Shown here: one piece after another, positions 1-46,742 of the stretch
Layout: every line of letters begins with the position of its first letter
Position numbering within the stretch: the first letter of the stretch is position 1
Translations under genes and position numbers: made by a program
The notes under the pieces: generated by a model
What the model was told of the DNA's origin: nothing
What the model saw: the letters and a program-made list of their open reading frames with translations, nothing else
Databases searched by the model: none
Source of the DNA: a virus
Reading direction: 5' to 3' (one strand)
Length of the DNA stretch: 46,742 nt
Virus record (IMG/VR): IMGVR_UViG_3300022602_000160
Span: 1-46,742 of that record

Positions 1-1478
1 GTATAAAAGGTTCCTCCAAAATCATAAACTGGTGTTCTATAAGGTAGATTTTTGCTATATGGAAATCTTCCAAAATTTTCTGAACTAGTAGAACCATATG
101 TATGCCACCTATCAGTTAAAGCAGCATCAATTCTATCCTCCATTGCTTTACCAATAGGATTTTTTGCTGTTTGAGTTCCTACAAGATTAAATTGTTCTTG
201 CGGAAATCCAAATATTTCTCTTTGCCAATATGGGTCATTTGGAAAAGCTATTCTATTAGCATCATTTGTTTCTTTTCTATCCTGAGCCTGTTTTATTTTT
301 TCTAGAACATATTCTCTAGCTCGTTGTCCTTCATCGGCTCTAGTGATATTACTTGTATAATCATTAAATCTTCCACCAAACAAAGGGTCTACATTGGCTT
401 CGTCGAGAGCTTTTACTAATGGGTCTGTTAAAACACCAGTGCCCATTTGAGTAGTAATATATTTCTTATGTGGACCAAGAATCCAGTTATTGAATGCCTG
501 TGCAATAGGGGCATATTCTGAAACGGGTTTTAGTGCATCACCATGCTCCATTCCAGGAGCCATTTGCTCATTTTGGAATAGTACACCGTTATGATCTTTA
601 ACGAAACTATCTGCTAAATCAGAAAATTGTGATGGGTTTTCTTCAAACTCACGAAAAGGTTTTTCTGTAAGTTGTTTAAAATGTTGACGGAAATCATATT
701 TTTTGTCATTTGGTAAATTATCATACCAAAGTTTAGGTGGGGATATTTGTGACTCTTGTAAATATTTACCCAACTCACCTTGCTGTTCTAAAGGTACTGT
801 ATCAGACGCCAAACCAGTTACCCAGTTACCACCCTTTGGTTTAATAGCTTGTGAAGTAGGATTAAAGCCAGGGGTTAATTGTCCTTGTTCGTACATGGAC
901 AAGCCTTTTTCCAATAAAGGTTCAGCTTGTGTAGCTAATTGTGCTGTCATAGAACCCATGGTTGGGTACTCTCTTTGGAAACCAGCACGAGCGTTAGTAA
1001 AGTCCGTAGAGAAATTACGAGTGTCTTCAATAGCAGTTTTACCCAACACGCGTAAATCATCGGGAGTAAAACTCATATTGCCAATATGACCAAGATATGG
1101 AGGCAACTTGCTAGCCTCAAAACCCTTGCTTAATGCTTCTAGGTTTTGATTAGCATAATTAGATGTAGGTTGATATTGAATTTTGTTTGCTATGTCAGGA
1201 TGACCAGAATCCCTAGCTACACCAGCTGGGAATGAAGAGAGCATAGCCATAGCTGCTTGAGGAAGAGCAGTAATTCCCAATCTGTCAGCTAATGCTTGGG
1301 GGAATGAAGGTGTTTTAACATCTGGAATAGGAGTATTGTCATCCCAGCTAGAAGATAACGATGCTCGCATTTTAGCAATATTCGCCGCGTCAGATGCACT
1401 TGGCTTATTGTAGCCTGGGGGCAGTGCATCTATACCATTTTCAACATAAGCCCCAGTGATAGGATCTACGTATGCCAT
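1..1478 (-). CDS. Large virion-type protein, partial (N-terminal ~492 residues)
   Basis: An uninterrupted minus-strand frame runs from an ATG at 1478 off the left edge of the window, so only the N-terminal half or less is seen. It begins MAYVDPITGAYVENGID and shows no transmembrane segment or motif I recognise; it is soluble-looking, rich in Asn, Gln, Pro and aromatic residues. It starts 2 bp after the stop of the preceding gene and is the last visible member of a run of large internal-type proteins following the nozzle gene. By position it is probably an internal or ejection protein of the particle, or the large multidomain protein that often ends such operons. Function not recognised. Confidence 0.8.
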   Translation of the reverse strand, partial: MAYVDPITGAYVENGIDALPPGYNKPSASDAANIAKMRASLSSSWDDNTPIPDVKTPSFPQALADRLGITALPQAAMAMLSSFPAGVARDSGHPDIANKIQYQPTSNYANQNLEALSKGFEASKLPPYLGHIGNMSFTPDDLRVLGKTAIEDTRNFSTDFTNARAGFQREYPTMGSMTAQLATQAEPLLEKGLSMYEQGQLTPGFNPTSQAIKPKGGNWVTGLASDTVPLEQQGELGKYLQESQISPPKLWYDNLPNDKKYDFRQHFKQLTEKPFREFEENPSQFSDLADSFVKDHNGVLFQNEQMAPGMEHGDALKPVSEYAPIAQAFNNWILGPHKKYITTQMGTGVLTDPLVKALDEANVDPLFGGRFNDYTSNITRADEGQRAREYVLEKIKQAQDRKETNDANRIAFPNDPYWQREIFGFPQEQFNLVGTQTAKNPIGKAMEDRIDAALTDRWHTYGSTSSENFGRFPYSKNLPYRTPVYDFGGTFY

Positions 1479-1479
1479 A

Positions 1480-2430
1480 TTATTTATTTAAGGAAACTAA
1501 ACCACCGGTTTTAATAGCAATCTGACCGCCTGCCGCTTTTTTATTTTGGTTGGCTGCGTCTTCTGCGTCTAATTTGTTACGTAAAAATCCTGTTACTCCA
1601 GTACCAAGAGCACCAACAATGTTTGATTCTGGACTAAATGGTGTTGGAGCTAACATAGCAGCGTTACTGATTAACCCAGCTGTATCTAAGAACTCACGAC
1701 CAAGCTGACCGCTCTTATAGTGGTTCCATAAACTAACTGCATTATTACCACCTTCCCACAAGCCGCCAACTACTCCAGCACCTTTTACAAGAGGGTGGCT
1801 TAAGGCTGATTTAACACCACTCATCACAGGACCTTCGTTAATGCTTTTAACAGTCTGTAATGCTCTTTGATAAGGTGTCAATGGAGTTGCTGGAGTTGCT
1901 GGAGCACTTGGGGGTGCTACAGGAGCTGGTGTTGGTGCAGGGGTAAAATTTGACCCCACAGGAGTCAATATTCTACGATTGCCTTGTAATTGAAAACCAG
2001 GTTCTGGGTTTTTAGCTAAATCAGCATGCAATTCATTTGCAACATCCATGTCCACATTATGTAATGTATTTTTCATTGCAGGATATCCGAAACCATGTTG
2101 AGATACCATGGTTTCGTTAGCTGGGTAAAATCCAGCTGTGTTAGTTGGCACTGGTGCAGATGGTTGAATTTGCGGAATAGGAGGCGGATTACCAGCATTC
2201 TTCGCGTCTTGGAAACCTTGATACACAGATCTACCCAAATTAGCGGCGAGACCTTTAGTTCCAGTTATAGCATCTTTACCATAGACGGCTGGCAAACCAA
2301 TAGCTTCTGCAAGAACGCCACCTTGACTAGGATCAACAACATCGTTTTGTTTTTTATTAACATGGAATACTTGATGATCTTTAAGATCACTAAGGGGTAC
2401 TTCTTCGTATTTTACTGTGTTGTCGCTCAT
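1480..2430 (-). CDS. Putative virion/ejection protein with C-terminal Gly-Gly motif
   Basis: A 316-residue protein whose ATG overlaps the stop of the upstream gene (ATGA), so it is translationally coupled. Residues ~80-190 are rich in Pro, Ala and Thr (low-complexity linker); the second half contains Gly/Ala-rich, weakly hydrophobic stretches (around VKGAGVVGGLWEGGNN and ALGTGVTGFL). The extreme C terminus carries AAGGQIAIKTGGLVSLNK, the Gly-Gly-hydrophobic tag seen in several other proteins of this arm. No enzymatic motif was found. Position among large virion proteins suggests a minor internal protein ejected with DNA. Function is inferred from context only. Confidence 0.75.
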   Translation of the reverse strand: MSDNTVKYEEVPLSDLKDHQVFHVNKKQNDVVDPSQGGVLAEAIGLPAVYGKDAITGTKGLAANLGRSVYQGFQDAKNAGNPPPIPQIQPSAPVPTNTAGFYPANETMVSQHGFGYPAMKNTLHNVDMDVANELHADLAKNPEPGFQLQGNRRILTPVGSNFTPAPTPAPVAPPSAPATPATPLTPYQRALQTVKSINEGPVMSGVKSALSHPLVKGAGVVGGLWEGGNNAVSLWNHYKSGQLGREFLDTAGLISNAAMLAPTPFSPESNIVGALGTGVTGFLRNKLDAEDAANQNKKAAGGQIAIKTGGLVSLNK

Positions 2431-4196
2431 TGTTTCACTCTCATTGGTTTACCGTTTTGCCAAATAATAGGATTGCCATTTTTATCAGTGTCAGGAGTAC
2501 CCTCTTTTGGTGGATTCATAACATTAGAAACATTTTTATTTAATTCTAAATTCCACTTATTAACAACAGCTTGAGTTTTTGGTAAATTCATAAACGCATA
2601 AGGGTCTGCGTTTTTCACAGTGTTCTTATATCTATCCCACTCTTTTGCTAACTCAGTATTACGCTCAAGAACGTTTTGAACAGTAATAGCTTGAGCTAAG
2701 TTTTGGGACGCAGGAAAGTTAGAACCTAAACCTTTAGCTGCTTGAGAAATAGTAGTTAACTGTGCACCCATTTTAGAGCCAGTACCACCAAATTGTTCTT
2801 TCTCGTAAGCGATACCTAACTCTTTAGCCAATTGATCTACACGAGATCTTTTTTCCATAGAGTCCTCACCTTGCAACATCTGCTTAACGTTAGCTACTCG
2901 GCTAACATTTCTAGCTTCGTCATCATGCCATTTAGGTGGTTCTTCTTTAGAGCCCAATAAATTCATTGCTATGCCAGCAATATCATTCTTATAACCATAT
3001 CCAAAATACTCTGGATGTGTCTTCATTAAGTCAATAATTTCTTGAGCTTTTTGTAATGTAGTCGGGTTGTATGATTGGTTTTGTAAATCGGCAATAAACT
3101 TACCCGCGGCTTCTCTTTCTTGCTTGAGCGATTCTAACTGAGCCGTATTAAGAGCTTCACCTTGTTTTAAACCACTTTCAGCTTCTTGCTTTTGAATACC
3201 ATAATCTTGCACATTACTTACTTGAGGTGGTTTCCACCCTGGAATTGTTGCAACAGGAGCTGCTTCAGCACTTCCAGAACCAGTTAAAAATCCCAATGCG
3301 TTATTAAGCATTCCAGTAACTGGACTAGGTTGTTGTGGTAATCTAGAAGCTGTAGCTGTTACAGGAGGCAAATTAACATCATTTTGTTGCAATGGGGCAT
3401 CTAAGCCACCACCAGCTAAATGACGAACTGCACCACCTTCTTTTTTACCTTGAGCTACAGGACCAGGATAACCAGGCTCTACTTTACCGCCCAAAGCGAT
3501 TGGTAAATCCAATGGGTTTCTTTGATATCTTTCCAACTCTTCTTTAGTAGTTGTAACATGGTAAACTTTTCCATCTGGAGCTTTAATAGGCACATTTTCA
3601 AGCTTATCAAAACGACCCCAGCTGTACTGAGATTCTAGTTTAGCTTTTGAGTTGGTATTAGCAAACTCTTTTAACGCAGCTTGGAATCCCGCTATGTCAT
3701 TATTCTTAGTGTACTGCCCTAAAGTAGCAAGTTGAATTGGAGTTAAATCCCCAAATCCTGGCACTGGAGCTTGACCGCCACCTTGTACGGGAGCCTGAGC
3801 ACCACCTTGCACCGAAGCTTGACCTCCACCTTGTACGGGAGCCTGAGCACCACCTTGTGTCGGAGCTTGACCATTTAATTGACCAAAGGTATCACGCATA
3901 TTACCTAATTGATTGCGTAATAAACCAATTTGAGCCATTGAGCCATAAATGTTTTGAAGTTCAGCATTTTCGTTCATGTGCTGTTCTGCACGTTGACGTA
4001 ATGCTTGCGTTGGATCATAGTGTGTACGAGCCACCATATCATCTAAGCTGCTTTGAAGCTTATGCCAAGGACTACTTAACTCAGTAGCCCTCTCTTGCAT
4101 TTTAGCTAAAATGTCAGCCGATGTAGGATCTACATTTGATGCAGCCGCCTCAATTGTTGGTTTGCTAAGTGTTCCTAAGCCGCTAGGTTCTGCCAT
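2427..4196 (-). CDS. Putative internal virion protein, Gln/Gly repeat and coiled-coil rich
   Basis: A 589-residue protein starting at ATG 4196 behind a TAGGACA ribosome-binding site. Residues ~110-145 hold four tandem octapeptides of the form QGGxQAxV. A Gly-Gly tag follows near residue 253 (KEGGAVRHLAGGG). The second half (roughly 340-560) is helical and charged with Gln/Glu/Lys, as in ejection proteins that pass through the tail. No signal peptide and no catalytic motif are visible. It lies between a Gln/Ala-rich protein and another Gly-Gly protein in the post-nozzle block, the usual place of T7 gp14-gp16 or P22 gp7/gp16/gp20 analogues. That assignment is by position, not by recognised homology. 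Confidence 0.75.
   Translation of the reverse strand: MAEPSGLGTLSKPTIEAAASNVDPTSADILAKMQERATELSSPWHKLQSSLDDMVARTHYDPTQALRQRAEQHMNENAELQNIYGSMAQIGLLRNQLGNMRDTFGQLNGQAPTQGGAQAPVQGGGQASVQGGAQAPVQGGGQAPVPGFGDLTPIQLATLGQYTKNNDIAGFQAALKEFANTNSKAKLESQYSWGRFDKLENVPIKAPDGKVYHVTTTKEELERYQRNPLDLPIALGGKVEPGYPGPVAQGKKEGGAVRHLAGGGLDAPLQQNDVNLPPVTATASRLPQQPSPVTGMLNNALGFLTGSGSAEAAPVATIPGWKPPQVSNVQDYGIQKQEAESGLKQGEALNTAQLESLKQEREAAGKFIADLQNQSYNPTTLQKAQEIIDLMKTHPEYFGYGYKNDIAGIAMNLLGSKEEPPKWHDDEARNVSRVANVKQMLQGEDSMEKRSRVDQLAKELGIAYEKEQFGGTGSKMGAQLTTISQAAKGLGSNFPASQNLAQAITVQNVLERNTELAKEWDRYKNTVKNADPYAFMNLPKTQAVVNKWNLELNKNVSNVMNPPKEGTPDTDKNGNPIIWQNGKPMRVKQ
3762..3867 (-). repeat. Tandem repeat encoding QGGxQAxV octapeptides
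   Basis: A 24-bp unit is repeated about four times within the gene at 2427-4196, with alternate units more alike (48-bp higher-order period). It encodes alternating QGGAQAPV and QGGGQASV/PV. Copy number is likely to vary between related phages through slippage. Confidence 0.75.
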
Positions 4197-4207
4197 ATAT
4201 TGTCCTA

Positions 4208-5179
4208 TTATTGGTAAGTGTACGTATTTCCGCCAGAGGTATCCTGAGTACCCGTAGAAATATTATTTGGATCTGTTATAACATTGTTTGCAACCGCTGT
4301 ATCAACACCAGAGCTTCCTGGGCTTGCAGCATTTGTGCCATTGAAAAAGTTAGCAGCATTATTCCAAGCACCTAATAGTCCCGCAGTAGCTGGAGAATAG
4401 CCTGATGTACCAGACACCCCAGTTGCCGGACTACCAAATATACTATTAAGTAAATTAGTACCTACTGTTGGTAATCCCGCTAAAGTTGAAACCATCTGCA
4501 ATGGGGATTGTTGGTTTTGTACAGATACGGTTGCTGGGGCATTTACAGAGTTGACCATATTAGCATAGTTCAAACCAGGCTGGAATGGTGCGTTCATCTG
4601 AGCTTGACCAGTGGTTAAGTCAGCATTGATATTAGCTGTACCAGTATTAGCTAAGTTAGCCGCTGCAGTAGAACCAGTTTGTTGGTTCTGTAAAGCAGAT
4701 TGCATTTGTGATGCTTGTAAATTAGCTAAGGCATTTGCACTAGATGTATCTACCGCTGTATCACCACGTAAGCTACCAAAATTACCAGAACCAATTGCAC
4801 CAGCTTGTGTGCCAGCGTTTAGTGTTGGCATGAGCTGTTTTAATTGATCTTGCTGAGCTTGGAATAACCCGCCCATCGCAGTACCCGTATTTGGTGTTAC
4901 AGCGCCTGTGGTGGGGTTTACATTAAATGGATTAGCTGCACCAGAAGCAATTTGATTTAAGCTTGTTTCAGATTGAGTAAATGGGTTGCTAGTACTATTT
5001 AGCGTATTGATAGCACCTTGAGCAGTAGTTTGCCCTATCGTAGGTGCTTGACCTAATGCAGTACTTGCATTGTTAATGACATTTTGTTGTGCGGTATCGT
5101 ACCAACTTGGAAGCGTTGTTTGCGACTGATTGGTACTAGATAAAATATTATTTAACCCAGATGAAGTAGTTGTTCCCAC
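4208..5179 (-). CDS. Putative internal virion protein, Asn/Gln/Ala/Thr-rich
   Basis: A 323-residue protein. The frame opens at a GTG (5179) just downstream of the preceding stop, with GAGAG as a plausible ribosome-binding site; no better ATG exists near the N terminus. Composition is dominated by Asn, Gln, Ala, Thr and Ser with no charged clusters, typical of small ejection or tail-tip proteins. The middle (about 100-200) is Gln/Ala-rich and probably helical; the C terminus is Gly/Ser/Asn-rich. No catalytic motif or membrane segment is evident. It is flanked by two other large virion-type genes in the same operon. Function not recognised. Confidence 0.72.
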   Translation of the reverse strand: MGTTTSSGLNNILSSTNQSQTTLPSWYDTAQQNVINNASTALGQAPTIGQTTAQGAINTLNSTSNPFTQSETSLNQIASGAANPFNVNPTTGAVTPNTGTAMGGLFQAQQDQLKQLMPTLNAGTQAGAIGSGNFGSLRGDTAVDTSSANALANLQASQMQSALQNQQTGSTAAANLANTGTANINADLTTGQAQMNAPFQPGLNYANMVNSVNAPATVSVQNQQSPLQMVSTLAGLPTVGTNLLNSIFGSPATGVSGTSGYSPATAGLLGAWNNAANFFNGTNAASPGSSGVDTAVANNVITDPNNISTGTQDTSGGNTYTYQ

Positions 5180-5180
5180 G

Positions 5181-7934
5181 TTATGCTCTCACTTTTTTGT
5201 TAGCTTCTAATAAATATCCCAAAGCACCTTTGCTATCTGGGGGTAAACTCTTAGAGTCGTGTTTTTGTTTATGCTCTCTAATGGTTCTTAAAAATTCATC
5301 TAATACTTTGGCACCACTATCGTTACTACCATTTCCTAAACTAGATACTACATCAGCTGGAATAACAAACTCACCGTTTGCCAACATCGCTGGAATAGAA
5401 TCACTGGTACCATCTCCAGCACCAGTTACATACCGATGCTTGATTGAATTTAACCCACCTTCACTAAAAAACTGTGGGTTATGACCCTCTGGTAATGTTC
5501 TATCTTGGAAAGACATTTCACCACCATTTGCAGCATGAACTAGCTCATTAGCACGAGCTGGTGAAAAACCTTGTAAACTGTTTGTTATTGGGTCACTTCT
5601 TGATCCAAATAACCCAGGTCGATTTTTAATATCTGCACCATGCATTAATAAAGGATTTAAACTAACCTCAGTGCTACCACCATAACTCATGTGGTGCATT
5701 ATACCACCTTGTGCAGCATTTTGTATTTCTTGTAGCTGATTTTGGTTGTATGTAGCTGTAGCTGGATTAAATTCAGCTAATGTCAGATTAGGCATCATAG
5801 ATGCTATCTGTGTGCCTTTTACAAAATGTGCTGTCATGTCAGGTGCCGTATTTGAAGTTGTTTTTGATGTTGTTGAACCAGTACCCGTACCAGTGCCAGT
5901 AGAACCACTACCAGTGCCAGTGCCAGTGCCAGTAGAACCGCTACCAGTGCCAGTAGAACCGCTACCAGTGCCAGTAGAACCGCTACCAGTGCCAGTAGAA
6001 CCGCTACCAGTATCTCCAGAGTTTGATGCTATTGTCGATGTTCCGTTATACGGTGTTCCATCAGCATTAACTGGTTTTCCAGAACCATCAACATACCCAG
6101 ATGGGCTTGTTGGATTTGGAATGGCAGCATCAGATGATGGTAATGCACCACCAGTGGTATTTGTGCCAGTTCCAGAATTAGCCAATACATCAATTGGTGA
6201 AGCATTTACAGTATTAATATCTGAAGACGAAGGCTTTGATGTATCTGTTGTAGTACTATCAGAAGGTAAGCCACCAGATGTAGCGGTATTACTTGAAGCT
6301 GTTGTATCACTAGGCAAACCACCAGAAGTTCCAGATATTGCTGGCAATCCGCTTCCAGAGCTGCTTGTTGGAGGATTAGTGCTTGATGGTATTAATGTAG
6401 CATCAGTAATTACAGGAGATATAACATCGCCAGTGTAAATAGTACCGCCAGGGGTTGATACATCGCTAGGTGATGGATTATCACCAACAACAATATTACC
6501 CGTTCCAGATAAATCTGGGTTGCTTGTGCCAGTTATTTCAACTGTTACTGGATCAGTAGTACTATATGCTGAATCTGGATATGCAGAAGCGCCAGCTGTT
6601 TTATCTGTACTTGCCACTTGTGTAGTCGGAGCAGTAGCAGGTTGTTGTGCTGATTGCCAGCTTGATGTTGCAGTGGCATTTACAGTACCATCTTGATTAT
6701 AAACTGTATTATTACCTGGATTTAATAGCCCAGTTGTGCCGTCTGCATTTGTAACTGGTATTGTATTAGCTAAATCCGCAGGGGACGCAACAGAACTATT
6801 TGTTAAACCAGATTGTAAAGCATTATCTACAGCACCAGAAGTTAAACCAGATATTGTTCCATTGGCTAAAGCGTTAGCTGTTCCAATATCAGCCGTCGGA
6901 GCTTTTAGTGCGTTTACGCCAGCACCAATAGTAGCACCAAGAGCTCCTGTAGTAGCTCCAGCCAGTGGATCACCACCTTTAAGGGCGGAACCTAAAGCTC
7001 CTGTGGCTGTATTAGTTAATATACTTGCTGCTGGAGCAGTCAATCCTGCTCCTTGTAATGCTGTATTAGCACTACCGCCAGCGGAAGTTAATCCATAGTT
7101 TAATGCGGCATTTTCTAGTGCTGTCGTTGGGTCACCACCCGAAGCAATAGTTTTAGCAGCAGATGTAACTGCACCAGCTTGTGTAGGAGTTAAACCAGCG
7201 GAAGTTAATCCGTTTATTGCGCCACCAGTTAAACCACCACCAAGACCACCACTAACAGCACCAGATACAATATCACCACCAGTTAAAGCCGCATTTACAC
7301 CGCCTACACCAGCACCAACTTCAGCACCAGTTACAGCAGATGGAATGGCAGCTAATTCTGGCGCCAAAACAAGAGCCGCCATATTTAAAGGACTGCTTGT
7401 AATTGCATTACCAGCGGACTTTATAACATTACCCAAGAACCCGTCGTTTCCAGAAGCATTTGGGCTATTATATCCAGCTTGTTGTGTATATGCGGATTGA
7501 TATACTGGGTTTATTGCTGCGGTTAATTGTGTAGTGTTTAAATATCCACCACTTGCAGCTGCTTGTGCTGCATTTTGTAAAAGCTGTTTATAAGCGTTAA
7601 CTCCAGCTACTTCTGAACTAGCCGCAGGATTATTAGGATCCATGTGGAAATAATCCACCATAGATTGGTTAATAGCAAGATTTTTAGCGTAGTAACCCAA
7701 TACATCAGTGTAATAAGATGCTGGGTTACTTTGATAAGCTTGTGCAGCGGCAGTATAATCTGCAATGGATGGATTAGGACCTAACTTAGCAGTAATTAAG
7801 TTTCCAACATCTGCAGGTACATTTGAAGCACCACCATAAACACTATTTAAGGCTTGCGATTGCTTCATACCTGCAAGGTATGGACCCAATGCAGATAGCA
7901 TTTCTGGTGTCAAAGAGGATGTTGTATCGGCCAT
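5181..7934 (-). CDS. Large virion protein with Gly/Ala-rich core and conserved phage C-terminal module
   Basis: A 917-residue protein. Residues ~165-370 are an almost continuous Gly/Ala/Thr/Leu stretch with glycine-zipper character, suited to membrane insertion. Residues ~390-690 are Ser/Thr/Gly low complexity containing tandem GTGSGST repeats. The C-terminal ~200 residues hold Gly-Gly tags (QGGIMHHMSYGG, ANGGEM, SEGGLNS) and a block GDGTSDSIPAMLANGEFVIP that I recognise from memory as recurrent in phage virion and tail proteins. It follows the nozzle gene and resembles ejection proteins forming a channel through the host envelope. It could instead be called tape-measure-like, but the short-tail context argues against that. 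Function is inferred. Confidence 0.78.
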   Translation of the reverse strand: MADTTSSLTPEMLSALGPYLAGMKQSQALNSVYGGASNVPADVGNLITAKLGPNPSIADYTAAAQAYQSNPASYYTDVLGYYAKNLAINQSMVDYFHMDPNNPAASSEVAGVNAYKQLLQNAAQAAASGGYLNTTQLTAAINPVYQSAYTQQAGYNSPNASGNDGFLGNVIKSAGNAITSSPLNMAALVLAPELAAIPSAVTGAEVGAGVGGVNAALTGGDIVSGAVSGGLGGGLTGGAINGLTSAGLTPTQAGAVTSAAKTIASGGDPTTALENAALNYGLTSAGGSANTALQGAGLTAPAASILTNTATGALGSALKGGDPLAGATTGALGATIGAGVNALKAPTADIGTANALANGTISGLTSGAVDNALQSGLTNSSVASPADLANTIPVTNADGTTGLLNPGNNTVYNQDGTVNATATSSWQSAQQPATAPTTQVASTDKTAGASAYPDSAYSTTDPVTVEITGTSNPDLSGTGNIVVGDNPSPSDVSTPGGTIYTGDVISPVITDATLIPSSTNPPTSSSGSGLPAISGTSGGLPSDTTASSNTATSGGLPSDSTTTDTSKPSSSDINTVNASPIDVLANSGTGTNTTGGALPSSDAAIPNPTSPSGYVDGSGKPVNADGTPYNGTSTIASNSGDTGSGSTGTGSGSTGTGSGSTGTGSGSTGTGTGTGSGSTGTGTGTGSTTSKTTSNTAPDMTAHFVKGTQIASMMPNLTLAEFNPATATYNQNQLQEIQNAAQGGIMHHMSYGGSTEVSLNPLLMHGADIKNRPGLFGSRSDPITNSLQGFSPARANELVHAANGGEMSFQDRTLPEGHNPQFFSEGGLNSIKHRYVTGAGDGTSDSIPAMLANGEFVIPADVVSSLGNGSNDSGAKVLDEFLRTIREHKQKHDSKSLPPDSKGALGYLLEANKKVRA
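5881..6011 (-). repeat. 21-bp tandem repeats (GTGSGST)
   Basis: A 21-bp unit recurs about five times, with some shortened 6- and 12-bp insertions, inside the gene at 5181-7934. It encodes GTGSGST repeats in the low-complexity linker. The last four units are nearly identical in sequence, which suggests recent expansion. Confidence 0.85.
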
Positions 7935-7937
7935 ATA

Positions 7938-8207
7938 TTAGTGTGATTTACCGTTTATAATTAATGCTGTATCTTTAGCCCAATCTTGCCAATTATCATA
8001 AGTTTCTGGCGTTGGTACTGGAAAGGCTGCGAATGTAAAAGTACTAGCAATTATACTTGCTGTATTTTTCCAATTTTCTTCGCTATTATACGGTATATTA
8101 AGCTGTCCGTAATAGATAATAAAGTTACCATTCCAGTCTTCCCAAGTTGAATGATCTGGAGTAAATGGGAAAAATTGTTGGTTATTCTTATTAACATAAA
8201 TCGTCAC
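7938..8207 (-). CDS. Small virion-type protein, Trp/Asn-rich
   Basis: An 89-residue protein whose ATG overlaps the stop of the nozzle gene (8204-8207). It has two similar halves, each with an aromatic-Pro segment followed by W-x-x-W (STWEDWNGNF near residue 20 and DNWQDWAKDT near residue 70), suggesting an internal duplication of a small beta unit. No membrane segment or catalytic residues are visible. Tight coupling with the nozzle gene suggests a tail accessory protein. Function not recognised. Confidence 0.7.
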   Translation of the reverse strand: MTIYVNKNNQQFFPFTPDHSTWEDWNGNFIIYYGQLNIPYNSEENWKNTASIIASTFTFAAFPVPTPETYDNWQDWAKDTALIINGKSH

Positions 8208-10393
8208 GGACGCTCATCTCCGTACTCAGCGGTTATAAGCAAACGACCCATTTCATAATTACCATTAATCGTATTAGATACAAACCTTAAACGAACTAAA
8301 CGATGCTCTACACGAAGGTCAATTTTATCTGTTTCTGGAGCAAAGAAATAGGGACCAGAATCTTCTTCAACAGTACTATTAGCAAACTTACGACCCAAAA
8401 TAGTCATAGACATCATGCCAGATTGTAAGAAGTTTGGCTCAACACGACGTAAATGCATACGGCGGTTAACACCCACTAAACCATCTTGGCTTGGGTTACC
8501 AGTAAGCCAACTAATGTCGCTAGTTGTAATACTAGAATACACAGCAACTTCACCGTCAATACCAACTTGATTTTGACCAAATTCATGTTGCCAAATATTA
8601 AATCCACCTTCAGAGAAATATACTTTAGTACCAGCAACAGGAGCTGGATTTAAAACACCTTGATTAGTAGCAACAGTCACCAATGTAACTCCAGGGGTTC
8701 CAATGGTTGTATTATAAATGTTTTGTGAGCTTACTATTTGCCAAGTTTTATTAAATGACGCAGCACCAGTGACAAAAGATACATATTCACCTGGACTAAA
8801 ATTAATTGTTTGATCACCGGCTAAATAAAACTGATAAGCATTAGGAGCTGGTAAACTAGCTGGATGATTTATAACTGTATAAGGAACACTAAACACAGGA
8901 TTATAGTTCCAATCAGCCCAAATAGGAGTTGGCAACAGCTCTGTAGTATACCCGCATGAACGTTGAGCACCAACAGCTTGTCCAGCGTCATACCATAGTT
9001 TATCTTTTACGTTATAGATAATCGCATCAGTACACTCTGTAGCAGTGCCTCTAGGATAAAAGAACCAAATCTCATTATATCGTGGTACTTTAGTTGCCCA
9101 TACTTTTTGACGTTGCTCAAAGTTAATGTTGTCAAATAAGTAGTTAATATTTTTATCATTAGGAACAACCACTACGCTACCGTTATAAGCATAGAATCTA
9201 TCTACACCCATCCAGTAGTACACACCGTCCATTTCAACCACGCCACTAGATGACATGATGGAGATTTGGCTTGAAACAATATCATAGTTCCAGAACTGAC
9301 TTGTAGTTACAGTACTAGAAGCTGAAGAGTTAAATGAAACACGAATTAAACTATCGGTAGACCAAAATAATCCAGCTGGTGAGTTAGTACCACCACGCAT
9401 TGGCATACCTTTAACAATCTTAGATGCAGATACGTTCACTTGGTTAGCTAAAGGACCGTTCCAATCATAAAAGCTTTGATCTGCATAAGTACTGCTAACG
9501 TTATTGTTTGCTATGTATCCATGTGAACCATAAACAAATATAAATGGATATAGCATACAAACACCACCATCAACGCTAATAGGCTGATACGTAGGAGCTT
9601 GCCCCATACTATCTGATAGCCCATTAAAAGTCCAAGTGTAGTTAGCATCTGGAGTAATATTACCAACTAAAACTTGAGTTGGTACACCGTTATCAATGTT
9701 AGCTAAATTTTTACCTGGGTGAGCAAATACAGAAAGCTCTCCACCTAAAGGACTAAACTGGGAGTCAAATTGCCAGTTAAGTGTATAGTTTCCGATTGAT
9801 GGATCTGTTTGGAAATCTGGATCTTCTTCAAATACGGGGGTATTATTTAACCAAACAGTTGTAGGACTTCCAGTTATCGTAGTGGTTACAGTTACCGTTG
9901 TATTTGGCGATGTGTACGTTGGAGTTCCAGTTGTTGTATATGTTACTGGAGATGTTTGACTAAAAATAACCTTAGTGCCAGATGGAAATGATGAAACAAC
10001 ATTACCAGCAATTTGAAAAGTTGTTGTACCGTGGCTTGCTAAAGTAAACGGAACAGTACCAGGTAAAATGTTTGCTACAAAAGGACCACTACCAGCACCA
10101 TAGTTAGTGCCTGTGGTAAATACATCTAGCTCTTGATAATTACCCGCAAAAATGTAGTTAACGCCATTGTATGGCTGAACAATCATGCCGCGGTAAATAC
10201 CTACTTGGCTACTAAATAGCGAACGATAGCCACCCATCTTTTTAGGGTCACCACGCTGAAAACGACACCATACACCATCAGTGTATTGATCGTTTTGAAA
10301 TTGTGTACCATCACGCTTAATACCAGCTGGTATTGCTAAGCTGTATATTGATGTATATTGCGAGGTATCCTGTTGCTGATTATCAGCTGGCAT
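8204..10393 (-). CDS. Tail nozzle / tail-hub protein (P22 gp10-like, beta-propeller type)
   Basis: A 729-residue, beta-rich protein with many aromatic and Thr/Val residues. The N terminus (SLAIPAGIKRDGTQFQNDQY, then W-C-R-F near residue 43 and GGYRSLF near 54) and blocks such as YYWMGVDRFYAYNG (about 390) and NEIWFFYP (about 440) match the pattern of podovirus nozzle proteins that cap the adaptor and carry the fibres. The C terminus HLRRVEPNFLQSG ... RLVRLRFVSN also fits. Around 150-180 and 525-600 there are variable insertions. It follows the adaptor and a 422-residue virion protein, the normal order for tail assembly. The family call rests on pattern memory and context. Confidence 0.75.
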   Translation of the reverse strand: MPADNQQQDTSQYTSIYSLAIPAGIKRDGTQFQNDQYTDGVWCRFQRGDPKKMGGYRSLFSSQVGIYRGMIVQPYNGVNYIFAGNYQELDVFTTGTNYGAGSGPFVANILPGTVPFTLASHGTTTFQIAGNVVSSFPSGTKVIFSQTSPVTYTTTGTPTYTSPNTTVTVTTTITGSPTTVWLNNTPVFEEDPDFQTDPSIGNYTLNWQFDSQFSPLGGELSVFAHPGKNLANIDNGVPTQVLVGNITPDANYTWTFNGLSDSMGQAPTYQPISVDGGVCMLYPFIFVYGSHGYIANNNVSSTYADQSFYDWNGPLANQVNVSASKIVKGMPMRGGTNSPAGLFWSTDSLIRVSFNSSASSTVTTSQFWNYDIVSSQISIMSSSGVVEMDGVYYWMGVDRFYAYNGSVVVVPNDKNINYLFDNINFEQRQKVWATKVPRYNEIWFFYPRGTATECTDAIIYNVKDKLWYDAGQAVGAQRSCGYTTELLPTPIWADWNYNPVFSVPYTVINHPASLPAPNAYQFYLAGDQTINFSPGEYVSFVTGAASFNKTWQIVSSQNIYNTTIGTPGVTLVTVATNQGVLNPAPVAGTKVYFSEGGFNIWQHEFGQNQVGIDGEVAVYSSITTSDISWLTGNPSQDGLVGVNRRMHLRRVEPNFLQSGMMSMTILGRKFANSTVEEDSGPYFFAPETDKIDLRVEHRLVRLRFVSNTINGNYEMGRLLITAEYGDERP

Positions 10394-11662
10394 TTAGAAC
10401 GTTCCACCACTTATTAAAGTTGCATTTAATTGAGCTGCTACGTTTACTACAGGCACAGAAGGATTAGAGTTGTTAATATCGATAACTTCAATACCGTTTG
10501 CTGATAATCCTAATATACCAGCACTTCTTAAATACACGCCTGTTGATGTGTCATTAGTAAATGAATATGCGGGTAATGAAGCACTTCCGTTACTTGCATA
10601 AAATAAACCAGTTGATGCTACAGCTAGTGAATATAGATTTAAGCCATCACTAAGTACAGTTAAAATAGTACCAGCAGAAACAACCAAAGGTGGCTGTGAG
10701 CTTCCTTGGTTTTGGAAAGTAACGTTATATCCAGGTTGATTTGTATTATTTACAAGAATATATAACTGTGTAACAGCAGGTAAAGTAACCGCTAAAGTTT
10801 GTGTTCTAGTGCCAGACTGAGCAATATATGTTTGAATAACTGGAGCGTAGTTAACTAAATTAAGTGTATTACCAACTACGGCATCTACGTCATAAGTAGC
10901 TGCAGTAAAAGCAGTAATATTTGGATTCGCCAAACCGACAGTAATATAACCACCATCCGTTGCACTATAGAAAATGAATCCAGAATCACCAGGGTTAGCA
11001 TTTACGCTAATTTGACCATTTAATAGTGCTGGAGAAGGAGGAGTTAATGTTAATGTGCCAGTTCCGTTATTACGGAAACCAATATACCATCCAGCTGATA
11101 GTGTCGAAGGGGTTGGTAAGTTAAATGTACCAGCACCACCGTTCCAAACAAAAGTAGAAGCACGGCTTGCATCATTGATAACTGGAGTTATAGTTGTATC
11201 AATGGTACTTTGTGTAGTTGCTAACTTACCATTTACAGTTGTTAATCCAGCACCTTGTAATGTTGCCGCATCAGCAAATGATGTACCTGCAGCAAAAGTA
11301 ACATTATGCCATGTGCCGGCTTCTGTACTATTATCTACAAGGTAAAAGTATTTAGAAATTCCTACAGGAACCGTAACGCTATTTCCATTATCAAAGTCCT
11401 CAATAACAAAAGCGTTAGCACCTAAGTTACGGAATAGGATGTCTGAGCCTAATGTACCTTGATTGCCCGCAGGAAGCGTAATAACGAGCCCTGACGTAGA
11501 TGCAACGCAATCAATAATACGAGCCGCAGGAGTCTGGCTACCATTAACTGTGCTGGGCCAGAATAGAGAAACATTAGCACTAAAAGGTAATGAGAGATAA
11601 GATAAATCCGTTGGGGTTACAACGGTTCCTGTAAAGGGAGAAGTATAAACTGGTGTTGTCAT
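10394..11662 (-). CDS. Virion structural protein, beta-rich (tail-associated)
   Basis: A 422-residue protein starting MTTPVYTSPFTGTVVTPTDL. It consists of Thr/Ala/Asn/Gly-rich beta segments with repeated LP-A-G-N and GTL-type turns and few charged residues, typical of tail-fibre or tail-surface proteins made of stacked beta-helical or Ig-like units. No chaperone domain or catalytic motif is present. The stop overlaps the nozzle start (TAAATG), indicating coupled translation, and the gene lies directly after the adaptor gene. A role in fibre attachment is plausible but not shown. Confidence 0.7.
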   Translation of the reverse strand: MTTPVYTSPFTGTVVTPTDLSYLSLPFSANVSLFWPSTVNGSQTPAARIIDCVASTSGLVITLPAGNQGTLGSDILFRNLGANAFVIEDFDNGNSVTVPVGISKYFYLVDNSTEAGTWHNVTFAAGTSFADAATLQGAGLTTVNGKLATTQSTIDTTITPVINDASRASTFVWNGGAGTFNLPTPSTLSAGWYIGFRNNGTGTLTLTPPSPALLNGQISVNANPGDSGFIFYSATDGGYITVGLANPNITAFTAATYDVDAVVGNTLNLVNYAPVIQTYIAQSGTRTQTLAVTLPAVTQLYILVNNTNQPGYNVTFQNQGSSQPPLVVSAGTILTVLSDGLNLYSLAVASTGLFYASNGSASLPAYSFTNDTSTGVYLRSAGILGLSANGIEVIDINNSNPSVPVVNVAAQLNATLISGGTF

Positions 11663-11665
11663 CTA

Positions 11666-12280
11666 TTAAGGTTCCTGAATCGTTGTGTTGCGGTCTAAAC
11701 GACGTGCATTGTCCTCTTTCTTCAATGCCGCAATAGCGTCTGTATAGTAACCTTTCCACATCTGTAGTTTATCTAACGCTTTTAAATACCCTTGAGCTTG
11801 TAAAAGAGCTCCATAGAGCATCGCTTGTGGAGCAATAGCTGTCCATAGGTTTTGTTGATTATTTACATCCAAAGGCTGAATTTCAGCGTAATAAATGATT
11901 TCTACTGGATATGCTTGATCTGGTGCTGGTGCAAAATTCCAATTGTTAAAATCGTATTCTGCGTAATACGCTGGCTTACCAGTTGAAGATTCTGATAGGT
12001 ATTGAGATACATAGTCTTGACTACGCAACAATACAGGCTGACCATTAACCTTCATAGATACAGTTTTACGCCATCTAGATGGTTTATTAAGAACTGTTTG
12101 GTTTTGAGCTAAATTGGTTTCAACTACAATTAATTGCATGTAAGTTTTTAACTCGGCAGCAATTGAAGATTCAGCCAATGCAATTAGATTAGGGATCTGT
12201 GCAACAAAATCGGGATCATCCCGTTCCATGTACTGTTGAATATTCGCTACTAGCGAATCGTAGGTCATTATTACGCTCAT
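11666..12280 (-). CDS. Head-tail adaptor protein (SU10 / P22 gp4-like)
   Basis: A 204-residue, mostly helical protein beginning MSVIMTYDSLVANIQQYMERDD. The arrangement of two N-terminal helices ending IAAELKTYMQ, a central beta segment with SRWRKTVSMKVNGQPVLLRSQDYV, a YYAEYDFNNWNFAP segment and C-terminal helices matches the adaptor family that binds under the portal in podoviruses (pattern memory of the SU10-type adaptor). Its start overlaps the stop of the preceding gene. It lies between another connector-type gene and the tail genes, as expected. The assignment is good though not proven by structure. Confidence 0.75.
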   Translation of the reverse strand: MSVIMTYDSLVANIQQYMERDDPDFVAQIPNLIALAESSIAAELKTYMQLIVVETNLAQNQTVLNKPSRWRKTVSMKVNGQPVLLRSQDYVSQYLSESSTGKPAYYAEYDFNNWNFAPAPDQAYPVEIIYYAEIQPLDVNNQQNLWTAIAPQAMLYGALLQAQGYLKALDKLQMWKGYYTDAIAALKKEDNARRLDRNTTIQEP

Positions 12281-13347
12281 CTTGTGTAGTAGCTTATGTT
12301 AGGTTGGAAATAGATTGGGGACTTATCACGATCTTCTTCACTAGCTTGCAAGAACGCTTTTTCAGCTTGCATTTCAAGATACTGAACACGCATCATGTCT
12401 ACTTGTGGTAGTTGCAAAGAGATAGAGTGAGATAACTGCTTTTGTACACAGTTAATCCAACGGTCAGGTACATAGATCTGATTTGTCAAAGAACCAACAT
12501 CTTGCATTTGAACTTCCACAATCAATTGGAACATTTGATATGGGTTATTCGGCACTGGCCATAAATACATAGAAGGCTCAATAGTACGATCAAACCAATA
12601 TTGCAATGAACGAACAGAAGGGAATTGCTTGTTAGGTAAATTCCAGTAGTCATCACGGTTTAAACGAGCTAGAGGAATAACTTGCTGGCTTGTTGAGAAT
12701 ACAACTTGGCGCACAGAATAGCTAGATGCTACAGTCTCACGCAATCTCCAGTAAAGATGTGGTTCTGTTGTGGAGATATTGTAATATTGCCACTGATAAT
12801 CAGACATAGTAACTTCTGGAAACTGTTCTTTTAAGAACCAAGTAACTCCATCATCACTATATTCAAACGCTAAGTTATAAGTTTGTGTTGTGTTTGGTGC
12901 ATAAGCATTCCAACCAACATAATAGACGCTTTGAGATTGCTGATAGGTAGAACCAAACCAATTTGCATATCCAGCTGTTGAAGCTGGCGTACTTAATGTT
13001 GGGCTTAAATCAAACGCAGCTGGGGACTCTGGATTATCCGCTGGCAAATATTCAGAAGCTTGAATGTTTTGAATATATACCCAGTTAGCTTCACGAACAT
13101 CAATAGTAGTTTTTGGAAGAACTAATTGTTGTTGCTGTGTTGTAGCACCGTATAATTGGTTTTCTAATAACCAAAGATTAACACCGCGGTTTGATAAGTT
13201 TTGAAGATTGTAAAATAAAGCTTGTTTAGCGGCATCAACATATTCAGGCGTAATTTCTTCTGCTGTTTTACCAGCATCACGAAACGCATATGAAATTAAC
13301 TGGTCAACATTGATTTGTGTTTGACCCGTTGTGTTGCTGTATGCCAT
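12277..13347 (-). CDS. Head-completion / tail-connector structural protein
   Basis: A 356-residue protein. The N terminus (INVDQLISYAFRDAGKTAEE ... QALFYNLQNLSNRGVNLW) is helical; residues ~110-210 form a beta-rich module with several Trp and Tyr that looks inserted; the C terminus ends EDRDKSPIYFQPNISYYTR, which I associate with podovirus connector proteins encoded next to the adaptor. No catalytic motif is present. It is followed by the adaptor with an ATGA overlap. A role at the head-tail junction is likely from order and composition; the exact ring it forms cannot be told. Confidence 0.68.
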   Translation of the reverse strand: MAYSNTTGQTQINVDQLISYAFRDAGKTAEEITPEYVDAAKQALFYNLQNLSNRGVNLWLLENQLYGATTQQQQLVLPKTTIDVREANWVYIQNIQASEYLPADNPESPAAFDLSPTLSTPASTAGYANWFGSTYQQSQSVYYVGWNAYAPNTTQTYNLAFEYSDDGVTWFLKEQFPEVTMSDYQWQYYNISTTEPHLYWRLRETVASSYSVRQVVFSTSQQVIPLARLNRDDYWNLPNKQFPSVRSLQYWFDRTIEPSMYLWPVPNNPYQMFQLIVEVQMQDVGSLTNQIYVPDRWINCVQKQLSHSISLQLPQVDMMRVQYLEMQAEKAFLQASEEDRDKSPIYFQPNISYYTR

Positions 13348-13350
13348 GTA

Positions 13351-13542
13351 TTATTTCTTTCTTTTTGCAGAACCGCCGCGTTTTAATTTGGAAAGATCTG
13401 TTGGCTTGCCACTATGCAATTGATCATCATGAAGTTTAAAAGCTTTTTTAATTAACTTCTTATCTTCTTTTTCATCAACATGACCACCTTCTTTATAATG
13501 ACCACCTTCGCACATCATTTTTACATTTTGTTTGTAGGTCAT
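13351..13542 (-). CDS. Small Lys/Gly-Gly protein
   Basis: A 63-residue highly charged protein. It carries two close Gly-Gly tags (CEGGHYKEGGHVDEKED) at residues ~11-25 and a third, KRGGSAKRKK, at the very C terminus. It has no hydrophobic segment. It is one of three consecutive small basic genes between lysozyme and the connector. Similar small Gly-Gly/Lys proteins occur in many phage structural operons in my memory, with no known function. Binding to DNA or to a virion partner through the repeated tag is only a guess. Confidence 0.65.
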   Translation of the reverse strand: MTYKQNVKMMCEGGHYKEGGHVDEKEDKKLIKKAFKLHDDQLHSGKPTDLSKLKRGGSAKRKK

Positions 13543-13543
13543 T

Positions 13544-13714
13544 TTATCTTCCTTTGCCAGATACCTTTTTAGGTAGCGACTTTAATTTTACGCCAGTATC
13601 GGCTTTGTTGAATTCTTTAGCCACTTTAGTTGGCACACCCACCTTTTTAGCAAACTTAGGGTTGTGTGCCGCTGCAGCCATTAAACGCTCTTGAGCTTGG
13701 CTTTTAGATGGCAT
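13544..13714 (-). CDS. Small conserved phage protein (FAKKxGxP type)
   Basis: A 56-residue basic protein starting at ATG 13714 (MPSKSQAQERLMAAAAHNP). A longer frame opens upstream at 13837, but this ATG is preceded by a GGAAGAG site and sits 2 bp from the upstream stop, so it is preferred. The pattern MPSKS-x-x-Q-x-R-x-MAAAAxNPxFAKKxGxPxxVAKEF is one I recognise as very common in phage genomes, without assigned function. The size, charge and location among virion genes suggest a small particle or DNA-binding protein. Confidence 0.72.
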   Translation of the reverse strand: MPSKSQAQERLMAAAAHNPKFAKKVGVPTKVAKEFNKADTGVKLKSLPKKVSGKGR

Positions 13715-13715
13715 A

Positions 13716-14054
13716 TTAACAGGCTCTTCCACCACGCTTTTTACGCATAGCCCCGCCACCGCAGAACTTAGATACGCTGTTATCGCCCTTACCTGCGGCA
13801 CTCTTAACTGTGAGCTCTTTTGAGCTGTCTGATACACGCTTTAATGGAGATGCATCGCCAGAGGATAGTTTATTGGTTTTAGCAACATCACTACCTTTGT
13901 AGTTAGGTTTAACTGCTGCTTTAGATGGAGCACTAGCTGTTTTGCCAGATGCTTTGCTTTTTGATAAGCCACCGATATCGCTAGATGGTTTCTTAGCTTC
14001 ATTGGCTACTGAACCGCCAGCTTTGTATTTTGGTAACTTTTTAAATCCGTCCAT
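13716..14054 (-). CDS. Small basic Ser/Lys/Gly-rich protein with Gly-Gly tags
   Basis: A 112-residue, Lys/Ser/Ala-rich, probably disordered protein. The N terminus contains LPKYKAGGSVANE and the C terminus FCGGGAMRKKRGGRAC, both of the Gly-Gly tag type; three Cys lie in the last ~20 residues. ATG 14054 is preceded by CTCGAGGAATCAAAATG, a good ribosome-binding site. It is the first gene after the late-promoter element at 14103-14138 and therefore heads the connector/tail operon. Function not recognised. Confidence 0.68.
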   Translation of the reverse strand: MDGFKKLPKYKAGGSVANEAKKPSSDIGGLSKSKASGKTASAPSKAAVKPNYKGSDVAKTNKLSSGDASPLKRVSDSSKELTVKSAAGKGDNSVSKFCGGGAMRKKRGGRAC

Positions 14055-14102
14055 TTTGATTCCTCGAGGTTAATTAATCTGTGGAGTGATCGGCTCCTAA
14101 TA

Positions 14103-14138
14103 CTACTTATGCAAAAATAGGGCAAAAAATGCCCTAAA
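14103..14138 (-). promoter_or_regulatory. Putative phage late promoter A
   Basis: Minus strand reads TTTAGGGC, 17 bp, TGCATAAGTAG. It is one of five copies with identical 17-bp spacing, all leftward and intergenic. The TTTAGGGC box includes the lysozyme stop codon. The leader to ATG 14054 is about 50 nt and contains a normal ribosome-binding site. Confidence 0.7.
14113..14136 (-). terminator. Intrinsic terminator inside late promoter A
   Basis: The minus strand has TAGGGCA, a T5 loop, TGCCCTA, then TTTTT. This perfect 7-bp stem with a U-tract lies just after the lysozyme stop. It occupies the space between the two promoter boxes, so termination of lysis mRNA and initiation of the next mRNA share the same DNA. 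Confidence 0.75.
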
Positions 14139-14655
14139 TTGCAGTTAAAAACAGTGCTCTTTCCCGTTTTCTACGGTTGACCAGTACTTCTGGCTTGTTC
14201 CAATTAAGGATAGCATCTGCTGCACCCTGCATATCACCTTCGTTAATTTTCTTAACAACGGTAGACTTAGCAAAATTAGTGCCTCCAATATTGAAACAGA
14301 GGCTGTATAAGGCATCAAATTGGTTCTGGTTAAGGGGAACCTTAACAGAACTCTCTACAGCCTCACTACACCACTTTAAATCCTTTCTGAGAAGGTCTTC
14401 CACCTGTTCATCAGATAGTTTAGCGGTTAATAGTTCTTTTTCGTCTTCTTTGATGAGATGACCTACACCAATGGTCCAAAGTCCTTTAGTGTCCTGGTAT
14501 GCTACATTACGGGCACCTTCTTCTTTTGCAATGAAAGCTAGGGAGGATTTTGCAATTGCCATGATATTTTCTTCGATTTTAGTATATTTATTAGTTACAT
14601 GGATAACGGAAACAATGCCTAGTATCCATAAACATAGTACAAACAGCTTCTTCAT
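14134..14655 (-). CDS. Endolysin, GH24 lysozyme with N-terminal membrane/SAR signal
   Basis: A 173-residue lysozyme that cleaves peptidoglycan glycan strands. The GH24 triad is visible as E46-x8-D55-x5-T61 (EGARNVAYQDTKGLWT), followed by IGVGH; LNQNQFDALYSLCFNIG and the RRKRERALF end also fit phage T4/P22-type lysozymes. Residues 3-20 are a weakly hydrophobic segment (LFVLCLWILGIVSVIHV), consistent with a signal-arrest-release anchor or signal sequence, so export may not need a holin pore. The start at 14655 is fixed by AAGGAG 6 nt upstream; an internal ATG (residue 32) lacks such a site. It ends in promoter/terminator A and follows the holin and spanin genes. Confidence 0.92.
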   Translation of the reverse strand: MKKLFVLCLWILGIVSVIHVTNKYTKIEENIMAIAKSSLAFIAKEEGARNVAYQDTKGLWTIGVGHLIKEDEKELLTAKLSDEQVEDLLRKDLKWCSEAVESSVKVPLNQNQFDALYSLCFNIGGTNFAKSTVVKKINEGDMQGAADAILNWNKPEVLVNRRKRERALFLTAI

Positions 14656-14694
14656 TTTGGCTCCTTTTTGTGTAATATATCACACAATTTGGGG

Positions 14695-14913
14695 TCATTC
14701 TTGTTTTGAGCCTATTTGTATTCCAGTTATGAGGCCAATAAAGCCCCCAACTATAGTTTGGAAAGCAGGCCCAACAATTTCAAATAGTTTGTTGTTATCT
14801 ACTTGCGGATCAAAAAATCCAAGCATAAAAACAGTAACCATAGCTAAAACAGTTACTGACAGTGTGATACAAGCAATAAAAGTTATATAAGCAGATAGTT
14901 TATCTTTATTCAT
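14695..14913 (-). CDS. Putative holin / pinholin (two transmembrane segments)
   Basis: A 72-residue membrane protein with a hydrophobic segment at ~9-33 (YITFIACITLSVTVLAMVTVFML) shown in part here as IACITLSVTVLAM, a short loop (DPQVDNNK), and a second segment near 46-66 (VGPAFQTIVGGFIGLITGI). The charged N and C termini fit a two-helix class II-type holin. It overlaps the stop of the Rz gene (ATGA) and is directly upstream of lysozyme. Holins have little sequence conservation, so this call rests on topology and on neighbours; the protein at 15305-15532 is an alternative. Confidence 0.62.
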   Translation of the reverse strand: MNKDKLSAYITFIACITLSVTVLAMVTVFMLGFFDPQVDNNKLFEIVGPAFQTIVGGFIGLITGIQIGSKQE

Positions 14914-15305
14914 TTAGCTATTTCATCATATTGTTTATAGCAAGCTTTTAGGGATTCTCTGAGCATGTCTGCTCTGGCAGCTTCCCGCTCAAGAAAGATT
15001 GAATCCTCGGCAAAAAGGGACACCCCAGTTCCACTTTGTCCATTACCGGTGGCTTCGGTACGACTGGTACGGTTACGCATCCCGACAAGAGCATCAGCGA
15101 GCTGATTGTTAATAGAAGCAATTTGCTCATCTTTTTCTTTCCTTATTTGATCTGTAACGACTTGATGTTGTTCTTGAAGCTTTTGTGTTTCAATAGCCTG
15201 TTTGGCTTTATAGCTTTCAAAGCGGCTTGCCTCAATGCTATACCCAACGTAGCCAGCAATAAACAAAAGTCCAATAACAGCACCAATTTTCACATAGTCA
15301 AACAT
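14910..15305 (-). CDS. Inner-membrane spanin (Rz-like)
   Basis: A 131-residue protein with one N-terminal transmembrane segment (residues ~6-22, IGAVIGLLFIAGYVGYS) followed by a long charged coiled-coil (about 30-80) rich in Gln, Glu and Lys. This is the i-spanin layout, which spans the periplasm and pairs with the outer-membrane lipoprotein to fuse membranes at the last step of lysis. The lipoprotein gene is nested inside it in another frame (14948-15130), as in lambda Rz/Rz1. Start 15305 overlaps the stop of the upstream gene. The combination makes the call firm. Confidence 0.88.
   Translation of the reverse strand: MFDYVKIGAVIGLLFIAGYVGYSIEASRFESYKAKQAIETQKLQEQHQVVTDQIRKEKDEQIASINNQLADALVGMRNRTSRTEATGNGQSGTGVSLFAEDSIFLEREAARADMLRESLKACYKQYDEIAK
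14948..15130 (-). CDS. Outer-membrane spanin lipoprotein (Rz1-like), nested in Rz
   Basis: A 60-residue protein in a different frame wholly within the Rz gene. It begins MSKLLLLTISSLMLLSGCVT: a lipoprotein signal with lipobox LLSGC, Cys18 being the lipidated residue. The rest is Pro/Val-rich (VPVVPKPPVMDK), as in Rz1-type o-spanins. After lipidation it would sit in the outer membrane inner leaflet and bind the Rz coiled coil. The nested arrangement matches lambda Rz1 and strongly supports both genes. Confidence 0.88.
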   Translation of the reverse strand: MSKLLLLTISSLMLLSGCVTVPVVPKPPVMDKVELGCPFLPRIQSFLSGKLPEQTCSENP

Positions 15306-15532
15306 TATTGATTGTCCGGTTCAGTTTTGCTTTTCATAGCTACGCTAGCACCACTAGCAGCGGAAACAATACCTAAAGATTCCGCTAACTCTCGCAGGCT
15401 AATACCAGAATTGACTACTTGATAGGTAGCTAGTCCTATTACAGCAAGTAAACTTATAAGCCAAGTAACACGACCTATATCATAAGTCGTGTTATCTTTA
15501 CCTGTAAGAAGTTGTTTAAGTATATCGCTCAT
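15305..15532 (-). CDS. Small membrane protein of the lysis cassette (holin candidate)
   Basis: A 75-residue protein with a charged N terminus (LLTGKDNTTYDIGRVTW), a transmembrane segment at about 25-42 (LISLLAVIGLATYQVV) and a second, weaker Gly/Ala/Ser-rich hydrophobic stretch near 52-66 (LGIVSAASGASVAM). The TGKDN-T-YDIGRV-W opening is a pattern I recall from phage membrane proteins in lysis regions. It overlaps the gene before and abuts Rz after it. It could be the true holin or an antiholin, with the protein at 14695-14913 filling the other role. Confidence 0.6.
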   Translation of the reverse strand: MSDILKQLLTGKDNTTYDIGRVTWLISLLAVIGLATYQVVNSGISLRELAESLGIVSAASGASVAMKSKTEPDNQ

Positions 15533-15759
15533 TTTCTTAATTCATCGAGCTTGTCTTCAATGCGGTGAACTGCTTTGAGGACTTCATCCCAACGATTATT
15601 GAAATCGTCCTTACGCAGATAATTATCTGACATATGGCTGCGTAATTCAGTTAGATCGTCTTTGAGATCTTGAACAGCAGTCCAAAGCTCTTTACAAAAC
15701 CAACCGATAGCAACACAGATCAGCGGTAATACCGTATTGATGAGTGTTTGAACGTCCAT
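15529..15759 (-). CDS. Small membrane-anchored coiled-coil protein of the lysis region
   Basis: A 76-residue protein with an N-terminal transmembrane segment (residues ~8-24, NTVLPLICVAIGWFCKEL) and a C-terminal charged amphipathic helix (KDDLTELRSHM ... EVLKAVHRIEDKLDELRK). This layout is frequent in small phage proteins next to holin and spanin genes. Start 15759 lies 2 bp past the previous stop; the end overlaps the next gene by ATGA. It may regulate lysis, but no function can be assigned from sequence. Confidence 0.62.
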   Translation of the reverse strand: MDVQTLINTVLPLICVAIGWFCKELWTAVQDLKDDLTELRSHMSDNYLRKDDFNNRWDEVLKAVHRIEDKLDELRK

Positions 15760-15760
15760 T

Positions 15761-15952
15761 TTAGGCCGATCTAGCTAGACGTTCAGCAGCTTGAGCTGCA
15801 ATCATAGCATCAAGCGGTGCAATACCTGCAGCTGGAGCTTGGTGAACTTGTGGTTCTGGTGTATCTGGAACTACAACTTCTTGTTCTGCTTCTACTACAG
15901 CCGTTGGTTCGATTTCTGCAACTGGTGCTACTACTTCTTCTGTTAATGCCAT
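15761..15952 (-). CDS. Small acidic Ala/Val/Pro/Glu-rich protein
   Basis: A 63-residue low-complexity protein (EVVAPVAEIEPTAVVEAEQ, then a Pro-rich stretch and an Ala-rich C terminus AMIAAQAAERLARSA). ATG 15952 is preceded by AAGGAAATACC, a good ribosome-binding site. It is acidic in the first two thirds and has no membrane segment. It bridges the tail/oxygenase block and lysis block. Function not recognised. Confidence 0.6.
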   Translation of the reverse strand: MALTEEVVAPVAEIEPTAVVEAEQEVVVPDTPEPQVHQAPAAGIAPLDAMIAAQAAERLARSA

Positions 15953-15973
15953 GGTATTTCCTTAAATTAAAAG

Positions 15974-16522
15974 TTAGTTAAAAGTCATTGCGTAGGTAAA
16001 TCTATAATTATCAGCAGATATTGATTGAGGCCGCATTGAATGAGGTATTGTTGCGTCAAAAACAATTATTCTACCAGGGGTATATTTTAAAGCCACTTCA
16101 ATATCTGATAGATCTTCCGAATAAAATAAAGTTTCACCGTGCCAATGCTGCTCCCAATCCATATTAGCATAATAAAGAACAACTATTTTTTCAGGATGTG
16201 AATGTGCAAAATGAGTATCAGATGGCACTGAAAGGTTAACTATGGACTTTTGTAAAGTTAAATCTTTAATAAATTCGTTTACCGCTGTTGTTTTTAAAAA
16301 CGGAAGAAGCCCACAGTTTTCATTATCATTATCATTAAATTGAGAATGAAGAAATTTATGTTTACTGGCTTTTTCATAAGTACCATCTCCCCAACCAATT
16401 ACGAATCTAGAATTAGATAAAAAGCTAAATACTTTGTCCCTTAAACCCAATGATAATAGGCTATCATAAACATGTATTTCTTTACCGCTAGAAAGCGTAT
16501 GTTTAGTATATTTAACGGTCAT
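15974..16522 (-). CDS. 2-oxoglutarate/Fe(II)-dependent oxygenase (prolyl-hydroxylase-like)
   Basis: A 182-residue double-stranded beta-helix oxygenase. Numbering from the ATG at 16522, which overlaps the upstream stop (ATGA): HFAHSHPEKIVVLYYAN (104-120) marks the first iron-binding strand, WHGETLFY (127-134) is the conserved turn, GRIIVFDATIPHSMRP (150-165) gives the distal His161, and R174 in YRFTYAM would bind 2-oxoglutarate. A TTG at 16564 would add 14 residues. The canonical H-x-D is not evident; H107-S-H109 lies in its place. Such enzymes hydroxylate proteins, nucleobases or small molecules. Its place right after two collagen-like fibre genes and an adhesin suggests a fibre substrate; that is inference. 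Confidence 0.8.
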   Translation of the reverse strand: MTVKYTKHTLSSGKEIHVYDSLLSLGLRDKVFSFLSNSRFVIGWGDGTYEKASKHKFLHSQFNDNDNENCGLLPFLKTTAVNEFIKDLTLQKSIVNLSVPSDTHFAHSHPEKIVVLYYANMDWEQHWHGETLFYSEDLSDIEVALKYTPGRIIVFDATIPHSMRPQSISADNYRFTYAMTFN

Positions 16523-16941
16523 ACCGTTATTGTAATATTGCTTGTAAGTGTTGTTGGTATCCAAGTTGCATCACCATTTTCGTTAACCATTTGTTGAACA
16601 ACACTAGGCGGAGTATTGGCAATAATTCCTTGAGCAATAGTTGTCACTGCTTGAATTGCTTCAGCTTCCGTTTGATATTCTGTGTGCTGTCCTGTAACTG
16701 GATTATACACTTGATATGTTGTTGTCATAGTAAAAATACTCCCATTTGCTCTTACATAAATTTCAGTTGTTCTTTGTTTAACCCACCAATCTATTTCTGC
16801 TTGCATATTAGCTGCTTGCATTGCCGCCAATACCTCATCTTCTGTTTTTCCCCAAAGATTATTTGCAGTAATAAACCCTGGACCAATATCACAAGCGCCC
16901 ATAGAAGTTAAAAGCTCTTGCGTGATTATTAAGTTTCTCAA
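16519..16941 (-). CDS. Unknown protein coupled to the adhesin gene
   Basis: A 140-residue protein that starts at TTG 16941; the start overlaps the adhesin stop (TTGA), and GGAG lies 7 nt upstream. Nothing better is available because there is no ATG in frame near the end of the adhesin. The N-terminal half is helical (EDEVLAAMQAANMQAEIDWW), the middle is beta-like with T/Y repeats and the C terminus is Thr-rich. No motif is recognised. Adjacent coupling to a polyglycine adhesin suggests an adhesin chaperone or tip partner, which is a guess from gene order. Confidence 0.65.
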   Translation of the reverse strand: MRNLIITQELLTSMGACDIGPGFITANNLWGKTEDEVLAAMQAANMQAEIDWWVKQRTTEIYVRANGSIFTMTTTYQVYNPVTGQHTEYQTEAEAIQAVTTIAQGIIANTPPSVVQQMVNENGDATWIPTTLTSNITITV

Positions 16942-17996
16942 GATACTGCTCCATATACTCTAGTTGTGTTTCCAGATGTCCATGTAACTGTTTTACCATT
17001 TAATGATACCGCATTTCCACCTGAACCGCCAGCACCGCTAGAAGGGCTAGTATTTGGGGTTAATACAGCGTTTCCACCGGCACTATTTGTACTTCCGCCA
17101 GCACCACTTGTTTGTGTTTGACTGCTATTTCCCGTAGCTGAATATCCCGTTCCTCCTGCTGCTCCCCAACCGCCTCCACCGCCACCGGCTGCGTTTGAAT
17201 ATGATTTAAAAAGAAATCCTTCTGTACCACCACTACCCCCACCAGTTGCACCATTACCGCCAGCTGAAGTACTACCCGTAGTTTTTACAGCAGTTCCACC
17301 AACCCCTGGGAATACCCTACCACCACCACCACCTGCGGGAGATGTACCATTGCTTCCTGTAGCTCCTACAGCACCTCCAGCACCTCCAGTGCCGCCACCA
17401 TTTCCGCCAGCTCCACCACCAGCACCACCACCACCACCAGTTGTTAATGAAGAAGAAGCGCCGCCGCCTCCACCGCCACCGCCAATATACGCAGAAGAAT
17501 TAGTATTGTTTATAGTAGCATTGTATTGAAGGTTTACTGCTGGACCACCTGCTGATCCCACGCCTGCGTTACCACCAGCACCACCTTTACCCATAATATA
17601 ACCATTGTTTACAATTGTTATAGTGCCGGTTCCAGTAATTGCTCCAGTATCAAGAGCTGCAGTAGCTGTGGTATCTGTCCAAATATATACACCAGAGCCA
17701 ATGGTTAAATTAACAACAAACGCATTTCCGTTTGTGTAACCGTTGGCAACCATATCACTAAGAAGATTATAGTTTTGGGTATTAGATGAAATAGTTTTAG
17801 TAAATGTAAACGTATTAGATTTACCATAAAAGTTAGTTGGCATTGTGATTGCACCACTTGGTACGCCAGCTAAAGTTCTTACGTTTGTGTCATTTAAACT
17901 AATTTGAGTTGTACCATTTCCACCAAGTTCTATCTCGATGGATTGCCCAGTGGTTGTCCCAGCTAGGCTAATGGCTCCAGAAGAGTTCATTGTCAT
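16938..17996 (-). CDS. Tail-fibre adhesin with polyglycine-rich domain
   Basis: A 352-residue protein. The N terminus (SSGAISLAGTTTGQSIEIEL ... TQISLNDTNVRTLAGVPSGAI, to about 50) is a motif common at the start of phage tail-tip proteins; a beta domain follows (to ~130). Residues ~135-330 are packed with Gly runs (up to eight in a row) separated by short variable loops, like the polyglycine-helix sandwich of gp38-type adhesins of T-even-like phages. The loops between Gly runs would form the receptor-binding surface. It lies next to two fibre genes. The likely role is receptor recognition at the fibre tip. Confidence 0.75.
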   Translation of the reverse strand: MTMNSSGAISLAGTTTGQSIEIELGGNGTTQISLNDTNVRTLAGVPSGAITMPTNFYGKSNTFTFTKTISSNTQNYNLLSDMVANGYTNGNAFVVNLTIGSGVYIWTDTTATAALDTGAITGTGTITIVNNGYIMGKGGAGGNAGVGSAGGPAVNLQYNATINNTNSSAYIGGGGGGGGASSSLTTGGGGGAGGGAGGNGGGTGGAGGAVGATGSNGTSPAGGGGGRVFPGVGGTAVKTTGSTSAGGNGATGGGSGGTEGFLFKSYSNAAGGGGGGWGAAGGTGYSATGNSSQTQTSGAGGSTNSAGGNAVLTPNTSPSSGAGGSGGNAVSLNGKTVTWTSGNTTRVYGAVS

Positions 17997-17997
17997 A

Positions 17998-19113
17998 TTA
18001 AGGAGTTCCGTATGCTGTTACGTTAGCAATAGAAGTAAAGTTACCAGATGAATCCAATGAGGCGATGTTTGTACCTTGATATGCAAAATACAGTTTACCA
18101 CCACTTTCAAAAATTGAAAAGTTTGTAGTTTTATAAGCGCCGTTAACTAATAAATTACCAACACCGGGATCTGTTGTTGTTCCAATGGATACACCACCAC
18201 TGTTTTGAACGCGCATACGCTCAACAGTACCAGCTTTAATAATAACTGGAGCTCCCACATCAGTACCGATTACAAATAATGTATTGGTTTGATCCCAATA
18301 CATTTGAGCTTTTTCGGTACCGTTATTATACAATGAAACAGTAGTATATTGCTGACCACCGTTATCAATTAATAGATTATTGGAGTTTCCACCTTTAACA
18401 TATAATGTGCCAGGGGTTGATGTAGATCCGATAGATACGTTACCGCTAGCATCTTTATAAAACTGACCAGATCCTAAGTTAACAATGCCAGTACCGCCTG
18501 TTAATGTTGTAGAGTATGCAATAGATGTTGCATTTACTGTACCACCAGACAAGTTAGTTGCTGTATATGAAGTAGAGCCAGAATAACCACTGAACCCAGA
18601 TGCACCTTGTGCACCACTGTATCCAGATGTCCCGTTAATGCCACTATAACCACTAGCACCAGAACCGCTATATCCAGAATAACCAGATAGACCAGAATAT
18701 CCAATACCACCAATACCGCTATATCCTGAGAAACCCGAGAAGCCCGATATTCCAGAACCGCTAAATCCACTTAAACCACTATAGCCAGATGCTCCAGCTG
18801 TTCCGCTATATCCAGAAAACCCAGATGGGCCACTATATCCAGATACTCCAGCCGCTCCAGCTTGTCCTGAATAGCCACTTAAACCTAAACCAGAGTAACC
18901 ACTAAATCCTGAGTAACCAGAGAACCCACTTACGCCAGATGTTCCGGAACCACCAATAAATGTATTTACCGTACCAGAAGTACTTAGGAAGTAAATCTTT
19001 TGGTCTGGAATGTTTAGAGCAAGTTCTCCAGGAGATAGTTGCCCTGCCGTAGGTATATGTCCCGCTACGGTACTGTGAAATATCTCAATTGTGGTGTAGC
19101 CTGATTGGGCCAT
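17998..19113 (-). CDS. Collagen-like tail fibre 2 (GYS repeats), no chaperone domain
   Basis: A 371-residue fibre. Residues 1-55 are an attachment module (TTIEIFHSTVAGHIPTAGQL ... NIPDQKIYFLS) of the phage-tail type. Residues ~57-185 are Gly-x-Ser triplets with aromatic or aliphatic x (GFSGYSGYS type). The C-terminal half is beta-rich with turns such as SIGSTSTPGTLYV and SIGTTTDPGVGNLLV. It ends NVTAYGTP, exactly where the larger fibre reads NVTAYYSDDRLK and begins its S74 chaperone; this fibre thus lacks the chaperone. ATG 19113 has an AAAGGA site. Located directly downstream of the glycosyltransferase genes. Confidence 0.82.
   Translation of the reverse strand: MAQSGYTTIEIFHSTVAGHIPTAGQLSPGELALNIPDQKIYFLSTSGTVNTFIGGSGTSGVSGFSGYSGFSGYSGLGLSGYSGQAGAAGVSGYSGPSGFSGYSGTAGASGYSGLSGFSGSGISGFSGFSGYSGIGGIGYSGLSGYSGYSGSGASGYSGINGTSGYSGAQGASGFSGYSGSTSYTATNLSGGTVNATSIAYSTTLTGGTGIVNLGSGQFYKDASGNVSIGSTSTPGTLYVKGGNSNNLLIDNGGQQYTTVSLYNNGTEKAQMYWDQTNTLFVIGTDVGAPVIIKAGTVERMRVQNSGGVSIGTTTDPGVGNLLVNGAYKTTNFSIFESGGKLYFAYQGTNIASLDSSGNFTSIANVTAYGTP
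18570..18945 (-). repeat. GYS collagen-like triplet repeats, fibre 2
   Basis: A degenerate 9-bp period encodes Gly-[Tyr/Phe/Leu/Ile]-Ser triplets with some Gly-Ala-x and Gly-x-Gly units. The repeats are divergent at DNA level but related to those at 22190-23866. Confidence 0.85.
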
Positions 19114-19116
19114 GTT

Positions 19117-19551
19117 TTATTCCTTTAGGTGCTTTAATATTTCTTGTGGTTTTACAAAGCGATCACTACTATGCTCGGTGGCTTCCCACCATATAAATTG
19201 ATTTACTACTAAATGTGATCTATCTTTTAGTAGGTTAATATTTTCTTTATGTCCAAATATTAGCGGATCCGATGGACCCCACAATACGATACCTTTTTTA
19301 CCTTCATCCCATGCAAGATGTTGAAAAAAGCTATCTACTCCAATCCAAATACGGCATTCGTGAACTAGCTTACGAAGCTCTGTAATCGGTAGGTTTTTTC
19401 TAAAATCTGGAACAAGTTGCTGTTCACCTTCTACACCAATTTGTACAATTGGCTCATCAATTAAACTAATAAGCTCTTCCCAATACGGATAGTTCTTAGG
19501 ATTTAACTTACCAGTTCTTAACTTCTGGGCATAGGGAGATATAATAATCAT
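19117..19551 (-). CDS. GT9 glycosyltransferase, C-terminal half
   Basis: A 144-residue protein resembling only the second Rossmann half of GT9 (heptosyltransferase-like) enzymes: an IIISPYAQKLRTGK opening like the inter-domain strand, helix YWEELISLI, VQIGVEGEQ, then WIGVDSFFQHLAW and GIVLWGPSDPLIFGH, which match the donor-binding D-S-x-x-x-H-x-A and G-P-T/S-D-P signatures. The N-terminal Rossmann half seems to be fused to the end of the upstream gene (19548-20522), with which this gene overlaps by ATGA. The two would have to associate to make one active enzyme. Sugar donor unknown. Confidence 0.75.
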   Translation of the reverse strand: MIIISPYAQKLRTGKLNPKNYPYWEELISLIDEPIVQIGVEGEQQLVPDFRKNLPITELRKLVHECRIWIGVDSFFQHLAWDEGKKGIVLWGPSDPLIFGHKENINLLKDRSHLVVNQFIWWEATEHSSDRFVKPQEILKHLKE

Positions 19552-20522
19552 AAATACATCTTCCTATACGCATCTTCTAAAGTTCCCTTCCATTTCCACT
19601 GATCCATCTTTTTATAGACGTTCCACTGATCAATGTCACCAAATAGCTGTATTGCTTCTGCTATAGGTTGTCCGGGTATAACTTCAGGATAACAACTAAA
19701 CACTTCAGCGTCAGCCAATGAAGGCAATACATGACTGAATACAATATGGTCGCCGAGACCACAATTGAGAACCACAATAGTACGGCCATCGTATTTAAGA
19801 ATGTTTCTAAATATAAGCTCATCGTGGTCATACATTTCTTTCTTAGTTTCACTACGAATACCACCTTGCGGATTCTTCATATGCCATGTTACTGCATCTG
19901 GCACTACTAAAATACTGTAACCTTTTCGTTGCAATTGATAAGTAAATAGTGTTTCTTCCCTATGTGCTACACGAGAAAGACCTAAATTATAATCAGCAAC
20001 TCCAGCACGGTATAAAAAAGAACAGTGTAAATGGTCAACTTCTTGTGCCACACTAAACTTACCCCACTGAATATTTGGCTCAGAATCAATGTTATGGATT
20101 CTTCCTGATACTCCAGCGGTGTTAGGTATATGTGGTGGTGTCCAAATATGGCTCCCCACTGCACCAAGACTAGGCCACTTATTTGTCCAACTATAAAGCT
20201 CTTCTAATACGTTTGGTTCTGGTACTGCGTCATCGTCTACACGCCAAACCCATTCAAAACCTTCAGTGTTAGCGGCTTGGTGAATATGGTGTTGACCTCT
20301 ACGAGTCGCATACCTCCATTCCCACTCAATACCTTTGTGCTTTAACATCTCAAAAAAGTATTGATACACTAATTCATTACGCATGTCTTGCGGTTCATCA
20401 TTATCATCAAACACAATCAACTTATCAGGAGATCTAGTTTGATTGATAATTGCGTTTAATACCAAGGGTAATGTTGTATGGTATCTACCGCGAGTAGCTA
20501 CGGAACAAAGTACTTTACTCAT
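19548..20522 (-). CDS. GT2 glycosyltransferase fused to a GT9 N-terminal half
   Basis: A 324-residue protein. Residues 1-~220 are a GT2 (GT-A fold) domain: SVATRGRYHTTLPLVLNAI, then VWRVDDDAVPEPN with the metal-binding D-D-D near 115-118, and a REETLFTYQLQRKG acceptor-helix region. Residues ~245-324 begin IVVLNCGLGDHIVFSHVLPSL, which matches the first glycine-rich loop of GT9 enzymes, and stop before the second GT9 half, encoded by the next overlapping gene. It starts within the end of the upstream GT-methyltransferase gene. Likely role: addition of sugars to a phage structure, most plausibly fibres given the position between two of them. Confidence 0.8.
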   Translation of the reverse strand: MSKVLCSVATRGRYHTTLPLVLNAIINQTRSPDKLIVFDDNDEPQDMRNELVYQYFFEMLKHKGIEWEWRYATRRGQHHIHQAANTEGFEWVWRVDDDAVPEPNVLEELYSWTNKWPSLGAVGSHIWTPPHIPNTAGVSGRIHNIDSEPNIQWGKFSVAQEVDHLHCSFLYRAGVADYNLGLSRVAHREETLFTYQLQRKGYSILVVPDAVTWHMKNPQGGIRSETKKEMYDHDELIFRNILKYDGRTIVVLNCGLGDHIVFSHVLPSLADAEVFSCYPEVIPGQPIAEAIQLFGDIDQWNVYKKMDQWKWKGTLEDAYRKMYL

Positions 20523-21750
20523 TGTCCCACCTACAAATCATCAAGTTACTTAGGTTTGCATCTGATACTGGCATCATAGTGTCTGATATATCGCCAGCAT
20601 GGTTAATATACGTAAACTTAAACCCAGGAAAATCTTTTTCAGTTAATCCATGTAGCTTGTGATGCTCACCCCAAAAACCTTTAGGTTCATTATGCGGCAC
20701 TGTAATTAACAAACGCTTACAATGTTTCTTTAATTTTTCTACAACTTCTAAACCATTATCAAGGTGTTCTATGACTTCAAACGCAATAATGTTTGTGTAT
20801 GTACTAAGCTCATACGTATTAATATCAGCTTGATAGAATGTTGCATTATCACTCCATTGTTGTTCTCTAGCTACATCAACAATGATGGGATCATAATCTA
20901 AACCAATATATGCTTTAGAATTTAAAAACTGATAGCCGTATCCTGTAGAGCAACCAATTTCTAAAATAGACCCTGGTAGAATGTTTTTATTAGCCCATTC
21001 ATAGCGTTGTGTTTCTCTTGGAAACACTGGATCACCTTTAAGAAACACAGCACGCTCATAGTTGTTTGATAAGCGCCATCTATACCATTCAGGATTATAT
21101 TTCTTTGCTAACTTCAGCTCGTTTAGCAAAAAGATATTATCCCAGTTTTGTACCAAGTTAGTATCGTGCATGGTACCTTCTGCTGCGTGGTAGATCGGAA
21201 ACGAACCGTCATTAAAATTCGCATCAATCTTAAACCCAGCCTGTTCTGCTTTGTAGCAAAACTCAATGTCTTCACAACCACCAGTACCGTATTCTTCGTT
21301 AAGTAAACCGATTGTTTTAAATACTCTTCGGTCAATCATTACACAGAAAAATACAGCAAAATGGCGTTGTGTAATTGGTGAGAACTGTGTCCATACAGCT
21401 GAAATATCACCAGTATCTAATTTCTTTAACCAGTCTTTGCCTAGTATCTGCGTGTCATTATTTAGTAATACTATTTTTTCACCGGAGCAACCCTTAAGTC
21501 CCTCATTCATTGCCTTTGCAAAACCTAAAGGTTCAGGATTAATTATGTATCTAAAGTGGTGAAACAGTCCTAGGTTTTCAAACCTTTTGCATAAATAAGC
21601 AATATATTGTTGAGTTTCATCTGTACAACCATTAGCTGATATAATAAGTTCTACTTCACTCATATCAGTATGCTCGATAATCGAATCAACACACGGCTTT
21701 AAGTATTTCTCACAATTGTTGTAAGTTGGTATTACAATGCTGTATTTCAT
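20515..21750 (-). CDS. GT2 glycosyltransferase fused to a SAM-dependent methyltransferase
   Basis: A 411-residue two-domain enzyme. Residues 1-~225: GT2 domain starting YSIVIPTYNNCEKYLKPCVD, with nucleotide-binding LLNNDTQI near residue 95 and GGCEDIEFCYKAEQAG near 157. Residues ~250-400: class I methyltransferase with motif I SILEIGCSTGYGY, LDYDPI acidic loop, and VIEHLDNG, then LLITVPHNEPKGFW. It would attach a sugar and methylate it or the acceptor. Start 21750 has AAGGAC and a host-type extended -10 promoter lies 25-38 bp upstream. It is followed by two more glycosyltransferase genes, overlapping the next by 8 bp. Confidence 0.87.
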   Translation of the reverse strand: MKYSIVIPTYNNCEKYLKPCVDSIIEHTDMSEVELIISANGCTDETQQYIAYLCKRFENLGLFHHFRYIINPEPLGFAKAMNEGLKGCSGEKIVLLNNDTQILGKDWLKKLDTGDISAVWTQFSPITQRHFAVFFCVMIDRRVFKTIGLLNEEYGTGGCEDIEFCYKAEQAGFKIDANFNDGSFPIYHAAEGTMHDTNLVQNWDNIFLLNELKLAKKYNPEWYRWRLSNNYERAVFLKGDPVFPRETQRYEWANKNILPGSILEIGCSTGYGYQFLNSKAYIGLDYDPIIVDVAREQQWSDNATFYQADINTYELSTYTNIIAFEVIEHLDNGLEVVEKLKKHCKRLLITVPHNEPKGFWGEHHKLHGLTEKDFPGFKFTYINHAGDISDTMMPVSDANLSNLMICRWDNE

Positions 21751-21779
21751 GCGTCCTTAAAAGGTTTATACAAACCTAT

Positions 21780-21788
21780 ATTATATCA
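21780..21788 (-). promoter_or_regulatory. Extended -10 promoter before the glycosyltransferase genes
   Basis: The minus strand reads TGATATAAT, a perfect match to the host sigma-70 extended -10 (TGnTATAAT). It overlaps the stop codon of the fibre gene and lies ~30 bp before ATG 21750. No good -35 box is seen, which extended -10 promoters can do without. Activity is untested. Confidence 0.5.
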
Positions 21789-24089
21789 CAGTTTTTGCTT
21801 GATTGCTTCTATTTCTTCACGTAGTTCTTTAATCGCTTCTACAAAATATGGAGCATACCGTTCATATCGAATGGTTAAATATTTTGCTGGATCTATAGGA
21901 GCTGGAGCAACAATTTCAGGCATTTGTTTTTGCGTTGATTGCGCAGATAGCCCTACTTCACGCTTAACTTCATAACCTAACATTTGCGCTGTTTCATTGG
22001 CTTCATAATAAAAACCTTCCAATGAACAAATCATATCTAAGGCGTTTTCAATTTTACCTAAACGTGTTTTTAACCGATCGTCAGAATAATATGCTGTTAC
22101 GTTATTGGTAGCACGAATTTCGCCTGTTGTACCGGATGCTGCTGTACCAACGCCTAAAGAACCAATTTGGTATGACCCTGTTGTACTTGCGAAACCAGAA
22201 TATCCAGAATATCCAGATGTTCCTGTTGATCCTGTGCCTCCAGTGGCACCACTATATCCAGAATATCCGGATGTTCCTGTAGCTCCAGTACCACCGTTTT
22301 GGCCACTATATCCAGAATATCCGGACGTTCCTGTAGCTCCAGTACCACCGTTTTGACCACTGTATCCAGAATAGCCAGATGTTCCTGTAGCGCCCGTAGA
22401 TCCGTTTATGCCGCTGTATCCAGAATAACCAGATGTTCCTGTAGCACCTGTAGATCCATTTTGACCGCTGTAACCAGAATAGCCAGATGTTCCTGTAGCA
22501 CCGTTTTGACCGCTGTATCCAGAATAACCAGAGGTTCCTGTAGCGCCGGTAGATCCGTTTATACCACTGTATCCAGAATAACCAGAAGTACCCATGGAAC
22601 CATTTTGACCACTATACCCGCTAGTTCCGCTGTATCCGGAAATGCCAGACCAGCCAGAAATACCAGAATATCCTGACCAACCAGAAATACCAGACCAGCC
22701 AGAAATACCAGAATATCCTGACCAACCAGAAATACCGGACCAACCAGAAATACCGCTATATCCAGAAATACCGGACCAGCCAGATATACCAGAAAAACCA
22801 CTATAACCAGAAATACCAGATCCACTGTAACCAGAAATGCCTGATCCGCTATAACCAGAAATGCCACTATATCCAGAAATTCCAGACCAGCCAGATATAC
22901 CACTATATCCAGAAATACCGCTGTATCCACTTGCACCAGTGGGGCCTACAATTTCCCCGACGTTATTCCAAGTTGAGCCAGTCCAAATGTATAAGTCGCC
23001 ATTGGAGTCTACAATATAGGCATCATTTGGGTTGTTTCCTGTAGGGGGAAGATCGCCAGGAGTTGCTACAGAGCCTTTAATATTGATTGAGGTACCTTGA
23101 GCTCCAGAATACCCAGAATATCCACTTACGCCCGATCCTGAATAGCCACTTACGCCCGATCCTGAATAGCCACTGTAACCAGAAATACCACTATAGCCAG
23201 AAATACCACTATAGCCAGAAATACCACTATAGCCAGAAACTCCAGATCCACTATACCCGCTTATACCAGACCATCCAGAAATACCAGAATATCCACTGTA
23301 TCCAGATATACCAGACCAACCAGAAATACCAGAATACCCAGAATATCCGCTATAACCAGATATACCAGACCAACCAGAAATGCCAGAGTAGCCGCTATAT
23401 CCAGATATGCCAGACCAACCACTGTAACCTGATATACCTGATATACCTGATATACCTGAAAAGCCAGATATACCAGAATATCCACTGTATCCAGATGTAC
23501 CAGAATACCCACTGTATCCAGATATACCTGAAAAGCCAGATATACCAGATATACCACTATATCCTGATATACCAGAAAAACCGCTATATCCAGAGTATCC
23601 AGACCCGCCAGATATACCAGAATACCCACTATATCCAGAATATCCAGATGTACCTAATGTACCAGAATACCCCGATATGCCACTAAACCCAGAATAGCCG
23701 CTATAACCAGAAATGCCAGAACCAGAATGTCCACTATAACCAGACAATCCAGAAAAACCACTATAGCCGGAAATACCGCTGTAACCAGAGTATCCCATAC
23801 CGCTAGAACCAGAGAAACCAGATACTCCAGAGAAACCGCTGTAACCTGATAATCCAGAATATCCAGAGATGGGGCCAACAACTTCTGTTGATCCATCACT
23901 GTAATAGATTATTAAATCACCATTAGAAGGATTATATACAATATTGGTGATCAATTTACCTGGCGATGCAGCATTAGCAATCTGAGATACAGATGCTTGC
24001 TTTGTTACGCCACGTTGTACTACAGGTACCTGCTCATCACCAGTTAACTGGGTGGCTATGGGTAGCTGGGTTATCGACTGATCGGCCAT
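21786..24089 (-). CDS. Collagen-like tail fibre 1 with C-terminal S74-type chaperone
   Basis: A 767-residue fibre. Residues 1-~75 form an attachment domain (SITQLPIATQLTGDEQVPVV...). Two long stretches (~75-330 and ~390-640) are Gly-x-Ser triplets with x mostly Tyr, Ile, Phe or Trp, divided by a small globular insert containing IKGSVATPGDLPPTG and YIWTGSTWNNVGEIVG. The last ~100 residues are an intramolecular chaperone (peptidase S74): S-D-D-R-L-K-T at 669-675 with the Ser-Lys type catalytic pair, and a helical end EAIKELREEIEAIKQKL. It folds the trimer then cuts itself off. It is the first of two such fibres flanking three glycosyltransferase genes. Confidence 0.9.
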   Translation of the reverse strand: MADQSITQLPIATQLTGDEQVPVVQRGVTKQASVSQIANAASPGKLITNIVYNPSNGDLIIYYSDGSTEVVGPISGYSGLSGYSGFSGVSGFSGSSGMGYSGYSGISGYSGFSGLSGYSGHSGSGISGYSGYSGFSGISGYSGTLGTSGYSGYSGYSGISGGSGYSGYSGFSGISGYSGISGISGFSGISGYSGYSGTSGYSGYSGISGFSGISGISGISGYSGWSGISGYSGYSGISGWSGISGYSGYSGYSGISGWSGISGYSGYSGISGWSGISGYSGSGVSGYSGISGYSGISGYSGISGYSGYSGSGVSGYSGSGVSGYSGYSGAQGTSINIKGSVATPGDLPPTGNNPNDAYIVDSNGDLYIWTGSTWNNVGEIVGPTGASGYSGISGYSGISGWSGISGYSGISGYSGSGISGYSGSGISGYSGFSGISGWSGISGYSGISGWSGISGWSGYSGISGWSGISGWSGYSGISGWSGISGYSGTSGYSGQNGSMGTSGYSGYSGINGSTGATGTSGYSGYSGQNGATGTSGYSGYSGQNGSTGATGTSGYSGYSGINGSTGATGTSGYSGYSGQNGGTGATGTSGYSGYSGQNGGTGATGTSGYSGYSGATGGTGSTGTSGYSGYSGFASTTGSYQIGSLGVGTAASGTTGEIRATNNVTAYYSDDRLKTRLGKIENALDMICSLEGFYYEANETAQMLGYEVKREVGLSAQSTQKQMPEIVAPAPIDPAKYLTIRYERYAPYFVEAIKELREEIEAIKQKL
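22190..23866 (-). repeat. GYS collagen-like triplet repeats, fibre 1
   Basis: Long arrays of a 9-bp period (GGN TAY/WTH TCN) are interrupted near 22935-23100 by a unique insert. Within it are longer higher-order units (for example, 27-60 bp units encoding TGATGTSGYSGYSG). The arrays are prone to length change and misassembly. Edges are approximate. Confidence 0.85.
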
Positions 24090-24092
24090 GTA

Positions 24093-24719
24093 TTATGCTG
24101 TATATGTAAAGGCACCGTGAGAGATACCGTTTCCAAATGGGGACATTGCTGTTACGTCTACAAGACCAGTAACTGCGTATGCAGGAGTTGTTGCTATAAT
24201 TTCTGTGGAATTTACTAAATTAAAAGTGGCTATTACACCACCAAACTTTACTGTAAATACTTCAGTGAAATTAGCACCGGTGATTACAACAGATGTACCG
24301 CCAGCTTTTGAACCGACATTTGGCGTTACATTATAAATATACGGATTCAATGTCATTGGAGAAGGAACAACGTTGCTGTTCTTGTTTAGATCTCCAGTAC
24401 CATTGGCATAGGTGCCGTCTGTACCCTCAATAAAAATATCATTTTGGGCTGTGAATCCGTTTTCTGTTTGAATGTTGTTGCCGCCGATCGGACCAGTTGC
24501 TACTGATACGTCAGGGCGAGGAAAACGTAATGCTATGTTTTCAGTTTGAAGCGCTGGTAAGCGCCATGGATCGAAATTATCTAGGTCGTCTTTACATACC
24601 CGCATCCCTGGAAAATTAGGGTCGGGCATTAAGTCTACATAGGCAAACTTTCTGTTGCAGCGATCGCACACCGCAACAGAAAGAACTGAATTGCCACGAG
24701 TATCTAGATAAACAGGCAT
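24093..24719 (-). CDS. Virion protein with Cys cluster and IPT/TIG Ig-like domain
   Basis: A 208-residue protein. The N terminus carries C18-D-R-C21 and C42 (VCKDD), like a small metal-binding knuckle with only three Cys. Residues ~120-208 are an IPT/TIG domain: YIYNVTPNVGSKAGGTSVVI, TGANFTEVFTVKFGG and a TTPAYAVTGLVDVTA strand pattern. TIG domains on capsids or tails are surface decorations that help to adhere to carbohydrate. It comes between a structural gene and fibre 1. Start 24719 follows an AAGG site. Domain call is good; role is inferred. Confidence 0.78.
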   Translation of the reverse strand: MPVYLDTRGNSVLSVAVCDRCNRKFAYVDLMPDPNFPGMRVCKDDLDNFDPWRLPALQTENIALRFPRPDVSVATGPIGGNNIQTENGFTAQNDIFIEGTDGTYANGTGDLNKNSNVVPSPMTLNPYIYNVTPNVGSKAGGTSVVITGANFTEVFTVKFGGVIATFNLVNSTEIIATTPAYAVTGLVDVTAMSPFGNGISHGAFTYTA

Positions 24720-24728
24720 TTAATTGCC

Positions 24729-25520
24729 TTAAGCAGACTGACCGTCATTCTTGATCAAAACACCTACAAGGTTTTGAGAGCAGATTAATGGGCCACCAAC
24801 GCTTGATTTATACAAATATTGAATATCTGTTTTTTCTGTAATCTTACGTGGCATTTGCTCATAATTAATTTCAATTTGTTGTACAAAAGTTTGCTCTTGA
24901 ACAATTTTTTGAGCGCCAGATACGTTATCATTAAACTGAACTTCAAAGTTAATCCAAGCACTGCTTGTAAATCCAATGTTAGCAGTTTTGTAAGAACGTA
25001 AAATATACAAAGTATAACCAGCGGGGACAGTGTAGATACTTGCTTGGTTAACACCTAAACCGGCGTTAATTTGAGCAAGTAATGTTGTGCCTTGTTTGAA
25101 CGTAATATTACCTACGTTAACACCATTGGTAACACCAACGTTATTAATACGTAAATAAGAGTTTACAGATGTTACGTTTGTTGTACCATTAAGAGCAATA
25201 ACTTCACTGATTGGTGCAAAGTTTGCATCTAAACCTTGAATTTGTACTTTTAATGCTGACGTATCAGATGTTGAAGAACTTACAATAGTTAATTGAGCTG
25301 CAGAAGCTGGAAATGGATATAATCCGCCGCTTTGAGTTAAACCTTCCCAAAGTGGTCCAAATGCTGTGTTAGATACACTTGTTGAATATCCATAAAGCAA
25401 AAATGGAGAATGTCCAGCAATTTGACCACGAGATACTTGAAGTTCAAATGGCTCATATGCACCCTGTACGGATACAGAAGGCATAGCCGCTGGGCGTAAA
25501 TTTGTTACTAAACTTGACAT
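24729..25520 (-). CDS. Virion structural protein
   Basis: A 263-residue beta-rich protein starting MSSLVTNLRPAAMPSVSVQG, with AAGGAAATTAATT as ribosome-binding site. Composition is Ser/Thr/Asn/Gly with many Val/Ile strands and a C-terminal QQIEINYEQMPRKITEKTD segment. No catalytic or membrane features. It lies two genes after the capsid gene and before the TIG protein and fibres. It might be a tail-shaft or capsid-decorating protein; no family is recognised. Confidence 0.7.
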   Translation of the reverse strand: MSSLVTNLRPAAMPSVSVQGAYEPFELQVSRGQIAGHSPFLLYGYSTSVSNTAFGPLWEGLTQSGGLYPFPASAAQLTIVSSSTSDTSALKVQIQGLDANFAPISEVIALNGTTNVTSVNSYLRINNVGVTNGVNVGNITFKQGTTLLAQINAGLGVNQASIYTVPAGYTLYILRSYKTANIGFTSSAWINFEVQFNDNVSGAQKIVQEQTFVQQIEINYEQMPRKITEKTDIQYLYKSSVGGPLICSQNLVGVLIKNDGQSA

Positions 25521-25572
25521 AATTAATTTCCTTAAAAGTTAACAAGGGGGATTACTCCCCCGAGGCAATTAA

Positions 25573-26103
25573 TTAGCTGTTAGTATAACCTTGGCCAACG
25601 TTAATGATTGAACCATCAAAGTTACGCGCTGTGTAATCAACAGTGAATGTACCTGCTAATGTTCCAGTTACGCCAGAGATTGTGCCCATTGTAAACACTA
25701 AAGTAGCGTCGCTTGTTCCTATGTTAGCTAAGAAGCTAATTGCTGCAGAAGTAGCTGCAGGAGCAAAAGAAACAACACCGTTAGCTGTTGTTGGTGTAAT
25801 TGTACCTAAAGTTGTAGAACCAGAGCTAACAGTGATAACACCGCCAGTGATTGCTGAAGGTGCGCTAGTTTCAAAAAATTTAATATTTCCGATAATTGCG
25901 CCAGCTGGTAAAACAACGCTATCCACAGTTGTAGATTGGCTACCAATACCATAAGTAGTGATAACGCCAGCTGATGGAGTTGCTGTAAATTGAACTTGTT
26001 GGGTTGCTACTACGGCACCTGAGTTATCTGGGGCAATAGTACCATTGTTTGTTGGGTTATTGTATTTGTAAACGCGTACTGGTTGATTAAATGTTACTGA
26101 CAT
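25573..26103 (-). CDS. Virion structural protein, Ig-like/beta sandwich character
   Basis: A 176-residue protein, Thr/Ala/Gly/Val-rich and virtually free of Lys and Glu clusters, with alternating strands (VQFTATPSAGVITTYGIG, SGSTTLGTITPTTANG, GTFTVDYTARNFDG). It resembles head-decoration or Ig-like virion proteins. ATG 26103 has TAGGAAAAATCAA upstream and is the first gene after late promoter B, about 95 bp downstream of it. Family not recognised. Confidence 0.68.
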   Translation of the reverse strand: MSVTFNQPVRVYKYNNPTNNGTIAPDNSGAVVATQQVQFTATPSAGVITTYGIGSQSTTVDSVVLPAGAIIGNIKFFETSAPSAITGGVITVSSGSTTLGTITPTTANGVVSFAPAATSAAISFLANIGTSDATLVFTMGTISGVTGTLAGTFTVDYTARNFDGSIINVGQGYTNS

Positions 26104-26199
26104 TTGATTTTTCCTATCAAGAGTTTATAGCCCCACTCAGTCGCTTGATCGTAGCCCCGGGAAGTGACGGGACCCTGTTGGGGGCGAATCTTCCTATAA

Positions 26200-26235
26200 C
26201 TACTTATGCAACTTTTAAGCAAAAATCGCCCTAAA
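26200..26235 (-). promoter_or_regulatory. Putative phage late promoter B
   Basis: Minus strand reads TTTAGGGC, 17 bp, TGCATAAGTAG. It lies directly downstream of the capsid-gene terminator and ~95 bp before ATG 26103. The transcript would have a GC-rich leader with inverted segments (26135-26185). It would drive the post-capsid structural and fibre operon. Confidence 0.7.
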
Positions 26236-26239
26236 TAAC

Positions 26240-26268
26240 AAAAAAGCCACCTTGTGGGTGGCTTTTTT
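26240..26268. terminator. Strong intrinsic terminator after the capsid gene
   Basis: A6-GCCACC, 5-nt loop, GGTGGC-T6: a perfect 12-bp inverted repeat with a T tract on either strand. It lies 21-49 bp downstream of the capsid stop codon (minus strand) and would end the head-gene mRNA. Confidence 0.92.
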
Positions 26269-26288
26269 GACTTACTGCAAGGTTTGGA

Positions 26289-27206
26289 TTACAAACCAGC
26301 TGTACCGAAAATGTTACGCGCATCGTGCCAACCAGTAGCATAACGCTCTGTAGCCTTGTAACGCATAGAGTCAGTCTCAAAATCGCCCTCCATAGATTTC
26401 TCTAGGTTGCGACGGTTAACTAACATTAAACCATTTTCTGCATCAGTTTGAACCCACCAAGCTTTGCTAGAAGACAAACGTGTAACCACGTGTGTGCCTT
26501 TTGGCAACATGCCGGTTGATTTGATTGGGTTCAAATCGTTGTCAGCAGTACCTGAACGCAATACAGACTTAAGAATAACTTCAGCTTGGAATTCCAAAGC
26601 TGGAGGTACTACTAGCTGTTCTGCTTTCAAGCGGATACGCTTACCGTTGTTGTCGATAGCTGAGCGAATTTGAATCAACATCTGTTCAACAGAAGTTTGG
26701 CTCAAAGAAGCAGCTGTAGACAATTGGTTAGAGTATGATCCACCGTTAGCGATTGGGTGAGCTGTGTTGATCAATGTAACGCCGTCGCCACCGATATAAC
26801 CTGGAGTGAAAGCAAAGTTCAAAATGTTTGCACATAATGTTTCTTTAGTTTCAATCATAGATTGAGCTAAGTGTTTAGCGAAAGTGCTACCGATACGGAT
26901 ATGATCACCGTCTTCCATCAATACTTTGGTCAAAGCATATGCTAAGCCATAGATTTGATAGATAAAGCGAGTGATATATAATGTACCACCTTGATCGTAG
27001 CTAACTGGAGTACCGTCAGGCATCGCAGGAGCTGCGTTCATACCATAAAGCATTACTTCTTCATGGTAGTTACGTGGAATACCTTGGATCTGTTCTACAA
27101 ACCCTTTCCACTCATCATCGCGTTGTTCATAAACGCCATCAAAGACTTCGTTGATAATCGGTTCGACTACCGCACGAAAGTCTGTACTACGCATTGGGGT
27201 TGCCAT
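26289..27206 (-). CDS. Putative major capsid protein (HK97-fold candidate)
   Basis: A 305-residue protein. Size, a unique strong terminator right after it, a strong AAAGGA ribosome-binding site, and place after portal and scaffold all fit the major capsid protein. It starts with a helical arm (RSTDFRAVVEPIINEVFDGVYEQRDDEW), then a central part with GIPRNYHEEVMLYGMNAAPA and YITRFIYQIYGLAYALTKVLME (spine-helix-like), FTPGYIGGDGVTLINTAHP, and a C-terminal SKAWWVQTDAENGLMLVNR ... YATGWHDARNIFGTAGL. The pattern resembles Mu-head/HK97-fold major head proteins in environmental phages. Fold is inferred; the structural role is well supported by context. Confidence 0.85.
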   Translation of the reverse strand: MATPMRSTDFRAVVEPIINEVFDGVYEQRDDEWKGFVEQIQGIPRNYHEEVMLYGMNAAPAMPDGTPVSYDQGGTLYITRFIYQIYGLAYALTKVLMEDGDHIRIGSTFAKHLAQSMIETKETLCANILNFAFTPGYIGGDGVTLINTAHPIANGGSYSNQLSTAASLSQTSVEQMLIQIRSAIDNNGKRIRLKAEQLVVPPALEFQAEVILKSVLRSGTADNDLNPIKSTGMLPKGTHVVTRLSSSKAWWVQTDAENGLMLVNRRNLEKSMEGDFETDSMRYKATERYATGWHDARNIFGTAGL

Positions 27207-27222
27207 TGCTTATCCTTTCGTA

Positions 27223-27888
27223 TTAAACTGAAACAGACGCGGCAGCGAATGTGTTATTAGAGATCTGAACTTGAACGATTGTGTAAGCATCGCCCCAAGC
27301 ATTGGTATTACCAGCTGGGTATGCTACTTCACGTCCCAATCCAACTACGCGAACTTGACCTTGGTTACCAGATCCAACAGCTGTTGCAAGCAACGCACAT
27401 GTTGAGAAACCAGCACCACCGTTACCGATAGCATAGCCATCTGCAACTGTATAGTTAGTTGTTGTGTCGAAATTGTATTCAGTACCAACAGCAGCAGCAG
27501 TTGCTGATCCGTTAATTTGAGCTTCGTATACGAGTGCTGGGTCAGAGAAGATCCAGAAAACGATGTTTGTAGAAGCATCAAGAGTTAACTTAGAAGCATA
27601 CTTAGCTACTGAGCGACGACCGTCAGAGTTTGTGTACTCTACACCGTCAAATACGCCATAAACTTTGCCGCTAGAAGCAGTTTGGTTAGCGATTGTTAAT
27701 TGGCCAGAAGTAGTGATCGCTACAGGTTGATATTGCCAGAAAGACTGGCCAGAGCTCAAGCTGTAAGGAGCGCTGTAACCTGATACACCAGTTACATAGG
27801 TATTTGTACCTACGAATGGTACCGCACGGTCAAGACCGCTTGGGTGGTATGCAGGCTTCAGACCAAAGGGTTGAAATGTTGCGGACAT
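27223..27888 (-). CDS. Virion protein, probable capsid decoration
   Basis: A 221-residue protein, Ala/Thr/Ser/Gly/Val-rich and beta-type (SYVGTN-like turns, YVTGVSGYSAPYSLSSG; NGSATAAAVGTEYNFDTT). It starts MSATFQPFGLKPAYHPSG, reminiscent of small head proteins encoded next to the capsid gene. ATG 27888 has AAAGGAAAATAA upstream. It lies immediately before the capsid gene, suggesting expression in similar amounts. Head decoration or stabilisation is likely from location; family not identified. Confidence 0.7.
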   Translation of the reverse strand: MSATFQPFGLKPAYHPSGLDRAVPFVGTNTYVTGVSGYSAPYSLSSGQSFWQYQPVAITTSGQLTIANQTASSGKVYGVFDGVEYTNSDGRRSVAKYASKLTLDASTNIVFWIFSDPALVYEAQINGSATAAAVGTEYNFDTTTNYTVADGYAIGNGGAGFSTCALLATAVGSGNQGQVRVVGLGREVAYPAGNTNAWGDAYTIVQVQISNNTFAAASVSV

Positions 27889-27922
27889 TTATTTTCCTTT
27901 GTTGTTATTTTGAAGAATGTTA

Positions 27923-28477
27923 TTAAAAACGAACATTAGCGTTCGCTTTGGCGGTTTCCTTTTCCATTTCCAAAATACCACCTTCAAGAATTGATCTACC
28001 ACCTTTGCCTTCTTGAGCTGTGCTCCGAACTTGCGCGGTGATATTACGTTGATGCTCTAGCGGATCCTCTAGATGCAACATCTTCATCACTTCTTGATAG
28101 ATTTCTTCTGGTAACTTGAAGAGAACCATTTCATTACAACTAACACAGCCTTCAAACTTGCCCGAGCTCATTTTGCCTAGTCCTTCAAAGCCTACACCTA
28201 ATTCCGAGGCTTTAACTGGCTCATAACCCAACGCCATACGTTTGTCGATACTGTCATAAGTGTTTGTGGTGGATAACCAACACAAATGGAACCCTGGAAT
28301 GACTCCAGGTTGCAAATCAGGTAATGCACTGTTTTGCCACTTATCTCGGAACGCAGCTACACGCTCCCGTTTTGCTACAGAGTCTGGATCACTTGCTTCA
28401 GACATGCGATCCACTGTTTGTTGTGCTCGATCGGCTAAGCGATCATCTAAGTCACGTTTAATTCTTGTATTTGCCAT
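27923..28477 (-). CDS. Conserved head-region protein with Cys pair
   Basis: A 184-residue protein. The N terminus is highly charged and helical (NTRIKRDLDDRLADRAQQTV...); the middle holds PGVIPGFHLCWLSTTNTYDSID, LGYEPVKASEL and GCVSCNEMVLFKLPEEIYQ with a C-x-x-C pair; the C terminus is charged. I recall such proteins beside capsid genes of environmental podoviruses, with no proven function. It starts 5 bp after the scaffold gene. A role in head assembly is likely. Confidence 0.7.
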   Translation of the reverse strand: MANTRIKRDLDDRLADRAQQTVDRMSEASDPDSVAKRERVAAFRDKWQNSALPDLQPGVIPGFHLCWLSTTNTYDSIDKRMALGYEPVKASELGVGFEGLGKMSSGKFEGCVSCNEMVLFKLPEEIYQEVMKMLHLEDPLEHQRNITAQVRSTAQEGKGGRSILEGGILEMEKETAKANANVRF

Positions 28478-28482
28478 GATAA

Positions 28483-29490
28483 TTATTCCTTGTTAGCGCG
28501 GTCATATTGTGCATATGCGCGGATCATTTTGTTTCGTTTTTCTACATCGTCCCATGCACCAGCATCTTTAATCGCTTGAACTCGATCACGGCTTAATGTG
28601 ATGGTTCCAGCTTTAGGGCTAGTTGTGTTTGCTACTCTACTTGATGGTGTAGGGTTAGCTCTCTTAGTGCTGTTACCGCCTTTTGATGTGTAGCGGTGCG
28701 GGAGTCTTGCAGATAAACGATTGTCCAACTCATCCCAATACTCAGGATCTGCTGGATCCCAACCATCGGCGGCTAAGTCTTGATCAATTACCTTGGCAAT
28801 TCTACTATCTGTATCTCTAGCTTGCGGATCATACCAAGAGTTCTTTTTTAACCACTTAGTAGCATTGAGTTGTACTTCAGATGCTGTTGGGTTAGGAACA
28901 TTTTGCTTTGGTGCTTTCGCAGCTTCGAGCTGTTGTTTCTTAAAGTGTTGAGCTTGATTGAGACGTTGTTTAGCGTCTGTTAATTGCTCTAAATAATCCA
29001 CTTGAGATGCTGCATCACCAACTTGAGCTGCCTGTAACATTTTCATCTTAGCGTACTCAACTCGAGTGGCTTCGTCTTCAATAGCCTTATCTAATTGAGC
29101 AAACTGGTACGATGTTGCTGTACTTTCAACTCTAGCTAAACGCTCTGCCAGTTCTGCATTACGTCTCTCAAGTGCTGTAATTTTGTTTTTAGCTGTAATA
29201 TCACGTTGCTTCTTAAGTTCTTTCTTAAGTTTACGCTCTTCACGTCTAGCTTCACGAATAGCTTCACGATCTTCAGATGTTTCGCCTTCATTAGGCTCTT
29301 CATCATCATCACCTTCTTCATCATCGTGATCATCTTCGTCGTCGTGATCTTCTTTTTCAGCTTTCTTTTCTTTCTTTTTCTTCTTGCCTTCGTACTCTTC
29401 ACCATCAATTTCTTCTGGTAAATCAACTTTAGCAACAAGACTTCCGTCTTCTAATTCCTTGACGGGAATATCTTTTTCATTATCTGCCAT
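28483..29490 (-). CDS. Capsid scaffolding protein (putative)
   Basis: A 335-residue very charged protein. Residues ~30-75 are an acidic/lysine block (runs of Asp, Glu and Lys); ~75-200 form long coiled-coil helices (EAIREARREERKLKKELKKQ..., ALERRNAELAERLARVE); the C terminus is basic and Ser/Thr-rich. This layout is typical of phage scaffolding proteins. It precedes the capsid gene and follows a co-chaperonin gene, as would be expected for a head-assembly module. No protease motif is visible, so removal of scaffold may be intact, as in P22. Confidence 0.78.
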   Translation of the reverse strand: MADNEKDIPVKELEDGSLVAKVDLPEEIDGEEYEGKKKKKEKKAEKEDHDDEDDHDDEEGDDDEEPNEGETSEDREAIREARREERKLKKELKKQRDITAKNKITALERRNAELAERLARVESTATSYQFAQLDKAIEDEATRVEYAKMKMLQAAQVGDAASQVDYLEQLTDAKQRLNQAQHFKKQQLEAAKAPKQNVPNPTASEVQLNATKWLKKNSWYDPQARDTDSRIAKVIDQDLAADGWDPADPEYWDELDNRLSARLPHRYTSKGGNSTKRANPTPSSRVANTTSPKAGTITLSRDRVQAIKDAGAWDDVEKRNKMIRAYAQYDRANKE

Positions 29491-29506
29491 ACTTTTCTTT
29501 CAAAAG

Positions 29507-29947
29507 TTAATCTACAAACGCTTTCATCTTCTGTGCGTGCTCGAATGATTTAATCTTAGAGATTATTTCACGTGCCATCAGTGTGATAAACACCACTGGA
29601 GCACCTTCATCATCGGGTTGCACAACAAAACGATCGCCACCGTATTTAATAGTTCTAACCAAGTCACCAACTTTTACCCAAGGACCTTCGGGCCATGGAG
29701 TTAGATCATCTGGGTTCTTATATGCCAAGGGTCCAATTTCTATGACCTTAGCTACGGTTTCGTTAAAGCGTAATGTTTGTTTGGTTTCATCAACTAAGAT
29801 GATACCGCCTTTACTTGTCAACTTTTCTCGGCGTAACTGCACCAATACTCTGTCTCCAAGGATTTCAGTTCCAGGGTCTACGTTAGGAAAGCACTCGGCT
29901 TCTGAACGCAAGTCTGGTTCGTCTTGCTTATTAAAATCAATTGGCAT
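29507..29947 (-). CDS. GroES-like co-chaperonin (Cpn10 family)
   Basis: A 146-residue protein. ILGDRVLVQLRREKLTSKGG (residues ~29-48) is the typical Cpn10 start with the mobile-loop region (TSKGGIILVDETKQ) that binds GroEL; VAKVIEIGPLAYKN and VKVGDLVRTIKYGGDRFVV complete the beta-barrel. Like T4 gp31, it could replace host GroES to fold a large capsid protein. It lies immediately before the scaffold and capsid genes. ATG 29947 follows AAGGAG. It has an acidic N-terminal extension of about 25 residues and a C-terminal tail. The family call is firm; the client is inferred. Confidence 0.9.
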   Translation of the reverse strand: MPIDFNKQDEPDLRSEAECFPNVDPGTEILGDRVLVQLRREKLTSKGGIILVDETKQTLRFNETVAKVIEIGPLAYKNPDDLTPWPEGPWVKVGDLVRTIKYGGDRFVVQPDDEGAPVVFITLMAREIISKIKSFEHAQKMKAFVD

Positions 29948-29977
29948 ACGCCAATGCTCCTTGCGTTATACAACGCT

Positions 29978-30166
29978 TTAGTTTTCATCATCCTCAGTTA
30001 AGAGGGCTTCTAGAATCGAAAAGGCTTGCTTTAAACCATCTCGATTACCCAGTACTCTTTGATAATCATCAAAGGTGTGGATATTGGAACCTGAAGCTAG
30101 AACTTCGGTTGTTTCTCTATCCGCTTCTTTCAAGCGGCTTATATACTCTGATATTATGTCCCTCAT
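29978..30166 (-). CDS. Small acidic protein directly behind late promoter C
   Basis: A 62-residue protein (MRDIISEYISRLKEADRETTEVL...FSILEALLTEDDEN), helical and acidic. Its ATG is only 4 nt from the TGCATAAGTAG box and no ribosome-binding site is seen, so a nearly leaderless mRNA is possible. It precedes the GroES-like gene by 30 bp. Function not recognised. Confidence 0.65.
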   Translation of the reverse strand: MRDIISEYISRLKEADRETTEVLASGSNIHTFDDYQRVLGNRDGLKQAFSILEALLTEDDEN

Positions 30167-30170
30167 ATTA

Positions 30171-30206
30171 CTACTTATGCATAAAGGCGGAAAAATCCGC
30201 CCTAGA
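30171..30206 (-). promoter_or_regulatory. Putative phage late promoter C
   Basis: Minus strand reads TTCTAGGGC then 17 bp then TGCATAAGTAG; it deviates at one T of the upstream box. The box overlaps the stop codon of the HNH gene. The 17-bp spacer holds GGCGGA-TTTT-TCCGCC, a hairpin with a short U tail. It would drive the GroES-scaffold-capsid operon. Confidence 0.7.
30186..30201 (-). terminator. Hairpin inside late promoter C
   Basis: A perfect 6-bp GC-rich stem (GGCGGA/TCCGCC) with a 4-nt T loop, immediately followed on the minus strand by TTTA. The short U tract makes it a weak or partial terminator for the HNH mRNA. Confidence 0.45.
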
Positions 30207-30723
30207 ACCTATTGCCTTTTTGAACATTTGCTTTTTTAGAAAGTATCTGTAAATTCCAAGGTACATGTAACCCTCGAACTTGTTTACCTTTTAATGGAAC
30301 AATATGGTCTACTTCTTGTTTCCAAGGGAATACTTTTTCAAGTTCTTTTGCCATAGTATAAAATTCTTCAATCTCTTTTAATTGCTCATTTGTAAGCCAT
30401 TTAGGAGTTGCTTGAAGTTTTGTTGATCTTCTTTTTGCTGTGTACGCCGCAACTTTTTCAGGATTATCTATTTGCCATTGTTTTGTGACTGCTTTAGCTT
30501 TTTCTCTATTTGCTTCTCTATAATATTCAAAATATTCTTTATTATCTTTTTGTCTTTTTTCTTTTTTAGCAACAGCTTCTGCAAACATATCTGCTTGCAT
30601 CCATTTTTCTTCACGTTGCCCATTTTTCAAACAAGTTTCTCGATACCCCCAAAACACTTTGCCGTCTTCACGGACATACCCGTGTTTAAATGGTTTTTTT
30701 GTTTTGGGGTTTAATCTTTTCAT
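30202..30723 (-). CDS. HNH endonuclease (putative homing nuclease)
   Basis: A 173-residue protein. The HNH motif is near the C terminus: VDHIVPL (D-H, residues ~142-148), then HVPWNLQILSKKANVQKGN with both conserved Asn. Residues 20-120 are Lys/Glu-rich helix. The first 45 residues (MKRLNPKTKKPFKHGY...) match the start of the 84-residue protein at 37407-37661, so they form a shared module, perhaps DNA-binding. It has no evident ribosome-binding site, sits between structural genes and looks like an inserted free-standing homing gene. Confidence 0.88.
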   Translation of the reverse strand: MKRLNPKTKKPFKHGYVREDGKVFWGYRETCLKNGQREEKWMQADMFAEAVAKKEKRQKDNKEYFEYYREANREKAKAVTKQWQIDNPEKVAAYTAKRRSTKLQATPKWLTNEQLKEIEEFYTMAKELEKVFPWKQEVDHIVPLKGKQVRGLHVPWNLQILSKKANVQKGNRF

Positions 30724-30751
30724 AAGTGTTTGATTTTAAAAGAAATTTTCT

Positions 30752-30979
30752 TCAATAAAAATTGCCACCGCCAATTTCATTAAGGTTTTTATCTGGACCA
30801 ACTTTAGGTGATTTAGCCATCTTATTTTGATTTAAAACTGCGTTGTTAGCACGCTTAGAACCAGAGGCTCCTTTATCGATGCTTGTTTCACCAGGACCGC
30901 CAGCGTAGCCAGGAGTGCCAGTCATTTTGTATGCTTTGCGAAAACCTAATTGGTCTTCCGCTGATTTTTTGTTTGCCAT
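30752..30979 (-). CDS. Small basic Gly/Lys/Asn-rich protein after the portal
   Basis: A 75-residue protein (MANKKSAEDQLGFRKAYKMTG ... GGGNFY). Start 30979 overlaps the portal stop (TAATG). It is hydrophilic, likely disordered, with TPGYAGGPGE and IGGGNFY motifs. No known family. Likely a small head component because of tight coupling to the portal. Confidence 0.68.
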   Translation of the reverse strand: MANKKSAEDQLGFRKAYKMTGTPGYAGGPGETSIDKGASGSKRANNAVLNQNKMAKSPKVGPDKNLNEIGGGNFY

Positions 30980-33879
30980 TATTGTCCTTCTGTAGGTTGT
31001 TGTGGTTGTTGAGCTTGTTGCTCTTGTTGCTGTTGCATTTGTGCCATTTGTTGCTGGTGTTGCTGGTCAGCTTGTTGCATGGCTTGTTGATGCTGTTGAT
31101 CTGCTTGTTGCATTCCTTGCATATGTTGCTGAGCATCTTGAGCTTGTTGCTGTGCTGCTTGTTGTGCTTGAATTTGTTGCTGTACTTGCTGAGATTGTTG
31201 ATCAAAAGCCTGTTGCTGTACCGCTAAACCATGCTGACGAATGTCTGCATTAGCCGCATTAATAGCTTCCATAGCAGATTGGTTCTGCTCAGCATCTAAC
31301 TGAACTTGTTGCTGGCTCATCTGTGCATTAGCACCAATCATAGCCACACGCTCTTTTGCTGAGTTATTGATGTTAGCCATTGCAATGTCTGTAGCATTAC
31401 GTTGGTTATCAATATTGGTTTGAGTTGTGTACTTAGTCTGTAACTCTTGAACTTTAGTCTGCAATTCAGCCAATCTGATTTGGAACTCTTGTTGCTGAGC
31501 TTGATTATCTGCTTGCAACTTAGCTTGAGCCTCTTGAGCCTTACGCTGAGTCTCAGCCATCTGAGTTTTCATCAATACTTGAGCTGTTGGGTCAGCCAAG
31601 GCTTGCTGTTCCATCTGAGCTTGTTGGGCTTGCTGTACTTGCTGTGACAATTTGTTAATAACTGGCAAGAATGAAGCAAAATCTTGTTGAGATTGCTGAG
31701 AAACAATCTGAGCCGCAATTGCAAGAGCTTGCTGGCTGTTTTTATCCAACGCACGCTCTTCATTAAGCTTAAGAACGTCCTTACCGCCAGAAACTTCAGC
31801 CACTTCATTACGCATGGACTGTAAATAGTACAATACCATGTGCTGTTTGATGTGCTCTAGGACGTTTTTAGAGAACGCAGGACCGATAATTGGGTTTGCA
31901 CCATAGTTAGGGTCAGTTGCGAAGATTAAATGCGTTCTAATGTGTGCTAAATGGTCTTGGTCAGGGAAAGCAGCTGCCATTTTGCCCATAACCATAGAAA
32001 CGTTCTCTAAAGCTGGGTTAGATTCCACTACACCGTCTGGAGAAGGTAAAATTTCTTGGATATTTGGTACTTTTAACTGCCTCAACATACGAACGTGGGT
32101 TGCGCGTATGTCATAAAGCTGTGGTGCACTTGCTGCAAGCTGTAAAACTGCTTGTGCTTGAGCAACACGCTGAGTTTCTGAGAAAATATTAGGGTCAGAA
32201 ACAGGACGAATGTCATTATTGCTAGCAAAATCACGAATTTCGATCATTTCGCCAGAGTCATTATCCATTTCTTCCAAATACCAATGATTAATTCTGGATA
32301 AAATCTTTAATGATTTAGCTTGTGAACGATGTAATCGTGCATGAATGCTTGAAAATACCTTAGATCCTTGCTCAATCAACGCTTGGGTTGTTCCAACCGC
32401 AGCATTTGAGTTCAAATCACTGATTTTTTCTTCAGAAGTAGTTACAACACCCTTAGCGGCATCTGTTAACCACCCTAAAAGTTGCATCAATACGCTAGAT
32501 GGTTGGTTAAATGGCAACGGCATCGCCAATTTACGTACATCATCTACACCAGGTGCGCCTTCAATTTCGATAACTTGAGTTGGCTCTATTCGATCAGACT
32601 GTCCACCAATGCGTCCACCTTTGAGCTTAAGCATTGTCTGGCTGTTGTTGATGTGAGCAGCGTCAAGCAAAGCACGCAAAGAACCGGTAAGAGCAGCAGC
32701 AAGACCACCGATAAGGTGAGGCAAACCAATGGCGTAAGCACCACGCCACGGAATAAACTTGAACTCAACGTACCAATCCAATTTTTCAAGCTTTTCATCG
32801 CCATATGCCCAGTTTCTGTAAAGTGCTAATACATCGCCTGTGGTTTCATCAATGGTTAGAATATACGGAGCACGCTTTCCTTCAGTTTCTGGATCATCAT
32901 CTAGGCGAAGGAAGCAGGTAATTTCATAAACACGACGAACGCCATCGACGTTCTTCTGCGGTCTTTCAATGCCCTCGATTTTATCGTTGGCTTTTTTAGA
33001 TCTTGTTTCTTCAGTCGTATCAATCGCTGGTGCATACATGTTATCTACATCACGGTAGATACCTTGATCGATACGTTGCTGGAAAATATCTTCTGTAATA
33101 TCTTGAACTTCAGTTACACGAGCAGATGTGTAGAAGTTAGTTGTCGCATACGGCAACAACATGCTATCAATCGGAACCCACTCAGTAGTAGGACGCTTGA
33201 GCTCATAGTCAAAACGCCATTTAAGGTACTGTGATCCACCTAATGGCAACTGAGTTAGCAACTGTTCCATTTCATCGCGATACTCTGGAATTTGCTCAGT
33301 TAACTGCCAGTTCATAAAGTTGGCTTTACGATCCGCTGTCTCAGAACGATTCTTTGTTTCCTCACCACGAATATGGGATTTAACTATCCCTTCAGGTGGA
33401 AGTAATTCTCTAGCAGCTGAAGAAGCGAAGTCAACGCAGGACTCTGCCATAACTGGATGCACCACTTTTGAAGCACCATCAAAAGTAGCACCACCAGGAG
33501 CGTCCTTACCAAGGCCAGTGCGACGAAGGCCATCTTCATATTGCTTATCCCTTTCTTTACGTGCTTCACGGTCGACATCAATTAGGTCTAAAAACTCAAG
33601 AGCTAAGTCGTTAAGTGTACCTTCATCAAATTCTTCCGCTAAGTTCGCATAGAACTCTGGATTTTTGATTGGTCCTTCTGTTGGCATGTAGTTAATAACC
33701 ACAGAGCCGTCGTCTTGTTCAATGATATCTTCTTGCAGGTTTTCATCGTCTCCTAAACCTAAGATATCCTCAAAATCGTCAATTTCGCTTTCATCGAGGC
33801 GACCTTGTTCCGCAGTTTGATCATGATCAAGCGATGCTAAGTTAGATCCCGTCTGAATGGGAAGTTGTGATTTTGCCAT
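30979..33879 (-). CDS. Portal protein (P22-like) with long Gln-rich C-terminal extension
   Basis: A 966-residue protein that would form the dodecameric DNA portal. Residues 1-75 are acidic; the body (~80-690) has portal features such as VDREARKERDKQYEDGLRRTGLG, HPVMAESCVDFASSAARELLPP, a wing region, and the LPFNQPSSVLMQLLGWLTDAAKGV block (about 460-485) around the stem helix. Residues ~720-966 are an unusually Gln/Ala-rich helix, like the P22 C-terminal barrel but longer. Context supports it: terminase two genes upstream, scaffold and capsid downstream. P22 gp1 is 725 residues long, so this is enlarged chiefly at its C terminus. Confidence 0.9.
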   Translation of the reverse strand: MAKSQLPIQTGSNLASLDHDQTAEQGRLDESEIDDFEDILGLGDDENLQEDIIEQDDGSVVINYMPTEGPIKNPEFYANLAEEFDEGTLNDLALEFLDLIDVDREARKERDKQYEDGLRRTGLGKDAPGGATFDGASKVVHPVMAESCVDFASSAARELLPPEGIVKSHIRGEETKNRSETADRKANFMNWQLTEQIPEYRDEMEQLLTQLPLGGSQYLKWRFDYELKRPTTEWVPIDSMLLPYATTNFYTSARVTEVQDITEDIFQQRIDQGIYRDVDNMYAPAIDTTEETRSKKANDKIEGIERPQKNVDGVRRVYEITCFLRLDDDPETEGKRAPYILTIDETTGDVLALYRNWAYGDEKLEKLDWYVEFKFIPWRGAYAIGLPHLIGGLAAALTGSLRALLDAAHINNSQTMLKLKGGRIGGQSDRIEPTQVIEIEGAPGVDDVRKLAMPLPFNQPSSVLMQLLGWLTDAAKGVVTTSEEKISDLNSNAAVGTTQALIEQGSKVFSSIHARLHRSQAKSLKILSRINHWYLEEMDNDSGEMIEIRDFASNNDIRPVSDPNIFSETQRVAQAQAVLQLAASAPQLYDIRATHVRMLRQLKVPNIQEILPSPDGVVESNPALENVSMVMGKMAAAFPDQDHLAHIRTHLIFATDPNYGANPIIGPAFSKNVLEHIKQHMVLYYLQSMRNEVAEVSGGKDVLKLNEERALDKNSQQALAIAAQIVSQQSQQDFASFLPVINKLSQQVQQAQQAQMEQQALADPTAQVLMKTQMAETQRKAQEAQAKLQADNQAQQQEFQIRLAELQTKVQELQTKYTTQTNIDNQRNATDIAMANINNSAKERVAMIGANAQMSQQQVQLDAEQNQSAMEAINAANADIRQHGLAVQQQAFDQQSQQVQQQIQAQQAAQQQAQDAQQHMQGMQQADQQHQQAMQQADQQHQQQMAQMQQQQEQQAQQPQQPTEGQ

Positions 33880-33882
33880 CGA

Positions 33883-34698
33883 TTATTTTCCAGAAATGTG
33901 TTTTTGTATTAGTATTTTACTAATATCTTTAAATGGTTTTACTTTGCCACCCTCTTTGTACAACGCTGCTCCAAAGGATGGTTGCTGTAGTGTTTGTGTT
34001 GTCGGGTCTGCGCCCACTGGATTTGCATAAGTGATTGGGTTAGGACTTGGATCCTTATCCGTCACTTCTGGGTCTTGCATTAAAGACCTTACATGGTTTA
34101 ACAAATCAGCATTCTGCGGATGTGTTGCCGCAAACTCTGAATTGTTCATACGATCATGATAGTCCCAGCCAGTTAACCCAGTCTGTTTACTTTTACCCTC
34201 ACCATTCCAAGCCACGTTGAACGGAACATTATGGGCTTGTGCTCTTTGATTCGTTGCGTAGATCGCCGCTGGAAACCCAGCTGCTCTATCGTATCCACGT
34301 TCTTGTAAATACTGTTGGATTTGATTCGCCACCTTATTGTTGGTGTCGTATTTGTTGTAGCCAAAGTCCGAACGACCTTCAACCAACATTCTGTTTACCA
34401 ACTGCTCTGGGGTCATGTCTGGTAAACCAAACTGATCCTTAGCGTCCAAGTAAGCATTCACGTAAGTTGTTGCTCGACCTTTATTGAACTTGGTCGGCTG
34501 TGTTTCCAATTTCCCGTTGTTCGCGGCACGATACCCATAGATGGTGTTTTCGTTTGGTGGAGGTGTTCCTCCTCCAGCCATCATAGCCAAATGAGCTGTC
34601 ATTTGTGCTTTAGTAGGTTGACCACCATCTTTCAACGCTGGAATACCAGCTTGTTGAAGAAGCATCTCGTGAGGAGTTTTGATTGGGGAGATCGTCAT
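33883..34698 (-). CDS. Unknown virion-region protein with Gly-Gly tags
   Basis: A 271-residue protein between terminase and portal. Residues ~75-210 look globular (FGLPDMTPEQLVNRMLVEGR, NQIQQYLQERGYDRAAG, FNVAWNGEG, GLTGWDYHDRM); I recall similar sequences in large phage proteins but no proven activity. Gly-Gly tags are at LKDGGQP (residue ~22) and YKEGGKVKPF (C-terminal ~250). ATG 34698 lies 8 nt from the TGCATAAGTAG box with no ribosome-binding site visible. The single Glu in VEGRSDFGYN might be catalytic for a muramidase-like fold, but that is speculation. Confidence 0.7.
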   Translation of the reverse strand: MTISPIKTPHEMLLQQAGIPALKDGGQPTKAQMTAHLAMMAGGGTPPPNENTIYGYRAANNGKLETQPTKFNKGRATTYVNAYLDAKDQFGLPDMTPEQLVNRMLVEGRSDFGYNKYDTNNKVANQIQQYLQERGYDRAAGFPAAIYATNQRAQAHNVPFNVAWNGEGKSKQTGLTGWDYHDRMNNSEFAATHPQNADLLNHVRSLMQDPEVTDKDPSPNPITYANPVGADPTTQTLQQPSFGAALYKEGGKVKPFKDISKILIQKHISGK

Positions 34699-34706
34699 AT
34701 CTATAA

Positions 34707-34742
34707 CTACTTATGCAAAAATACCAAGGTGTTCGCCCTAAA
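34707..34742 (-). promoter_or_regulatory. Putative phage late promoter D
   Basis: Minus strand reads TTTAGGGC, 17 bp, TGCATAAGTAG. The box overlaps the terminase stop codon. The next ATG (34698) is 8 nt further. It would drive the portal operon separately from terminase. Confidence 0.7.
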
Positions 34743-36183
34743 CTGCGTAAGGGTTGTATCTTTTCTTTCTTAGCTCATCATCCACGTAATCATAATCCCT
34801 TGACGGTAGGTAATCTAACTGAATCCATCCCGAATCCCTCAACACACGCAAGGCTTGTGAAAGAGTATCCACATAGTCATCATGCCCACCCGACTCTGGA
34901 AACGAACACACTTGACGAATAAACCTCTTCGCCCATGGCGCCACCTCACCTGGCTTATCTGGATCCTCGGGTATGTAAATCTTCCCCTTAGCCACCAGCG
35001 GAGCCACGATGTTTAAACGCTGCACTTTGTCAGCTCGCCCAGGGTTGTATCCTCTCACTGGAACGCCGGCACCTTGGAGTTCTTGTATTAAGGAAATACC
35101 AGCGGACTTATCTTCCATCAATATGAGATCCGCTTTCCTACCTTTGCCAAACGTATTGTCTGCACCGTATACAACTTCCTTAAAATCATCAATCACCTTA
35201 CGACGCAACTCAGGATACCCCAAATGGTTATCCCACGCATCCAACAAGATAATCGCTGTACCAATATCGGTGGATTCAAACACACCCCATACCGAACAAG
35301 CTGTTGGGTCATTAGCCGTTTTCTCAGAGGTCGCTGGGTCATAACTAGCAATCAAGTACTCTAAGTTCGGAGATGGTTTATTTGCTGGCCATAACTTAAA
35401 CCAACGTCTTTTGATAATACCAGCGTCTTCTGGATCCAGAATCGCACCATAGATCTCTTGCTTACCCAAGTCCGTACCATCATACGTCTCTAATGCCTTA
35501 AAGAACGATTCTGATAAGTTTGCCTTGTTAGCATACGAGCTGGCATTTACCACATAAACATCGCCACCAACCTTACCCTCATTCAGATCTACGATTAGTT
35601 CTCTGGGTTTGGGTGTGGTGGTGACAATCTGTTGCACCCGTTTAATCCTCGGGTCACGAAGACGCATAGTAAACTGTGCTTGGTCCCATGCATCATCTAA
35701 ATAATCAAACGCGGCTAACTCGTCATACCATCCACCGTGGAATTGCTTACCACGATAACGCTCTGGTTCAGAACCAGGAATGCCCTGTATGATGGAGCCG
35801 TTCTTTAATGTAATCTCAAATAAAGATTTGTTATATGTTTCAAGTAGTTCTTGGGGAATGATGTTCAGTAAACCAGAATCCCCTTCAAAACAAGTCGCAC
35901 GAATGTCGTTCGATGTTGGAGCAGTAACCAACCAACGAGTTCCATTAAACATCGCCGCACGTAATCCAATCCAATTGGACGCTGTGTATGTCTTACCCGC
36001 ACCACGACCCGCCAACATGAGCATGGTGTCGTACTCCCCATCGTCGGGCTCTCTCTGATGGTCTAGGGCGGATAGTTCCCACCTCACACGCCAAAGAGCT
36101 AAAGCCAATTGGTCTTTAGGCCAGTGTGCGTTCTTAAGTGCAAAAGTCGCTAGGATCTTTTCTTGTGTTTGATTTAATGCCAT
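34738..36183 (-). CDS. terL: Terminase large subunit (packaging ATPase/nuclease)
   Basis: A 481-residue terminase that pumps DNA into the prohead and cuts concatemers. ATPase domain: Walker A AGRGAGKT (residues 58-65), Walker B GGWYDELAAF (D-E, near 150) and coupling motif QQIVTTTPKP (near 190). Nuclease domain: YLIASYDPATSEK (first Asp, about 280), LILMEDKSAG (about 365) and HDDYVDTLSQAL (about 445) with the metal-binding acidic residues. Length and motif order are complete. The start overlaps the end of the Hint-domain gene by 10 bp. No intein is in it. Confidence 0.95.
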   Translation of the reverse strand: MALNQTQEKILATFALKNAHWPKDQLALALWRVRWELSALDHQREPDDGEYDTMLMLAGRGAGKTYTASNWIGLRAAMFNGTRWLVTAPTSNDIRATCFEGDSGLLNIIPQELLETYNKSLFEITLKNGSIIQGIPGSEPERYRGKQFHGGWYDELAAFDYLDDAWDQAQFTMRLRDPRIKRVQQIVTTTPKPRELIVDLNEGKVGGDVYVVNASSYANKANLSESFFKALETYDGTDLGKQEIYGAILDPEDAGIIKRRWFKLWPANKPSPNLEYLIASYDPATSEKTANDPTACSVWGVFESTDIGTAIILLDAWDNHLGYPELRRKVIDDFKEVVYGADNTFGKGRKADLILMEDKSAGISLIQELQGAGVPVRGYNPGRADKVQRLNIVAPLVAKGKIYIPEDPDKPGEVAPWAKRFIRQVCSFPESGGHDDYVDTLSQALRVLRDSGWIQLDYLPSRDYDYVDDELRKKRYNPYAV

Positions 36184-37163
36184 ATTGGTAAGAAACCCTG
36201 ACCGACTACGAACGGCACTTCTGTTTCGATGTGCACTACCGATCGAGGTTCTATTTTCTCCACTCTCTTTATCATGCGTCGATTAGTTCCCTTATGACGC
36301 TTTTCTGTTTTTTGATGAATATGAAGCTGTATGTCTGTTACAAAAACTAATGTGTGTGCCTTAGATATCTTGTTCTCTGATACTAAGGTCTTAACCCCCA
36401 AGGATTCCAAGATCGCTTGCAAGGTAAACAAAAACCTAATGTCCTTAGCAAATATCATGAACTCATGGCGCAAAGGATCATAGCATCCTGGTTTGGTCGC
36501 AATCAATCCACGCATGAATTCAATCCGCTGTTCTACTGAACCCATTGTATACTCAATCGGTAACTTGTTCGGTATAGTAGGGTAGCGTGTTAGAAAACTA
36601 TTCCCAATCGACTGCCTAATAAACAAAGAGTTCTTTTTCTTTTCAAAGAACCATCCACAGGACTTTGCCTTCTTGTGCACATAGTCCACCCAATCAGGAT
36701 GGAAAGTGAAAGCCACACGAGCTTTCCTTTTACCAAACCACAAGCCAGCAATGAAGGGAGGTACTGGATGATCCTCTGTGGGATACTGCAATGGCTTGGA
36801 GTTCTCTATGGAAAACTGATTCCATCCCCGTCTATCTAACAAGCCCTTCTCAAGTAGCTGGGTTGGTGTATAGTACTTCTGTGTATACCAACGCTTATAC
36901 TTTCCCTTGTGTCTGGATTCTCGTTCCCTATCACTCGTAGTAAACGCTGGGAATGTTGAATGGTTATCAGTCTCCACCGATACGCCATCTTTCATTTGCA
37001 CAAAGTACATATCCCTAGCAACATACTGCTGAACTGTTTTAATTGGTACAGGATACCCATCCCACGAATACACATAATCATCTGGGGTTAACTGATGTGC
37101 TAATTTCCAGCCCCCTATAATCGGAACTGGAGTATCTGCTGCTATTGCCAAGTTAATACCCAA
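36174..37163 (-). CDS. Stand-alone intein-like Hint protein with degenerate LAGLIDADG domain
   Basis: A 329-residue protein with full intein layout but no exteins. Block A: AADTPVPIIGGWKLAHQL (8-25); block B: T65-D-N-H68 (TxxH). A central homing-endonuclease part has FIAGLWFGKRK (137-147) and RIEFMRGLIATKPG (about 213-226), where the usual catalytic Asp of both LAGLIDADG motifs are replaced. Block F/G: VVHIETEVPFVVGQGFLPIWH, ending in His with no terminal Asn. So the endonuclease looks dead and C-terminal cleavage unlikely. Start is TTG 37163 (or TTG 37151); no ATG is available. It overlaps terminase by 10 bp. Confidence 0.8.
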   Translation of the reverse strand: MGINLAIAADTPVPIIGGWKLAHQLTPDDYVYSWDGYPVPIKTVQQYVARDMYFVQMKDGVSVETDNHSTFPAFTTSDRERESRHKGKYKRWYTQKYYTPTQLLEKGLLDRRGWNQFSIENSKPLQYPTEDHPVPPFIAGLWFGKRKARVAFTFHPDWVDYVHKKAKSCGWFFEKKKNSLFIRQSIGNSFLTRYPTIPNKLPIEYTMGSVEQRIEFMRGLIATKPGCYDPLRHEFMIFAKDIRFLFTLQAILESLGVKTLVSENKISKAHTLVFVTDIQLHIHQKTEKRHKGTNRRMIKRVEKIEPRSVVHIETEVPFVVGQGFLPIWH

Positions 37164-37414
37164 TTATCGAGCCACTGATTTAATGGAGCTCTAATCTTCT
37201 TTATTATCGCCATAGGTAAATTATTAACATTCATATAATCATTTACCGATAATCTAAACTTTAAATAATCTAAAGTCGCTTTATCAAATATTGTGGATGG
37301 TACATCTACCGTTTGATGCATATCTGCAGAGAAAACCATCACACGCATCCCACCGATATCTTTGTTCGGTTTTTCAAGGATGCCCTTAATTTGGTATGCG
37401 TATAATTTAGACAT
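37142..37414 (-). CDS. Small protein before the Hint gene; unknown (terminase small-subunit position)
   Basis: A 90-residue protein starting at ATG 37414 (MSKLYAYQIKGILEK); a longer frame opens at 37603 but this ATG sits inside the end of the upstream gene (ATG within CATGTCTAA), the usual coupling. It has a beta-like first half (RVMVFSADMHQTVDVP) and a helical, hydrophobic end with several Trp (APLNQWLDNWVLTWQ). It lies where a terminase small subunit often lies, but has no helix-turn-helix that I can recognise, so I do not assign that role. Confidence 0.65.
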   Translation of the reverse strand: MSKLYAYQIKGILEKPNKDIGGMRVMVFSADMHQTVDVPSTIFDKATLDYLKFRLSVNDYMNVNNLPMAIIKKIRAPLNQWLDNWVLTWQ

Positions 37415-37661
37415 GGGCGGTCGCAGATTTAAACACACGAGCCTGCTTGCCAGCTTGCCGCCGTTTTTTCGCTTTCGCTGCCAAGTCCCTCTTGATTGCT
37501 CTTTCCAATGCTTCTTGACTGAGCCAGCGTTCGCCACGGAATCCTGAGGCAAGCACATCCGAGCGATAGTTGTAGAAGAACAACAGTCCTTTACCAGTGG
37601 CATCTGGACATGGATCTCCGAACTTGAACGGCTGATTAGTTTCTGGATTTAATCTTTTCAT
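37407..37661 (-). CDS. Paralogue of the HNH protein N-terminal module (no HNH)
   Basis: An 84-residue protein, ATG 37661 being 4 nt past the late-promoter box; a frame extension to 37688 would begin upstream of that box. MKRLNPETNQPFKFGDP aligns with MKRLNPKTKKPFKHGY of the HNH protein at 30202-30723, and a later GFRGERWLSQEALERAIKR aligns with GQREEKWMQADMFAEAVAK. The nuclease part is absent and the end is basic (KKRRQAGKQARVF). It could be a remnant of an HNH gene or a DNA-binding protein on its own. It heads the late arm. Confidence 0.72.
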   Translation of the reverse strand: MKRLNPETNQPFKFGDPCPDATGKGLLFFYNYRSDVLASGFRGERWLSQEALERAIKRDLAAKAKKRRQAGKQARVFKSATAHV

Positions 37662-37665
37662 ACAT

Positions 37666-37701
37666 CTACTTATGCAAACTCTATACACTTAGTGCCCCAA
37701 A
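37666..37701 (-). promoter_or_regulatory. Putative phage late promoter E (head of late arm)
   Basis: Minus strand reads TTTGGGGC, 17 bp, TGCATAAGTAG. It is the most upstream of the five copies, in the large intergenic region, and would start the terminase operon. The next ATG is 4 nt from the box, so the mRNA may be leaderless. Confidence 0.7.
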
Positions 37702-37716
37702 TTGTTGCGTTTATCG

Positions 37717-37745
37717 TAGTTCTATACATACTATGGCTCGGATAA
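37717..37745 (+). repeat. Left arm of perfect 29-bp inverted repeat
   Basis: This 29-bp arm (TAGTTCTATACATACTATGG... to 37745) is exactly reverse-complementary to 37930-37958, with 184 bp between. Partial further copies of the TAGTTCTATACA core occur at 37965-37979 (inverted) and 37994-38005. Confidence 0.95.
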
Positions 37746-37785
37746 CCCATTGATTCCAAAGGGTATTCCCTTCTAAAAGACAGGG

Positions 37786-37897
37786 TATCCATAGTATCCA
37801 CGGTCAAAACGCATATTGTACCCTATATTTTATTTTATTTTTTTAAATTAAAAATAAAAAATAAGAAAATACTATGGATACTATGGATACTATGGAT
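37786..37897. other. Nested iterons flanking a pure A/T tract (origin-like)
   Basis: TATCCATAGTATCCA (37786-37800) is inverted relative to three tandem TACTATGGA units at 37870-37897. Between them, 37824-37864 is 41 consecutive A/T bases. Iterons in inverted array around an AT-rich unwinding segment, nested within a 29-bp inverted repeat, are typical of replication origins or multi-operator control regions. No initiator gene is visible nearby. Confidence 0.55.
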
Positions 37898-37929
37898 TTA
37901 AAAACGGAAAGTTCAATAAAAACAATAGC

Positions 37930-37958
37930 TTATCCGAGCCATAGTATGTATAGAACTA
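37930..37958 (-). repeat. Right arm of perfect 29-bp inverted repeat
   Basis: Exact reverse complement of 37717-37745, followed by a shorter repeat GTATGTATAGAACTT at 37965-37979. It closes the symmetrical origin-like block. Confidence 0.95.
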
Positions 37959-38113
37959 TCCACGGTATGTATAGAACTTAGAGGCGTTCATCCTAGTTCT
38001 ATACAACTACTAGGTGTTTTTGCAAAAAAAAATATATAGCAAATTGAAAAAGCTTGAGTTTGGTTGGGGCCCCCGCCGCCGGAGACACAGGGAGTCATAA
38101 AAGCCGACCGGTC

Positions 38114-38147
38114 AAAATAAAAAGCCCCCCTTAGCATATTAGGAGGG
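38114..38147 (-). terminator. Leftward intrinsic terminator
   Basis: The minus-strand RNA would have CCCUCCU, a 9-nt loop, AGGGGGG (one G-U pair), then C-UUUUU-AUUUU. The plus strand has no such U tract. A leftward terminator here means that leftward transcription enters from 38150-38700, maybe a small RNA or antisense transcript across the repeat cluster. Confidence 0.6.
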
Positions 38148-38175
38148 TCAAACTTACAATATGCTTACACCTGGC

Positions 38176-38455
38176 GAAGTGAGTGCTTACTAACTTGCTG
38201 CATTGCAACATAGTGCTAAGTTAGTGAGTGCTTACTTACTTGGCTGCAATGTGAGTGCTTACTAACTTGCTGCATTGCAACATAATGCTATGTTAGTGAC
38301 TACTCACTTAGCCAGGATGCTAAGTAAGTGGATGCTCACTTAATAATCTGATAGTTAGGCAAATTAGCTAAGTAAGTGAGTGCTAACTTGTTGCACTGCA
38401 GCATGTTGCAACGCAACAATTTGCCCTAAGTGAGTGAGTGCTTACTTACCCTGGA
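38176..38455. repeat. Cluster of GTGAGTGCTTAC-type repeats
   Basis: About seven related units of GTGAGTGCTTACT or CTAAGTAAGTGAGTGCT, in both direct and partly inverted arrangement, together with TTGCTGCATTGCAACAT segments. A 34-bp stretch at 38179-38212 is repeated exactly at 38251-38284. Dyads such as TAAGT...ACTTA and TTGCA...TGCAA are frequent. It may be an array of protein-binding sites for replication, packaging or repression. Confidence 0.85.
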
Positions 38456-38661
38456 ATCCATCCTAGCTATTCTGCTCAGATCGCTCTATATTGCACGATC
38501 GCAAGGTAGTTAATAGGTAGCTATCAAAAAAGCATAAAACGCAACTATGCGTGTGCGAGACGGCTCTATGGCGATGAGCTAAAATATGCCAAATTATCCA
38601 TACTTTCACTGTATAAAATGACAGTTTAGGGTTTTCCCTAATTGACAATCCGGTATCCTTC

Positions 38662-38693
38662 AAAAACCCAGGGTTTACCCTATTAGGGTTTTT
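38662..38693. terminator. Bidirectional terminator before the rightward arm
   Basis: AAAAACCC, then an inner AGGGTTTACCCT palindrome, then GGGTTTTT. The outer 8-bp arms with A/T tails can terminate on either strand, and the inner hairpin is an alternative fold. It insulates the rightward genes from the control region. Confidence 0.6.
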
Positions 38694-38695
38694 AG

Positions 38696-38726
38696 TTTAC
38701 TTTTAACTGTATATTTTCTGTAGAAT
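38696..38726 (+). promoter_or_regulatory. Weak candidate early promoter
   Basis: TTTACT (38696-38701), 19 bp, TAGAAT (38721-38726) preceded by TG. Four of six bases match the sigma-70 boxes at each position and spacing is long, so evidence is modest. Position just after a terminator and 34 bp before the first rightward ATG fits an early promoter. Confidence 0.35.
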
Positions 38727-38760
38727 TGTGGTATCTAAACGATAAATAAAGGGTTACAAA

Positions 38761-38883
38761 ATGACTACATATAAAGAATATTTGGTGTACATAAATTCTA
38801 TTAACGTTAAACCAATGAGCGAAAATAGGTTTTTAGAATTGATCATGAGCGGATACAATCCATTAACTAGATCTTATAACTAA
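38761..38883 (+). CDS. Small protein at the head of the rightward arm
   Basis: A 40-residue ORF, MTTYKEYLVYINSINVKPMS...GYNPLTRSYN, with AAAGGG 7 nt upstream of its ATG. It ends 13 bp before the next gene. No family is recognised; composition (Tyr/Asn-rich, balanced charge) is protein-like. It is the first gene of the early arm, where small host-directed proteins are common. Confidence 0.6.
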   Translation: MTTYKEYLVYINSINVKPMSENRFLELIMSGYNPLTRSYN

Positions 38884-38896
38884 GGGAAAACACACC

Positions 38897-39634
38897 ATGC
38901 AAAACAATAAACCGACAACACGCAAGAGTCTATTAGGTTTTGATACCAATGCGAAAACCGTAAAGGGGGAACAGCTAGGGTTTTTAACTGGCATATTATA
39001 CTTGGCGCCTAGTGACATTAGCGGGCACCAAGTATGCCCAATGGCAAAAATAGCAAAGTGCGATATTGCTTGCCTTTATACGAGCGGACGTGGCGCATTT
39101 AATAGTATTCAACAAGCGCGCATCAATAAAACCAAATACTTTTTTGAAGACCAGCAAAACTTTATGCTTAATATTGTGCTAGATATTCAAAAGGGCATTA
39201 AACAAGCTAATAAATTGGGCTTAACGTTGCTAATTAGATTAAATGGTACGAGCGATATACGTTGGGAAAATATCTATTTTGAATATAACGGCAATAAGAC
39301 TAATATTTTCGAGCTATTCCCTAATGTACAGTTTTATGATTATACGAAAATAGCTAATCGTAAAAACTTGCCAAGAAAATATGACCTTACGTTTTCTTTT
39401 AGTGGTGTCGTTGAATATATGCCCTTTGTTAATAAAGCAATCGACAATAATATGCGCATTGCTACAGTTTTCCGCTCAGTGGATCATATTCCTACTGAAT
39501 TTATGGGATTGCCTGTAATTGGTGGAGACGATAGCGATATAAGACACTTAGAGCCAAAGGCGCATATTGTTGCGTTATACGCAAAGGGTAAAGCAAAACA
39601 TGACAAAACTGGTTTTGTAGTGGATACAATTTAA
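38897..39634 (+). CDS. Conserved phage protein with Cys cluster (GP88/DUF7227-like)
   Basis: A 245-residue protein. KTVKGEQLGFLTGILYLAPSD, then VCPMAKIAKCDIACLYTSGRG with C47, C55 and C59 (C-x7-C-x3-C), then LIRLNGTSDIRWENI, VQFYDYTKIANRKNLP and YDLTFSFSG. I recognise this pattern from a widespread phage family named gene product 88 / DUF7227, whose function is unknown. The Cys cluster could hold an iron-sulfur cluster or zinc; the conserved G-T-S-D and Y-D-Y-T-K motifs suggest an enzyme. The gene lies early in the rightward arm and has a GGGAAAA site. Confidence 0.8.
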   Translation: MQNNKPTTRKSLLGFDTNAKTVKGEQLGFLTGILYLAPSDISGHQVCPMAKIAKCDIACLYTSGRGAFNSIQQARINKTKYFFEDQQNFMLNIVLDIQKGIKQANKLGLTLLIRLNGTSDIRWENIYFEYNGNKTNIFELFPNVQFYDYTKIANRKNLPRKYDLTFSFSGVVEYMPFVNKAIDNNMRIATVFRSVDHIPTEFMGLPVIGGDDSDIRHLEPKAHIVALYAKGKAKHDKTGFVVDTI

Positions 39635-39635
39635 T

Positions 39636-39839
39636 ATGATAACAATCAATCGATTAAATAAAGGGAGCGGAGGGGTTTATATCCTCCGCTGTAATGCGAA
39701 AGACGATAGCGCGGAATTTGAGGCGCTAGTCAAAAAAACTTACCAAGGCATTGATTTTATGCAATCGCCAAGGGTAGAACGTGCAACGGATCAAAATGGG
39801 GACCTTGTTGTAAAAATCAAATATTATGGACTAGACTAA
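39636..39839 (+). CDS. Small unknown early protein
   Basis: A 67-residue protein (MITINRLNKGSGGVYILRCNAKDD ... VVKIKYYGLD), mixed alpha/beta, starting 1 bp after the previous stop. Not recognised. Coupled translation with the preceding gene is likely because no strong ribosome-binding site is visible. Confidence 0.68.
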   Translation: MITINRLNKGSGGVYILRCNAKDDSAEFEALVKKTYQGIDFMQSPRVERATDQNGDLVVKIKYYGLD

Positions 39840-39851
39840 AAGGGGAAAACT

Positions 39852-40166
39852 ATGTCAACAATGCATGAGACGATCGAGATTGAATTTAAGCAAAACAGAA
39901 AACCTAGTAGAGCGGTAATTATGCGCACTATTGGGGAGTATTTAAAACAAGGCGGCAAAAGTTTTGCCCTATCATGGGGGGAAAATTGGATCGATATCCT
40001 ATGGCATGATAAGGCGGAGCAGTGGACGGGTACTGGATGGATTAAAGATATCGGAGGCGATGATATCGCTAGGGAATTAAACCAAATGAGAAAGCAAGCT
40101 ATTAAGCAATTAAGGGAAGAGCTACTAGAAGATTTTAATTATGTAGGTTCACGTCATCATTACTAA
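39852..40166 (+). CDS. Small unknown early protein
   Basis: A 104-residue protein, ATG preceded by AAAAGGGGAAAACT. It has a beta-like N-terminal half (ETIEIEFKQNRKPSRAVI, FALSWGENWIDILWHDK with many Trp) and a C-terminal charged helix (ARELNQMRKQAIKQLREELLEDF). No family recognised. The layout resembles small host-takeover or DNA-mimic type proteins, but there is no evidence for either. Confidence 0.7.
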   Translation: MSTMHETIEIEFKQNRKPSRAVIMRTIGEYLKQGGKSFALSWGENWIDILWHDKAEQWTGTGWIKDIGGDDIARELNQMRKQAIKQLREELLEDFNYVGSRHHY

Positions 40167-40178
40167 GGATATAACACC

Positions 40179-40358
40179 ATGAAAACTTATAAAATTATGT
40201 TAGAGATTGTGTCGGATGCTCCTCCCGACTGGATTGTACCGAGTATAGAAGTACAGTTAAACGACAATGAGAGCATTAAATATTTTGATTACACCATGGA
40301 GGAGGCAGAAGTAAAGCAGTTTATTAAAGAACACTTTACACACGTACATATAGGGTAA
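40179..40358 (+). CDS. Small acidic early protein
   Basis: A 59-residue ORF starting at ATG 40179, 7 nt after AAGGAT. It is acidic (MKTYKIMLEIVSDAPPDWIV ... MEEAEVKQFIKEHFTHVHIG), with a beta-alpha pattern. It fills the gap between two larger genes with proper spacing. Function not recognised. Confidence 0.65.
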   Translation: MKTYKIMLEIVSDAPPDWIVPSIEVQLNDNESIKYFDYTMEEAEVKQFIKEHFTHVHIG

Positions 40359-40375
40359 ACCCCTATTGACCTACT

Positions 40376-40402
40376 AAATACCATTCTTTTAGAGTGGTAT
40401 TT
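40376..40402 (+). terminator. Hairpin between early genes (possible weak terminator)
   Basis: AAATACCA, 11-nt loop, TGGTATTT: a perfect 8-bp stem followed by GTTGG and no T run. It might pause or process mRNA. A TTGACC box at 40366-40371 and TAGAGT at 40390-40395 (18-bp spacing) could alternatively be a promoter. Confidence 0.35.
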
Positions 40403-40435
40403 GTTGGAGTTAATAAGCACAGGGAGCGATGAATT

Positions 40436-40624
40436 ATGAAAGACATAGAGCAAATATTTAAATTAGCTAATGCGGAACTAGAAAACAATCTTAAAGAAAT
40501 GGATAAAGACATAGCTACACTTATCCATGATTTGAGAACTTTTAATAGTCGTAAACCAACGGGCAAAGCAAGCATTTTAGAAAATACCATCAAAACTTTA
40601 TACAGATTGGAGTTAACAAAATGA
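40436..40624 (+). CDS. Small helical early protein
   Basis: A 62-residue, helical, charged protein (MKDIEQIFKLANAELENNLK ... LENTIKTLYRLELTK). ATG has AGGGAGCGATGAATT upstream; the stop overlaps the next start (ATGA). Coiled-coil propensity suggests a protein-binding partner. Not recognised. Confidence 0.68.
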   Translation: MKDIEQIFKLANAELENNLKEMDKDIATLIHDLRTFNSRKPTGKASILENTIKTLYRLELTK

Positions 40625-40842
40625 GCAAGGGATTAGAACGAGATATAAAGCAATACTCTTATCACTATAGCAGTAAAGAGATTGAGCAAATTGCGGATGA
40701 TGCCCTGAATATGATGTGTGCTTATGTGCAAGATAGACTAGGCATAAAAACGGGGGATGCCGCATCGATGTTTTGGCAAGGTTTACCAAAAGAGATCATA
40801 GAGGATTATGTACGTACTGAAATTAAATGGGGGGATTATTAA
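40621..40842 (+). CDS. Small early protein
   Basis: A 73-residue protein (MSKGLERDIKQYSYHYSSKE...DALNMMCAYVQDRLGIKTGDAASMFW...). It is helical, with a compact amphipathic pattern, and abuts the following gene without gap (TAA then ATG). No family recognised. Confidence 0.68.
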   Translation: MSKGLERDIKQYSYHYSSKEIEQIADDALNMMCAYVQDRLGIKTGDAASMFWQGLPKEIIEDYVRTEIKWGDY

Positions 40843-41097
40843 ATGATTTTATATACGATTGATGACTTATTTTTTTCAGTAAACGATATTTATGACCAGT
40901 GGGATGAGGGGGACTTGCATTATGACGATGCTAAAGAGCTATTAAATAATTGTTGCGCTGAGTTTATGAAACAACATAAACCACTGCAACACACGATGAA
41001 GTTTAAAAACGTTGATGAGATGGTTTTATGGTTAGTGGATAATAATGTGGATGACCTCCCTGTATCCCTAACCCTACATTTGGAGAATGAAAAATGA
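40843..41097 (+). CDS. Small acidic early protein
   Basis: An 84-residue acidic protein (MILYTIDDLFFSVNDIYDQWDEG ... LPVSLTLHLENEK), about one quarter Asp/Glu. Starts directly after the previous stop, and ends overlapping the next gene (ATGA). The acidic surface is like that of DNA mimics, but this is only a compositional remark. Confidence 0.66.
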   Translation: MILYTIDDLFFSVNDIYDQWDEGDLHYDDAKELLNNCCAEFMKQHKPLQHTMKFKNVDEMVLWLVDNNVDDLPVSLTLHLENEK

Positions 41098-41255
41098 TAA
41101 CTAATGACATATTAAATAAACTAAGAACAGATAGGGATATGTTGCAACACATATTAGATAAAGATTTTCTTAAGCATGGTGTGGTTGAGCTAGAATCTAA
41201 GTTAGATTATGCTAAGAGTTTAATTGAATGGATTGAACAGGAGGGAATGGTATGA
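41094..41255 (+). CDS. Small helical early protein
   Basis: A 53-residue ORF joined to both neighbours by ATGA overlaps (start 41094, stop 41255), MITNDILNKLRTDRDMLQHI ... YAKSLIEWIEQEGMV. It is helical and charged. The precise double overlap makes it a real gene although short. Confidence 0.68.
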   Translation: MITNDILNKLRTDRDMLQHILDKDFLKHGVVELESKLDYAKSLIEWIEQEGMV

Positions 41256-41656
41256 TTACCAGTAAGAAGGATATTGTTTTGACGCATTTAAAAACTAGAG
41301 CAATGACAGTGCATGAGTTAGCGGATGTTTTCTTTCCCAAGATCACCTATGCATATTTGCGGACCATGTTGCATAAAATGAATAAGCAAGGTCTGTTATC
41401 TGTTGAGGTAGAGCAGACTACATTTTATCGTGGTGGGCATCGTGATATATTTAGGTATAAGGCAATTGAGAACCCTATCATTGTGGAAGAGGCAGATCGT
41501 GATTTGTTGCCAGTAAGACGGAGTATTTTAGAAGGTAAGAAAGCGCCTAAGAAACCATGTCTTACATTGCCTAAGTTAGATATTGAGAAACGTAAAGAGT
41601 TAATGGTAAAGGCATCCCCTTTGTATGCCTGGTTTTTAGGAGATAAATACTTATGA
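41252..41656 (+). CDS. Putative winged-helix DNA-binding protein
   Basis: A 134-residue protein. The first ~70 residues follow a winged-helix pattern: SKKDIVLTHLKTRAMTVHEL, FFPKITYAYLRTMLHKMNKQG (recognition-helix region) and LLSVEVEQTTFYRGGHRDIFRYKA (wing). The C-terminal half is basic with LPVRRSILEGKKAPKKP. It could be a regulator of early or late transcription, or a DNA-end protein. Its presence in the same arm as the sigma factor lacking region 4 makes a co-regulator role conceivable. Fold call is by pattern only. Confidence 0.62.
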   Translation: MITSKKDIVLTHLKTRAMTVHELADVFFPKITYAYLRTMLHKMNKQGLLSVEVEQTTFYRGGHRDIFRYKAIENPIIVEEADRDLLPVRRSILEGKKAPKKPCLTLPKLDIEKRKELMVKASPLYAWFLGDKYL

Positions 41657-41823
41657 TCGATTTAGATAAACTATATGCAAAAGCCAATGAAGTGTTTTTA
41701 GCGTGGGAAGAAAAGCAGTTTCCAGATGGCAACACACCATTTACGGACGAAGAGCGCTTGATGTATATGGAAGGTTGGGTTGATGGGTACACATTTTTAA
41801 ATCGAGGAGCAAAAGATGACTAA
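41653..41823 (+). CDS. Small acidic early protein
   Basis: A 56-residue ORF (MIDLDKLYAKANEVFLAWEE ... RLMYMEGWVDGYTFLNRGAKDD) beginning inside the end of the preceding gene (ATGA) and overlapping the next by 8 bp. The E-E-R-L-M-Y-M-E-G-W-V-D-G-Y segment resembles small helical proteins found in many phage early regions. Function unknown. Confidence 0.66.
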   Translation: MIDLDKLYAKANEVFLAWEEKQFPDGNTPFTDEERLMYMEGWVDGYTFLNRGAKDD

Positions 41824-42028
41824 TTACGAACAGTTTGTAACGAACTACAGACGTTATACGCACGCAGCACGAACAACGGATGAGGCATACAAAACACCTC
41901 AGTACTGCTCATCGATCACCAAATACGAGTCCCATTCGCAGTTTTGGGAGCATTTATTGGGTTGGGTGTTCCATGGTTTATTTATTGCTATTATTTCTTC
42001 ATTAACTTTTTGGGGTATGTCATTATGA
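41816..42028 (+). CDS. Small protein with C-terminal membrane anchor
   Basis: A 70-residue protein: hydrophilic first 40 residues (MTNYEQFVTNYRRYTHAAR...), then one transmembrane helix at ~48-68 (GWVFHGLFIAIISSLTFWGM). Tail-anchored topology puts the N-terminal part in the cytoplasm or periplasm depending on insertion. AGGAGC lies 10 nt upstream of the ATG. May act on the host envelope (superinfection exclusion is a common role of such proteins), without evidence here. Confidence 0.66.
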   Translation: MTNYEQFVTNYRRYTHAARTTDEAYKTPQYCSSITKYESHSQFWEHLLGWVFHGLFIAIISSLTFWGMSL

Positions 42029-42168
42029 TTAACTGGGAACAACAATTTGCTGATGAGTTTATTTTGGATTTATTGGGAACACCACGCATAGGGGATGATT
42101 TAAAGCTTAAGGATGCTAAGGACATTGCGGATCAATTAGATCAATGGGAGGATGATTATGAAGGGTAA
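42025..42168 (+). CDS. Small acidic early protein
   Basis: A 47-residue protein from ATG 42025, which overlaps the preceding stop (ATGA); a frame extending upstream to 41944 would overlap the membrane protein for 85 bp and is not favoured. MINWEQQFADEFILDLLGTP ... DQLDQWEDDYEG is strongly acidic at its end. Not recognised. Confidence 0.62.
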   Translation: MINWEQQFADEFILDLLGTPRIGDDLKLKDAKDIADQLDQWEDDYEG

Positions 42169-42322
42169 TGATTTGTTGGGTCAGTATGCTCAGTACATTG
42201 AGGAACACATGAATATTGGCAACGGAACCATGCTGATCAATGCTATGGAGCGAGGATGTTATTTGGAGGACTTTTGTGACTCCATCAACATAACTGTTGA
42301 GCAATTTGAAAGCCTCCAATGA
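42158..42322 (+). CDS. Small acidic early protein
   Basis: A 54-residue ORF (MKGNDLLGQYAQYIEEHMNI ... LEDFCDSINITVEQFESLQ). GGGAGGATG upstream, 11-bp overlap with the gene before and ATGA overlap with the exported protein after. The helical, acidic sequence is like a small regulator; function unknown. Confidence 0.64.
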   Translation: MKGNDLLGQYAQYIEEHMNIGNGTMLINAMERGCYLEDFCDSINITVEQFESLQ

Positions 42323-42609
42323 AGCGCCATGGTTTGATTGTTGCGTTCATCCTGACTCTGACCCCAATTTCTAGTTATGCTAAGGAGTTTGCGGTAACGG
42401 CTAACAAGATTGGGGGAGCGACATACCTAACTGATGATACGTGTAGGTTTAATAAGCATTTACCCGAGGCATATACGACAGATGCCAAGGGTCATAAAAC
42501 CTATGCGTGTTATTGGTTTGGTGCGACAAAGATATTTTTTGAGACCGAGGATAAGGTGGTTAGATCGCTACCTAAAAACATTTTTGAAGTAATCCAAGAT
42601 GTGTTATAA
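42319..42609 (+). CDS. Small exported (periplasmic) protein
   Basis: A 96-residue protein with a typical Sec signal: K-R at 2-3, hydrophobic 5-17 (GLIVAFILTLTPIS), cleavage likely after SYA21. The mature part has two Cys (C42, C64), which could form a disulfide in the periplasm. Phage genes of this type may alter the envelope to block other phages or act in lysis timing. Its end holds the host-type promoter for the sigma gene. Function is inferred only from export. Confidence 0.75.
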   Translation: MKRHGLIVAFILTLTPISSYAKEFAVTANKIGGATYLTDDTCRFNKHLPEAYTTDAKGHKTYACYWFGATKIFFETEDKVVRSLPKNIFEVIQDVL

Positions 42610-42610
42610 T
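42584..42610 (+). promoter_or_regulatory. Host-type extended -10 promoter for the sigma gene
   Basis: TGTTATAAT (42602-42610) is a perfect extended -10; TTGAAG at 42584-42589 is a moderate -35 with 15-bp spacing. It overlaps the stop of the preceding gene. The start of the sigma gene lies ~30 bp downstream behind TTGGAG. Confidence 0.6.
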
Positions 42611-42644
42611 TCGAAGACCCCCACACTAATTGGAGCATTACCAA

Positions 42645-43220
42645 TTGAAATCGCGTAAGAATGCTTTGACGGATTATCTTCAGTCTCTATATAAAATACC
42701 CACTTTGACGCGTGAAGAGGAGGCATTACTTGCCCCTTTGATCGCTCAAGGTGATGCCCAGGCACTAGAAAAGTTAGTTACACACAATCTAAGGTTTGTT
42801 GTCTCTGTCATTAAGAGGATGCCTAACTGGTCGCATTCTAATATGCCGATGGAGGATCTATTAAGTTTTGGAAATGAGGCATTGATGAATGCTGCCAAGA
42901 CATGGAAACCACAAGGCAAAATACGGTTTGCATCGTATGCTAAGAAATTTATTCACTTTGATGTGCAACGTGGTGTTGCGAACACCAAGAACATCATCCG
43001 TTTACCAGTCAATATTACCGAAGAGATAAGACGTATCAAGTATAAAGAGCGCGTTCTATCTCAGAAACTAAAACGACAACCGACTACCTTGGAGCTAGCA
43101 GATAAGCTCGGTGTTTCCGTTGAGCGTATTGCGTACATCAATTCAATACTCAGTAAAGAGCCAGTAAGCTTAGAGATTTTCAATTCCGAACATTTAGAAC
43201 AAGAAGGTTATGATGACTAA
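42645..43220 (+). CDS. Phage sigma-70-family factor lacking region 4
   Basis: A 191-residue sigma factor. Region 1.2: YLQSLYKIPTLTREEEALLA; region 2.1-2.2: LVTHNLRFVVSVIKRM and MEDLLSFGNEALMNAAKTW; region 2.3-2.4: KIRFASYAKKFIHFDVQRGV, then NIIRLPVNITEEI; region 3: KRQPTTLELADKLGVSVERI. The protein stops soon after, with no region 4, which normally reads the -35 box. The Trp pair of region 2.3 is replaced, suggesting a different -10 choice. Start: TTG 42645 is 9 nt after GGAG; an in-frame TTG at 42630 lacks a site. T4 gp55 also lacks region 4 and serves late genes. Confidence 0.9.
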   Translation: MKSRKNALTDYLQSLYKIPTLTREEEALLAPLIAQGDAQALEKLVTHNLRFVVSVIKRMPNWSHSNMPMEDLLSFGNEALMNAAKTWKPQGKIRFASYAKKFIHFDVQRGVANTKNIIRLPVNITEEIRRIKYKERVLSQKLKRQPTTLELADKLGVSVERIAYINSILSKEPVSLEIFNSEHLEQEGYDD

Positions 43221-43551
43221 CGAACAGTTAAAAGCTTACAAAAGATTTATTCGTGCAGTAGAGAATGTAAAGCTAGTAAAAACAAAAACCAATTTAAATA
43301 AACCTTACATCCCGCATAGAGATTATTCAGACAGTATTGATTTTGAGGGTTTAAACCATCCGTTGTTTATAGTTAATGATCCATGGATGGAGTACAAGGC
43401 AGCAAGTAGTGCATGGTGGGCAATAGAACCAAGTTACAGAAATGACGAACGACTAAGAGCCTCTAGGGGCGACTATGAAGGTTCTGATAATTGGGATGAG
43501 CCTAATGAAGTTGAAGATGTGTATCAGTATTTTACAGGAGGTAGTAAATGA
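43210..43551 (+). CDS. Small early protein, unknown
   Basis: A 113-residue charged protein (MMTNEQLKAYKRFIRAVENV..., WMEYKAASSAWWAIEPSYR...). It overlaps the sigma stop; AAGAAGG is nearer the ideal distance from the second ATG (43213). Trp/Tyr-rich middle and acidic end. It is co-translated with sigma and could be an accessory factor, in the way T4 gp33 assists gp55, but no similarity is visible. Confidence 0.7.
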   Translation: MMTNEQLKAYKRFIRAVENVKLVKTKTNLNKPYIPHRDYSDSIDFEGLNHPLFIVNDPWMEYKAASSAWWAIEPSYRNDERLRASRGDYEGSDNWDEPNEVEDVYQYFTGGSK

Positions 43552-43829
43552 AAAAACTAAAGATTAAGCGTAAGGGTTTTGGATTTGAGTTGGTGCTTGA
43601 GGGAGAGATTAAAGTTGATGATTCCAAGATCAAGCCATACGAGCAGTATCACAAGGAGGAGACCGAGAAGTTATTAGCTGATGAGATTTTTAACTACTTA
43701 GCCACAATTGTTCCAAGTGTTACTTGTACTGTGGGGGGCTACCGAGATTACAACATGCAAATATATGGTGCAACAGCATTGAAAGCATTAGCAGAACACC
43801 TAGCAAAGAACATTGACAAGGAAGAGTAA
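43548..43829 (+). CDS. Small early protein, unknown
   Basis: A 93-residue protein (MKKLKIKRKGFGFELVLEGEI ... IVPSVTCTVGGYRDYNMQIYGA). Basic N terminus, then a mixed alpha/beta body ending in a helix (ALKALAEHLAKNIDKEE). Start overlaps the preceding stop, end overlaps the methyltransferase start (TAATG). Not recognised. Confidence 0.7.
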   Translation: MKKLKIKRKGFGFELVLEGEIKVDDSKIKPYEQYHKEETEKLLADEIFNYLATIVPSVTCTVGGYRDYNMQIYGATALKALAEHLAKNIDKEE

Positions 43830-45019
43830 TGAATTATTTATCAGTATGTAGTGGAGTGGAAGCCGCGACTGTAGCATGGCATCCACTGGGTTGGAAGCCA
43901 GTGGCTTTCAGTGAAATAGAAAAGTTTCCGAGCCAAGTGTTGGCTCATCATTATCCAAACGTTCCTAATCTTGGGGACATGACTAAATATAAGGAGTGGA
44001 ATTTAAATGAATCAATTAACCTTCTCGTTGGAGGAACACCCTGCCAATCATTCTCAGTTGCTGGTCTTAGAAAAGGGCTTGAAGACCCTAGGGGCAACCT
44101 CATGCTTACCTATGTGGGACTTCTTGACAAGTTTAGACCCAAGTGGTGCGTTTGGGAAAACGTGCCAGGTGTCCTCAGCAGTAACGGAGGACGGGATTTT
44201 GGTTCCTTCCTCGGGGCGTTGGTCGAACTCGGGTATGGGTTCGCCTACCGCGTGCTTGATGCTCAACACTTTGGAGTACCACAAAGACGCAGAAGAGTCT
44301 TCGTTGTTGGATGTCTTGGAGACTGGTCCAGTGCCGCAAAGGTTCTTTTTGAGCCAGAAAGCTTGCGAAGGGATCCTCCGAAGAGCCGAGGTAAGAAATC
44401 GGGAGTTGCCAAAAGCCCTCAAGGATGCTCTCCAGATGGTAGCCACACCATCGGAACCTTAATGGCTAGGGACTATAAAGGCATCGGTAACCAAGACCTA
44501 AAAGACGGTCGTGGATTGATTGTATATGAAACACACCCTGCCGATTCTCGTGTGAAAGAGATGGGGGATGTGTGTCAGACGGTTACGTCAAGGTGGGGCA
44601 CTGGTGGTGGTAATGTGCCTATTGCCTTAGCTGAGAACACCATTGGTAGACAGCCTACTAATGGAGGTAACGGCACGGGATATACGGAGGGTGGACCTAT
44701 GTATACTTTGAATGCTACGGGTGTACATGGTGTTGCGGTACCATCATCTAACTTGGCAGGTACATTGCGTGCTAATCCAGGGAGTGGTTTCAGATCAGAT
44801 GGTACTCCAGTTGAAGGTGTGGTAACCTATCAGTCCGCAGTACGTAGATTGACACCTATTGAATGCGAAAGACTACAAGGGTTTCCAGATGACTACACCA
44901 GCATCAAAGAAAAATGCCCAGATGGTCCGAGATATAAGGCGATGGGTAACAGTATGGCAGTACCAGTGATGCATTGGATTGGGCAACGTATACAAGGAGT
45001 TGAAAATGAGATTATCTGA
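43829..45019 (+). CDS. DNA (cytosine-5)-methyltransferase
   Basis: A 396-residue C5-methyltransferase that puts a methyl group on cytosine of phage DNA. Motif I LSVCSGVEAATVAW (4-17), motif IV GGTPCQSFS with catalytic C72, motif VI E110-N-V, motif VIII QRRRRVFVVG (about 152), a variable target-recognition part (~190-330) and motifs IX-X RLTPIECERLQGFPDDYT and GNSMAVPV. All key motifs are present, so it should be active, probably to shield DNA from host restriction. No partner restriction enzyme is present. A second gene lies entirely within codons ~60-210. Confidence 0.95.
   Translation: MNYLSVCSGVEAATVAWHPLGWKPVAFSEIEKFPSQVLAHHYPNVPNLGDMTKYKEWNLNESINLLVGGTPCQSFSVAGLRKGLEDPRGNLMLTYVGLLDKFRPKWCVWENVPGVLSSNGGRDFGSFLGALVELGYGFAYRVLDAQHFGVPQRRRRVFVVGCLGDWSSAAKVLFEPESLRRDPPKSRGKKSGVAKSPQGCSPDGSHTIGTLMARDYKGIGNQDLKDGRGLIVYETHPADSRVKEMGDVCQTVTSRWGTGGGNVPIALAENTIGRQPTNGGNGTGYTEGGPMYTLNATGVHGVAVPSSNLAGTLRANPGSGFRSDGTPVEGVVTYQSAVRRLTPIECERLQGFPDDYTSIKEKCPDGPRYKAMGNSMAVPVMHWIGQRIQGVENEII
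44007..44462 (+). CDS. Overlapping gene nested in the methyltransferase
   Basis: A 151-residue ORF in the +1 frame relative to the methyltransferase, starting at ATG 44007 exactly 10 nt behind AAGGAG. SGMGSPTACLMLNTLEY (about 75-91), LETGPVPQRFFLSQKACEGILRRAE (about 104-128; shown in parts) and LPKALKDALQMVA (C terminus) recall a family of phage proteins with the motif VPxRFFLSxKACxGILRRAE that I have seen next to or over C5-methyltransferase genes. This makes it likely to be a real second product and not a shadow frame. Role unknown; perhaps anti-restriction or methyltransferase partner. Confidence 0.7.
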   Translation: MNQLTFSLEEHPANHSQLLVLEKGLKTLGATSCLPMWDFLTSLDPSGAFGKTCQVSSAVTEDGILVPSSGRWSNSGMGSPTACLMLNTLEYHKDAEESSLLDVLETGPVPQRFFLSQKACEGILRRAEVRNRELPKALKDALQMVATPSEP

Positions 45020-45086
45020 GCGTGAGCGTAGGGAATTGCGTGTATGGATTTACTTAGCTAAGCGTAGAGAAAGAAAGTACGCATGA
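45006..45086 (+). CDS. Very small basic protein
   Basis: A 26-residue Arg-rich ORF (MRLSERERRELRVWIYLAKR...). Its ATG overlaps the end of the methyltransferase (AAGGAG 9 nt upstream), and its stop overlaps the start of the next gene (ATGA). Overlap on both sides supports it as coding, although it could be only a translational bridge. Confidence 0.5.
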   Translation: MRLSERERRELRVWIYLAKRRERKYA

Positions 45087-45247
45087 CTAAGTACTATGTG
45101 TACGATGAGGAAGGCTTCATGCTGCGGTGGTTTTACACCAAAGCTGAAGCTAACCAGTACATTGGTAGCAACCAGTGGACAATACAAGTTAAGAAAGCAC
45201 TAACACAGCAAGACTATTTTCAGTTGTGTGGTGCTTGCTTATTTTAG
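45083..45247 (+). CDS. Small early protein, unknown
   Basis: A 54-residue protein (MTKYYVYDEEGFMLRWFYTK...QDYFQLCGACLF), coupled by ATGA to the Arg-rich ORF. Aromatic-rich beta start and C-x-x-C at the end (CGAC). No family recognised. Confidence 0.64.
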   Translation: MTKYYVYDEEGFMLRWFYTKAEANQYIGSNQWTIQVKKALTQQDYFQLCGACLF

Positions 45248-45257
45248 GAGAAAAAAA

Positions 45258-45419
45258 ATGAGATGGGCAGTTAAACCCTATGTAGAATGGGAGTCTTGGT
45301 TTGCTTGGCATCCTATTCAAATCAATGGTGTCAATATTTGGCTTGAAAAAGTAGAACGAAAAGTTAAATGGGCGGACCTACATTTTACATGGTATGAATA
45401 TAGAGAGATTGAGAAATGA
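45258..45419 (+). CDS. Small Trp-rich early protein
   Basis: A 53-residue protein from ATG 45258, which follows TAGGAG by 6 nt; a GTG at 45228 in the same frame is less likely because it overlaps the gene before. Trp is extremely frequent (MRWAVKPYVEWESWFAWHPI...): eight in 53 residues. Ends with an ATGA overlap. Not recognised. Confidence 0.66.
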   Translation: MRWAVKPYVEWESWFAWHPIQINGVNIWLEKVERKVKWADLHFTWYEYREIEK

Positions 45420-45760
45420 AAAAAGAGCCAAGCAAATGGACTAATTTTCCACAAGATTCTGATTACTTTGAAGTTTATAACCCATGGAAGCAAGATGAAG
45501 TGCTAAGGTTTTCTAAAGAGTTTATTGAGAGATATGGGGCACCAGAAAAGCATCAAAGACCACACAATACCGTTCTTGTGCCTTGCGATAAATTAAAAGA
45601 AATGCAAGACAGACTTGCCCATCTTGAAAAAATGATTGTTTGGTATCAAGACATTACTATGACAGGCACTCACTCTGAAGAATATGAGAATGGTTTTTGG
45701 GATGCTGTAGATTATGTTAAGTGGCATCAATTAGGAGCATACGACCTTGGACACAACTAA
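45416..45760 (+). CDS. Small early protein, unknown
   Basis: A 114-residue protein (MKKEPSKWTNFPQDSDYFEV ... EMQDRLAHLEKMIVWYQDIT). A coiled-coil helix spans ~65-85; the C-terminal third is aromatic and acidic. Start overlaps the preceding stop. Such proteins occur in phage early arms; none that I can name. Confidence 0.68.
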   Translation: MKKEPSKWTNFPQDSDYFEVYNPWKQDEVLRFSKEFIERYGAPEKHQRPHNTVLVPCDKLKEMQDRLAHLEKMIVWYQDITMTGTHSEEYENGFWDAVDYVKWHQLGAYDLGHN

Positions 45761-46004
45761 ATTAAATAATGAAATAGAAGTTTTAAAAAATCTATTGCAA
45801 AGATGTTTGCCTGTTGCATATTGTGTAAATGGAAATGGTGAAAAGTCACCTATGTTTAACATTGACCCAATGCTAGAAAGCGAAATTAGAGAAAAATTAG
45901 CACCAAAAGAGTTAAGTGATTTTGAAATTATGCAAATAAGCAGTTGCTATCCTGATAGATTGTATTTTGCTAGAGCAATACTAAAGAAAGCGAGTGAGAA
46001 ATGA
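45747..46004 (+). CDS. Modular early protein with FARAILKKASE tail
   Basis: An 85-residue protein using TTG 45747 as start (AGGAG 9 nt upstream; overlap with the previous gene 14 bp). N terminus coiled-coil-like (LNNEIEVLKNLLQRCLPVA), then ELSDFEIMQISSCYPDR and FARAILKKASEK. The same end appears in the protein at 46514-46738 and resembles the LSDEEI...FARAI tail common in phage proteins of beta-proteobacteria. Function unknown. Confidence 0.7.
   Translation: MDTTKLNNEIEVLKNLLQRCLPVAYCVNGNGEKSPMFNIDPMLESEIREKLAPKELSDFEIMQISSCYPDRLYFARAILKKASEK
45966..46004 (+). repeat. 39-bp gene-end repeat, copy 1
   Basis: Codes for FARAILKKASEK with stop and overlapping next start. Copy at 46700-46738 has one mismatch; its last 23 bp also occur at 46211-46233 as a non-coding leader. 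Confidence 0.9.
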
Positions 46005-46213
46005 TTGAAGGAAAAATAACAGAAATGGGTGAATTAAAAGAATACGAAGTTTTACCGCCCAAGACTTTGTATGTTGCTATTTACAGCTATTATGAAGATT
46101 TAAATTATTGGTGTGCTATGAGTAATATGGATAAAAACGAATTGATTAAATGTATGCAAAATAGTGGGTCATCCAAATACTACGGTGTTCGTATTTATTC
46201 AATTCCTATTTAA
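46001..46213 (+). CDS. Small early protein, unknown
   Basis: A 70-residue protein (MIEGKITEMGELKEYEVLPP ... CMQNSGSSKYYGVRIYSIPI). Begins in the previous stop (ATGA) and ends in the 23-bp repeat that serves as ribosome-binding leader for the following gene. Alpha/beta pattern; not recognised. Confidence 0.68.
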   Translation: MIEGKITEMGELKEYEVLPPKTLYVAIYSYYEDLNYWCAMSNMDKNELIKCMQNSGSSKYYGVRIYSIPI

Positions 46214-46229
46214 AGAAAGCGAGTGAGAA

Positions 46230-46517
46230 ATGAAACCACATAAACACGCAGAACTATTCAAAGCATGGGTTGATGGTGCTGAGATTCAGCAAAAGCATTA
46301 TATGTCACAAGGTGTTTGGAAAGATTTTGATGGGATTTGGGCTACGTCAGATTTATTTGAATACCGCATCAAACCTGAACCAAAGCCTGATATTTTTAAA
46401 TATTGGTATTTTTTTAAAAATTTGGCAGTTTTTGAGCCAAATGATAATAAACCAAATCTAAAATTAATTTTTGATGGCGAAACAGGAAAACTTAAATCAG
46501 CAGAGGTATTGAAATGA
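46230..46517 (+). CDS. Conserved small phage protein (EYRIKPEP type)
   Basis: A 95-residue protein: LFKAWVDGAEIQQKHYMSQG then WKDFDGIWATSDLFEYRIKPEPK. The pattern W-x-x-G-x-x-I-Q ... EYRIKPEP is one I recognise in many phage small proteins, function unknown. The C-terminal half (residues ~55-95) is more variable. The start lies behind GAGTGAGAA from the repeat; the end overlaps the next gene. Confidence 0.75.
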   Translation: MKPHKHAELFKAWVDGAEIQQKHYMSQGVWKDFDGIWATSDLFEYRIKPEPKPDIFKYWYFFKNLAVFEPNDNKPNLKLIFDGETGKLKSAEVLK

Positions 46518-46738
46518 AACAAGAACCTGTTGCTTATGTTGTAGGTGTTCGTAGATATGAGCCTGTAACGATTGGTACTGTTTTAAAAGTAGGAACACCA
46601 CTTTACACAGCACCAAAACAGTTAAGTGATGAGGAAATACTTGAAACAAGATGGAGCACAACTCTTGAATGTAAAGATGACAGAGATATGTGGATTTTAT
46701 TTGCTAGAGCAATACTAAAGAAAGCGAGTGAGAGATGA
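46514..46738 (+). CDS. Modular early protein (EPVAYVV...YTAP...FARAI type)
   Basis: A 74-residue protein: KQEPVAYVVGVRRYEPVTIG, TPLYTAPKQLSDEEIL and ILFARAILKKASER. The order EPVA / LYTAPxQLSDEEI / FARAI is a common modular pattern in phage early genes. Ends with the same 39-bp DNA as the gene at 45747-46004; an ATG at 46735 opens another gene that runs off the window after two codons. Confidence 0.75.
   Translation: MKQEPVAYVVGVRRYEPVTIGTVLKVGTPLYTAPKQLSDEEILETRWSTTLECKDDRDMWILFARAILKKASER
46700..46738 (+). repeat. 39-bp gene-end repeat, copy 2
   Basis: Matches 45966-46004 except one base near the 3' end. Located at the end of the last complete gene, again with overlapping ATG. Confidence 0.9.
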
Positions 46739-46742
46739 ATAC

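Follow-up and report, generated by a model that had tools for sequence, protein, structure and literature searches.

Split sigma factors and sigma factors without region 4 are already known. In phage T4, gp55 and gp33 have together been termed a split sigma; gp33 is not a DNA reader and bears no discernible sequence likeness to sigma factors, and an upstream element is lacking from the late promoters (PMC2988020). The gp36 protein of phiEco32 lacks region 4 and serves both middle and late promoters through a single element (PMC8948821). Sigma regions 2 and 4 reside on two proteins in the SigO-RsoA pair of Bacillus subtilis (PMC8103513), and gp28 and gp34 act in the sigma cascade of phage SPO1 (PMC9429907). 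The sigma described here is encoded in the window, by which we mean the whole 46,742-nt stretch of viral DNA that was analyzed. Its candidate partner, R4P, is a predicted region 4 protein encoded elsewhere. What would be new is a separate region 4 that is supplied later, and the open-access literature that we searched holds no description of such a sigma with a separate, later region 4.

The T4 pair is the nearest known arrangement and a partial model only. A preliminary description of this DNA had compared the sigma with gp55, and the parallel extends to the missing region 4, which is likewise absent here, but not to gp33 or to the T4 late promoters, given their properties cited above. In T4 a region-4-less sigma reads one -10-like element and a separate small protein occupies the region 4 site, as would be the case here. 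The T4 late promoter consensus is TATAAATA; set against this sequence, the core CATAAGTA agrees at six of eight positions. T4 activation, however, proceeds via the sliding clamp, whereas the present system has region 3, a -35-like box at a fixed distance, a partner with a predicted region 4 fold, and GGGC at 37 of 38 late sites. For phiEco32, by contrast, neither an upstream box nor a separate region 4 protein has been described, and 7-11 gp47 differs in having region 4 in the same chain and bipartite promoters. Regions 2 and 4 would lie on two proteins here, as they do in SigO-RsoA; the two genes co-occur in the records, and their products may act jointly. SigO-RsoA differs in being bacterial and in acting jointly on few operons, and we know of no stage at which one of its pieces acts alone. 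Finally, SPO1 resembles the proposed scheme in its early-middle-late cascade with phage sigmas and in a late step requiring two proteins, the gp33-gp34 pair. SPO1 has separate middle and late sigmas, however, while a single sigma would cover both classes here, its specificity extended by an added domain.

The region-4-less sigma factor

The gene opens with a TTG codon at 42645, with GGAG 9 nt upstream, and its stop codon ends at 43220; most close relatives share the TTG start. Pfam models Sigma70_r1_2, Sigma70_r2, and Sigma70_r3 all exceed their curated cut-offs, identifying regions 1.2, 2, and 3 of the sigma-70 family (Table 1). No region 4 is found on the same chain by Pfam or by alignment with five full-length sigma factors, and the relatives are the same in this respect. 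In that alignment the C-terminal end falls in the region 3.2 stretch, ahead of region 4. Six-frame Pfam searches with Sigma70_r4 and Sigma70_r4_2 gave no match in the window or in the relatives. All 28 aligned relatives, down to 36% identity, share the same end point, directly after the motif EPxS, and the acidic tail EHLEQEGYDD forms the C-terminus of the window protein. Within region 2.3/2.4, residues 101, 102, 105, and 108 are Lys, Phe, Phe, and Gln, at positions that we take to correspond to E. coli W433, W434, Q437, and T440. Residue 123, the H455 equivalent immediately ahead of region 3, is Asn. Both structural claims of the preliminary description, namely a sigma ending before region 4 and the alteration of the usual Trp positions in region 2.3/2.4 (W433/W434 to Lys/Phe), are thus confirmed. 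AF2 models the protein at a mean pLDDT of 79.5; Foldseek matches this model to sigmaS and sigmaA structures, sigmaS being the best (E = 9e-11).

Table 1. Positions of the features discussed, in window coordinates unless a locus is named
Feature	Position	Strand	Details
Sigma factor ORF	42645..43220	+	191 aa; regions 1.2-2-3, region 4 absent; TTG start
Region 2 of sigma (approximate)	42741..42971	+	residues about 33-109
Region 3 of sigma	43020..43178	+	residues 126-178 match Sigma70_r3
Sigma-coupled neighbor gene	43210..43551	+	113 aa; translationally coupled to sigma
Winged-helix-like protein	41252..41656	+	only ortholog in loci searched is L156
R4P	L024:9717-10016 = G001 29717-30016		99 aa; middle operon with primase, helicase
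Core TGCATAAGTAG, late promoter	37666..37676	-	ATG at 37661
GGGC box of 37666..37676 promoter	37694..37697	-	17-nt gap
Core element, late promoter	34707..34717	-
GGGC box of 34707..34717 promoter	34735..34738	-
Core element, late promoter	30171..30181	-	start codon 15 nt past T of TG
GGGC box of 30171..30181 promoter	30199..30202	-
Core element, late promoter	26200..26210	-
GGGC box of 26200..26210 promoter	26228..26231	-
Core element, late promoter	14103..14113	-
GGGC box of 14103..14113 promoter	14131..14134	-

Relatives of this sigma were found at 21 IMG/VR loci, 20 of which show 83-89% identity, and more distant members, down to about 35% identity, were gathered via searches with primase and R4P. 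The family belongs to uncultured freshwater phages.

Promoter elements and their two classes

The window has five copies of the core TGCATAAGTAG, all on the minus strand, and no other zero-mismatch match. Each copy is preceded by GGGC at a gap of exactly 17 nt, near -36 to -33, which upholds the earlier report of five elements with a conserved upstream box at a -35-like distance. A reversed control pattern gave no matches in 15 related records holding 45 exact core copies. The +1 position is taken as the A 15 nt past the T of TG, and it is this inferred register that places the box at -36 to -33. Two late genes in the window start exactly at this presumed +1; the 15 nt between core and ATG imply starts without a leader, as does the position of the ATG that follows the 37666..37676 core. 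In the relative G011, whose sigma is 45-49% identical, TGCATTAGTAT stands at the corresponding places, and at the one matching 14103..14113 it has the same GGGC box. A terminator hairpin of which the box would be one half was rejected: hairpins do form at some sites, but the sites at 34717, 26210, and 37676 form none and yet carry GGGC. Upstream of the early arm the search revealed no core element, and an early promoter scan of 37500-46742 returned 17 matches, fewer than in shuffles.

Several other features of the window were recorded. Where the late and early arms diverge, the intergenic region (38171-38449) contains a 24-nt repeat like CTAAGTnAGTGAGTGCTTACTTA six times, a candidate origin or operator. 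Overlapping genes at 34738-36183 and 36174-37163 each match other parts of terminase large subunit profiles, and this subunit may be split over the two. Long stretches of short repeats, spaced by multiples of 9 nt, lie at 22156-23870 and 18578-18966 in two large minus-strand genes; similar repeats occupy both contig ends of G001, a 67.8-kb relative. The 39-nt gene end TTTGCTAGAGCAATACTAAAGAAAGCGAGTGAGAAATGA is present in three copies (69-97% identity) within 45966-46738, suggesting duplicated small genes.

For comparison among relatives, genes were identified with tblastn, the core sequence was the only criterion for picking promoter sites upstream of them, and near-duplicates were removed. 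Late sites were those of the terminase small subunit and the four late genes of the window; middle sites were those of primase, exonuclease, SSB, and R4P. Across the deduplicated sites from many relatives, GGGC at exactly the 17-nt gap is found at 37 of 38 late promoters and at none of 79 middle promoters (Fisher 9e-30, with shared descent ignored). The same split is seen inside single genomes, with 5/5 late sites in the window and, in G001, 6/7 late and 0/2 middle sites. Two late sites deviate, one in L100 with GGAC and one in G001 (63922) with AGGC. The late consensus reads AGGGCGGA, 17 nt from GGGC to TG, then TTTGCATAAGTAG, with a conserved TA at positions 14-15 past the T of TG.

G001 carries nine core copies on both strands. 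Those on its plus strand stand ahead of primase, of the exonuclease operon, and of a stretch that leads into the terminase small subunit, and before the replication genes the core comes without the box. Three of the nine lie on the strand of its sigma, so the claim that the elements are all on the arm opposite the sigma does not extend to this genome.

A palindrome like TTTCACAnTGTGAAA was observed upstream of some middle promoters, including those of SSB in L147, L120, and L150 and of exonuclease in L024 (14632-14646) and its relatives. It is present at 14/30 exonuclease sites, each time ending 29 nt before TG, and at 14/18 SSB sites, where its end lies 16-19 nt ahead of TG, a difference of roughly one helical turn between the two groups. 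None of the 38 late sites has it, and shuffles give 4%. The palindrome is possibly the site of a middle-specific regulator. Middle promoters with a palindrome of their own may need another factor, which counts against a core-only reading of this class.

Unlike the GGGC box, which is nearly invariant among genomes, the core is mostly spelled in one way per genome and differently from genome to genome. Sigmas with FVPH in place of FVV accompany TGCATTATTAT in G017, G020, G022, and G023 and TGTATTATTAT in G021, while those with Lys at the H455-equivalent residue accompany TGCGTATTAGT in G028 and G032 and TGCGTGTAATTAG in L062. FVP is thereby paired with TTATTAT, and K123 with TGCG. Distances between cores correlate with those between sigmas (Mantel r = 0.63), a relationship confounded with phylogeny. 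A strict one-to-one match of core and sigma was rejected, as two spellings are mixed in L038, L100, L103, L108, and L140. Because the spelling shifts largely genome-wide and together with the sigma, the phage sigma is the best candidate reader of the core elements. To this extent the proposal that it reads the five late elements stands; the core is not confined to late genes, as its copies before the G001 primase and exonuclease indicate.

Candidate readers of the GGGC box

The preliminary description held that another protein must read the box and put forward two window genes. A second protein probably does, but both genes fail by distribution. The sigma-coupled neighbor is present in clades A-C and many others and was not found in clade D (G011, L057), L169, or L062; it was rejected as a necessary box reader, since G011 lacks the gene and has the box. 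The window copy has no Pfam or PHROG match, and the family shows a conserved stretch like EYKEASxAWWxIEPxFRxxERLRAxRGDYG. The winged-helix gene was likewise rejected as a necessary reader, and so was the gene at 43548-43829; for these two, the loci searched contain one ortholog (L156) or none.

R4P, encoded outside the window, is a better candidate than either. It is present in clades A to E and encoded by 533 IMG/VR stretches. Among 30 sampled records, nearly all R4P records, 20 contain the sigma; judged by their coordinates, the remaining ten stop no more than about 8 kb upstream of R4P. The window is a fragment that ends before the middle operon; R4P would be expected in the rest of the genome from which it derives. 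In G011, the gene has its own boxless promoter immediately ahead of the ATG. A search of 50,697 phage records gave no match to R4P, and its sole match in a bacterial genome is to a contig binned as a beta proteobacterium, which is weak evidence on the host.

Over residues 40-99 of R4P, AF2 predicts four helices, with mean pLDDT per block of 88-95. VIA-align gives a best Z of 9.1 to sigmaE (1or7), and the top 50 structures are nearly all sigma region 4. The C-terminal 60 residues, modeled with high confidence, have the region 4 helix-turn-helix fold in this prediction, though a fold alone is no proof of function. Likeness by sequence is weak. Sigma70_r4_2 (PF08281) matches nine of 56 members, with a best E of 7.7e-4 that is under the curated cut-off, and several NCBIfam sigma models match at 0.003-0.07. 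Against five primary-sigma region 4 sequences, hhalign is not significant (probability 1.5%), with a score of 16.6 compared to at most 13.7 for shuffled columns. Foldseek against the PDB yields no E below 0.001, and a sequence search of the PDB no notable sigma match. Within the fold, variation is lowest in the N-terminal half of the recognition helix (EKHWRYHY), with a mean entropy of 0.41 bits versus 1.14-1.67 elsewhere, in parallel with the near-invariance of the box; VTEKHWRYHYDKA aligns by eye and gap-free with VTRERIRQIEAKA of RpoD. Ahead of the fold, residues 11-24 of the L024 protein contain a highly conserved acidic motif, LSDEExDPxEQDD (mean entropy 0.63 bits).

A sigma factor that may be assembled in two steps

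On sequence and model grounds, we consider it likely that the phage sigma is split over two genes, probably made at different times, with R4P adding the reading of the box for late promoters. That it would be assembled in time, acting first at core-only middle promoters until the middle product R4P adds -35 recognition and switches the same holoenzyme to late ones, is a reading that we favor with some reserve. The host sigma probably transcribes the early arm, where no core element was found. The product of the early gene at 42645-43220 would supply regions 1.2 to 3, bind host core RNA polymerase, and read a single core, TGCATAAGTAG or a relative's spelling of it, in the manner of an extended -10 or a T4 late promoter. 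Core reading would suffice for the middle genes, that is, primase, SNF2 helicase, exonuclease, SSB, and R4P. Docked at the usual position of region 4, R4P would read AGGGCGG at about -36 to -31, and its addition would open the late promoters of the terminase, portal, and structural genes, where the box stands at its fixed 17-nt gap. From the sequences, their conservation, the spacing, the promoter classes, and the predicted fold, we infer core binding, timing, recognition of each element, and R4P-free activity of middle promoters.

Alternatively, the sigma may read the core everywhere while GGGC is bound by a separate activator, not a region 4, of phage or host origin. Readers of other boxes do exist, such as T4 MotA with its -30 motif (PMC11598898), and many small early proteins here have no assigned function. 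Nevertheless, this explanation seems improbable to us: the box occupies the -35 position at invariant spacing, a protein with a predicted region 4 fold and a strongly conserved recognition helix is found in clades A to E, the two activators proposed earlier lack the needed distribution, and a reader of host origin would require every host of these phages to have the same protein.

It is quite unlikely that the sigma alone serves middle and late promoters in the manner of phiEco32 gp36, with the box in some other role and R4P a general co-activator or a region 4 mimic in the style of T4 gp33, which attaches to the beta flap but does not read DNA (PMC2988020). Papers on phiEco32 and T4 describe no upstream box, whereas here GGGC at a fixed gap divides the two promoter classes, and the conservation of the recognition helix in R4P is what a DNA-reading surface would show. 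The resemblance of the core to an extended -10 sequence could also point to a host sigma or regulator as the reader, with the phage sigma serving other promoters or diverting core polymerase. We regard this as very unlikely, because the core is respelled largely genome-wide, following the sigma residues, and the elements precede phage middle and late genes, with none found upstream of the early arm.

If the two-gene sigma proposed here is correct, it would constitute a very simple genetic switch, in which a separate region 4, supplied later, gives access to a second promoter class via one fixed box. It would also reveal what region 4 contributes to a sigma that is otherwise complete, with hundreds of natural variants available for comparing promoters and proteins, and would account for middle and late timing across this large family of uncultured freshwater phages.
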